Origin: Planctomycetia bacterium
GTDB taxonomy: Bacteria > Planctomycetota > Phycisphaerae > FEN-1346
Reading direction: 5' to 3'
NCBI GenBank assembly: GCA_003170085.1
Contig: PMZT01000036.1
Location: forward strand, 1 to 46,186
Length of the DNA stretch: 46,186 nt
Shown here: one piece after another, positions 1 to 46,186 of the stretch
Layout: each line of letters begins with the position of its first letter
Position numbering within the stretch: position 1 is the first letter of the stretch
Translations under genes and position numbers: made by a program
The notes under the pieces: model-generated
What the model saw: the letters and a program-made list of their open reading frames with translations, nothing else
Databases searched by the model: none
Told to the model about the DNA's origin: nothing

Positions 1-25
1 CCCCCGGTAGACTGAAACAACGACA

Positions 26-52
26 GGGCGGCCACATGGGGCCGCCCCTACG
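26..52. repeat. Family B palindromic element, copy 1 (GGGCGGCC-ACATGG-GGCCGCCC-CTACG)
   Basis: Perfect 8-bp stem with 6-nt loop and CTACG tail; further copies at 30996, 31033 (inverted) and 40578. Confidence 0.8.
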
Positions 53-116
53 AAAGGAACCACCTGCCAGAATTCACGGCCACACCCCTGGGCGAGCAGG
101 ATTTTTGAAATACCCC

Positions 117-143
117 TTGCACGGGCACTGCTCTTGGTACAAT
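117..143 (+). promoter_or_regulatory. Possible sigma70-like promoter (TTGCAC-N15-TACAAT with TG extended -10)
   Basis: TTGCAC at 117-122, TGG TACAAT ending at 143; spacing is short (15), so tentative. Confidence 0.3.
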
Positions 144-301
144 CACAGTATGCAAAAGGTGATGCTTGGCGACTTCGTTCGGCGTGGGGGGCGCGTCGCC
201 CGGCGGATTCGGCACCCCATAAGATACGACACCTCGGAAGCCTTCACCCCGTTGTAGAAACTGGAAGCATACGTGTCTCCCGTAGCGGCCAGGAACGCGC
301 C

Positions 302-955
302 ATGAGCACGCGAATACTTCTGGCAGACGATCACAAGATGGTGCGGGCGGGATTCCGCCACCTTCTTGCGACCAACCCCGACATGGAAGTCGTTGCCGAG
401 GCCGACAACGGCCGCGAGGCCGTGCGGCTGGCGGCGGCGCACCGCCCGGACGTCGTTCTCATGGATATCACGATGCCGGAGCTGAACGGCATCGAGGCCA
501 CGCGCCAGATCCGCAAGGCCACGGAGGCGATCAAGGTCCTGATCCTTTCGGTGCACGGCACGGCGGTACACGTGATCGCCGCCCTGCAAGCGGGGGCCTC
601 CGGATACCTTCTCAAGGACGCCGATGCCGAGGAGCTCTTCACCGCCATCCGGGCCATGATCGCAGGTCATGTCTACCTGTCCCCGGAAGTGGCCGATGTC
701 GTGGTCCACGGGTGTGCGAGCGGAGAGAGCAACGAGTGCCTGGCGGCCCTGGCCACGATCTCGCCGCGAGAGCGGGAGGTGCTCCAACTGCTGGCCGAAG
801 GGTTGGGCTCGAAGGAGATTGCGGCGAAGCTGCACGTGAGCATCAAGACGGTCCAATCGCACCGCGAGCGGCTGATGGACCGGCTGGACATCCACAACGT
901 GGCGGGGCTGACGAAGTTCGCCATCCGCCACGGCCTTACAACGTCCGACGCCTGA
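302..955 (+). CDS. NarL/FixJ (LuxR-type) response regulator
   Basis: REC domain (ILLADDHKMVRAGF..VVLMDITMPELNGIEA..LLKDA) plus LuxR HTH (LSPRERE-type ISPREREVLQLLAEGLGSKEIAAKLHVSIKTVQSHRERLMDRL). Confidence 0.93.
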   Translation: MSTRILLADDHKMVRAGFRHLLATNPDMEVVAEADNGREAVRLAAAHRPDVVLMDITMPELNGIEATRQIRKATEAIKVLILSVHGTAVHVIAALQAGASGYLLKDADAEELFTAIRAMIAGHVYLSPEVADVVVHGCASGESNECLAALATISPREREVLQLLAEGLGSKEIAAKLHVSIKTVQSHRERLMDRLDIHNVAGLTKFAIRHGLTTSDA

Positions 956-1165
956 CCTCCCTGCGGTAATTTGCGCTGATTCGCAGGGTTTCCCCTAGCC
1001 CTTCCTCATCGTTCCCCCCTAACAGATTACGCATCCTTTGGCTGCGCCAGACCGTAGTTCCCCGCATTTACAGCCGCCCGTAAAGGGCCGATACTAAGAG
1101 ATGTCGTGGCAGTGCGTAGCGTAATTGGCTGCCGCACTGGCGGCACAGGCAGAGGGGGCCGAGTC

Positions 1166-2368
1166 ATGCGTACTCCAATAGGTCAACAAGGTGCAGGGCC
1201 AATAGGCGGCAGGAAGATCCGGTCGTGGGCCAGCGATGTTCTAAGGCTTGTCGCGGTCCTTCATCCCGCCGGAATCCTCCTCCTGGACACCGAATCGCGG
1301 ATTACCTGGGCAAGCCCCCGTGCCCGGGCGCTGCTGGACCTCGGCCCGGAAGGCATCGGCCGCCTCCCTGGCGCCGCATTGCACCTCCTGGATGCGCAGG
1401 GCCTGCCCCTCACGGAAAGCCAGTTGCCCCAGGCGCGCGTAACGGTCGCCGGCCAGGTGATCCGCGGCATGCGCTACGCGACCACGCGGGCCGATGGTTC
1501 GCTGGTGCTCCTGCGTGTCACCGGCGCCCCCCGACGGAGCAGTTCCGGCCTGATCACGCGCATCCTCCTGGTTCTCGAAGATATCAGCCGCGAGGCCGTG
1601 ATGGAATCGCACCTGGCGCGGACCCAGCAGATTCAAGCGGCGGGCATCCTGGCGAGCGGCCTTGTCCACGACTTCAATAACGAACTGACGGTCATCAAGG
1701 GCTCCGCCGAGCTCCTGCGCGACACACCGGCCAACGCCCCCGAGCGGGCGGAGCGGCTGGGCACCATCGCGGGCGCCGCCGACCGCTGCGCGTCGCTGGC
1801 CCAGCGACTCCTGAAGTACTGCCGGCGACAGAAGCCGGAGGTCGAGGCCCTGGACGTCAACCAGGTCGTGTGCAACCTGGCCAAGCCGCTCGCACGCGTC
1901 CTCGGTGGCCACATTGCCCTGACGGTCACGCCGGCGGCAACGGAGAGTTGCATTGCCGCGGACCCGGTCATGCTGGAGGGCGCCATCCTCAACCTGGCGA
2001 TCAACGCCCGCGACGCCATGGCCGACGGCGGGCGGCTGAAGATCGAGACCCGCACCGTTTGCGGCGGCGACGATGGCGCGGCCGGCCGGACCGACGCGCC
2101 CGACCGCCCCTACGTCATGCTCATCGTATCCGACACCGGCAAGGGCATGGACCTCCCGACCCAGCAACGGGCGTTCGATCCGTTCTTCACGACCAAGGCC
2201 GAGGGAACGGGCCTCGGCCTGGCCATGGTCCGGAACTTCGTGCGGGAAACCGGCGGGTTCGTCTCCGTGAAGTCGGAACCGGGGAAGGGAACCACCTTCC
2301 GTATCTGTCTTCCGTGCCTTTCGGCGCTCGTAGCGCCCGCGAAAGTGGCCGTAACGGTCCCTGCCTGA
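1166..2368 (+). CDS. PAS-type sensor histidine kinase
   Basis: H-box GLVHDFNNELTVIKG, N-box NLAINARDAM, G-boxes DTGKGM / GTGLGLAMV; start chosen at the ATG at 1166 inside the longer ORF. Confidence 0.9.
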   Translation: MRTPIGQQGAGPIGGRKIRSWASDVLRLVAVLHPAGILLLDTESRITWASPRARALLDLGPEGIGRLPGAALHLLDAQGLPLTESQLPQARVTVAGQVIRGMRYATTRADGSLVLLRVTGAPRRSSSGLITRILLVLEDISREAVMESHLARTQQIQAAGILASGLVHDFNNELTVIKGSAELLRDTPANAPERAERLGTIAGAADRCASLAQRLLKYCRRQKPEVEALDVNQVVCNLAKPLARVLGGHIALTVTPAATESCIAADPVMLEGAILNLAINARDAMADGGRLKIETRTVCGGDDGAAGRTDAPDRPYVMLIVSDTGKGMDLPTQQRAFDPFFTTKAEGTGLGLAMVRNFVRETGGFVSVKSEPGKGTTFRICLPCLSALVAPAKVAVTVPA

Positions 2369-2434
2369 GCGAGCAGGCGCGGGAATCCGTGTATGTCGAT
2401 GCTTGAGGGAGCTTACGAACAAGGGGAAATTGCC

Positions 2435-3259
2435 ATGCAACACCGAGTGCACCAGACGCACACGTGGACGAGTTCCGTGCAGCTTGCCTCAGACACCCTG
2501 GCCCAGACCTGGCAGAAGTACACTCAGAACCGGCGCGTGAGGCTGCGCAACCTGCTCGTGGAGCACTACCTGGCCTATGCGGTCGCGACGAGCGAGCGGT
2601 TCTGCCAGGGCCTGCCCCGCGGGGTCGGTGTCGACGAGACGATCTCGGCGGGCGTGGCCGGCCTGACCGCGACCGTCGAGTCGTTCAACCCCGGCTGCGG
2701 CGTGAAGTTCGAGACGTATTGCTACGCGCGTATTCACGGGGCGATTCGCGATGCCCTGCGGCAGTCGGACTGGCTGCCGCGGTCGCTCCGCCGCGACCTC
2801 CGCCATTGGCAATCCGCCCGCGACCAGCTTCACATGCGGCTCGGCCGCCCTCCGGAGACCGGCGAACTGGCCGATTCGCTGGGCCTGTCGCGGCCCGAAT
2901 GCGAGGCCCTTGCCCGGCACGCCAGGATCACCAAACTGACCAGCCTTGACGCCACGGCCCTGGGTGCCGGCCGGGACCAGCCGGTTCCCCAGCGAGACCT
3001 GGTGGCCGACGACCGTGTCGGAAGCCCCGCCGGCCGGTTCCAGGCGGCGGACCTCAAGCGGCTCATCACCCGAGGTTGCACGGACGCCGAGCGCCAGATC
3101 CTTATCCTCTATTACTTCGAAAAGACGACGATGAGGGAGATCGGCCTGGTGCTGGGCATGACCGAGTCGCGTGTCAGCCAGTTGCACCACAGCGTGATCG
3201 GGCGCCTGCGCACCAATCTGGCGGGGCGAGAGCGCGAGTTTCTGCCGCTGGAGAATTAG
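2435..3259 (+). CDS. Sigma-70 family factor, FliA/WhiG (sigma-28)-like
   Basis: VKFETYCYARIHGAIRDALRQSDWLPRSLRRD resembles FliA region 2; region 4 MREIGLVLGMTESRVSQLH; SD-like AAGGGGA 7 nt before the ATG. Confidence 0.87.
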   Translation: MQHRVHQTHTWTSSVQLASDTLAQTWQKYTQNRRVRLRNLLVEHYLAYAVATSERFCQGLPRGVGVDETISAGVAGLTATVESFNPGCGVKFETYCYARIHGAIRDALRQSDWLPRSLRRDLRHWQSARDQLHMRLGRPPETGELADSLGLSRPECEALARHARITKLTSLDATALGAGRDQPVPQRDLVADDRVGSPAGRFQAADLKRLITRGCTDAERQILILYYFEKTTMREIGLVLGMTESRVSQLHHSVIGRLRTNLAGREREFLPLEN

Positions 3260-3260
3260 G

Positions 3261-3331
3261 ACTACAACGCCACTTGGCGCGGCGGGTCTCCCGACCTGCC
3301 GCGCCAAGACTTAAGTGGCGCTGTCGTATTA
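3261..3331. repeat. Family A nested palindrome, copy 1
   Basis: actacaacgccacttggcgcggcgggtctcccgacctgccgcgccaagacttaagtggcgctgtcgtatta; inner and outer arms both pair. Confidence 0.75.
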
Positions 3332-3427
3332 GCGCTCCGTCACTATTGAAACCGTGAATGCAGGTGCCCCGCCGCGGCGCGAGAACCTCTCCCCTTCGCG
3401 CATCCACCCTCGTTCGTTCTCTTCACT

Positions 3428-3640
3428 TTACATCTGGCACCACTCGCGCATCGCTTGCTTCTCGTCGCCCTTGTATCGGGCTACGAGCAGCCAGTACATG
3501 GCCTTGCTCCCCCCGGGAGCGACGCCGCATTGTTTTTCGACGGCCAGTACCTGGTTGAGCTTGTTCTCCGCCTCCGCGTATCGCCCCGCGGCGCAGTCCG
3601 CCATCGCTTCGTTGGTCAACTGCTCATAAGGGTTTGCCAC
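3428..3640 (-). CDS. Small TPR-like protein (70 aa), GTG start
   Basis: Helical repeat-like sequence (NEAMADCAAGRYAEAENKLNQVLAVEKQ); AAGGA-type SD upstream. Confidence 0.65.
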   Translation of the reverse strand: MANPYEQLTNEAMADCAAGRYAEAENKLNQVLAVEKQCGVAPGGSKAMYWLLVARYKGDEKQAMREWCQM

Positions 3641-3679
3641 TTGCCTCTTCCTTTCGCAGGTTCTGACAACACGATGACG

Positions 3680-3967
3680 TTACCAAAGACCCATGCGCCT
3701 CTGCGCATCGCCTGTCGCCTTACCGCATTTATGCCGGCAGTCCTCGGAACAATAGCGGTCGCCCAGACTGCTCCCGGTAACAGCGGCTTCCGCGGAAGAA
3801 AGCGGCCGGCCACACCACGTACATTTTCCGCCCAATACGGCTGAGATCTTGTCAATACACTCGCGCTTCGAGCAAAACCATCGTTCCCCACCCGAGGAAT
3901 CGACGAACACCGGGCCATGGCCGTCGAACACCGTGCCGCACGCGGAACACGTCACTGACTTCGCCAT
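3680..3967 (-). CDS. Small zinc-ribbon / TRASH-like Cys-rich protein (95 aa)
   Basis: CSACG..WFCSKREC..CTWCG..YCSEDCRHKC; AAGGAG SD. Confidence 0.7.
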   Translation of the reverse strand: MAKSVTCSACGTVFDGHGPVFVDSSGGERWFCSKRECIDKISAVLGGKCTWCGRPLSSAEAAVTGSSLGDRYCSEDCRHKCGKATGDAQRRMGLW

Positions 3968-4104
3968 GAAACAACGCTCCTTTCCAAGGGGATAACCGCT
4001 CTCTGACAGCCGGCAGGTACGGCAGAGCCGGAATGGCCGGCAAGCGGGTCAAACGTTGTCATCCTCTTTCTTACGGTCATGGGCGATGACAAGAAGAAGC
4101 CGAT

Positions 4105-4356
4105 TCAGAGGAGATAGGGCGTCAGCTTCGTCATGCACGTGTCGCAAACGTTCCAGTCCGATTGCGAAAGACGTCCGTTGATGGCTTCGACGCGCCAGGA
4201 ATCATAGGAACTGCCTCCCAGGCCCATCATCTCCAGCAGATCCGGAACGAGTCCCTCCTTGAAGGGATTGAAACCGTCGCGAACGGCCGCACTCATGTCT
4301 TGCGCCTTGACAATCGCGCCCATGCCCGGCGTGTTGCAGAGATCACAGATAGCCAC
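4105..4356 (-). CDS. Small protein with paired CxxC motifs (83 aa)
   Basis: CDLC..CDTC; strong AAGGAG SD. Confidence 0.65.
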   Translation of the reverse strand: MAICDLCNTPGMGAIVKAQDMSAAVRDGFNPFKEGLVPDLLEMMGLGGSSYDSWRVEAINGRLSQSDWNVCDTCMTKLTPYLL

Positions 4357-4439
4357 ATCTTTCTCCTTTTACCTGCCGGGTGGCGCGGGCCAGGCGCGCG
4401 GGGATCGCGTCGCCGGCCTCTTCCCGTTCGGCCTTTTTT

Positions 4440-4940
4440 TCACAAGTCAGCCTTCATCCCCTTCAGGTTCCGCTTGGCTCTTTCGTTGTCCGGATTCACC
4501 CTGACCGCCTTCTCAACCCATTGGATCCCTTCGCGAAGGTTGCCCTGCCGGGCCAGAACGACGCCGTAACTCATCAGGGTAAGATCATTGTAGGGGTTCA
4601 GTTCAAACGCCTTGCGGTACTGCCTTGCCGCCGTGGGCATGTCTCCCCGGCTTGCGGCCGCATCGCCTTGTTGGGCTTCCCGAACGGACTGGCAGAGAAT
4701 CTCAATGTCGCCGATCGGCAACTTGCGCACGAGGTTCAGGTCTGTTTCGTCCAGGGAGACAATCGCCGGAGCCTCGTCTCCCTTCTTCTCCTTTATGATG
4801 ACTTGATACAAGAATGGGTTCAGATTACTGACCGCACATTTTCCCTTGGCGCCGAGTACGGCGAGGAACGCGCCGCCGCTTTTCCGAGCGCTTTCCCCGG
4901 TCCCTTCACTACCGCCCAGCCATTTATGCCACCAACCCAT
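4440..4940 (-). CDS. TPR-containing protein
   Basis: AARQYRKAFELNPYNDLTLMSYGVVLARQGNLREGIQWVEKAVRVNPDNERAKRNL; start chosen at MGWWHKW after AAGGAG. Confidence 0.72.
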   Translation of the reverse strand: MGWWHKWLGGSEGTGESARKSGGAFLAVLGAKGKCAVSNLNPFLYQVIIKEKKGDEAPAIVSLDETDLNLVRKLPIGDIEILCQSVREAQQGDAAASRGDMPTAARQYRKAFELNPYNDLTLMSYGVVLARQGNLREGIQWVEKAVRVNPDNERAKRNLKGMKADL

Positions 4941-5048
4941 TCTCATTCTCCTTTCGGGTTGCCCAGCGCGAGGCGGCAGCCGCGCGGCTTGTCCGCCGCG
5001 GCTCGACACCCGGGTTCGGCATTCCGCGGACTGTCCGCACCCTTGCGC

Positions 5049-6185
5049 TCATAGCTTACGGCAGTGCTCCAGCGTTGCTTTTGCTCCTTCCTTGTGCTCC
5101 TTTTTCTCCGCGACAATCGTTGCCAGCCTGGCGATTTCTCCCGCAAACTGATGCCACGGCGCTTTCAGCGCATGCGTCGCGATTTTGCCCTGACGAAGCG
5201 CGGCCTCGTGCACACAGGCCATCTCCATCGTTCGCTTCAGGGTTTCCCACCGATCGGGATAGCAGTAGACCCAACACATGACTCGGCCGGCAGTCACTCG
5301 GGGTGAAGGAACGTCCCCCTCCGCCCGCGCCCCCCAGAAGCCTTGGAGAAAGCTCGCCAACCCCAGGAAGGGACGAAGTTCACCGGGCCATGCCATCAAG
5401 GTGTCGATCGCCTCTTCCTCCTCCCACCCTCGCAGCACGTTCATCAGGGCGCCTCCCAAGATGGCGTAAAGGGCGTAGAACTTCGCCCATTCCTGGGCCA
5501 TCTCCGCATTCGCTTGAGCGAGAGCTACCTGGAGCGCCGTGTTCACGTCAGCGTGCATGCCAATACTGTCAAGCATGATCTGTCCCGCGCGTTTCGCGCG
5601 GGCCGATAGGATACGCTGCATTTCGTCGGAAATGACCTTACCCACGACGTGAATGGCGTGCAGGCGTACGGTGTGTGCCTTATCCGCCGTGTCTGCCGCC
5701 AAGATCACTTCCCCGGTGGGATTTAAGGCGGCCTTTCGCACTTGGGCCTCGGCTACGGAGAGGGGTTCCGCAAGCACCGCCTTCACGTGGCTCTGGATTC
5801 CATCCAAGCGGGCCTGCCTCTCTTGTTTGAATCCCGTAGCGTCCAGAAATTCGCGAATATCCGGCGCGTACTTGAGTCGAACCGGCAAATAAGGGACCGC
5901 CTCCTCCTTGGAAAGTCCCGCACGGCGGCAAGCACGAGCGAGGGTACTCTCGGCCCCCCACGGGCCGATCCGCATAAGAGCAATCGCCACAAAGCCGACA
6001 ACCGCGCCCCCCACGCCAGCAAGAATGCCGGTTCCCGGCGATTCAAAGGCGGTCATACCCGCGAATCCAAGGATTCCGGTCGCCAGGGGAATCCACCGTC
6101 CTCGCCATCGGTCCAGCCGTGCCTCAACCCGCGGCATGGCCTGTTTGAATTCCTCGGGAGTCCGGGATGTTCCGCCATCGTTCAT
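5049..6185 (-). CDS. Hypothetical protein with N-terminal transmembrane hairpin
   Basis: 378-aa ORF; hydrophobic WIPLATGILGFAGM..GILAGVGGAVVGFVAIALM followed by a long soluble domain. Confidence 0.65.
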   Translation of the reverse strand: MNDGGTSRTPEEFKQAMPRVEARLDRWRGRWIPLATGILGFAGMTAFESPGTGILAGVGGAVVGFVAIALMRIGPWGAESTLARACRRAGLSKEEAVPYLPVRLKYAPDIREFLDATGFKQERQARLDGIQSHVKAVLAEPLSVAEAQVRKAALNPTGEVILAADTADKAHTVRLHAIHVVGKVISDEMQRILSARAKRAGQIMLDSIGMHADVNTALQVALAQANAEMAQEWAKFYALYAILGGALMNVLRGWEEEEAIDTLMAWPGELRPFLGLASFLQGFWGARAEGDVPSPRVTAGRVMCWVYCYPDRWETLKRTMEMACVHEAALRQGKIATHALKAPWHQFAGEIARLATIVAEKKEHKEGAKATLEHCRKL

Positions 6186-6590
6186 GGGTGTTCCCCCTTA
6201 CCCGCCTAATCATGCTGAGATGGATCTGCATAGGCAATTTCCGCAGGCCACGTATATAACTAGCCCATTGTAGGTATCTCTGACTTCACCCCGATCTCCC
6301 GGTGCGGCGGCTGGAGTGGCGGGACCGAAGAACCTGGCGAAGTTGCTCCGGGCGCGGGCGCCTTCGCCCGGCCGGGGCGGCGGACGCGCCCCCGTCGGCC
6401 GGCCTCAGGGTGTCATGCGCTTCCCGCAACGGTTTTGCCCCCCTCCTCAACGGTGCCAACTCAGCCGCTTGGACGCAACCCTATGCTCGCCCGGAAGCAT
6501 AGGCATCGAATTCGGCCTTTACAAGTACATTCCGGCCGCCGCCCGTCTATTTTACTTTGTATCCCACAAGAAGACGATGCACATGGTACC

Positions 6591-7844
6591 ATGGAAAATG
6601 GCAGAGCGATTGAGATCCTCCGGGTCGAGGACAGCCCCGCCAACGTGCGGCTGACCCAGGGAGCAATCCGAATGGCTGAGCCCGTCACCCGCATCCTGCT
6701 CGTCGGGGATAGCCCGCCCGATGCGCAGCTCTTGCGCGCGATCCTCGCCGAGCCCGACGTCGTTCGTTATGAGGTCACCCACGTCCAGCGCCTGACCGAG
6801 GCCGTGCGGTATCTCCAGGCCGACCGCTTCGACATCACCTTGCTGGACCTCTCGCTCCCCGACAGCCAAGGCATGGAAACGGTGCGGAACATCCGCCGCG
6901 AGGCGCCGGGCGTGCCCATCGTGGTCCTGACGGGCCTCGATGACGAGACCCTGGGCATCGCCGCCGTCCGCGAAGGCGCCCAGGACTACCTCGTCAAGGG
7001 CCAGTCCGACCGCCGTCTCCTCGTGCGGGCCATCCGCTACGCCATCGAACGCCACCGGGCCGAGGAGGCCCTGGCGCGGTATCGCGACCACCTGGAAGAG
7101 CTCGTGGTCCAGCGGACCGAGGCGCTGGCGGCCACGAACGCCGTCCTCCAGGAACAGATCGTCGAACGCGCGCGGGCCGAAGAGGCCCTCGATGCCGCCC
7201 GCCACAAACTCGAAACCGAGCGCGAGCGCCAGCGCCTGAGCCTCGCCAGCGAACTCCACGATTCCGTCGGCCAGGAACTCATCGGCATGAAGTTCACGCT
7301 CGAGCGCGTCATGGCCACCTCCAAGGCCGGCCTGACCGACAGCGCGCTGGCCGGCATGAAGGAAGCCGTCAGTCAGTGCTCCGATCTCATACGCGAGGTA
7401 CGGGCGATTTCGCACGGCCTCTATCCGCCGGCCCTCCGCGCCTTCGGCCTCACCCAGGCCCTCAAGCACGTTGGCGGCGATGGCCAGCAGGGTATTCCGG
7501 TGGTGGTGACCACCGATGCGGCCCTTGAAGCAGCACGCTTCCCCAACGATATCGAGATCACTCTGTACCGCATCACCCAGGAGGCCCTGCTGAACGCGCA
7601 GCGGCACAGCCGCGCCACACGCATCGCCATCCATCTGGGGTGCGATGGCGACCACGCCGTCCTGACCATCACCGACGACGGCGTAGGCTTCAGCCCGGAC
7701 AAGGTAGCCGGCCGCGGGCTAGGATTCATCTCGATGAACGAGCGTGTGGCCAACCTCGGCGGCACGTTCAACGTCCGTTCGGAGCCGGGCGAGACGCGGA
7801 TCGAGGTGCGGGTGCCCTCGCAGGCCTGCGCCACGCATGAATAA
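6591..7844 (+). CDS. Response-regulator/histidine-kinase hybrid (REC + HisKA_3/HATPase_c)
   Basis: REC (LLDLSLPDSQGMETV..VVLTG..DYLVKG); LASELHDSVGQELIGMKFTLE; ITDDGVGF..GRGLGFISMNERV; true start may be ATG 6672. Confidence 0.88.
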   Translation: MENGRAIEILRVEDSPANVRLTQGAIRMAEPVTRILLVGDSPPDAQLLRAILAEPDVVRYEVTHVQRLTEAVRYLQADRFDITLLDLSLPDSQGMETVRNIRREAPGVPIVVLTGLDDETLGIAAVREGAQDYLVKGQSDRRLLVRAIRYAIERHRAEEALARYRDHLEELVVQRTEALAATNAVLQEQIVERARAEEALDAARHKLETERERQRLSLASELHDSVGQELIGMKFTLERVMATSKAGLTDSALAGMKEAVSQCSDLIREVRAISHGLYPPALRAFGLTQALKHVGGDGQQGIPVVVTTDAALEAARFPNDIEITLYRITQEALLNAQRHSRATRIAIHLGCDGDHAVLTITDDGVGFSPDKVAGRGLGFISMNERVANLGGTFNVRSEPGETRIEVRVPSQACATHE

Positions 7845-8084
7845 CAATCGGGTGGCACGGCCTCTGTCAAAGGTGCTTGGAGGGTGACAGGCCCAGGCCA
7901 TCCACCAAGCGCCGGCCACCGCACATTACACCTCTCTGCATTTTTCCCTTGATTTAGCGCGGCATCGCAGTAGAAACTCTCTCTACCGTTGCTAAGCGTG
8001 ACCAGCGGCAGCCGGACGCCATCGGCAGCAGGGCAAGGCGCCTGGCGTGCTAATCCAAGGGTACATCTCGCGAAAGGACGAAAC

Positions 8085-9518
8085 ATGGCCAACGGGAATC
8101 TCCCAAGCTACCTCGCCTCAGCCAAGCCTAACCCGATGCAGAATCGACTGCCGTGGTACAAGAACACGGCCCAGGTGTACGCGGGAATCATGCTGTGGTT
8201 CGTATTCTGGCAACAGATCCCCTTGGGGGCGGGGGGAGATGGCTACAGTAAGTTCGCCGGCGGCACGCTGGCCCAGGGGCTCGGGGTGGCCTTCCTCGGC
8301 CTGATCGCGGCCGCCCTCATCTGCCACTTCCTCTTCTATCTCGTGCCGGGCATGCTGGGCATGAAGACCGGGCTGCCCCTTTATATCGTGGGCACTTCCA
8401 CTTACGGTGCGCAGGGCGGGTTCCTGATGCCCGGCTTGCTGATGGGCGTGCTTCAGTTCGGCTGGCTGGCGGTGAACGGCTACTATGCGGGCTTGCTGCT
8501 GGTCATGCCGTTCCTTGACAAGGCGGAGCTCTCCGTGCCGCACCTGGTCGTGTCGACGGTGTGGATCATCCTGGGCGCTTTCATGGGCGTCAAGGGGATC
8601 AAGTACGTGGCGAGCGTGGCCAGCTTCCTGCCGCTCATCCCGCTGGCCATCCTGATCGTCCTGCTGGTGGCGACGATCGGCGGCATCGGTAACTTTGACA
8701 ACCAGGCGCTGGTCAAGGCGGGCGAGACGTCCACGCCCGCAGCGGTCGGCGTTCAGCCGGCCCTGTCGACGTTCGGCATTTTGGCGCTCCTGGCGACTTA
8801 TGTCGTCGGATTCTTTGCGACGGCCGGCGCCGCCGGCGCCGACTTCGGCATGAACAACCGTGGCGCCAAGGACGTGCACCTGGGCGGCCTCGTGGGCGTG
8901 GCCCTCTCAACCGTGTTCGCAGGCGGCGTGGCGCTTCTCATCGTGGCTGGCGCGTACGGAAGCGGCATCGTGACGAGCGGCGCCATCATGGAGCCGCCGC
9001 GTCTCATGGGCAACATCGTCGGTGACAAGACGGCGGCCGTGTTCATGTACCTGCTAGCCATCGCGGCATTCCCGCCGGCCTGTTTCTCCGCGTTCATCGC
9101 GGCCAATAGCTTCAAGACTGTGCTGCCGAGCGTGAAGCCTCTGATCTCGTGTGGTCTTGGATCGATTGTCGCCATCGGCCTGGTGATTATGGGATTGGCC
9201 GGCAAAGCGATCGTGGTGTTCTCAATCATCGGCGCTTCCTTCGGCCCCGTCTGCGGCGCCATGATGGCCGACTACCTCCTCTCCGGCTGCAAGTGGAACG
9301 GGCCACGGGCAGGCTTCAACCCCGCGGGCTGGATTTCGTGGATTCTCGGCTTTGCCGTGGGCGCGGCCGACTTCATCCCCGGCCTTGCCGGCCAGGTTCC
9401 GTGTCCGCCGGTAGCCGCCTTCATCGTGGGCTTCATTCTGTACGCGCTGCTGGCCAAGGCCGGCCTCCAAAGTAAGACCTTGCAGATGCCCGCGGCCACG
9501 GCGCAGCAGGCGTCATAA
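8085..9518 (+). CDS. NCS1-family cytosine/purine permease
   Basis: Polytopic protein with CodB-like features (WQQIPLGAGGDG, ADFGMNNRGAKDVHLGG). Confidence 0.82.
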   Translation: MANGNLPSYLASAKPNPMQNRLPWYKNTAQVYAGIMLWFVFWQQIPLGAGGDGYSKFAGGTLAQGLGVAFLGLIAAALICHFLFYLVPGMLGMKTGLPLYIVGTSTYGAQGGFLMPGLLMGVLQFGWLAVNGYYAGLLLVMPFLDKAELSVPHLVVSTVWIILGAFMGVKGIKYVASVASFLPLIPLAILIVLLVATIGGIGNFDNQALVKAGETSTPAAVGVQPALSTFGILALLATYVVGFFATAGAAGADFGMNNRGAKDVHLGGLVGVALSTVFAGGVALLIVAGAYGSGIVTSGAIMEPPRLMGNIVGDKTAAVFMYLLAIAAFPPACFSAFIAANSFKTVLPSVKPLISCGLGSIVAIGLVIMGLAGKAIVVFSIIGASFGPVCGAMMADYLLSGCKWNGPRAGFNPAGWISWILGFAVGAADFIPGLAGQVPCPPVAAFIVGFILYALLAKAGLQSKTLQMPAATAQQAS

Positions 9519-9559
9519 GTCAGGATGCGGCGAAAGCCTATGTAGCACCCGTCCGACAA

Positions 9560-9597
9560 GGCCGTGGCTCGCCCTCGCGGGTCACGGCCTCTTTCTT
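9560..9597 (+). terminator. Putative rho-independent terminator after NCS1 permease
   Basis: GGCCGTGgcTCGCCCTCGCGggtCACGGCC followed by TCTTTCTT. Confidence 0.6.
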
Positions 9598-9652
9598 GGC
9601 GATACTTGCGGGCGGCGCCGTGGTTCACTCTTATAATAGTAGGAGCCGGCTC

Positions 9653-10960
9653 ATGACACGACTTACCCGTCGCACGTTCCTGAAGGCCGCGGCCTTTGGC
9701 GCCGCAGCGCCTTACATCGTTTCCGGCACCGTCCTCGGAGCCGGCGAGCGCCCGGCCCCGTCGAACCGCATTACCATCGGCAACATCGGCGTCGGCGGCC
9801 GGGGCAACAGCCACATCGGCAGCCTGCTGGAAGAGAAGGACGCCCAGATTCTGGCGGTGTGCGACGTCGAGAAGTCGCATCGCGAGGGCACCAAGGGCCG
9901 CGTCGAGCAGCGCTACGGCCGCGACCAGCCCGGCGGCTACGCCGGGTGCGCATCGTTCAACGATTTCCGCGAGGTCCTGGCGCGGCCCGACATCGACGGC
10001 GTCGTCATCGGCGCCCCGGACCACTGGCACGCCCTGATGTCGGTCATGGCCGCCGAGGCCGGCAAGGACATCTATTGCGAAAAGCCGATGTGTGCCGTGA
10101 TCGGCGACGGCCGCGCGGCCGCCAATGCCGTCAAGCGCTACGGCCGCGTCTTCCAGACGGGCAGCCAGGAACGCTCGGGCGGGGGGCGGTTCGCCTGCGA
10201 ACTCGTGCGCAACGGCTACCTCGGCAAGATTCACACGATCCGGACGTTCCTGCCGATGGAGCCGCACTGCCTGGCGCCGCAGGGCGACGCCTCGCCGCAG
10301 CCGGTGCCCGAGGGCTTCGACTACGACCTCTGGCTGGGGCCGACGCCGTACGAGCCGTACACGGCCAAGCGCTGCCACTTCAACTTCCGCTGGATCACCG
10401 ACTATTCCGACGGCGAACTCACCGACCGCGGGGCGCACGTGAACGACATCGCCCTGTGGGGCGCGGGGCCGCTCCTGGTGGGGCCGGTGGACATCGAGGC
10501 CACGAACGGCAAGTTCCGCCAAGACACGCTGTGGGACGTCCCGATCCAGTTCCACCTTGAGTACACGTATGCCAATGGCATGAAGATCATCTGCGAATCC
10601 GACGGCCAGCGCGGCATCAAGTTCGAGGGCGACAAGGGCTGGGTCTTCGTCGCCATTCACGGCGGCATGCTCACGGCCGAGCCGGCGTCGCTCCTCAAGA
10701 CGGTCCTCGCGCCCGGCGACATCACGCTGCCGCGCACCCGCGGCCACATGCGCAACTGGCTCGACTGCATCAAGACGCGCGAGCTTTGCGTGGCCCCGGC
10801 CGAGGACGGGCACCGCACGGCGTCGTTCTGCCACCTGGGCCTGATGGCGCTCTGGGCCGGACGCAAGCTCAAGTGGGACCTCGAGAAAGAACAGTTCATC
10901 GGCGACCGCGACGCCAACGCGTACGTCACGCGGCCGATGCGGGCGCCGTGGCACCTGTAA
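9653..10960 (+). CDS. Gfo/Idh/MocA family oxidoreductase with Tat signal (paralog 1)
   Basis: Tat motif TRRTFLK; Rossmann GNIGVGGRGN; YCEKPM motif. Confidence 0.92.
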   Translation: MTRLTRRTFLKAAAFGAAAPYIVSGTVLGAGERPAPSNRITIGNIGVGGRGNSHIGSLLEEKDAQILAVCDVEKSHREGTKGRVEQRYGRDQPGGYAGCASFNDFREVLARPDIDGVVIGAPDHWHALMSVMAAEAGKDIYCEKPMCAVIGDGRAAANAVKRYGRVFQTGSQERSGGGRFACELVRNGYLGKIHTIRTFLPMEPHCLAPQGDASPQPVPEGFDYDLWLGPTPYEPYTAKRCHFNFRWITDYSDGELTDRGAHVNDIALWGAGPLLVGPVDIEATNGKFRQDTLWDVPIQFHLEYTYANGMKIICESDGQRGIKFEGDKGWVFVAIHGGMLTAEPASLLKTVLAPGDITLPRTRGHMRNWLDCIKTRELCVAPAEDGHRTASFCHLGLMALWAGRKLKWDLEKEQFIGDRDANAYVTRPMRAPWHL

Positions 10961-10979
10961 GCTCTGTTGGAGGTGAAGC

Positions 10980-12320
10980 ATGGTCAAGCCGCTTAGCATC
11001 ACCCGTCGAGACCTGCTGAGGGGCGCTATTGCCGCCGCCGCGGCGCCTTACGTCGTCTCGGCCACCGTCCTGGGCGCCGGCGACCGCCCTGCCCCGTCGA
11101 ACCGGATCTGCGTGGGCAACATCGGCGTCGGCGGCCGGGGCAACAGTCACATCGGCAGCCTGCTGGAAGAGAAGGACGCCCAGATCCTGTCGGTGTGCGA
11201 CGTCGACAAGACGCATCGCGACAAGACCACGGACCGCGTCGAGCAGCGCTACGGCCGCGACCGGGCCGGCGGCTACGCCGGCTGTAAGTCTTACGCCGAT
11301 TTCCGCGAGGTCCTCGCGCGGCCCGACATCGACGCCATCGTCATCGGCACGCCCGACCACTGGCACGCCCTCATCTCGGTCATGGCAGCCAAGGCCGGCA
11401 AGGACATCTATTGCGAGAAGCCGATGAACGCGGTGATCGCCGACGGCCGCGCTGCCGCCGATGCCGTCAAGCGCTACGGCCGCGTGTTTCAGACGGGCAG
11501 CCAGGAACGCTCGGGCGGCGCGCGGTTCGCCTGCGAACTGGTGCGCAACGGCTACCTCGGCAAGATTCACACCATCCGCACGTTCCTGCCCACCGGCGAC
11601 AAGCACTCCGGCGCCACCGGGCCGATGCCCGTGCCCGAAGGGTTCGACTACGACACGTGGCTGGGCCCGGCCCCGTGGGAGCCGTATCACCCGGCCCGCT
11701 GCCACGGCAACTTCCGGTGGGTCATGGATTACTCCGACGGCGAGCTGACGGACCGCGGGGCGCACGTGAACGACATCGCCCTGTGGGGCGCCGGGCCGCT
11801 CCTGGTGGGTCCGGTCGAGATCGAGGGCCGCGGCACGTTCATCCGCGACCCGCTCTGGAACGTTCCGTACGCGTATCACATTGAGTTCACGTATGCCAAT
11901 GGACTTAAGTTCATCGTCGATAGCAGCGATGCGCCCGGCGGAGTCATCTGTAGCATTACCGGGGCACACCGCGGCATTCTGTTTGAGGGGACCGAGGGGA
12001 AGGTCTTCGTGGCCATCCACGGCGCGGCGCTCGCGGCCGACCCGCCGTCGCTCCTCCGCACGGTCCTGGCGCCCGGCGACATCACCTTGCCGCGCACCCG
12101 CGGGCACATGCGCAACTGGCTCGACTGCATCAAGACGCGCGAGGCCCCCGTGGCCCCGGCCGAGGACGGGCACCGCACGGCGTCGTTCTGCCACCTCACC
12201 CTGATCGCGTGCCTGCTCGGCCGCAAGTTGCGGTGGGACCTCGAAAAGGAGCAGTTCATCGGCGACCGCGACGCCAACGCGTTCGTCACGCGGCCGATGC
12301 GGCCACCGTGGCACTTGTAA
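10980..12320 (+). CDS. Gfo/Idh/MocA family oxidoreductase with Tat-like signal (paralog 2)
   Basis: TRRDLLR; GNIGVGGRGN; YCEKPM; very similar to the preceding CDS. Confidence 0.92.
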   Translation: MVKPLSITRRDLLRGAIAAAAAPYVVSATVLGAGDRPAPSNRICVGNIGVGGRGNSHIGSLLEEKDAQILSVCDVDKTHRDKTTDRVEQRYGRDRAGGYAGCKSYADFREVLARPDIDAIVIGTPDHWHALISVMAAKAGKDIYCEKPMNAVIADGRAAADAVKRYGRVFQTGSQERSGGARFACELVRNGYLGKIHTIRTFLPTGDKHSGATGPMPVPEGFDYDTWLGPAPWEPYHPARCHGNFRWVMDYSDGELTDRGAHVNDIALWGAGPLLVGPVEIEGRGTFIRDPLWNVPYAYHIEFTYANGLKFIVDSSDAPGGVICSITGAHRGILFEGTEGKVFVAIHGAALAADPPSLLRTVLAPGDITLPRTRGHMRNWLDCIKTREAPVAPAEDGHRTASFCHLTLIACLLGRKLRWDLEKEQFIGDRDANAFVTRPMRPPWHL

Positions 12321-12322
12321 AG

Positions 12323-12426
12323 AAGGTGCTTGCAGGGTGGCATGCCCAGGCCGTCTGTTGCCTGGGCATGTGGGCGCAACGCCCGTTCGCATGCCCACGC
12401 GAACAGCGGCGTGGGCATGCCACCCG
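12323..12426. repeat. Family C intergenic inverted repeat (GGGTGGCATGCCC ... GTGGGCATGCCACCC)
   Basis: aaggtgcttgcagggtggcatgcccaggcc matches 7869-7898; fragment at 43687. Confidence 0.7.
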
Positions 12427-12595
12427 GCGCCCCTAGTTCAGAGGTTATGCTACGCGGCGCGTTTTCGTTGCTATGCAAGGGTTACGTTGACTAGAATAGG
12501 CACCGCTCGGCGCTGCCGTTGAGGCCGCCGGGCCGGATCGCTTGATAAGACGGGCCCCCGGGGGTCCGTGGCACCTGCAACAGAAGGAGTACATC

Positions 12596-15589
12596 ATGCG
12601 TTGCTGGACAAAACTGCTCATGGGATTGACGGTAGTGGGCCTGTGCCTGGCGCTGGCGGCCCCCACGGGCCTCGCCGCCGCCAAGGCCAAGAAGGATGCC
12701 TCGCCGGCCGCAACGATCCCCGAGGGCCCCAAGCCCGCCAGCCTCGACGAGGCCTTCACGATCCTCGCCAAGTATGAGTTCGGCCAGAGCCGCGAGGCGC
12801 TCACGATGATCTCCGACGCCCTGCGCGATACGATCAAGGACCCGGCGGCCCGTAAGAAGCTCGTTGACCGCCTGACGGTCCTCCTGCCGTCCGGCGCCAC
12901 GCTCGATGCCAAGCGGTTCGTTTGCCGCCAGCTCAGCATCGTGGGCATGGCCGAGTCGGTGCCGCCGCTGGCGGCGCTGCTGCTCGACAAGGACCTCTCC
13001 GACTATGCCCGGTACGCGGTTGAGCGCATCCCGGTGCCCGAGGCCGAGAAGGCGCTGCTCGACGCGCTGCCCAAGGCCCAGGGCAAGGTGAAGATCGGCA
13101 TCGTCAACTCGCTGGGCGAGCGGCGCGACGCCTCGGCCCTGGCCGCCGTAACCGCCTGCCTGGGCGACGCCGATGCGCAGATCGCCTCCTCGGCGGCGAG
13201 CGCGCTCGGAAAGATCGACGGCTCCGACGCCGCCAAGGCCCTCATGGCCGCCCGCGCCACCGCCAAGCCCGAGGTGCGGCCGGTCATCAACGACGCCCTG
13301 CTCATGGTCGCCGATAAACTCCGCACCGAGAAGAAGGGCGACGAGGCCCTCGCGATTTACCAGGAGATGTACAAGCCCGCCGAGGCCAAGCACGTCCGCA
13401 TCGCGGCCCTGCGCGGCCTGATCGCGTCGGGCGGCGACAAGGCCCTCCAGCTCGTGACCGAAATTCTCGCCGGCGGCGATGCCGACATGCAGGCCGCCGC
13501 CCTGCGGTTCCTCCGCGAGACGTCCGGCCCGGATTCGGCCAAGACCGTCGCGGCCCTGTTGCCCAAGTCGCCGGTCTCGGCCCAGCCGCTGCTGCTGGAC
13601 GACCTGGCGGCGCGCGGCGATGCGACCACACTGCCGGCCGTCATGGCGATGATCAAGTCCGGCGATGCCGCTGTCCGCCTCTCGGCCATCAAGGCCGCCG
13701 GCAAGCTCGGCGATGCCTCGACGCTGACCGTCCTGGTGGAGTACGCCACGGGCGCCGCCGGCCCCGATCAGGACGCCGGCCGTGCGGCCCTCGATCGCCT
13801 GCCCGGCGCCGACGTGAACCCGGCCCTGCTGGGTCTGGCCGAGAAGGGCGATGCCAAGGTTCGCGCCGAGGTCCTCCGCACGCTGGGCGCCCGCCGCGTG
13901 GCAACGGCCGTGCCCGTCGTACTGAAGGCCGCCCAGGATGCCGACGCCGGCGTCCGAGCCGCGGCCCTGTTGTCGCTCGACACGCTGGCCGATGAGAAGT
14001 CGGCCCCGGCCATCGTGCAGATCATCGTGAAGGCAAAGGATCCGAAGGACATCGCGGCGGCCGAGAAGGCCCTCGCGTCGCTGTGCAGCCGCGCTACGAA
14101 CAAGGACGCCTGCGTCGACCCGATTCTGGCGGCGCTGGCGGGTGCCGAGAAGGACGCCAAGGCCGCGCTCATCCGCGCCCTCGGCCGTGCCGGCGGCGCC
14201 AAGGCGCTGGCGGCCGTCAAGGGCCTTGCGAAGGATGCCGTTCCGGAGATTCAGGAAGCCGCGATCCGTTCTCTGACCGACTGGCCGGACGTCAGCGCCG
14301 CCCCCGAGCTCCTGGCGATTGCCAAGGGCGAGGGCAAGACGGCTATCCTGGCGATGCGCGGCTACGTCCGCCTGGCGGCCGGCACCGACGTTGCCGCCGG
14401 CGACAAGATGAAGATGTATAAGGAAGCATGGGACACCGCGAAGCGGCCCGACGAGAAGCGGCTGGTCCTGGGCGGCCTGGGCGACCTGAAGTCAACGGCG
14501 GCCCTCGAAATGCTCACGACGTGCCTCGATGACCCGGCCCTGGGCGCCGAGGCCTGCGCCGCAACCGTGAAGGTGGCCAAGGCCCTCAACAACGGCCCGA
14601 AGCCGCAGATTCAGGCCGCCATGACCAAGGTCCTTGCCCTGACGAAAGACAACAACCTCAAGAAGGAGGCCGATGACATGCTGAAGGCAGCCGGCGGCGC
14701 TCCGGCGCCCAAGTCGAAGGTGAACAAGGCCCCGCGCATCGCGGTGTACAAGGCCCCGGCGGACGCCCCGAAGGTCGATCTTTCACCCGCCGACGCGATC
14801 GGCTGGCACCTGGCGGCGCAGGCGTACACGTTCCGCGCGGTGAGCTTCTCCGAGACGATCGACATCCTCAAGAAGATCGGCATGAAGTATGTCGAAATCT
14901 ATGGTGGCCAGAAGTTGACGCCCACCTCGGACGTCAAGGTCGGCGTGGGCATGACCGACGAGCAGATCGCCGAGATGAAGAAGATCGCGGCCGACGGCGG
15001 CGTCCGGATCGTCAACTTCGGCGTGACCGGAATCGGCGGCGATGAGGCGAGCGCCCGCAAGACCTTCGAGTTCGGCAAGAAAGTGGGCCTCGAGGTGATC
15101 GTTACGGAAGAGCACGAGGACCGGTTCCCGATGCTCGCCAAGCTGGCCGACGAGTACAAGATCAACCTCTCGCTGCACAATCACCCGAAGCCGTCGTACT
15201 ACTGGGACGTCGATCACGTGCTGAAGGCCTCCGAGGGCCAGACCCGCATCGGTTCGTGCGCCGATACCGGCCACTGGATGCGTTCGGGCTTCGTGCCGCT
15301 CGATTGCCTGAAGAAGCTCAAGGGCCACATCATCAGCCTGCACTTCAAGGACCTCGACAAGATGGGGCCGGTCGAGAAGGGCCAGCCCGGCCCGAAAGAC
15401 GTGCCGTGGGGCACCGGCGCGGGCAACGCCAAGGGCATGCTGACCGAACTGTACGCGCAGGGCTTCAAGGGCGTGTTCTCGATCGAGTACGAGACTGGCG
15501 GCGGCCAGGAGTTGATCGACAACGTGACGAAGTGCGCCGAGTTCTTCGCGGCCACCGCAGCCGAGCTTGGCAAGGGCGGCAAGAAGTAA
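12596..15589 (+). CDS. Secreted HEAT-repeat / sugar phosphate isomerase-epimerase (AP_endonuc_2 TIM barrel) fusion
   Basis: Signal peptide; ~650 aa of alpha-helical HEAT-like repeats; C-terminal WHLAAQAYTF..LSLHNHP..CADTGHW..ISLHFKD..SIEYE. Confidence 0.88.
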   Translation: MRCWTKLLMGLTVVGLCLALAAPTGLAAAKAKKDASPAATIPEGPKPASLDEAFTILAKYEFGQSREALTMISDALRDTIKDPAARKKLVDRLTVLLPSGATLDAKRFVCRQLSIVGMAESVPPLAALLLDKDLSDYARYAVERIPVPEAEKALLDALPKAQGKVKIGIVNSLGERRDASALAAVTACLGDADAQIASSAASALGKIDGSDAAKALMAARATAKPEVRPVINDALLMVADKLRTEKKGDEALAIYQEMYKPAEAKHVRIAALRGLIASGGDKALQLVTEILAGGDADMQAAALRFLRETSGPDSAKTVAALLPKSPVSAQPLLLDDLAARGDATTLPAVMAMIKSGDAAVRLSAIKAAGKLGDASTLTVLVEYATGAAGPDQDAGRAALDRLPGADVNPALLGLAEKGDAKVRAEVLRTLGARRVATAVPVVLKAAQDADAGVRAAALLSLDTLADEKSAPAIVQIIVKAKDPKDIAAAEKALASLCSRATNKDACVDPILAALAGAEKDAKAALIRALGRAGGAKALAAVKGLAKDAVPEIQEAAIRSLTDWPDVSAAPELLAIAKGEGKTAILAMRGYVRLAAGTDVAAGDKMKMYKEAWDTAKRPDEKRLVLGGLGDLKSTAALEMLTTCLDDPALGAEACAATVKVAKALNNGPKPQIQAAMTKVLALTKDNNLKKEADDMLKAAGGAPAPKSKVNKAPRIAVYKAPADAPKVDLSPADAIGWHLAAQAYTFRAVSFSETIDILKKIGMKYVEIYGGQKLTPTSDVKVGVGMTDEQIAEMKKIAADGGVRIVNFGVTGIGGDEASARKTFEFGKKVGLEVIVTEEHEDRFPMLAKLADEYKINLSLHNHPKPSYYWDVDHVLKASEGQTRIGSCADTGHWMRSGFVPLDCLKKLKGHIISLHFKDLDKMGPVEKGQPGPKDVPWGTGAGNAKGMLTELYAQGFKGVFSIEYETGGGQELIDNVTKCAEFFAATAAELGKGGKK

Positions 15590-15616
15590 CGATGGCGCTG
15601 CGATGTGCGATTTCGG

Positions 15617-15649
15617 CCAGCCCCCTGCCTTCGCGGGGGGCTGGTTTTT
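15617..15649 (+). terminator. Rho-independent terminator
   Basis: CCAGCCCCC-TGCCTTCGC-GGGGGGCTGG-TTTTTA. Confidence 0.85.
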
Positions 15650-15880
15650 AGTACGACAGCGTGACTTGTGACTTTGCGCGGTGGGTCTCCCGACCCACCG
15701 CGCATAAATGCCGCATGCTCGCGAAGCTTAGCGGCAGCCGGCCCGCCACGGCGGGTCTTCGACGCGGCGGATACGGAGACCCGCCGCGCCAACCACGTTC
15801 TCGACCGCGCCAACGCTGCTTCGTTGCGCGGTGGGTCGGGAGACCCACCGCGCAAAGGCTTAAGTAGCGCTGTAGTATTA
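15650..15880. repeat. Composite of two family A elements in inverted orientation (REPIN/BIME-like)
   Basis: Left gtacgacagcg..tttgcgcggtgggtctcccgacccaccgcgc; right gcgcggtgggtcgggagacccaccgcgcaaaggcttaagtagcgctgtagtatta. Confidence 0.8.
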
Positions 15881-16077
15881 GAAAGTCGGCGGGTTTTCGC
15901 CTCGCCGTGCGAGATACCTGTGGGGTCCAGAAGGTCAACCGGCCGGTGGCCTCCCGAAGCAACTCGCCTCTGGCAATTGCAAAAAAGGTGTGTACAATCA
16001 CGGGACTTTCACGTATAAAAAGTGCCCCCGCGCGGCGGGGCCACGGAACCCTGGACGAAGAGGAGGTTGTACCTAAC

Positions 16078-17490
16078 ATGGCTCACACGGAAACCAATAG
16101 TGGCGGTCTCAGCAGGCGGGACTTCTTGAAGGTAACGGGCGCCGTCGGAGCGGGGATGGTCCTGGCCCCCGTTATCCTCGGCGAAGAGGCCAAGAACGCC
16201 TCGAAGACCGTTAACGTCGGCTTCATCGGCGTCGGCACGCAAGGCCGCGTGCTCCTGACGAACGCCCTGAAGATCCCGAACCTTCGCTTCGTCGGCGTCG
16301 CCGACATCTGGCCCTACAACCAGGGCTACGCCGTCCGCACCCTCAAGAAGTACAACCACCCGGCGAACGGCTACATCGAGTACGCCGAGATGCTCGACAA
16401 GGAAAAGGACATCGACGCGGTCATCGTGGCCACGCCCGACTGGAAGCACGCCGAGTGCACCGTCGCCGCCCTCAAGGCCGGCAAGCACGTTTACTGCGAG
16501 AAGGAGATGTCGAACGACATCGCCCTCGCCAAGGAAATGGTCGTCACGTCGCAGCAGACGAAGAAGCTGCTGCAGATCGGCCACCAGCGCCGCTCGAACC
16601 CGCGCTACCAGTTGGCCATCGACTACATGCAGAAGAAGAACTGCTGCGGCATGTTGACGTTCCTGTCGGCCGGCTGGAGCCGCTCGAAGCGTCTGGACGT
16701 GGGTTGGCCGAAGGGTCAGGAGCTCGACGAGGCCGCGCTCAAGAAGTACGGCTACGACACGATGGCCCGCTTCCGCAACTGGCGCTGGTACAAGAAGTTC
16801 TCGGGCGGCCCGATCGCCGACCTGGGCTCGCACCAGATCGACATCTTCAACTGGGCGCTCAAGGCATCGCCCGCGGCCGTCATGGCGGCCGGCGGCTGCG
16901 ATTTCTACGAGGGCATCGAGTGGTACGACAACATCTCGGCCCTGTATGAGTGGGATAACGTGGATCAGGGCGGTAAGAAGCACACGGTGCGCGGCTACTA
17001 CCAGCTCCTGAGCACGTCGAGCCACGGCGGCTACTCCGAGACATTCATCGGCACCGACGGCTCGCTCATCATTTCCGAGAACGCCGGAACGGGCGGCATG
17101 CGCCGCGAGCAGGAGGCCGCCGAGGCCGACTGGGAAAAGGAACTGCCGAAGCCGAGCGGTCCGAACGCCGCCCCTGCCGCCGCCCCCAAGGTCGAAGAGA
17201 AGAAGGCGGAGACGAAGGACGGGGCGAAGAAGGACGCCGACGACGACATCAAGGTCGGCCACTCGGTTCCGGCCCCCGGCCGCTACTTCGGGCCGATCAC
17301 GGTCGCCGGCTTCAACAAGTCGGAGCACCTGCCGCACATCGAGAACTTCATCGCCGCGATTCGCGAAGGCGCCGCGCTCACCTGCCCGGGCGAGGTCGGC
17401 TACGATACGGCCGTCACCGTGCTCAAGGTGAACGATGCCATCGTGGCCGCCAAGCGCCTGGAGTTCAAGCCCGAAGAGTTCAAGGCGTAA
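16078..17490 (+). CDS. Gfo/Idh/MocA family oxidoreductase with Tat signal (paralog 3)
   Basis: SRRDFLKVTGA; VGFIGVGTQGR; YCEKEM; low-complexity insertion. Confidence 0.9.
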   Translation: MAHTETNSGGLSRRDFLKVTGAVGAGMVLAPVILGEEAKNASKTVNVGFIGVGTQGRVLLTNALKIPNLRFVGVADIWPYNQGYAVRTLKKYNHPANGYIEYAEMLDKEKDIDAVIVATPDWKHAECTVAALKAGKHVYCEKEMSNDIALAKEMVVTSQQTKKLLQIGHQRRSNPRYQLAIDYMQKKNCCGMLTFLSAGWSRSKRLDVGWPKGQELDEAALKKYGYDTMARFRNWRWYKKFSGGPIADLGSHQIDIFNWALKASPAAVMAAGGCDFYEGIEWYDNISALYEWDNVDQGGKKHTVRGYYQLLSTSSHGGYSETFIGTDGSLIISENAGTGGMRREQEAAEADWEKELPKPSGPNAAPAAAPKVEEKKAETKDGAKKDADDDIKVGHSVPAPGRYFGPITVAGFNKSEHLPHIENFIAAIREGAALTCPGEVGYDTAVTVLKVNDAIVAAKRLEFKPEEFKA

Positions 17491-17506
17491 CATCGGGGGT
17501 AACACC

Positions 17507-19453
17507 TTGCACACCACAACGACAACCGTCGGCGCGACCCGGGGAATGGCCCTGGTCGCGCTGGCGGCGACCTTGCTGGCGGCAGCCGGAACGTCCGACG
17601 CCGCCCAGAAGTTCCTGGTTCCCGATGGCAACCGCTCGGCCGCCGTCCACCGCATCCCGATGCTGGCGGACCCGGTCCTCAAGGGCGACGACAAGCCCAT
17701 CGGCCCCGAAGACACGCCCGTCCTGCCCTACTCGCCGCGCGCCACCTGTAGCGCCCGGTGCCACGATTACGCGATCGTCGAGGGCGGCTGGCACTTTAGC
17801 GCGCCGGATCCCAAAGTGGCCCCCGGCCGGCCCGGCGAGCCTTACTTCCTGACGGACCTCAAGACGGGCACGCAGATACCCGTCTCGCCGCGCGGCTGGC
17901 CCGGCACGTACAAGCCGTCGGCCGTGGGCCTGACGCCGTGGAAGTTCATGCTGGCCTTCGGCGGGCACACCCCCGGCGGCGGCTACGGCGAGAAGTTCAT
18001 CGGCGACATGCAGGCCGATCCGGCCGCCCGGTGGCAGGTCTCGGGCAAGATCGAGATCGACTGCCAGGGTTGCCACAGCGGCGATCCGATGCAGGACCAG
18101 AGCAACTGGGCCTCCAACCTCGAACGCGAGAACTTTATGTGGGCCGCCACGGCCTCCAGCGCCATCGGCATGGTGCGCGGCAACGCCAAGACGGTGCCCG
18201 AGACCTGGGACCCCATGACGCCGGCTACCGGCGACAACCCCAAGGAGTTCCCCCCGTCGGTCGTCTATGACAAGTGGCGCTTCAACGCGGCCAACCTGAC
18301 CGGCAAGGAACCCGCGAAGAACTGGGAAGTCTTCTTCAACGTCAATTGGAAACCGTCGAACGAACGCTGCTTCTTCTGCCACACGAACCACCCGCTCGGC
18401 AAGGACGCTCCCAAGAAGTTCCAGGAAAACGGCGACGTCCACCTGGCCGCCGGGTTGAACTGCGCCGATTGCCACCGCCACGACCTCGACCACAACATGG
18501 CGCGCGGCTATGAGGGCGAGACGATCGGCGGCACACCGGCCACGCTGACGTGCCGCGGCTGCCACCTGGGCGAGCAGTCGGCCGCCGCCGGCCCCGACAC
18601 GATGGGCGGGCGTCTGGGCGCCCCGGTTCCGGCGCACAAGGGCATCCCCACGGTCCACTTCAAGAAACTCGCGTGCACGACCTGCCACAGCGGGCCGATG
18701 CCCGACAAGACCGTCATGCACGTTCAGACCTCGCGGGCTCACAACCTGGGCGTCAAGGCCAAGGAGCATCGCGACGACGCTCCGCCGTTCATCCAGTGGC
18801 CCGTCTTTATGCGCGATGAGAGCGGCAGGATCGCGCCGAACAAGGTGGCTTGGCCCGCGTTCTGGGGCCGGATGAAGGACGACAAGGTCACGCCGATGGC
18901 CCCGGAGGCCGTTCAGGAAGTCGGCGGCGACGCGCTGGCCACCGACGAACTCCGCAAGTGGAAGCCGCTCTCCGAGGACCAGATCAAGAAGATCCTCACC
19001 GCCCTGGCCGCCAAGAAGGATGCCGGAGAGCCGGTCTTCGTGACCGGCGGCAAGCTGTACCGCCTGGCCGGCGGCGCCCTCACGAGTGCCGAGCACGCCG
19101 CCGCGGCGCCGTATGCGTGGCCGGTGGCCCACGACGTCCGCGCGAAGACGCAATCGCTGGGCGCGGGCGGCTGCACCGATTGTCACAGCACCGATTCGCC
19201 GATCGCCTTTGGCCAGGTTGCGGCCGATTCGATGGCCGAGACCCAGGCGCCGCTGACGAAAGTCATGTACGAGTTCCAGGGGCGTAATCCGCTGGAGCTG
19301 AAGGCGTGGGCCATGTCGTACATGTTCCGTCCCATGTTCAAGGTGGTGGGGTTTGCCACGGCCGCCCTCCTCGCGGCGGTGCTGGCACTCTACCTGTTCT
19401 TGGGCCTGGCCGCATTCCTGCGGTGGGCGAGCAAGAAGGCCCCCCAGGGCTGA
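17507..19453 (+). CDS. Membrane-anchored multiheme cytochrome c
   Basis: Six CXXCH (CQGCH, CFFCH, CADCH, CRGCH, CTTCH, CTDCH) plus one CX3CH (CSARCH); signal peptide; C-terminal TM helix; TTG start with GGGGG SD inferred. Confidence 0.88.
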   Translation: MHTTTTTVGATRGMALVALAATLLAAAGTSDAAQKFLVPDGNRSAAVHRIPMLADPVLKGDDKPIGPEDTPVLPYSPRATCSARCHDYAIVEGGWHFSAPDPKVAPGRPGEPYFLTDLKTGTQIPVSPRGWPGTYKPSAVGLTPWKFMLAFGGHTPGGGYGEKFIGDMQADPAARWQVSGKIEIDCQGCHSGDPMQDQSNWASNLERENFMWAATASSAIGMVRGNAKTVPETWDPMTPATGDNPKEFPPSVVYDKWRFNAANLTGKEPAKNWEVFFNVNWKPSNERCFFCHTNHPLGKDAPKKFQENGDVHLAAGLNCADCHRHDLDHNMARGYEGETIGGTPATLTCRGCHLGEQSAAAGPDTMGGRLGAPVPAHKGIPTVHFKKLACTTCHSGPMPDKTVMHVQTSRAHNLGVKAKEHRDDAPPFIQWPVFMRDESGRIAPNKVAWPAFWGRMKDDKVTPMAPEAVQEVGGDALATDELRKWKPLSEDQIKKILTALAAKKDAGEPVFVTGGKLYRLAGGALTSAEHAAAAPYAWPVAHDVRAKTQSLGAGGCTDCHSTDSPIAFGQVAADSMAETQAPLTKVMYEFQGRNPLELKAWAMSYMFRPMFKVVGFATAALLAAVLALYLFLGLAAFLRWASKKAPQG

Positions 19454-19471
19454 GGCTGACAGGATAAACGA

Positions 19472-20161
19472 ATGACCGGGTTCCAACTCTACGCAGCCGT
19501 TGCCATCGTCGCGGTCCTCGTGGCCATGCCGATTCACTATGTCCTCTTCGCCCGCCGGCAGCCGCATCCCGGCTTGGGCGAGCGCCACGTGAAGCGTTAT
19601 AACGTGTGGGAGCGCCTGGTCCACCTGGCCCTGCTCGCCAGCTTCATCGTGCTGGCCTGGACGGGCTTCTCGGCGTCCATCGGCTGGGGCGGACCCATGC
19701 ATGGATACCTGTTGATGATCCATACCACGTCGGGCGCCGTGTTCGCCGTGACCGTGGGCATCATGTTCCTGACGTGGGCGGCCGATCACGCTTTCACGAA
19801 GTGCGACCTCCAGTGGATCCGCGACGGCGGATGCCTCGCCACCAAGGAGCTTCCGGCGGGCCGCTTCAGCGCCGGCGACAAGATGTACTTCTGGCTGGCC
19901 GGACTCCTGACGCTCGTGGCCCTGCTCTCGATGCTCCTCAGCATGATCCCCGTGCTCGGCACCGGCGGCCAGTTGCTCATGTACAACGTGCACCGCTGGT
20001 CAACGCTGGTGCTCGTGCTGGCGACCCTCTGGCACGCGTACGTGACGCTGGCGAAGCCGGGGGCGCTTACGGCGATCCTGACCGGCCGCGTGAGCGCCGC
20101 ATGGGTCAAGCGCTTCCATCCGCTATGGGGCGCCGGCCATGACGCAACCGGTCGCAAATAA
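19472..20161 (+). CDS. Cytochrome b561 / formate dehydrogenase gamma-like membrane cytochrome b
   Basis: HVKRYNVWERLVHLALLASFIVLAWTGF..GYLLMIHTTSGAVF..NVHRWSTLVLVLATLWHAY; multiple TM helices with His. Confidence 0.83.
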   Translation: MTGFQLYAAVAIVAVLVAMPIHYVLFARRQPHPGLGERHVKRYNVWERLVHLALLASFIVLAWTGFSASIGWGGPMHGYLLMIHTTSGAVFAVTVGIMFLTWAADHAFTKCDLQWIRDGGCLATKELPAGRFSAGDKMYFWLAGLLTLVALLSMLLSMIPVLGTGGQLLMYNVHRWSTLVLVLATLWHAYVTLAKPGALTAILTGRVSAAWVKRFHPLWGAGHDATGRK

Positions 20162-20912
20162 CCCTTCTGGCGCCAACGACTTGATGGACCTTTCCATCGT
20201 CATCCCGGCGTTTCGTGAAGCCGCCAAGATCCGCCACGATGTCGAGGGAGCGGCGGCGTTTCTCGTCAAGTCGGGCCTCAAGGGCGAGATCATCGTCGTG
20301 GACGACGGCAGCCCGGATAACACCCGCGCCGCCGCCCTTGCCGCCGAAATCCCGCCCACCGTCGAGCGCCAGGTCATCCGATACGAGCACAACTGCGGCA
20401 AAGGCTGCGCGGTCCGTACCGGCATGAAGGCGTCGCGCGGCGAGTTCGCGATGTTCGCCGACGTGGGCCTGTGCGTACCGTTCGAGAACGCGCTCCGGGG
20501 CATCGAACTTATCCGTCGCGGCGAATGTGAGATCGCCCACGGGTCGCGCAAGCTGCCCGACAGCGTCATCCTCAAGCCGCAGACGCTTTACCGGCGGCTG
20601 CTCTCGCGCACGTTCCGGTTCGTCGTCCGCCATTTCATGGGCACGCCGCGCGACCTTACGGACACGCAGTGCGGCTTCAAGGTCTACCGGGGCGACGTGG
20701 CGCGGCAGCTTTACGGCGAGTGCTTTTGCGGCGGATTCATGTTTGACATCGAGATCCTGCTGCGCGCCCTGAAGCACGGCTACCGCGTGCGGGAGTTTCC
20801 GGTCGAGTGGCGGTGCGACTGGGACTCGCGGCTGCACCCGGCCCGCGGGGCGGCGCACACCCTCGGGGAACTCTCGGAAATCAAGCGGCGATTGAAGGAA
20901 GACAAGCCGTAA
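20139..20912 (+). CDS. Family 2 glycosyltransferase (dolichyl-phosphate mannose synthase-like)
   Basis: LSIVIPAFREAAKI..EIIVVDDGSPDNT..NCGKGCAVRTGM..DTQCGFKVYRGDVAR. Confidence 0.88.
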   Translation: MTQPVANNPSGANDLMDLSIVIPAFREAAKIRHDVEGAAAFLVKSGLKGEIIVVDDGSPDNTRAAALAAEIPPTVERQVIRYEHNCGKGCAVRTGMKASRGEFAMFADVGLCVPFENALRGIELIRRGECEIAHGSRKLPDSVILKPQTLYRRLLSRTFRFVVRHFMGTPRDLTDTQCGFKVYRGDVARQLYGECFCGGFMFDIEILLRALKHGYRVREFPVEWRCDWDSRLHPARGAAHTLGELSEIKRRLKEDKP

Positions 20913-20936
20913 GGCCGGCTTCGGCCAAGAAAAGAA

Positions 20937-20964
20937 GCGCGGTGGGTCGGGAGACCCGCCGCGC
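20937..20964. repeat. Family A core palindrome
   Basis: gcgcggtgggtcgggagacccgccgcgc 25 nt after the GT2 stop. Confidence 0.75.
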
Positions 20965-20971
20965 AAGCGCC

Positions 20972-21219
20972 CGCCGTTGACGATTATGCCCTTCCCCGCG
21001 TGGGTCCGTTTGAAATCTCAAATTTGAGATTTCAGATTCGAGAGAGGACCCCCCCCACACGAGCCGCTATTCCTTCAGTCATGTAGGGTGGGTGCTCTGC
21101 ACCCACGCGGTCGCCGTTGACGATTGTGGCCTTCCCCGCGTGGGTCCGTTTGAAATCTCAAATTTGAGATTTCAGATTGGAGAGAGGACCCACCCCACAC
21201 GAGCCGCTAGTCCTTCAGT
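20972..21219. repeat. Two ~108-bp direct repeats, period 140 bp, each containing the palindrome GAAATCTCAAATTTGAGATTTC
   Basis: Copy 1 20972-21079, copy 2 21112-21219; second overlaps the 3' end of the DUF1080 CDS. Confidence 0.9.
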
Positions 21220-22250
21220 TCTTTAATCCAGATATTTCTGAACTTCACCGTGTTGCCGTGGTCCTGGAGGCGGAGCGGGCCGGCCTTGACCTCGATGCCG
21301 CCGTCCTTCGACGCCCCACCCGTCGGCCCCGGAATCTCGAAGTTGTCGTGGATCTTCACCCCGTTCAGGAGCACCGTGATCACGGCGCCCTTTTCCTTCT
21401 CGCCGGCGGCCTTGAACCGCGGGGCGTGGAACGTGATGTCGTACGTCTGCCACACCAGCGGCGGGAACGCCGCCTGCACCCTGGGCGCGGCCTTGGTGTA
21501 GATGCCGCCCACTTCGTTGTTGGCGGTCGGAAGGCCGAACGAGTCGAGAATCTGGACCTCGATGCGGTCCATCTGGTACACGCCGCTGTTGCCGCGGCCC
21601 TGCCCCCGCGCCGTCGGCATATATGGACACATGAATTCCAGGTGGAGCTGGTAATCGCCGAACGCTTTCTTCGTCTTCGTATCGCCCTTGCCTTTGTTGA
21701 TCGTCCCGTCCGGGTTGGCCACCCAGGTCGTGTTCGTCCACTCGTCAATCGACGGCGCCTTGCCCGGCTCGTACGCCAGCAGAATGATCGCGCCGGCCGG
21801 CGGCTTCTCGAGTTCGGTGGGCGACTTCGGCGTCGTGTAGGCAAGCTCGACCTTGGCGCCGTTCACCTCGGCCGAAAACTTCTTGTCGGCGATCTGGCCC
21901 TTCCCGTTGCCGATCAGATCGACCTTGCCGTCGGCCAGCTTGCCGCTCATCTCGATCTTCGGGGCGTTCTCGCCGCCCACATAAAGGTTGACGCGATACC
22001 CGCCGCCGCCCTGCCCGATTACTTCGGCCTTGCCGGCCTGGCCGACGTAGAGGCCCTGGATCCCGTCATCCGCCTCCTCGGCGGGCTTGGGCGCCGGCGG
22101 CTTGGCAGGCCCCTTAGGCGCATCGGCCTTGGCCCCTGCCTTGGGCGCCTCGGCCTTGCCCGGAGCGGCCGTCTCGGCGGCGTACAGCCACGCACCGACG
22201 GCCATCACCACGAGACCCACCACCACCATCGTCACGATTTTGTGCGCCAT
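21207..22250 (-). CDS. DUF1080 (3-keto-disaccharide hydrolase-like) secreted protein
   Basis: RGNSGVYQMDRIEVQILDSF..YDITFHAPRF..VLLNGVKIHDN..PLRLQDHGNTVKFRNIWIKEL; signal-anchor MAHKIVTMVVVGLVVM. Confidence 0.9.
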   Translation of the reverse strand: MAHKIVTMVVVGLVVMAVGAWLYAAETAAPGKAEAPKAGAKADAPKGPAKPPAPKPAEEADDGIQGLYVGQAGKAEVIGQGGGGYRVNLYVGGENAPKIEMSGKLADGKVDLIGNGKGQIADKKFSAEVNGAKVELAYTTPKSPTELEKPPAGAIILLAYEPGKAPSIDEWTNTTWVANPDGTINKGKGDTKTKKAFGDYQLHLEFMCPYMPTARGQGRGNSGVYQMDRIEVQILDSFGLPTANNEVGGIYTKAAPRVQAAFPPLVWQTYDITFHAPRFKAAGEKEKGAVITVLLNGVKIHDNFEIPGPTGGASKDGGIEVKAGPLRLQDHGNTVKFRNIWIKELKD

Positions 22251-22287
22251 GTGCATTCTCCTGGGATTGTCTCTCTCGTTCACACCC

Positions 22288-22343
22288 GACAACTTGTGAC
22301 TTTGCACGGTCGGCGCAGCGGGTACGGAGACCCGCCGCGCAAA
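22288..22343. repeat. Family A-derived element
   Basis: gacaacttgtgactttgcacggt...gcgggtacggagacccgccgcgcaaa shares blocks with 15650-15880. Confidence 0.65.
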
Positions 22344-22385
22344 CCCTGGCAAACTTCGTCGGCGTTTCACGCCCGACGCGCCGGC

Positions 22386-23438
22386 CTACTTCGCCTCGTC
22401 CTTGAGTTCCACGATCCAGATGTTGCGGAACCGCACGGGATGCTGATGGTCCTGCAGCCGGATCGGCCCGGCCTTCACTTCCGGCCGGCTCTTGGCCGAG
22501 CCCGTGGGGGCCTTGATGTCGGTGTTCTCCTGCACCTTCACGCCGTTTTGCACGGTCGTGACCGTCGCATCCTTGATCTTCTTGCCGTCGGCATCGAACC
22601 GCGGCGCGCGGAACGTGAACTCGTACGTCTGCCACGAGCCGGGCGGGAAGCACGCGTTCACCAGCGGGGCCGTCTGCGTGTAGATGGCGCCGCACTGGTG
22701 GGCTTCCGGCTTGATGCCGTAGGAATCGAGGACCTGCATCTCATAGACGTCATGCAGGAAGATGCCGCTGTTGCCGCGGCCCTGGCCCTTGCCGGTGGGC
22801 TCGAACGGGATACGGAATTCGGCGTGCATCTGGAAATCGCCGAACGTCTGCTTCGACTTGATGTCGCCGCCCTTGACCTGGATGCTGCCGTCGTCCATCG
22901 CGACCCACTGGCACGGCTCGCCCTTGAGTTGCGTCCACGCCGCGGTGTCGGACTTTTTGCCTTCCTCGTACGCCAGCAGGACGACCGCGCCGGCCGGCGG
23001 CTTCTGGAGTTCCGTCGGCGACTTCTTCACCGTGAACTTGAGATCGACCTTGCCGGCCTTCGACTCGGCCTTGAGCTGGCCGTTCTCGATCGTGCCGGTC
23101 CACGCATCGTCACCGCCCGAGAACGTCACTTTGCTCGCGTCGCCCTTGCCGGGCAGATCGACCCACGCGAACTTCTCGCCGGCCGCCGGCGCGCGGAGCA
23201 CGATCCGGTACGACGGGTCCTCTCGCACCACGTTGGCCTCGGCGGCAACGTCCTTGCCGCCGGTGTTTAAGGTGCCCACGTAATCGCCCACCATCTTGTC
23301 GGGCGGCGACTCGACCGGGGGCGCCTTGGGCTCCGACGACTTGGCGGCGCCCTTGCTCGCCTTCTCGGCGGCCATCACCGGCATCGCCGCAACCACGCAC
23401 AACGCCAGCCCCACGAGCAGCATCGTCCGGATACTCAT
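22386..23438 (-). CDS. DUF1080 secreted protein
   Basis: RGNSGIFLHDVYEMQVLDSYGIKPEAHQCGAIYTQTAP..PIRLQDHQHPVRFRNIWIVEL; signal peptide. Confidence 0.9.
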   Translation of the reverse strand: MSIRTMLLVGLALCVVAAMPVMAAEKASKGAAKSSEPKAPPVESPPDKMVGDYVGTLNTGGKDVAAEANVVREDPSYRIVLRAPAAGEKFAWVDLPGKGDASKVTFSGGDDAWTGTIENGQLKAESKAGKVDLKFTVKKSPTELQKPPAGAVVLLAYEEGKKSDTAAWTQLKGEPCQWVAMDDGSIQVKGGDIKSKQTFGDFQMHAEFRIPFEPTGKGQGRGNSGIFLHDVYEMQVLDSYGIKPEAHQCGAIYTQTAPLVNACFPPGSWQTYEFTFRAPRFDADGKKIKDATVTTVQNGVKVQENTDIKAPTGSAKSRPEVKAGPIRLQDHQHPVRFRNIWIVELKDEAK

Positions 23439-23477
23439 TCGCCTCTCCCTTTCCGTGATGAGTTCTTTGACACCCCG

Positions 23478-24548
23478 CTACTTGCCGTCCTTCAGTTCCA
23501 CAAGCCAAACGTTCCGGAACCGCACCGGATTGCCATGATCCTGAAGCATCAGCGGCGCGGGCGACACGATCGGGCCGGCGACGCCGGCGGTCGTCACGTG
23601 ATCGATCTTCACGTTCTCATGAATCTTGATGCCGTTATGAATCACCGTGATGGTCGCCGGCGTGACGATCTTGCCGTTCTCGACCTTGGGGGCGTGGAAC
23701 GTGATGTCATACGTCTGCCACCGGTCCGGCGGCAGGCTGGCGATCACCTTGGGCACCGCCACGCTGTAGATGCCGCCGCACTCGTTGTCCTTCGGCGCCA
23801 GGCCGAACGAGTCGAGGACCTGCACCTCGTAGCGGCTCTGGAGATACACGCCGCTGTTGCCGCGCCCCTGCCCCCGCGCCGCCGGCATGTACGGGTTGCG
23901 GAACTCGACGTGCAGTTGCACATCGGTAAACGCCTGCTTGGTCTTGACGTTGCCGCCCTTGACGAGCAGGCTGCCGTCGTCCTGTGGCACCCACGGGCAC
24001 GGCTTGTCGCCGTTCAGGCTGACCCACGCATCCGTCGTGGGCGGCTTGCCTTCCTCAAACGGCAGAAGGACGATCGCACCGGCGGGCGGTTTCTGAAGCT
24101 CGGCCGGCGACTTGCGGACCTCCCACTTCATGTCGAACTTGCCGCTCTTCGATTCGGCGACGAGCGACCGCCCGCCCTCAATCGTGCCCTTCCCTTCGGC
24201 ATCGCCGGCCTTGCTCGCCAGCGGAACCTGCTTGCCTTCGGCCTTGCCGTTGAGCTCGACGCGGACGGCCTTGTCGCCCTCACCCGCCGTGAGGACCGCG
24301 CGGAAACTGCCGCCGCCCTCGCCAATGACCTTGGCCTCGGCCTTCATGCCGGCGTTCTGGCCGGCCGGCGTGTAGGTTCCGTTATACTCGCCCTGGATGC
24401 CATCGTCCGGCTCCTCGCCGGGCTTGGGGGCCGCGGGCTTGGCGGCCTTCTCGGCAGCGGCAGCCGCTACGGCGTGGACGCCCAGGAGGCAGGCGCCGAG
24501 ACCCAGGGTCAACAGGCACATCGCCAGAATCGTTGATGCACGCTTCAT
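23478..24548 (-). CDS. DUF1080 secreted protein
   Basis: RGNSGVYLQSRYEVQVLDSFG..PLMLQDHGNPVRFRNVWLVEL; signal peptide MKRASTILAMCLLTLGLGACLLG. Confidence 0.9.
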   Translation of the reverse strand: MKRASTILAMCLLTLGLGACLLGVHAVAAAAAEKAAKPAAPKPGEEPDDGIQGEYNGTYTPAGQNAGMKAEAKVIGEGGGSFRAVLTAGEGDKAVRVELNGKAEGKQVPLASKAGDAEGKGTIEGGRSLVAESKSGKFDMKWEVRKSPAELQKPPAGAIVLLPFEEGKPPTTDAWVSLNGDKPCPWVPQDDGSLLVKGGNVKTKQAFTDVQLHVEFRNPYMPAARGQGRGNSGVYLQSRYEVQVLDSFGLAPKDNECGGIYSVAVPKVIASLPPDRWQTYDITFHAPKVENGKIVTPATITVIHNGIKIHENVKIDHVTTAGVAGPIVSPAPLMLQDHGNPVRFRNVWLVELKDGK

Positions 24549-24585
24549 CGTTCGCTCCTTGAATCGCAGGCGTTGCGGCCGGGAA

Positions 24586-25542
24586 TCAAGACTCCCATTT
24601 TCCAAATCGGAGGACCTTGCGCCCACTAGAATCTTTCGTGATCAGCATGGCGGAGGTGTCGGGATGGTTCCTGACGTACGCCTCCACCTCGGCGGGCGAC
24701 ATGATAAAGAACGCGGTCGACAGGCAATCGGTGATCGTGGCCGAGGTTGCGGCAGCCCATGAACCCACGTTCGCCGCGGCCGGCCGGCCCGTGCGTGGAT
24801 CGATGATGTGCGGGTTGCCCGGCGGCATGGCCGAGCCGCTCAGCGACCGTTCCTTGAGGAGCACGCTGCCGAGCGTTTGCGACTCGTCCTCCGGGTCCCT
24901 CAGCGACACGCGCCAGCCGTCGCGGCCGGGGGGCGCTCCGAACGCCAGCACGCTCGACGTGCCGCCGTTGACGAGCGCCGCCTTGATGCTCCACTCCTTC
25001 AGCAGCGCGACCATCTGGTCCACCGCGTAGCCCTTGCCCACGCCGCCGAGGTCGATGCTCACGCCGTCGGCCTTCACGCCGACGAGGTGTTCCGACTCGC
25101 GAATGTCCAGGAGGTACATGCCGGTCCGCGCACGGGCGGCCGCCAGTTCCTCCTCGGTGGGCGTGCGGGGCTTCTTGTCGGGATCGCGCCAGCAGGCCAG
25201 CAGCGAGCCGATGGTCACGTCGAAGGCCCCGCCGGTCTCGGCGTTGACCTTGGCGGCCGCCTTGATGCAGTCCATCGTGGCGATGCCCACGCGGACGCCC
25301 TGGCCCGCGTGAAGGGCGTTGATCTGCGAGATGTCGCTCGTGGAACTGTAGCGGTTGAGCTCGTGGTGCAGGTTATCAAGCTCGGCGAACGCGGCGTCGG
25401 CCGCCTGGCGGGCGTACTCGGCATCCTCACCGGCGATGAGAATCTCGAACACCGAGGCCATCGCCACGTGCGAGAAGCGATGGACCGGCGACGAGGGCTT
25501 GCTGTCCGTGGTCACCGAGAAGGCATCGGGTATCCGGCTCAT
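24586..25542 (-). CDS. apbE: FAD:protein FMN transferase (ApbE)
   Basis: VDLGGVGKGYAVD-like SIDLGGVGKGYAVDQ, VNGGTSS, HIIDPRTGRPA, SATITDCLSTAFFIM. Confidence 0.93.
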   Translation of the reverse strand: MSRIPDAFSVTTDSKPSSPVHRFSHVAMASVFEILIAGEDAEYARQAADAAFAELDNLHHELNRYSSTSDISQINALHAGQGVRVGIATMDCIKAAAKVNAETGGAFDVTIGSLLACWRDPDKKPRTPTEEELAAARARTGMYLLDIRESEHLVGVKADGVSIDLGGVGKGYAVDQMVALLKEWSIKAALVNGGTSSVLAFGAPPGRDGWRVSLRDPEDESQTLGSVLLKERSLSGSAMPPGNPHIIDPRTGRPAAANVGSWAAATSATITDCLSTAFFIMSPAEVEAYVRNHPDTSAMLITKDSSGRKVLRFGKWES

Positions 25543-27146
25543 GGTTGCCGCTCCGCCTGCTTGCCGCCGGCGGCCTTCGGTTCCTGCGAGGCCACAAATT
25601 TCTGCCACAGGCCGTCCTGAACGTACACCACCATGAGCACGCTCGGCCTCAGGCCGAACATCCCCGTCCGGAAATACGGGCCGCGCAGCCGCGCGTCGAG
25701 TTCTTCCTGGACCTCCTTGGCGACGATCATAACCGACGCCGGCGGATCGTCCGGGTTCGCGGGCATCTCGTGATACCAGCCGATGTGATCGGGGTCGAAC
25801 TTCCGGAGATACCACGGCAGCGGCCAGTAATTCTCGGGCGTGATGACCTTGATGATCATCTCGCGGCCGTCGGGCGCGACGGCGGCCACACGCTCGACCA
25901 GCCGCGCCATTTCCACGCCATCGGTCGAGGTGGGCGGATAGTTGTACGGGTTCCGCTGGTCGGCGTAGTAGCGGAAATTCAACTGGTACGATTCCCAGCC
26001 CAGGTGGACGGCCAGCGCCGCCAGCACCAGGCACATGGCCCCCCGGCTCCAGCGGCAGGGCATCCACCTCACGAGCGCCACGGCGCCCACGCCCGCCAAG
26101 AGGATCATCCCGTGGAGGAAGCTGAGCATGCACCACGGCGTCTTGTACGGAATCATGGCATACGCGGCCGTCAGGGCGAGCGTGTAGAAACCGAGGAACC
26201 GCACGAGCGGCCGGTGGGCGTCGGGGATGTCATTCTTCCGCAGCGCAGCCACGAAGCCGACGATCGCCAGGCCCACGATAAGCCCCTCTGTCCACGTGAA
26301 CCCGCGGGCCGGGTGGTCGCAGATGAGCATCGCCAGGTAGAAGTACCACGCGTGCGTGTGGATTCCGTTCTCGCCCGCCTTGCCGGCATAGGACGTGTAG
26401 CTCAGGAGCGAATCAAGCGGCCCCCGCCAGTTGGCTCCGAACGAGGAGAAGAGCAGGCACGCCACGATGATCGCGGCGGCAATGCCCAGCACGAGCGGCC
26501 GCCAGCGCAGGCATTCGCGGAAGGCGAGGCCCCGGCCGTCGCGCAGTCGCGCCCAGAGATGCGTGAGCACGAGGCCCGCCACCATCGCGGCCCCGGCCAG
26601 AACCCACGTTTCCTTCGTGGCGTGCATGAGGCCGATCGAGACGCCCGCCGCCACGGCCCACGCCGCCGATTTCGTTTGCGTGTATCGCCAGGCCGACACA
26701 ATGGCCCCCGCCGTGAAAAATACGAGGAGCATCTCCTGGACGTAATAGCGGCTGTAGAAGACCATCGCGGGCGAGAGAGCCGTCAGGACCCCCGCGCAGA
26801 CCGCCGCGGGCATGCCAAGGCCCTTGCGGAGCGGCCAGAGGAGCAGCACGAGCGCCACGCCAAAGATCGCGGGGACGATGCGGTACTGGAACTCGTCGGT
26901 CTCGGCGAAGGTCCTGGCCTGGCCAAGCCAGAGCGACGGCAGGGTCAGGTAATAAAGGCTGGGGCCGTGATGCTCGCCGGGGTCGTAACGGTAGGTGCCG
27001 TCGTCAAACAGTTCGCCGGTCTTGACGGCCTGGTTGGCCTCGTCGGCGTGCATCGGCCGCAAAGCCAACCGTGGCAGACGGAGCGCTAACGCCCCGACTG
27101 CCACGGCCAGGAGACAGATTCCGAAAACCGCCGCATGGCGTTTCAT
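25539..27146 (-). CDS. Membrane glycosyltransferase-39-like protein, TIGR03663/Agl23 family
   Basis: LRPMHADEANQAVKTGELFDDGTYRYDPGEHHGPSLYYLTLPSLWL; many TM helices. Confidence 0.82.
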   Translation of the reverse strand: MKRHAAVFGICLLAVAVGALALRLPRLALRPMHADEANQAVKTGELFDDGTYRYDPGEHHGPSLYYLTLPSLWLGQARTFAETDEFQYRIVPAIFGVALVLLLWPLRKGLGMPAAVCAGVLTALSPAMVFYSRYYVQEMLLVFFTAGAIVSAWRYTQTKSAAWAVAAGVSIGLMHATKETWVLAGAAMVAGLVLTHLWARLRDGRGLAFRECLRWRPLVLGIAAAIIVACLLFSSFGANWRGPLDSLLSYTSYAGKAGENGIHTHAWYFYLAMLICDHPARGFTWTEGLIVGLAIVGFVAALRKNDIPDAHRPLVRFLGFYTLALTAAYAMIPYKTPWCMLSFLHGMILLAGVGAVALVRWMPCRWSRGAMCLVLAALAVHLGWESYQLNFRYYADQRNPYNYPPTSTDGVEMARLVERVAAVAPDGREMIIKVITPENYWPLPWYLRKFDPDHIGWYHEMPANPDDPPASVMIVAKEVQEELDARLRGPYFRTGMFGLRPSVLMVVYVQDGLWQKFVASQEPKAAGGKQAERQP

Positions 27147-27907
27147 TTTTCGGGCGTGCCGTAAGCCTCAACTTCGATGTAATGATTCTGGTCGTTCGAG
27201 GTGTTGCCCTTGCTGTACAGGCGAATGTAGCGGCCCGTGACGCCCTTGGCATCCATCAGACGGCCGCGGAAGTCCTCGATGTACTCCAGATCCTTGCCGA
27301 TGCCGAGACCCGAGGAGTTGTCAAAATCGTTGTTGTACACGGTCTTGACGTTCTCGATGAAGTCCGGATCGTCGGCCACCTGGACGATGACGTCGTGATA
27401 GACGCGGCCTTCGCCATGATAATGCCACACGAGCATGGCATAGATCTTGACCTTCTGCTTAAGGTCGATCTGAACCCACTGCTTCCCAGGTCCAAGTTCG
27501 ACGAAGCTGCCGTCGGTGCCTTCCTTGTCGCCATCGGTGATGAGCTTGAGTTCGCCGATGATCGGCTCGGAATCGCTGGAGGTCACGGGCTTGCCGGCGG
27601 CGAGGTTCGCGGAGCCCTCGGGGGCGAAGAACGGATCGCGGTTCTTGTCGACGTACTTCTCGAGGGTCGGCGACGGCTTGATGTTCTTGGGCGTGCCCTC
27701 GAACATGGCCTTGGGCATCTTGATGGGCAGCGGCACGAGCTTCTCGCCGTTCGGGCCGGTCTTCGCGGCCGGCTGATCCTTGGCCGCCTCGGCCGGCTTG
27801 GCCGCATCCGCGGCCGTCGCCTGAAGGGCCGGTCCCATGACAAAGGCAAGGCCCGCCAGGCCCGCCGCCAGAGCCACCGCCAACGCCAAATACCTTCTCG
27901 TCTTCAT
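27143..27907 (-). CDS. Secreted discoidin (F5/8 type C)-like protein
   Basis: Signal peptide; NLAAGKPVTSSDSEPIIGELKLITDGDKEG..WVQIDLKQKVKIYAMLVWHY..GVTGRYIRLYSKG. Confidence 0.75.
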   Translation of the reverse strand: MKTRRYLALAVALAAGLAGLAFVMGPALQATAADAAKPAEAAKDQPAAKTGPNGEKLVPLPIKMPKAMFEGTPKNIKPSPTLEKYVDKNRDPFFAPEGSANLAAGKPVTSSDSEPIIGELKLITDGDKEGTDGSFVELGPGKQWVQIDLKQKVKIYAMLVWHYHGEGRVYHDVIVQVADDPDFIENVKTVYNNDFDNSSGLGIGKDLEYIEDFRGRLMDAKGVTGRYIRLYSKGNTSNDQNHYIEVEAYGTPEK

Positions 27908-28276
27908 ACGCTCTTCCCCTGCTCCTGTGGACATTGCGTCCGGTTCATCCCCGCGGGATGGTTCCGCCCATCCTCACCTATACAACCGGTTCCGGGGCCT
28001 TGTGTGTCGCTAGAAAGTAGCGTCCGAACCCCCCGGCGTCAAGCCCGAAGACGCCCGCGCTTGCTCTCAGATTCTCCGGGCCTCTGTACTCTTCTCGCGG
28101 TTCAATCAGTGATCACACAGGAAAAATCCGGTCGAGCCGCCTGATTTTGAGGCAGATGCTTGAACTGCGGCAGGTTTTCGGGCAGAATAGCTATTTCGTT
28201 TGGCGAACATGGGCCGGGAAGGCGCGCGGGAGAGGCGCCACGGCCGCTCAACCAGGTCTTGAAAAGGAGAGGCACC

Positions 28277-29251
28277 ATGTTGCGTAAATGGGTCGTACCG
28301 GCTGTCGTCGGATCGTTGGCGCTGTTGTTCGCGGTATCCGCAAGCATCCAGGCGGCCGAGAAGGCCAAGGCCGAGCCCAAGCCCCCCACCGAGGCCAAGC
28401 CCGACGAGATCGAGAAGATCACCGCGGCGGCGCCGGACACGGCTTTCGTCAAGCCCGCCCAACCGCGCAAGCTGCTCGTGTTCAGCCTCACGAAAGGGTT
28501 CCCGCACAGTTCCGTGGGCGTCGGCGGCAAGGCGTTCGAGATCATCGGCAAGAAGACCGGCGCCTGGGAGACGGTCATCACGACCGACGTGTCGATCTTC
28601 GCCCCGGACAAGCTCAAACAGTTCGACGCCGTGATGATGAACAACACGACCGGCAACCTCATCGACGACCCGGCCCTGAAGCAGAGCCTGCTGGACTTCG
28701 TCAAGGGCGGCAAGGGCATCGGCGGCGCACATTCCGCAACGGATGCCTTCTATGACAAGTGGCCGGAATACGGCGAGATGATGGGCGGCTTCTTCAAGGG
28801 GCACCCGTTCCACAAGATTTCGGTGAAGGTCGATGATCCGAAGAGCCCGCTGACCGCCATGTTCGAGGGCAAGGGCTTCGAGTTCAGCGACGAGATTTAC
28901 ACGTTCAAGGACCCGTACTCGCGCGAGAAGCTGCACATCCTCCTCAGCGTCGACTGGGAGAACGCGAGCCTGCCGAAGGGCAACCGCGACGATAATGATT
29001 ACGCCCTGGCATGGATTCACGATTTCGGCAAGGGCCACGTCTTCTATTGCGCGTTCGGCCATCAGCACGAGGTTTTCTGGAATCCCACGATCCTCAAGTT
29101 CTACCTGGCCGGCATCCAGTACATGATGGGCGACCTGAAGGCCGATGCCACGCCCACCGCGAAGCTGAAGATCGAAGCGGCCCCCGGCCCGAAGCTGGCG
29201 CCTCAGCCTGAGAAGAAACCGGCCGAAAAGAAGCCGGCCGAGAAGAAGTAA
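28277..29251 (+). CDS. Secreted ThuA-domain protein
   Basis: KLLVFSLTKGFPHSSV..FDAVMMNNTTGNL..KGGKGIGGAHSATDAFYDKWPEYGEMMGGFFKGHP; signal peptide. Confidence 0.9.
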   Translation: MLRKWVVPAVVGSLALLFAVSASIQAAEKAKAEPKPPTEAKPDEIEKITAAAPDTAFVKPAQPRKLLVFSLTKGFPHSSVGVGGKAFEIIGKKTGAWETVITTDVSIFAPDKLKQFDAVMMNNTTGNLIDDPALKQSLLDFVKGGKGIGGAHSATDAFYDKWPEYGEMMGGFFKGHPFHKISVKVDDPKSPLTAMFEGKGFEFSDEIYTFKDPYSREKLHILLSVDWENASLPKGNRDDNDYALAWIHDFGKGHVFYCAFGHQHEVFWNPTILKFYLAGIQYMMGDLKADATPTAKLKIEAAPGPKLAPQPEKKPAEKKPAEKK

Positions 29252-29270
29252 CCCCCAAGGATACCGGAGA

Positions 29271-29302
29271 CCTCCGGCGGCGCGCGATCGCGCTGCCGGA
29301 GG
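29271..29302. other. Intergenic hairpin between thuA-like and DUF1080 genes
   Basis: CCTCCGGCgGCGCG-cgat-CGCGCtGCCGGAGG; no T tract. Confidence 0.6.
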
Positions 29303-29322
29303 ACTCACACAAGGAGACACTC

Positions 29323-30096
29323 ATGCGTCGCATCGTTCTGGTAGCACTGGCTGTGGCGAGCCTGGCAGCGCTGGGCCTGGTTTCCGTCTATGCGGCACCG
29401 GCCGAGACACCCGCTGCAAAGCCCGCGGCCCCGGCCGCCAAGGCCGAGACGCCCGCCCCCGCCGGCTCGGGCCTCAAGCCCGATGCCGAAGGCTGGATCA
29501 CCCTGTTCGACGGCAAGAACCTCGATGCCTGGCAGGAGCCGCCGGCCAAGAAGTGGAAGGTCGTTGACGGCATCATGACGTGGGACAAGGGTTGCGGCGA
29601 CATCTGGACGAAGGACAAGTTCGGCGATTTCACGATCGACCTCGAGTTCAAGTGCGCCCTGGAAGACAAGGCCGCCGGCATCCACTCGACCAACAGCGGC
29701 GTGTTCCTCCGGTCGCCCGAGGGTGAGAAAAACTGGCTCCAAGGCTCCATCGAAATCCAGATCCTCGCCCCGCCGGCCAGCGGCAAGGCCGACAAGCACA
29801 CCACCGCCGCCGTCTACGATTGCCTCGCGCCAAGCGTCTTCGCCGACAAGCCCGCCGGCGAGTGGAACCACATGGTCCTCACCGCCAAGGGCAACTCGAT
29901 CACGATCGAGCTCAACGGCAAGAAGGTCATCGAGACCAGCCTCGACCACTGGACCACGGCGGGCGAGAACCCCGACGGCACGAAGAACAAGTTCAAGACG
30001 GCCTACAAGGACATGGCCAAGGTCGGATACCTCGGCCTTCAGGACCACGGCGCCCCGGTGTGGTATCGCAACATCAAGATCAAGCCGCTCAATTAG
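29323..30096 (+). CDS. DUF1080 secreted protein (without the extra N-terminal module)
   Basis: GWITLFDGKNLDAWQEP..FTIDLEFKC..NSGVFLRSP..GEWNHMVLTAKGNSITIELNGKKVIE..GYLGLQDHG..WYRNIKIKPL. Confidence 0.93.
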   Translation: MRRIVLVALAVASLAALGLVSVYAAPAETPAAKPAAPAAKAETPAPAGSGLKPDAEGWITLFDGKNLDAWQEPPAKKWKVVDGIMTWDKGCGDIWTKDKFGDFTIDLEFKCALEDKAAGIHSTNSGVFLRSPEGEKNWLQGSIEIQILAPPASGKADKHTTAAVYDCLAPSVFADKPAGEWNHMVLTAKGNSITIELNGKKVIETSLDHWTTAGENPDGTKNKFKTAYKDMAKVGYLGLQDHGAPVWYRNIKIKPLN

Positions 30097-30120
30097 TTCG
30101 GCAGCGCCATTCAGACTCTG

Positions 30121-30154
30121 CGCGGCGGGTTTTTCGGCCCGCCGCGTTTTTTTC
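30121..30154 (+). terminator. Rho-independent terminator
   Basis: CGCGGCGGG-TTTTTCGG-CCCGCCGCG-TTTTTTTC. Confidence 0.92.
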
Positions 30155-30275
30155 ATAAGGCCCCGGCGAACCCTTGGCGTCCGCCGCGCCTCATTTCCTC
30201 TCATAGACCACGCGGCCAATGAGGTTGGGGTGCATGGCAACTGGAATCGGAACATGTGCCTGAGGAGCGCTACCC

Positions 30276-30902
30276 ATGCCCATCTTTGACGTCACGCTGC
30301 CCCTGACGCCCGCGACCCCCATCTACCCCGGCGACGCCCCGTTCACCTTCGAGATGTACAGGACGCTGGAGGCCGGCGCCACGTCGAACAACTCGCGCCT
30401 GTGCATGGGGTCGCATAATGGGACGCACATCGACGCCCCCGCACATTTCATCCGCGGCGGGGCGGAGATCGGCGACATCCCGCCCGAGGTCCTCGTAGGC
30501 CCGTGCCTGCTGGTGGATGTCGGCGGCGTGGACGTGATCACGCCCGATGTCCTGAAGCCGCTGAGGCTGGAAGGCCGCGAGCGGATTCTCTTCCGCACGA
30601 AGAACTCGGCGTGGATCAGCAAGCGGTTCCAGGAGCCGTTTGTGGCGTTCTCGGCCGACGGGGCACGCTGCCTGGTCGACATCGGGCCGGTCCTCATCGG
30701 CATCGACGCCCCGTCGCTGGACGTACGCGGCGCAGCCGGCCACCCGGCGCACATGACCATCCTGGGCAGCGGCAAAATCAGGGGCGCCATCGAGTGGCTG
30801 AATCTGGCGGGCCTGGAACCCGGCGAGTACGAGCTTTTTTGCGGCCCCCTGAACGTGACCGCCGCCGAGGCCGCGCCCTGCCGCGTGTTCCTGAAGCGGT
30901 GA
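30276..30902 (+). CDS. Cyclase family protein (kynurenine formamidase-like)
   Basis: FDVTLPLTPATPIYPGD..CMGSHNGTHIDAPAHF..GIDAPSLD. Confidence 0.9.
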   Translation: MPIFDVTLPLTPATPIYPGDAPFTFEMYRTLEAGATSNNSRLCMGSHNGTHIDAPAHFIRGGAEIGDIPPEVLVGPCLLVDVGGVDVITPDVLKPLRLEGRERILFRTKNSAWISKRFQEPFVAFSADGARCLVDIGPVLIGIDAPSLDVRGAAGHPAHMTILGSGKIRGAIEWLNLAGLEPGEYELFCGPLNVTAAEAAPCRVFLKR

Positions 30903-30995
30903 CGCCAGCCGCCCGGCGCCGAATCGCGCCGCCCGAGCCTTACCACCCGCACGTATTCAGCGTCATTGCCTATTTCGCCGTTCCTGGCCGCTCCA

Positions 30996-31059
30996 GGGCA
31001 CCCACATGGGGGTGCCCCTACGAAGAACGCGCCGTAGGGGCGGCCCCGTGTGGCCGCCC
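30996..31059. repeat. Inverted pair of family B hairpins, one with compensatory stem changes
   Basis: GGGCACCC-ACATGG-GGGTGCCC-CTACG at 30996-31022; reverse-orientation GGGCGGCC-ACACGG-GGCCGCCC-CTACG at 31033-31059. Confidence 0.85.
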
Positions 31060-31089
31060 GTCGTATCTAGCCATAACGCTAAACACGTA

Positions 31090-32652
31090 CTACGACCCGA
31101 TCATCAGCGACCGGGCAACGTACTGCACGGCGAAGAGGATCGCAAACACGATCACCAGGATGTGAAGCTCGCGGGCGCGCCCGGTCACGACCTTCAGCAG
31201 GGCGTACGTGATGAAGCCCCACGCGATGCCGTCGGTGATCGAAAAGCTGAACTGCATCATGACGATCGTGAGAAACGCCGGAATCGCCTCGGAGTAATCG
31301 TCCCACTTGATCCGCGCCACCGTCCCCATCATCATGACGCCGATGAGCACCAGCACGGGCGCGATGACCGGGTAGAACTTGATCTCGATCGGCGTGCCGA
31401 TGACGACCTGCCGCAGCGCCTCGCCCGTGCCTGCATGGATGAAGTGCGTGCCCATGCCCACCATCTCGACCACGGGCGCGAACATGAGCGACGCCAGGAG
31501 GAGCACGCCCGTCACGATAGTCGCGAGGCCGGTCTTCGCGCCCTCGCGCACGCCCGCGGCGCTCTCGACGTAGGACGTTACGGTGCTCGTGCCCACGACG
31601 GTGCCGACCACCGTGCCGATCGCGTCGGCCAGGAGCGCCTGGCGCGCCCGCGGCAACTGGCCGCGCGCATCCAACAGGCCCGCTCGCTCGCACACGCCGA
31701 TGAGCGTGCCCACCGTGTCGAACAGGGCGAGGAAGAAGAATATGAACATCACGAGAAGGATGTCAGCGATGGAATGGTCGCGGAAGAGCGCCAGCGGGTC
31801 CTTGAAGATCGCACCGAACGTCGTCCGCGGCAGCTCAGGCAGCGCCACCACGCGGCCGAGGAGGCTCTCGCTCGCGCGCGGCTGGGCCAGGATAACCCGC
31901 ACGTCGCCCGGCTTGACCGGCGGGGCGGGATCGACCTTGCCCTTGGTGATTCCGGCCCGTTCGAGCCACTGGGCCTCGGTGATCACCTCGAGGCCGTCGG
32001 GCTGATAGTACCGGGGCTGGAGGTAATCCACCGCCAGCGCCAGGAGGGCCGTGGCCAGGATCGTCACGAGCACGGCCCCGCGGAACTTCAGCGACGCCAG
32101 CACCGCTGCAATGGCAATGCCGGCCAGGACCACCAGCGCGATCGGGCTCCGCAAGTCTCCCAGGCGGACGAGCACCGCGGAACTGTTCTGCACGAGGCCG
32201 CCGTACTGGAGGCCCACGAACGCGATCAAGAGGCCGATGCCCACCGCAATGGCGTACTTGAGGCCGTCGGGCACCGCCGTCATCACCGCTTCGCGCAGGC
32301 CGAACACGCTGACGAACACGAAGAAGGACCCCGCCAGGAAGTTCGCGAAGAGCGCTTCCTGCCACGTGAAGCCCATGCCCACGGGAATCGCGCCGCACAC
32401 GGTAAACGCGAAGAAGAAGTTGTGGCCCATGGCGGGCGCCAGGGCGATCGGGTAGTTCGCCAGCACGCCCATCAGGAAGCACGCCGCCGCCGAGGCCACG
32501 CACGTCGCGAAGAAGACGTCGCTCGGCGGCATGCCCGCGGCGGCCAGGACAGCGGGCTGAACGAAAAGGATGTAGGAGAGCGTCAGATAAGTGACGAGGC
32601 CGCCACGAATTTCCGTTCCGACGGTGGTGAGGTGCTCACGCAACTGGAACAT
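31090..32652 (-). CDS. NCS2-family (AzgA-like) purine permease
   Basis: EIRGGLVTYLTLSYILFVQPAVLAAAGMP..NYPIALAPAMGHNFFFAF..FDTVGTLIGV. Confidence 0.92.
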   Translation of the reverse strand: MFQLREHLTTVGTEIRGGLVTYLTLSYILFVQPAVLAAAGMPPSDVFFATCVASAAACFLMGVLANYPIALAPAMGHNFFFAFTVCGAIPVGMGFTWQEALFANFLAGSFFVFVSVFGLREAVMTAVPDGLKYAIAVGIGLLIAFVGLQYGGLVQNSSAVLVRLGDLRSPIALVVLAGIAIAAVLASLKFRGAVLVTILATALLALAVDYLQPRYYQPDGLEVITEAQWLERAGITKGKVDPAPPVKPGDVRVILAQPRASESLLGRVVALPELPRTTFGAIFKDPLALFRDHSIADILLVMFIFFFLALFDTVGTLIGVCERAGLLDARGQLPRARQALLADAIGTVVGTVVGTSTVTSYVESAAGVREGAKTGLATIVTGVLLLASLMFAPVVEMVGMGTHFIHAGTGEALRQVVIGTPIEIKFYPVIAPVLVLIGVMMMGTVARIKWDDYSEAIPAFLTIVMMQFSFSITDGIAWGFITYALLKVVTGRARELHILVIVFAILFAVQYVARSLMIGS

Positions 32653-32745
32653 GGAGAACCACTCCGGCTGACCCCCAGAGTCTTATCATGCGCGCACCCC
32701 ATGCGCCAACAGAATTCAGGCGGTGGCCCAAGGACCGTTGCCGCG

Positions 32746-32934
32746 CTATTCCTCGATGATGATCGCGCCCGTCGGGCAGGCCTCGGCGGCCTCGCGGACG
32801 GAATCCCCCATCGCGGCGGCAATTTCCTTCACAAGGACGACCGACTTGTCGTCGCGTATCTCGAAGACTTCCGGGCAGATGTCGGCGCAAGGACCGCACC
32901 CCGTGCACAACTCAGGATCGACGCGAACTTTCAT
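32746..32934 (-). CDS. Ferredoxin (single [4Fe-4S]-type)
   Basis: MKVRVDPELCTGCGPCADICPEVF..ACPTGAI. Confidence 0.93.
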   Translation of the reverse strand: MKVRVDPELCTGCGPCADICPEVFEIRDDKSVVLVKEIAAAMGDSVREAAEACPTGAIIIEE

Positions 32935-33027
32935 GTAGCACCTCCTCCGGACCTCGCTCTGGCCTCACGGTTGAGGCTCCGGCCCTGATTGTACCGAAGC
33001 CGCGCCGCGGCGTCGAGAGCCGTCCGG

Positions 33028-33064
33028 GAAAAATACGTGGAGGCGGCTTGCGGCCGCCTCCACG
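33028..33064 (-). terminator. Rho-independent terminator for the ArsR transcript
   Basis: 12-bp perfect stem CGTGGAGGCGGC/GCCGCCTCCACG with 5-nt loop, followed on the minus strand by TATTTTT. Confidence 0.82.
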
Positions 33065-33212
33065 GTTTCATCTTCGTAGCTCTTGCGCTAATCCGGCGCC
33101 CCGTCCAAGTTAGAGACTTCCCGTCAGGGGCTTCTGCCGCTCCCGATCCTATCCCACGTAACCCTTCCGAGATGCCGGCCCACGCAACAGGCCGCTTCGG
33201 AGGACAGGGAAT

Positions 33213-33500
33213 CTACTTTCTGGGGGTCAGCTTGCCGATGGCTACAGCCAGATCCTTCAAGCTCGCGCCGTCGGTCACGTAGACGACCGACTTGCCCTGG
33301 CGAGTGCCGATGACCAGGCGGCCCATGCGCAGCAGGCCGAGATGATGGCTGACGGTCGGCTGCTTCAGGCCGAGCGTGTTGCACAGCGTGGTCACGTTTT
33401 TCGGCCCAGCCGACAGAATCTTGAGGATGCCCAAGCGAGTCGGGTCGGCCAGCATTGCAAATCCACGTGCCCATTCCGCCAATTCGATCCTTTTCGCCAT
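33213..33500 (-). CDS. ArsR-family HTH transcriptional regulator
   Basis: MLADPTRLGILKILSAGPKNVTTLCNTLGLKQPTVSHHLGLLRMGRLV. Confidence 0.92.
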   Translation of the reverse strand: MAKRIELAEWARGFAMLADPTRLGILKILSAGPKNVTTLCNTLGLKQPTVSHHLGLLRMGRLVIGTRQGKSVVYVTDGASLKDLAVAIGKLTPRK

Positions 33501-33819
33501 CTGAACTACCCTTCCTTTCGTTACCCCCCTGACCCTGGATTATAACTCACCAACAACATCATTACAAGCCCCGACGTATCACATCGTCTTGCCCGAGGCG
33601 TCGAGCCCGCGGTGCCACCCACTCATGCCAGTATAGCAATCCGCGCATTGCGTGCAAGGCAAAACCGGTTAGGCTGCTCCGGCATTCACATATTACGGAC
33701 GTGGCATGGCGCGTGACCGGCGGTGCGCCGTTGCCCGTTCGCACAGCCGGACAAGGCCGGCTCCGCCACGGCGGATCTTCGACGTGGCACGCGGATGAGC
33801 CTCACGCCAGACACGTGCG

Positions 33820-35502
33820 TCATTCGGCCGTGAATTGCAGCCGAATCACATCCAACATCTTAGGGGCCTCGGTGAGTTGAACCTTCACCTGATTCGCCGC
33901 CGCCTCCGCCGAAAGGGCCGCGCCGGGAACCCATCGGTTCGACGCGAAACGGCCTCGCGCGGCGGACTTCAGCCGCAGGCCGGGTTTCTGGAACTCCACG
34001 CGCATGGTCTTGCCGATCAGCACGAAGTCGTCGGGCCCCATTTTGACGATGGCGGCAAAGCCGGGGGTCTCCTGCACGTCGCCTTCCCACAGATTGCCAT
34101 AGGGGCGCGTGGCCTGGGCCTTGACCGCATAGCCCTGAAATTCCGCCGCAAACACGCTCTCCGGCTTCTCGTTCTTATCGAGCTCGAAACAAATGAGCTC
34201 GCGCGGCACGAGGCCCTGGCGCGCCAGGATGAGTTCGTCCATCTCCTTGATGACCTCGTAGCTCATCTTGAGATTCGAGTACGTGAGGCACTGCGGCACG
34301 ACCTTCTGATCCGACTCGTTCGGAACGCGCAGGTAAGGCGAGAACAGCATGCCGTCGTGCTGGAAATACGTGAACCAGCACTGCTCGGCGGCGCGGGCAT
34401 CGGCGTGGGCCTCGGGAATCAGGATAGGGTTCTCCTTCTGATCAAACGCGGCCACCCACGCCTTGAAGTTGGGCTGGTAGATATCCGCCGCGCAGGAAAA
34501 CGAACTGGGCGTCGTGACGCGGAAAACATCCATGACGTGGTATTCCGGCCCGCCGATCGGCCCGCCCGGCGACTCGATCGACCCCAGCCAATCGTTGATG
34601 AACATCGGCAGCGGATAGACCTCCTTGCCCGCCCCCGCCACGTGCTCGATGAACTTCCCGACGGAGTAAGACATGAAGATCTTCTGCCCGTCGGAGCCCT
34701 CGCCGAAGACCTGCGCCCACGTGCCGGCCGTCTTCTTGCCGGCGCGGTCCCACACCTGCTGAAGCCATTTCACGAGCCGGCCGTCGTGGGCGGCAAGGTA
34801 CTTCGTCAGGTCCTCGGGCACCGCCGATTCCCAGCCTTGAGTGGCCGCCGCGGTCTGGTCCCGGGTATTGTCGATCTCCTGGCAGCCGGTCTCGTTCTCC
34901 GGCTGGACCATGACCACGGTGTAATGGCCGGCGTCCTTCTCCTTGATATGCTCCATCAGCTTGACGAACGCGCGCCGATCGGCCGTCCATGCGGCCTCGC
35001 AAAATGGCGATACGGCTCCCGTTTCCTTGCCGGCCGGCGTCGTGGCCCGGAAGAACCGCTTGCGGTCTCCCGAGACCCAGCGCGGGGCGTAGCCGACGTG
35101 CCCGTTCTTGATCGCGCCGAACCAGAGCACGACCACCCGCATGTCGCGCTTGCGGCACTGCTCGATGAGCGTGTCGATCATGCGGAAATCGAACGTGCCC
35201 TCCTGCGGCTCCAGCGTCCGCCAACTGATGGGCACCAGCACGGTGTTGAGGTCGTACCCCTTGTAGGCATCGAGCATCATCTCGAGCAGCGGAAGGTCCT
35301 TCGGCGCCTCATAGACATTATTGGAGAACTCGCCGCCGCGCATCAGGAACGGCTTGCCGTCGACCATGAGCTGCCAGACGCCGTGGTTCTTCTGGAGGCG
35401 CGGCATTTCGGCGCCGGCCGCAAGGGCCTGACCCGCCACAAGTCCCATGATCGCCGCGGCCAGGATGGCCGCCGCGCGTTTCGTGCCTCTCGGATGTCTC
35501 AT
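33820..35502 (-). CDS. Secreted GH35/GH42-like glycosidase with DUF5597-like C-terminus
   Basis: QLMVDGKPFLMRGGEFSNN..LNTVLVPISWRTLEPQEGTFDF..VVMVQPENETG. Confidence 0.83.
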   Translation of the reverse strand: MRHPRGTKRAAAILAAAIMGLVAGQALAAGAEMPRLQKNHGVWQLMVDGKPFLMRGGEFSNNVYEAPKDLPLLEMMLDAYKGYDLNTVLVPISWRTLEPQEGTFDFRMIDTLIEQCRKRDMRVVVLWFGAIKNGHVGYAPRWVSGDRKRFFRATTPAGKETGAVSPFCEAAWTADRRAFVKLMEHIKEKDAGHYTVVMVQPENETGCQEIDNTRDQTAAATQGWESAVPEDLTKYLAAHDGRLVKWLQQVWDRAGKKTAGTWAQVFGEGSDGQKIFMSYSVGKFIEHVAGAGKEVYPLPMFINDWLGSIESPGGPIGGPEYHVMDVFRVTTPSSFSCAADIYQPNFKAWVAAFDQKENPILIPEAHADARAAEQCWFTYFQHDGMLFSPYLRVPNESDQKVVPQCLTYSNLKMSYEVIKEMDELILARQGLVPRELICFELDKNEKPESVFAAEFQGYAVKAQATRPYGNLWEGDVQETPGFAAIVKMGPDDFVLIGKTMRVEFQKPGLRLKSAARGRFASNRWVPGAALSAEAAANQVKVQLTEAPKMLDVIRLQFTAE

Positions 35503-35572
35503 GTGTTAACCTCCATGATGTACACGTTCATTGCAGATTTCGGCCCTGCCCGCGCGCGTCGTGCGTCTCACG

Positions 35573-37054
35573 TCACGGTTTCGCCTGCGGCCGCGCCGGT
35601 CGCCGCTCGGCGGCGCCCTTGTCGGCCGAGGGTGCAGCCTCCGGCGGCGCGGCCTTGGGCAAGTTGGACAAGTCCACGGTGGTCTCGGCCGCGGCTTTCA
35701 AGGCGGGCACTGGTTGGCCGCCGGCGTCCATCAACGGTTTGGCCAGGTTGGCGACCGTGAGTTTCCTGACATGGACGTCCCAGGACGGCGGCAGCACCAC
35801 GATCCGCAGGTAGCGGGCTTTCGTCTTTTCAAAATAGCCGTTCCACTGCCAGGGATTTCGCATGTGATCGACTTCCACCAAAGTCCTCCAGTGGGCCTCG
35901 TCGTTGGAGACCTGGGCACAGAAGTGGATGACCTGGATGGCCGTCACGGCGATGGTGTCGAACTCGGTTTCCGCACCGAAATCAACGCACAGCCATTGCG
36001 GAAAGTGTTGCCCCATGAACCAGTCGCCACCGCCCGACGCCGTATATTTGGCGGCCTGCGCGGTGTTCACGCTGCCGGTGATCTTCTTGCCGATAATCAG
36101 GTTCGCGGTATCCTTGGGCGCGTCGGGCGCCGATGCCGGGGTCATCGGCGGCTTGGGCGGCAGCGGCGGCCGCGGTTTCTTGGGCGGCTTGGGCCCAGGC
36201 GGCGGCGCGCTGGTGTCCACGATCGAGTAACACCGGTACTCCGTCTGATACGGCGCCTCATTGCCGCCGGTCTGAAATCTGGCAAGCACGCGGTACTCGT
36301 TTTTCAGAAGATCGGTATCCTTGAGCTTGTTGCCCGCGCCATCGTAGGCGGTGACCGTGACGCCTTCCGGTTTCGACAGTTTGCCGATAATTTCGGCCAC
36401 CGCGACAGGCCCCGGCACGGTGATCGTACCGGCGGCGTTGTCCAGGGCCAGGCCCTTCTGGCCGGTTACGGTCGCCCGCGGCGCAGCGTTCTCCTCGCGG
36501 TTGAACACCTGCAATTCAGGAATGCCCAGCGGGGCGGACTTGCTGGTAAACACGAGCCGCACGTACTTGTACTTCACCGGCTTGAAGGTGAGAGTGACGA
36601 CGTTGAGGTCTTTGGTGTTCGCGTTGGCGAACTGGCCGTCGGCATCGGCGGCGATCAGTTCGGGGTCGTAGACCGTGCCGACGCTGGAATCCTCGTCGAT
36701 ATCGCAGTCATCCGTGCCTTCAAGACGCCAGCCGGTAAAGGCCGCGCGGCCGTTGAAAAGATAGAACCGGACCGTGTTGAACGTGACGGGCGCGTCGCCC
36801 AGCTTGACGCCGCCGAAAGAGCCGGCCTGCCCGGCGGTTCCCCACATGCCCATGGTATCCAATCGGCCGTCGTTGATTTTCGAGATGACAAACGGTCCGT
36901 GCCCGCCGCTCCCAAAGGGCGCGGTGCCCTTGCCGCGGGCCAGGTTGGTGTCGTTGTCGGCCGCGCCTGATTGAGATAACGGTAGCGGCAAAAGCAAGGC
37001 TGCTGTTACCAGGATCGCGTAACATAATACGTGGCGCTTGATGGAAGCTCTCAT
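35573..37054 (-). CDS. Secreted protein with two discoidin-like domains and a Pro-rich linker
   Basis: NLARGKGTAPFGSG..KYKYVRLVFTS and NLIIGKKITGSVN..WLCVDFGAETEFDTI..ARYLRIVVLP; linker PPPGPKPPKKPRPPLPPKPP. Confidence 0.75.
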   Translation of the reverse strand: MRASIKRHVLCYAILVTAALLLPLPLSQSGAADNDTNLARGKGTAPFGSGGHGPFVISKINDGRLDTMGMWGTAGQAGSFGGVKLGDAPVTFNTVRFYLFNGRAAFTGWRLEGTDDCDIDEDSSVGTVYDPELIAADADGQFANANTKDLNVVTLTFKPVKYKYVRLVFTSKSAPLGIPELQVFNREENAAPRATVTGQKGLALDNAAGTITVPGPVAVAEIIGKLSKPEGVTVTAYDGAGNKLKDTDLLKNEYRVLARFQTGGNEAPYQTEYRCYSIVDTSAPPPGPKPPKKPRPPLPPKPPMTPASAPDAPKDTANLIIGKKITGSVNTAQAAKYTASGGGDWFMGQHFPQWLCVDFGAETEFDTIAVTAIQVIHFCAQVSNDEAHWRTLVEVDHMRNPWQWNGYFEKTKARYLRIVVLPPSWDVHVRKLTVANLAKPLMDAGGQPVPALKAAAETTVDLSNLPKAAPPEAAPSADKGAAERRPARPQAKP

Positions 37055-37288
37055 TTGTCCTCCTTCGATTGTCGACGCTCTATTCCTCGGTTCCTATTCC
37101 TCGGTTCCGCCCTGCCCGTTGTCGGGATGGAACGCCGAGGCGGGCAGGCCTGTCCCGTTGCACAGGTTGCGGACGGCCGCATTACACCAGGCAAGTCGAA
37201 TTTGCGTGGGCCGCGCCGCCCGCCGACGTGCAGGAAAAACCGGATTTACCGCGGGATTCCGAATCATACGCGAATGTACATAAGAATA

Positions 37289-37365
37289 TGGTGGGCGATA
37301 CTGGACTTGAACCAGTGACCTCCTGCGTGTCGAGCAGGCGCTCTAGCCATCTGAGCTAATCGCCC
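37289..37365 (-). tRNA. tRNA-Val (anticodon GAC), 3' CCA encoded
   Basis: Reverse strand GGGCGATTAGCTCAGATGGCTAGAGCGCCTGCTCGACACGCAGGAGGTCACTGGTTCAAGTCCAGTATCGCCCACCA folds as a cloverleaf; loop TCGACAC gives anticodon GAC. Confidence 0.96.
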
Positions 37366-37468
37366 CCCATCCGCGATGCGTGCGCCATAAGAATACCCGC
37401 ACCGGCGGGTATGTCAACCCCAATTCAAATTGAGCCCGGAAAACGCCTCATTCACGGCGCCGCGGACC

Positions 37469-38185
37469 TCACAGCGGCAGCCACTTGCCCCACGCCATCT
37501 GCCGGATCGCCGCCAGCGTGTCCTCACCGATGACCGCGCAGCCGGGATCGGTCGCGCGGTCCTCCGGCACGAGGCCCAGAACGGCCGCGCCGGTCACGCG
37601 CTGGATTTCGTCGGGATTCGTGAGCTGCGCCACATCTTCCGTATCGCGGTCGTACCGGTTGATGATGATGCCCGCGATCGTGAGGCCGCGCGCCCGCGCC
37701 GCTTCGACCGTCAGGGCCGTGTGGTTGATCGTCCCCAGGTTCGGCCGCGCGACGATCACCAGCGGCAGCGCGAACTCGCGGGCCAGGTCGGCCACCGTCT
37801 GCTCGCGCGTGACGGGGCACAGGAGGCCCCCGATGCCCTCGACGATCATGACGTCGTGCGCCGCCGTCATCCGCCGCCACGCCGCCCACATCGGTTCGAG
37901 GTCCAGCGTGATGCGTGCCCGTGCAGCGGCAACGGTCGGCGCCAGCGGCACGGCCAGGCGAATCGGGCAGATCTCGTCGAGCGTCTCGGGCGCATCGGCC
38001 GCCTGGGCCAGGAACTCCGCGTCCTCCGACACCAGGCCCTCGCGGCGCCGCACGCAGCCGGTGGCCACGGGCTTCATCACGCCCACGTTGACGTTCAGCC
38101 GCCGCAGCGCCATCGCCAGCGCCGCCGCGATCACCGTCTTGCCGACGCCCGTGTCCGTCGCGGTAATGAACAGGCCGTGCTTCAT
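37469..38185 (-). CDS. bioD: Dethiobiotin synthase
   Basis: [34 protein letters not shown]; next to bioA. Confidence 0.93.
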
Positions 38186-39555
38186 GCCCCGGTCACCTCC
38201 GCGATGCCCTGCTCCACCGCCGCCACGAGGCGTGCGAGGCTCTCGTCGGAAATGCAGTACGGCGGCATGAGCACGATCACGTCGCCGAGCGGCCTGATCC
38301 ACACGCCGCGCTTCCGCGCCGCCAGGCACACCTGCCCGCCGCGCCGCTCAGCCGCCGGATACGCCTGGCGCATGGCGCGGTCGGCGACAAGCTCGATGCC
38401 GACCATGAGGCCGCGCTGCCGGACCTCGCCCACGTGCGGCATCCGGGCGACGGCGGCAAGACGCTCGCGAAGGAGCGACTCGAGCTGCGCGATCCGCCCG
38501 AGAACGCCGTCCTTCTCAAACACGTCGAGGCTCGCGATGCCGGCGGCGCACGCCAGCGCGTTGCCCGTGTACGTGTGGCCGTGGAAAAACGTGCGGTACT
38601 GACTGTAGTCGCCGAGAAACGCCTCGTAGAGCCGCTCGGTCGCCAGCGTGGCCGCCAGCGGCAGATACCCGCCCGTGATGCCCTTCGCCACGCACAGGAG
38701 GTCCGGCTGCACGCCCTCGTGCTCGCAGGCAAACATGCGGCCGGTCCGGCCGAAGCCGGTGGCGACCTCGTCGCAGATGAGCAGGACGTCGTGCCGCCGG
38801 CAGGCGTCGGCGACCCGCCGCAGATACCCCGCGGGTTGCGTGATCATGCCGCCGGCGCCCTGCACGAGCGGCTCGACGATGACCGCCGCCACTTCGCCCG
38901 CGTGCTCGGCCAAGATCGCTTCCATCTTCGCCGCGCACGCCATGCCGCAATCCTCGCGCCGCATCTGGAGCGGGCACCGGTAACAGTACGGCGACGGGGC
39001 CTGCAACGTTGGAAACAGGAGCGGCCGGTACAGGCCGTGAAACAGGTCGATTCCGCCGACGCTCACCGCGCCGATCGTATCTCCATGATACCCGTGCGTG
39101 AGGCTGACGAACTTCGTCCGCCCGGGCTGCGGCGTGGCGCACTGCTTCCAGTACTGGAACGCCATCTTCAGCGCGATCTCGACGGCCGTGGCCCCGGCAT
39201 CGGAGTAGAAGACCCGCGTCAGGCCCGCCGGGGCAATGCCGACGAGCCGCTCCGCCAGCTCGATCGAGGGCACAGACGCCAGGCCCAGCAGCGTCGAGTG
39301 CGCGATCCGGTCGAGCTGCTGCCGCACGGCCTCGTCGATCTCCGGCCGCCGGTGCCCATGCACGTTGCACCACAGGCTCGACACGCCGTCGATGTAGCGG
39401 TTCCCGTCGGAGTCGATCAGGAACTCGCGCTCGCCGGCCGCGATGACGACGGGGTCGCCGGCCACCCACTCGGCCATTTGCGTGAACGGGTGCCAGAGGT
39501 GCGCCTTGTCGGCGTCGCGAAGCCGTCGCGTGAAGTCGCTCGGCGGGGGCGTCAT
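38182..39555 (-). CDS. bioA: Adenosylmethionine-8-amino-7-oxononanoate aminotransferase
   Basis: [57 protein letters not shown]. Confidence 0.95.
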
Positions 39556-40361
39556 GGGGCGAGGCTCACCACCAGCGGCGTGCCGATGCCGCCGCCCAGG
39601 CGCAGCACGGCGCTCTGCCGGTTGACCGCCACTTCCAGGAGGCCCGCGCTGCCGACGTACGCCAGCAGCAGCCCGGCGGGCACGTCGCTGTAGGCGTGCG
39701 AAAGGCCGTGGATCACGGCGCCGCCGATGTGCACTTCGATCGCCGCCGGATCGTGATTCGCCAGCACGCGGCCGGTGATGTTGGTCACGAGGTTGCCGAA
39801 CGAGTCGACGTAGAGGACGCGCCCCTTGATGCGTGTGCCCTCGTGCTCCGGCAGCGGCAACTCGAAACGCTGGATGCGGTCGACCCTGGGGCCGAGGTCC
39901 GAAAGCTCCGCGCCCTCGGCAATGGCCGCCGCCACCGGCGCAAAGATGTCGCGCCCGTGGAACGTGCTCGAAACCTCGGTGCGGAAGAACCGCCGGTTCT
40001 CGATCGCGACCACGCGGGCAGGCCGGTCGCCGGTGCCCGGCAGGAACTCGCTGTGTGCCACGAGCGTCAGGAGGCCGTTGTCGGGCGCCAGGTAGATGTT
40101 CCCGCCGGCCTCGGCGGCAAGGGCCCGACGCTCGCTCCCCACCTCGGGGTCAACCACGGCCACGTGGATCGTGCCCTGCGGAAACGCCGTCGCGGCCGAG
40201 GCCAGCATGAACGCGGCCGTGTTGACGCTGTGGCGCGGTACCCCGTGCGAGAGATCGACGATCGTGGCCGTCGGACACCGGCCGAGAATCACGCCCTTCA
40301 TCTGCGCGGGGTAGGTGCTCTCGACCCCGTAATCCGTCAGCAACGTGATGATCGGCGGCAT
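39552..40361 (-). CDS. SAM hydroxide adenosyltransferase (DUF62 family)
   Basis: [50 protein letters not shown]. Confidence 0.9.
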
Positions 40362-40577
40362 AGGCCCTCCTCTTTCGTTCCGCCGATTATGCGGCATTTC
40401 CGGGGCAATTTCAAGCGCAGCCCGTGAAGGATCGCCGGCCCTGGTCGCAGAGGCCCGCGGACAAGGACGAGCCGCCGGACTGTCCGCCGGACCGCGGCGC
40501 CCGTTAGCACGCCATCGCGACTTCGCTCTTTGCGCGGCGGGTCTGCGTGCGTCTTTAGCGTTATGGCCGGACACGGC

Positions 40578-40604
40578 GGGCGGCCACGTGGGGCCGCCCC
40601 TACG
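40578..40604. repeat. Family B palindromic element
   Basis: GGGCGGCC-ACGTGG-GGCCGCCC-CTACG; flanking tagcgttatggcc also found (inverted) beside the 31033 copy. Confidence 0.8.
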
Positions 40605-40668
40605 CCGCGCGCAATCGTCCGCCGCGGCGGATGTGGGTGCCCTGACGTCACCACAAACGAGGCGGCGC

Positions 40669-43572
40669 CTACGCGCCCGCCGGCGCCTCGGCCGGGGCGA
40701 GCGCGGCGGCGAGAAGCTCCATCGGGTGATAGACCGGCAGGCCGGTGCCGGCGGCGAGTTGCGTGCGGCACATGCCGCAGCTCGTGACCACCGCCTCCGA
40801 GCCGGCGGCGCGGATGCGGTCGATCGTCTCCTTCGCAATCGCCGACGAGGTATCGGCATTCCTTGACTTCAGGCCGTACGTCCCGCCCATGCCGCAGCAC
40901 CGCGCGTTCGAGACCACGAAGCGCACGCCCAGAACCCGCTCGAGCGCCCGGCGCGGCTGCTCTCCGCGGCCCGCGGCCCGCAGGTGGCACGGGGCGTGAT
41001 AGGCGAGTTTCTTCTGGAGAATCGGGCTGCGCGCCGCCTTGAACGCCGCCAGCCGCACCTCGGACTCGGGGGCCGCGATCAGCTCCTCGACGAGCGCGTG
41101 AACATCGATCGTGTGGCCGGCCACGAGGGCGGCGCGCGGATCGCCCTCGGCCATCTCGCGGTAATCCTCGGTCAGCGTGAGGACGCACGACGGGCAGCCG
41201 CTCACGATCGTGTAGCCGGCCTCGACGAGCGGCGCGAGGACGTCAAGGTTGAACTCCATGTCCTTGAGCGCCCCCTTGGCGTCGCCCGCCGAAATCCTGG
41301 GGATGCCGCAGCACTTCTGCACGGGAATGACGATCTCGCAGCCCAGGGCATCCATGACCCGCAGGGCCGCCCGCGCGATGTCCGACTCGTTGAAAAGCTC
41401 GAAGCAGCCGGCGAAGTAGGCGATCCGCCGCACAGGCGCCGGCGATCCCGCCTTCGTCCCCTCGGCGATCGGTTCGGCCTCGAACTCGGGCAGCGGCGCA
41501 TCCGGCCGCACGCCGCCGAGGCCCGACATAAGATACCGCACCGGGTGCCAGCGCAGGAGCGCGTTCGACACGGGCGCCACGGCGCTGCCCAGCCGGCCCA
41601 TCAGCCGCACCCGGAGCATCAGCCGGTCTCGCAGGCCCAACATGCCGCGCCCGGCCAGGTGCTCCTTGTGCCTGAGGACCAGGCCCGGCACGTTCACATG
41701 GCTTGGGCACTCTACGAGACATGTCTTACAGTTGTAGCAGAGGTCGGCGATGCCCTTCATTTTGGCGTCGGCCATGTCGGCGGGCGAAAGGACGCCCGAG
41801 AGCGCCGCCCGAAGCAGGTTCGCCTTGGCGCGCGGCGTGGCCACCTCGTCGCCCCGGACGAGATAGACCGGGCAATACGCGCGGCAGGTGCCGCAACCGT
41901 GGCAACGCCAGAGTTCGGTCCGCCAGACCTCGCGGTCGAAGGCCTCGCCCGTGGTCCGCCACTGGAAATCCGGTCCCATGCGCAGGTCGCCGGTGTAAAC
42001 GCCCCGCTCCCGCGTGATGATCTTGCCGGGGTTCAGGAGGCCCGCGGGGTCCCACAGGCGTTTGATCTCGCCCATGACGGTGTAAAGCTCGCCGAACTGG
42101 AGCTCGAGGTAGCCGCTGCGCGTCAGGCCGTCGCCGTGCTCGCAACTGATCGTGCCGCCCAGGCGCACCGTCAGTTCGGAGACGGCGTCGGCGATGCCCT
42201 TCATCTTGACCACGTCCTCGGCCCGGCGCAGGTCCAGCAGCGGCCGGGCGTGCAGGTTCGAGTCGCCGGCGTGGCCGTAGACGGCGGCCTCGACGTTGAA
42301 GCGTTTGAAGATTTCGCGCAGGCCCTGGATGTACGTCACGAGCTGCTTCGGCGGCACGGTCACGTCTTCGATGAACGGCGTGATGCGCGTGGGCCCGGGC
42401 AGGCGCTGGAGGATCTGCACGGCCCGCTTGCGGACCATCCACAGGCGCTCCTGCTCCTTCGGGTCGTACGCGTCAACGCCGCCGTACGCCAGGCGAAGCT
42501 CGTCGATGATCTTGCGGCGGACAGCGGCGATCGATGCTTCGTTCGCCTCGCGGCTATCGGTCAGGAACTCGACCAGGAGGACCGTGTCGGCCTCCTTCGG
42601 CAGGTACTGCTTCGGCACGCTGCCGTCGGTGCGGACGATATCGAGGAAGTGCTTCTCCATGATCTCGCAGGCGCTCGGGCCGAACGCGAGCACGGGGGCG
42701 ACGGCCTCGCCCGCCTTCTCGAGGCTGTCGAACCAAAGCATGACGCTCGCCCGCTGGCTCGGCTTCGCAACGGCGCGCAGGCCCGCCTCGACGACGATCG
42801 CCAGCGTGCCCTCGGAACCGACGACCAGGCGCGTCAGGTCGATCGTGCCGTCGCGCAACACCTCGAACACGTTGTAGCCGGCGGAATTCTTGCTCGTGTG
42901 CGGCCGGTAGCGGTTGATGAGCGCCGCGTGCTGCGTGAGCAGGCGCCGCGTGCCCGTGACGATCCGCCCCTGGAGGTCCTGGTGCGATTCCATCGCGGCC
43001 AGGCGCGGGTCGCCCGCATCCGTGGGGCGCAGGCGCACCCTCGAGCCGTCGGCCAGCACCACGTCGAGCCACTCCACGTAATCCTTCATCGAGCCGTAGC
43101 GGATGCCGCGGCTGCCGGACGCGTTGTTGCCGAGGTTGCCGCCGATCGTGCAAAACGTTTCGCTCGACGGGTCGGGACCCAGCATCAGGCGGTGCGGCGC
43201 CAGCGACTCGTTCACCACGCCCGTGACGGCGCCCGGTTGCACGCGGATGAACTTCTCGGCGGGGTTGATCTCGAGAATCTGGTTCATGTACTTCGTGAAG
43301 TCGAGCACGATGCCGCGGCCGAGCGCCTGCCCACACAGGCCGGAGCCCGCGCCGCGCGGCGTGATCGAAACGCCCAGCTTGCCGGCCGCCGTAACGGCCT
43401 CGACCACGTCGGACGCATCCTTCGGCACCACCACCGCCAGCGGCATGATCTTGTAGATGCACGCGGCCGTCGCGTAGGCGGTCAGGCTGAAGCGGTCGGT
43501 CAGGAGGTCTCCGGCGATGCGGCCCCGGAGCGCGCGCTCCACGTCCTCGGAGGTTACGGCATCGGTGGCCAT
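40669..43572 (-). CDS. Fused FAD-linked oxidase / Fe-S (CCG-domain) oxidoreductase, GlcD-GlcF / D-lactate dehydrogenase-like
   Basis: FAD_binding_4 (TPRGAGSGLCGQALGRGIVLD..GGNLGNNASGSRGIRYG); CHGCGTCRAYCP and CYNCKTCLVECP; CCGIPRISAGD and CCGMGGTYGL. Confidence 0.92.
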   Translation of the reverse strand: MATDAVTSEDVERALRGRIAGDLLTDRFSLTAYATAACIYKIMPLAVVVPKDASDVVEAVTAAGKLGVSITPRGAGSGLCGQALGRGIVLDFTKYMNQILEINPAEKFIRVQPGAVTGVVNESLAPHRLMLGPDPSSETFCTIGGNLGNNASGSRGIRYGSMKDYVEWLDVVLADGSRVRLRPTDAGDPRLAAMESHQDLQGRIVTGTRRLLTQHAALINRYRPHTSKNSAGYNVFEVLRDGTIDLTRLVVGSEGTLAIVVEAGLRAVAKPSQRASVMLWFDSLEKAGEAVAPVLAFGPSACEIMEKHFLDIVRTDGSVPKQYLPKEADTVLLVEFLTDSREANEASIAAVRRKIIDELRLAYGGVDAYDPKEQERLWMVRKRAVQILQRLPGPTRITPFIEDVTVPPKQLVTYIQGLREIFKRFNVEAAVYGHAGDSNLHARPLLDLRRAEDVVKMKGIADAVSELTVRLGGTISCEHGDGLTRSGYLELQFGELYTVMGEIKRLWDPAGLLNPGKIITRERGVYTGDLRMGPDFQWRTTGEAFDREVWRTELWRCHGCGTCRAYCPVYLVRGDEVATPRAKANLLRAALSGVLSPADMADAKMKGIADLCYNCKTCLVECPSHVNVPGLVLRHKEHLAGRGMLGLRDRLMLRVRLMGRLGSAVAPVSNALLRWHPVRYLMSGLGGVRPDAPLPEFEAEPIAEGTKAGSPAPVRRIAYFAGCFELFNESDIARAALRVMDALGCEIVIPVQKCCGIPRISAGDAKGALKDMEFNLDVLAPLVEAGYTIVSGCPSCVLTLTEDYREMAEGDPRAALVAGHTIDVHALVEELIAAPESEVRLAAFKAARSPILQKKLAYHAPCHLRAAGRGEQPRRALERVLGVRFVVSNARCCGMGGTYGLKSRNADTSSAIAKETIDRIRAAGSEAVVTSCGMCRTQLAAGTGLPVYHPMELLAAALAPAEAPAGA

Positions 43573-43710
43573 GCCACGAAGCTCCAGAAACGCCGCGGCG
43601 ATGCGAAGGCGGCGGCGTCACATCCCCCGCGCTTGATTCGCTGCTATAATCGTCATAGTATAGCGCTCGGGCGGCTAATACAAGCCGGGTGGCATGCCTG
43701 CGCAGAACGC

Positions 43711-43782
43711 GATTGCGGATTGCAAATTTGAAAAAGCGACGTGCGGGCGCCGTTTCAATCCGCAATTCGCAATCCGCAATTG
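43711..43782. repeat. Short AT-biased repeat cluster (family D: CAATCCGCAATTCGCAATCCGCAATTG)
   Basis: gattgcggattgcaaattt ... caatccgcaattcgcaatccgcaattg. Confidence 0.65.
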
Positions 43783-43796
43783 AACGGAGTATTCCA

Positions 43797-44810
43797 TTGA
43801 CCACGGCCATCGGATGCATCTCGGGCGGACTCGACTCGACCCTTGCAGTAGCGCTCATCAAACGCCAGGGGATCGAGGTCATCGCCTTCCACGTGTTGCA
43901 CCTCTGGCACCCGCTGCCCGAGAACCCCGGCGCCAAGCCGCGGGCCGTGGCCACCGCCGAGTCGCTGGGCGTGCGGTGCGTAACGCTCGACGCCGCCCAA
44001 GCCGATCTCGACATGGTGCAGAACCCCAAGCACGGCCTCGGCAAGCGGATGAACCCGTGCATCGACTGCCGCATCTGGTCGCTCGTGCGAGCCAAGGAAC
44101 TCATGCTGGCCGAGGGCGCCGACTTCGTCTTCACGGGCGAAGTGGTCGGGCAGCGGCCGATGTCGCAGCGCCGTCCGACGATGCGGCTGATCGAGAAGGA
44201 ATCGGGCCTCGAGGACCTGCTGCTCAGGCCCCTCTCAGCCAAGTCGCTCACGCCCACGAAGGCCGAGCGCGAGGGCCTGGTCGACCGCGAGCGGCTCATG
44301 GGCATCTCGGGGCGGTCGCGCCGCGAGCAGATGAAGCTGGCGAGCGAGTTGGGCATCACCGATTACCCGTCGCCGGCCGGCGGCTGCCTCGTGACCGACC
44401 CCGCGTTCGCGTTCCGCCTGAAAGAACTCCTGAGCCACGGCCCGCCGAGCGTGGCCGACGTTGAGCTTCTCAAGGTGGGCCGCCACTTCCGCCTGGCCGA
44501 CGGAACGCTCCTCGTGATGGGCCGCTTCGAGAAGGACAACGTCCTGCTGGAGCGGTTCCTTCAGCCGGGCGACGTAAAACTCGAGGCCGCCGAGATTCCC
44601 GGCCCCACGACCTTGCTGCGCGGCAGCGCGAGCGAGGCGAATCTCGCAACCGCGGCGTCGCTGACCCTGAGGTACATCAAGTCTCTGCCGCGCACGCCGT
44701 GGCCGGTCCTCGTGACGCCCGTCGGCGGCCAGCCGCGCCAGGTGCCCGCGGCCCCGGCCGATGATGCCGAGGCGCGGCGGTGGATCATCTCGCCGGAGGA
44801 ACCGAAGTGA
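43797..44810 (+). CDS. PP-loop ATP-pyrophosphatase, ThiI/MnmA-like putative sulfurtransferase
   Basis: CISGGLDSTLAVALIKRQG; NPCIDCRIW; C-terminal HFRLADGTLLVMGRFEKDN resembles NFACT-R; TTG start with CGGAG SD inferred. Confidence 0.82.
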   Translation: MTTAIGCISGGLDSTLAVALIKRQGIEVIAFHVLHLWHPLPENPGAKPRAVATAESLGVRCVTLDAAQADLDMVQNPKHGLGKRMNPCIDCRIWSLVRAKELMLAEGADFVFTGEVVGQRPMSQRRPTMRLIEKESGLEDLLLRPLSAKSLTPTKAEREGLVDRERLMGISGRSRREQMKLASELGITDYPSPAGGCLVTDPAFAFRLKELLSHGPPSVADVELLKVGRHFRLADGTLLVMGRFEKDNVLLERFLQPGDVKLEAAEIPGPTTLLRGSASEANLATAASLTLRYIKSLPRTPWPVLVTPVGGQPRQVPAAPADDAEARRWIISPEEPK

Positions 44811-45643
44811 CGAAGGCCGAACAAGCAGCGAACGATCTGGCGGCCAAGCGCGCGCGGCTGGAGGCGATCCTCAAGGAACTCCGGTCGGTGGCCATCGCGT
44901 TCTCCGGCGGCGTGGACTCTACGTTCCTCGTGGCCGAGGCGCGGCGGGTCCTCGGAAGGAAGAACGTCCTGGCGATCACCGCCAGCAGCGAGACGTACAG
45001 CCGGCGCGAACTCGATGAGGCGCGGGAACTCGCCAAGCGGCTGGACATCGAGCAGGCCGTGATCGAGACCCGCGAACTTGAGATCGAGCACTTCCGCAGC
45101 AATCCGCCCGAGCGGTGCTACTACTGCAAGAAGGAACTGATGGGGCAGATCCTGGCGATCGCGAAGCAGCGCGGCCTTGCCGCCGTGTGCGACGGCGCCA
45201 ACGCCGACGACGCCGGCCAGTGGCGGCCGGGGATGCGGGCCGCGGCGGAGCTGGGCGTCCGGAGCCCGCTGAAGGAGGCGGGCCTGGCGAAGGACGATAT
45301 CCGCACGCTCTCGCGCCAGGAGGGCCTGCCCACGTGGGACCGCCCATCGGCCGCGTGCCTGGCCAGCCGGTTCCCTTATGGCCATACGATCACGGCCGAA
45401 GGGCTGAAGCGCGTCGCCGCGGCCGAGGACGTGCTGCGCGGGCTCGGCTTCACGGGCTTCCGCGTGCGCGATCACGGGACGGTGGCGCGGATCGAGGTCG
45501 CTCCGCAGGACATCGCCAAGGTCGCCGTCGAGCACCGCGAGCGGCTGGTGCGCGACCTCAAGGCCCTCGGCTACGCGTACGTGACCGTGGACCTCCAGGG
45601 CTACCGCTCCGGCGCGATGGATGAAGTGCTGCCGCAGCGATAA
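44807..45643 (+). CDS. larE: ATP-dependent sacrificial sulfur transferase LarE
   Basis: VAIAFSGGVDSTFLVAEA; RCYYCKKELM; CDGANADD; RPSAACLASRFPYG; GTG start overlapping the preceding stop. Confidence 0.9.
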   Translation: MTKAEQAANDLAAKRARLEAILKELRSVAIAFSGGVDSTFLVAEARRVLGRKNVLAITASSETYSRRELDEARELAKRLDIEQAVIETRELEIEHFRSNPPERCYYCKKELMGQILAIAKQRGLAAVCDGANADDAGQWRPGMRAAAELGVRSPLKEAGLAKDDIRTLSRQEGLPTWDRPSAACLASRFPYGHTITAEGLKRVAAAEDVLRGLGFTGFRVRDHGTVARIEVAPQDIAKVAVEHRERLVRDLKALGYAYVTVDLQGYRSGAMDEVLPQR

Positions 45644-45682
45644 GATGGGAAGCGGGAACAGGGAAGTTGTGGGGGAACGCCC

Positions 45683-46027
45683 ATGAAAGACCTCCTGGAT
45701 TACCCGCTTGCGGCCGTTCGGTCAGCCTTCCGCACCCTCATCGGCTGGACTGCCGTTATGGCAATCACCTCCGTTGGTAGCTTCATCGTGGCTCGCTGCA
45801 TCGAACTAGGCGGTCACGCCCTTGAATTGACGGCACTATATATCCTATTCGATCTGGCTATCCTCGCTTTCTTCCACTGGCCGGTACTCTACGCTTTTAT
45901 GGCTACAGCCATGGGCTGGTCTCTTGGGCTCGTTATCGAATCATTCCGCTTCCGCCTCGTTGTTGCCCTCGTCAATGTGGCGTTATGGGCGGCCATGGCC
46001 GTATGGATGCCGCTCGAACCCCTATAG
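45683..46027 (+). CDS. Small hypothetical membrane protein
   Basis: 114 aa, several hydrophobic segments. Confidence 0.55.
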   Translation: MKDLLDYPLAAVRSAFRTLIGWTAVMAITSVGSFIVARCIELGGHALELTALYILFDLAILAFFHWPVLYAFMATAMGWSLGLVIESFRFRLVVALVNVALWAAMAVWMPLEPL

Positions 46028-46114
46028 GCCCGCAGGGCCGACTGTGAGTAGCCACGCGGCGCAAGCCCGTGGAAAACGACCCGCAAGACACCCCCCCCTT
46101 TCTCCTTCTTTGAA

Positions 46115-46179
46115 GAGCCCCACCGGGGCGATTGAGATCAGCCGCGCCCGGCACAGGATCAATCGCCCCCCTGGGGCTC
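46115..46179. repeat. 21-bp inverted repeat pair at window edge
   Basis: gagccccaccggggcgattga / tcaatcgcccccctggggctc. Confidence 0.8.
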
Positions 46180-46186
46180 AAAGACG

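Follow-up and report, generated by a model that had tools for sequence, protein, structure and literature searches.

Conserved linkage of a Tat-exported Gfo/Idh/MocA oxidoreductase with a heptaheme cytochrome c and a cytochrome b suggests a route for extracytoplasmic sugar electrons into respiration

Can an exported, nicotinamide-type oxidoreductase pass electrons to cytochromes encoded directly behind it? Three adjacent genes raise this question in a stretch of planctomycete DNA of 46,186 nucleotides, called here the window. An earlier note, made from the letters of the DNA, had described a possible electron sink in which a dehydrogenase with bound nicotinamide feeds a cytochrome c/b module. 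The coordinates on which it relied are confirmed: all three genes lie on the + strand with operon-like spacing, the gaps being 16 nt from gfo to cytochrome c and 18 nt from cytochrome c to cytochrome b. The genes considered here are the following:

9596-10960 and 10980-12320, + strand: two tandem BT2158-like Gfo/Idh/MocA genes (sugar context)
12596-15589, + strand: fusion of HEAT repeats and a xylose-isomerase-like TIM barrel (sugar context)
16078-17490, + strand: gfo, a predicted Tat-exported Gfo/Idh/MocA oxidoreductase of 470 aa, 'CEKEM' clade
17507-19453, + strand: heptaheme cytochrome c with a predicted C-terminal membrane anchor; TTG start inferred (alternative: in-frame ATG at 17546)
19472-20161, + strand: four-helix cytochrome b, PF01292, formate dehydrogenase gamma-like
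20139-20912, + strand: GT2 glycosyltransferase, overlapping the end of cytochrome b
21207-22370, 22386-23438 and 23478-24626, - strand: three tandem PF06439 genes (3-keto-disaccharide hydrolase/DUF1080; sugar context)
24586-26136, - strand: ApbE (FAD:protein FMN transferase family), the domain being the C-terminal ~300 aa; partner of the triad
25539-27146, - strand: TIGR03663 protein (PMT-like membrane glycosyltransferase/Agl23); partner of the triad
27143-27934, - strand: discoidin-like protein (F5/8 type C, below cut-off; labelled 'lipo'); partner of the triad

The true start of the ApbE reading frame probably lies downstream of the called one. In the family to which the window belongs, the GT2 gene comes after cytochrome b; elsewhere it often sits at the opposite end of the cluster.

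Absence of the triad elsewhere would have refuted the proposal, and this check did not refute it: the three genes are conserved together across phyla, and they co-occur even when unlinked. The comparison covered 80 named genome loci, the best 80 of 374 relatives, which come from Planctomycetota, Verrucomicrobiota, Kiritimatiellota, Omnitrophota, KSB1, Calditrichota and Bacteroidota-type MAGs. Within these best 80 of 374, a Gfo of the triad clade lies directly upstream of cytochrome c in 67 of the 70 testable loci; in 74 of 76 the next gene downstream of cytochrome c encodes cytochrome b. The same gfo, cytochrome c, cytochrome b order is found in nearly all best-matching genomes of the class that were examined, and in the source genome gfo and cytochrome c are paired a second time, next to an ApbE gene. 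Since the arrangement recurs across dozens of genera and several phyla, it is not due to chance. Among 298 genomes of the class, gfo is present in 73, cytochrome c in 71 and both in 66, against an expected 17.4; in eight of these 66 genomes the two genes are unlinked. This unlinked co-occurrence, together with the same gene order in other phyla, led us to reject the idea that the linkage is mere planctomycete gene neighbourhood. Exceptions occur on both sides: cytochromes c and b without gfo in five genomes (G059, G126, G144, G168 and G255), and a strong gfo match without a detected cytochrome c in four (G185, G221, G249 and G273). Where a linked gfo is missing, the genes upstream were inspected for a different dehydrogenase; in three loci from one genus (L063, L066 and L071) the neighbours, judged from their translations, resemble yajC and tgt.

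The Gfo protein carries the predicted features of an exported, NAD-type enzyme. It matches PF01408 at 63.5 bits (cut-off 24), with PF22725 and PF02894 also above cut-off, and its Tat signal matches PF10518 above cut-off, with the twin arginines at residues 13-14, a pair that is invariant in all 24 aligned Gfo proteins. The putative cofactor and catalytic residues D76, K142, D248 and H252 are all found in the window protein, and across triad copies the lysine is kept in 43/45, the aspartate in 41/45 and the histidine in 45/45. A fold search gave a match at E 1.6e-23, the nearest folds being levoglucosan, scyllo-inositol and glucuronide-3-dehydrogenases, and relatives in the PDB include GFOR (1rye, a structural match), AAOR and GH109. 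The Gfo that adjoins the cytochrome belongs essentially to one clade (43/45); both exceptions (L046 and L124) come from one genome, in which a BT2158-like Gfo occupies the same slot. In two Omnitrophota triads the gene order is intact, but A or S stands in the place of the catalytic lysine and E or Q in that of the aspartate; this loss of the lysine is a caution that counts against the dehydrogenase reading. The putative assignment to 3-keto sugar chemistry draws its support from the neighbours in the window (BT2158-like Gfo, three PF06439 genes and the TIM barrel). The triad Gfo itself falls outside the BT_2158 glycoside 3-dehydrogenase family (NF058561), scoring 95.6 against a required 750 bits over its N-terminal half only and showing the motif CEKE where the EKP type would be expected.

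The count of seven heme motifs in the cytochrome c stands with one refinement: six are CXXCH and one, CSARCH at residue 81, is of the atypical CX3CH form. Only the window and two sister genera (G051 and G037) have this form, the other family members having seven CXXCH, and we dismissed it as a special feature for its restriction to three sister genomes; CX3CH has also been reported as atypical in ImcH homologs. Membrane anchoring, as claimed before, agrees with a predicted C-terminal TM helix at ~609-642, to which an N-terminal signal-like helix is added. Comparison with solved structures gave short local matches only, and a fold search with the AlphaFold model (heme-free, pLDDT 77) no significant match. 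The protein was tried and rejected as MmcA/methano7heme (TIGR04314; at most 45.1 vs 250 bits, 8 of 29 members being weakly similar along ~200 residues) and as octaheme tetrathionate reductase (TIGR04315; best 29.3 vs 375 bits among ten members scanned singly, and with seven hemes). Cytochrome b bears out its description as a multi-TM protein, having 4 hydrophobic stretches and matching PF01292. H84 and H174 are invariant, forming the only invariant heme-b His pair of the family, a point against the respiratory reading given that modules of the CbcBA/CbcL type have two such pairs; H188 is found in the window and in part of the family. As formate dehydrogenase gamma (TIGR01583) it was rejected (76.3 vs 115.85 bits). 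In three loci (L065, L074 and L075) cytochromes c and b form a single ORF.

How might these parts work together? Nearly all members retain the export signal and the residues for NAD-type catalysis, so that a functional unit of exported dehydrogenase and c/b module, as first proposed, is well supported by conservation and co-occurrence; the substrate, the transfer from nicotinamide to heme with its direction, the flavin and quinone as acceptor are the parts that we infer. The Gfo would fold in the cytoplasm around its nicotinamide cofactor, be exported by the Tat system with the cofactor bound, and oxidise a hydroxyl of a glycoside, sugar or cyclitol; judged from the neighbouring genes, C3 oxidation is the likeliest reaction. 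Nicotinamide donates hydride, and direct reduction of heme by bound NADH is chemically poor, so that a one-electron switch is needed, a point that the earlier note had not taken up. Without leaving the enzyme, the bound NADH would hand its hydride to an acceptor, probably a flavin, that passes the electrons on one at a time. This flavin could be installed by ApbE, a recurrent partner found in 33 of 43 wide loci and sitting between gfo and cytochrome c in two genomes (G023 and G008). Against such a switch, no FMN_bind (PF04205) protein was found in the source genome, and the ApbE target motif [DE]xx[ST]GA[ST] is conserved in no protein family of the cluster. From there, electrons may pass through the seven c-hemes of the anchored protein to cytochrome b and on to the quinone pool. 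The source genome encodes complex I. We tentatively read the triad as one functional unit, a periplasm-facing sugar/polyol:quinone oxidoreductase, and put this just short of an even chance. Wider in scope and rather more doubtful, though possible, is a respiratory class not recognised to date and spread over several phyla, in which a periplasmic, nicotinamide-dependent dehydrogenase would hold a captive NAD, kept apart from any soluble NAD pool, and pass electrons to quinone by way of a flavin that ApbE installs and a c/b complex with seven c-hemes.

Other arrangements would account for some of these observations. Like GFOR, AAOR and GH109, the Gfo could work without net redox change, either returning the hydride of its bound NADH to a keto-sugar or hydrolysing its substrate; the c/b pair would then be an independent quinol/quinone module, sharing the operon because both are used under the same growth condition. 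Redox-neutral, exported members of the fold family with tightly bound NAD(P) are indeed known among the PDB relatives, no hydride-to-heme problem arises, and c/b pairs without a linked gfo exist; yet such an enzyme would need no cytochrome, and the unlinked co-occurrence and cross-phylum adjacency with small gaps exceed what shared regulation usually leaves. We consider this explanation unlikely. Quite improbable, in our judgement, is a reversed flow, in which electrons leave quinol through the b/c module and end up, by way of the exported Gfo, on a periplasmic keto-sugar or similar compound as terminal electron sink. Neither a heme-copper or bd oxidase nor an MtrB-type conduit was found in the source genome, so an electron sink may be needed, and the lack of such an oxidase also counts against the main reading; with a genome that is 89% complete, however, the missing oxidases are weak evidence. 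Both directions have been assigned to CbcL-type c/b modules (PMC6295460), and keto-sugars can be made by the products of neighbouring genes; the one-electron/hydride problem remains, however, and a continuous supply of keto-sugar acceptor itself requires an oxidation step.

The conserved partners of the triad (ApbE, the TIGR03663 membrane protein and the discoidin-like protein) bear on one more alternative, which we consider improbable: that TIGR03663/PMT, GT2, the discoidin-like protein, ApbE and the triad build or modify an envelope glycan or glycoprotein by oxidising or decorating an envelope sugar, the Gfo not being catabolic. TIGR03663 does track the triad, with 69 gfo-PMT and 66 cytochrome c-PMT co-occurrences among the 298 genomes; the discoidin-like protein, PMT and ApbE occur jointly in 32 of the 43 wide loci; and the triad is retained in genomes of 2.4-3 Mb with few other Gfo genes (for example G145). 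Against this, the surroundings of the triad, both in the window and in 35 of the 43 wide loci, include genes of the type expected for 3-keto-glycoside breakdown, namely PF06439, TIM-barrel or BT2158-like Gfo genes; a permease or MFS gene is often present as well.

A sugar/polyol:quinone oxidoreductase of this kind would matter beyond the present genome, which has 67 Gfo/Idh/MocA matches. In planctomycetes and related groups such proteins number in the dozens, several of them with export signals, and a conserved cytochrome partner makes the cofactor recycling of an extracytoplasmic nicotinamide enzyme directly testable. We found no literature pairing the family with multiheme cytochromes, although the search covered open-access papers only and is weak evidence of novelty. 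The conserved triad suggests a previously undescribed route from extracytoplasmic sugar electrons to the respiratory chain and, if true, would give polysaccharide degraders that are widespread and for the most part uncultured a new entry point for these electrons into respiration.

Several known systems share single elements with the triad. CbcL and CbcBA serve extracellular metal or electrode respiration, and we know of no dehydrogenase partner for either. Both are inner-membrane c/b quinone oxidoreductases of Geobacter sulfurreducens that combine a multiheme c with a HydC/FdnI-like b (PMC6295460, PMC6148476). The triad likewise has a membrane-anchored multiheme c and an FdnI/HydC-like b, including fused forms, the likeness being one of architecture; Geobacter is absent from the best 80 of 374 relatives. 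In the lactose 3-dehydrogenase LacABC the dehydrogenase is of the FAD type and a further subunit resembles cytochrome c, whereas the triad combines a Gfo of the nicotinamide type with a heptaheme c/b pair. Membrane-bound and periplasmic, LacABC of Caulobacter oxidises glycosides at C3 and is encoded beside DUF1080 3-ketoglycoside hydrolase genes (PMC9007349), and the triad too adjoins DUF1080 genes. With the BT2158-type glycoside 3-dehydrogenase, which two upstream genes of the window resemble, the triad Gfo shares the Gfo/Idh/MocA fold, but it has CEKE in place of CEKP and cytochrome partners. The MmcA-type cytochrome of methanogens has seven hemes in common with the triad cytochrome, and the partners differ. 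Finally, Zymomonas GFOR and Caulobacter AAOR are exported Gfo/Idh/MocA enzymes with a tightly bound nicotinamide cofactor, for which no cytochrome partner is known to us; they recycle this cofactor with a second sugar, whereas the triad Gfo is instead paired with cytochromes.

The three genes of the triad lie co-directionally on the window (contig C143 of its own genome, G000, a 4.47 Mb draft that is 89% complete), and we re-found their coordinates, strand and spacing as the earlier note had claimed them:

16078-17490, +, gfo, encoding a Tat-signal Gfo/Idh/MocA oxidoreductase (triad gene 1)
17507 (TTG) to 19453, +, heptaheme cytochrome c gene (triad gene 2)
19472-20161, +, cytochrome b gene (triad gene 3)
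20139-20912, GT2 gene, overlapping the end of the cytochrome b gene

Gaps of 16 nt (gfo/cytochrome c) and 18 nt (cytochrome c/cytochrome b) separate the triad genes, and on the + strand neither gap carries a terminator-like match; one such match, at 18784, falls within the cytochrome c gene. Upstream of gfo there is a sigma-70-like site (15970-15998; chance expectation, 0.6 such sites). The record titles of the window's relatives name Planctomycetota, Phycisphaerae and Sedimentisphaerales. Elsewhere in the window, a palindromic repeat of ~30 nt (GCGCGGTGGGTC..GAGACCCACCGCGC) occurs in six copies (3277, 15676, 15762, 15826, 20937 and 22313), 73-97% identical to the reference copy and mostly intergenic or near gene starts, possibly a dispersed palindromic element. 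Other ORFs of the window encode HEAT repeats fused to a xylose-isomerase-like TIM barrel (12596-15589, 997 aa); a SAM hydroxide adenosyltransferase with ~170 additional N-terminal residues (39552-40859, -); and, overlapping the latter, a 967-aa FAD-oxidase/4Fe-4S/CCG fusion (40669-43572, -), the start sites of these last two being uncertain.

We hold with high confidence that the gfo, cytochrome c and cytochrome b proteins form a single functional unit. The earlier note had asked whether the triad recurs in other genomes, and it does so across phyla: a scan of GTDB species genomes gave 374 relatives, and among the best 80 of these gfo is directly upstream in 67 of the 70 loci with enough upstream sequence, a BT2158-like Gfo (glycoside 3-dehydrogenase-like, outside the triad Gfo clade) occupies its slot in one of the 70, and cytochrome b is directly downstream in 74/76. 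Their titles include Planctomycetota, Verrucomicrobiota, Kiritimatiellota, Omnitrophota, KSB1, Calditrichota, Ignavibacteriae and Bacteroidota MAGs. Within the class, the cytochrome c is present in 71/298 genomes (protein search) and the Gfo clade in 73/298 (profile search), and nearly all best-matching loci have a Gfo of the same kind (roughly 40-75% identical) before the cytochrome c and cytochrome b after it. Both occur together in 66/298 genomes versus 17.4 expected by chance, a comparison in which the counts carry the weight, the p-value being inflated by genome relatedness. Eight of these 66 (G018, G045, G111, G175, G183, G226, G247 and G259) have the two genes on separate contigs or far apart, which argues for a coupling independent of linkage, although seven of the eight are drafts, in which separate contigs are compatible with physical linkage; gfo was, however, absent from the neighbourhoods read at loci L058, L063, L066, L070 and L071. 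Outside the class, three genomes (G325, G345, G420) carry both side by side. The window's own genome has a second gfo-heptaheme cytochrome pair (contig C62, locus L079), with an adjoining, convergent gene for the flavin transferase ApbE and no cytochrome b detected there.

Of the Gfo proteins found beside the cytochrome, 43/45 fall in a single strongly supported set of the tree, and a single genome (G055; L046/L124) accounts for the other two. Each of the 24 aligned Gfo proteins has the twin arginine, the GxGxxG loop and D76 as well as the catalytic residues K142, D248 and H252, with the motif reading CEKE, which is unusual, rather than CEKP. Across the triad copies the catalytic Lys is retained in 43/45 and the His in 45/45. 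In two Omnitrophota copies (L108, L114) both Lys and Asp are gone (EAP or ESM for EKE, E or Q for the catalytic Asp), yet the Tat signal and triad gene order are retained, which implies either a different chemistry in these copies or a role that is partly structural. The predicted model (pLDDT 81) has scyllo-inositol, levoglucosan and glucuronide-3-dehydrogenases as top structural matches, and the best solved relative of the profile by sequence is DgpA, an enzyme that oxidises C-glycosides. PF01408 (Gfo/Idh/MocA) matches number 67 in the draft genome (4.5 Mb).

As to the seven heme-binding motifs claimed for the window's cytochrome c, the count stood, with one of them atypical: six are CXXCH and one is CX3CH (CSARCH, residue 81, 17747-17764). 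Only the window and two sister genera (L041, L083) have CX3CH as this first motif; it is CXXCH in the remaining family, almost all members of which have seven CXXCH together with additional invariant His residues. The CX3CH form is an in-frame one-codon insertion that a heme-binding site has tolerated. The N-terminus is signal-like, and a membrane helix lies at the C-terminus, a helix that most of the family shares. Against curated multiheme subfamilies no cut-off was reached (nearest TIGR04314, 45 vs 250 bits, and TIGR04315), and the fold search found no matching solved fold. The cytochrome b is a PF01292 protein in which H84 and H174 are invariant and H188 is found in only part of the family. 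At three loci (L065, L074, L075) its match lies inside the cytochrome c ORF, and c and b are therefore fused; two others (L052, L073) resemble the fused forms at the C-terminus, without a cytochrome b match in the same search.

A wider cassette tracks the triad, both in the window (24586-27934: ApbE, the PMT-like membrane protein TIGR03663 and a discoidin-like protein) and in related loci. Among 43 wide loci, the discoidin-like protein is found in 36, TIGR03663 in 35, ApbE in 33 and all three in 32; GT2, permease or MFS, PF06439 hydrolase, TIM-barrel and BT2158-like Gfo genes are also frequent. TIGR03663 occurs in 76 of the 298 class genomes, 66 of these with the cytochrome c. The position of ApbE varies: genomes G023 and G008 have it between gfo and the cytochrome c gene, three Verrucomicrobiota loci (L162, L166, L167) immediately 5' of gfo, and two Omnitrophota loci (L113, L114) 3' of the cytochrome b gene. 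No conserved flavinylation acceptor motif was found in any cluster protein. Around the window triad there are three PF06439 (DUF1080, 3-keto-disaccharide hydrolase family) genes, two BT2158-like Gfo genes and one TIM-barrel fusion, neighbours that favour glycoside C3 oxidation as the probable chemistry of the region.

Nicotinamide gives a hydride and hemes accept single electrons, and known enzymes link both via a flavin. If, as the earlier note proposed, electrons pass from the exported dehydrogenase to the cytochrome module, they would go from Gfo-bound nicotinamide to the hemes, and the recurrent ApbE would be the natural candidate source of the bridging flavin. Electrons might run from sugar to quinone or from quinol to keto-sugar, and the sequence does not tell which; for CbcL-like c/b modules, operation in either direction has been proposed (PMC6295460). 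The genome encodes complex I, and no heme-copper oxidase, bd oxidase, MtrB or FMN_bind protein was detected in its 89%-complete assembly.

Parts of this scheme have precedents. Periplasmic, membrane-bound sugar C3 oxidation beside DUF1080 is already known from LacABC (PMC9007349), and CbcL and CbcBA are known c/b quinone modules. A search of open-access papers found no nicotinamide-type Gfo enzyme paired with a c/b quinone module, and there is a real chance that the triad represents a new class of respiratory dehydrogenase.
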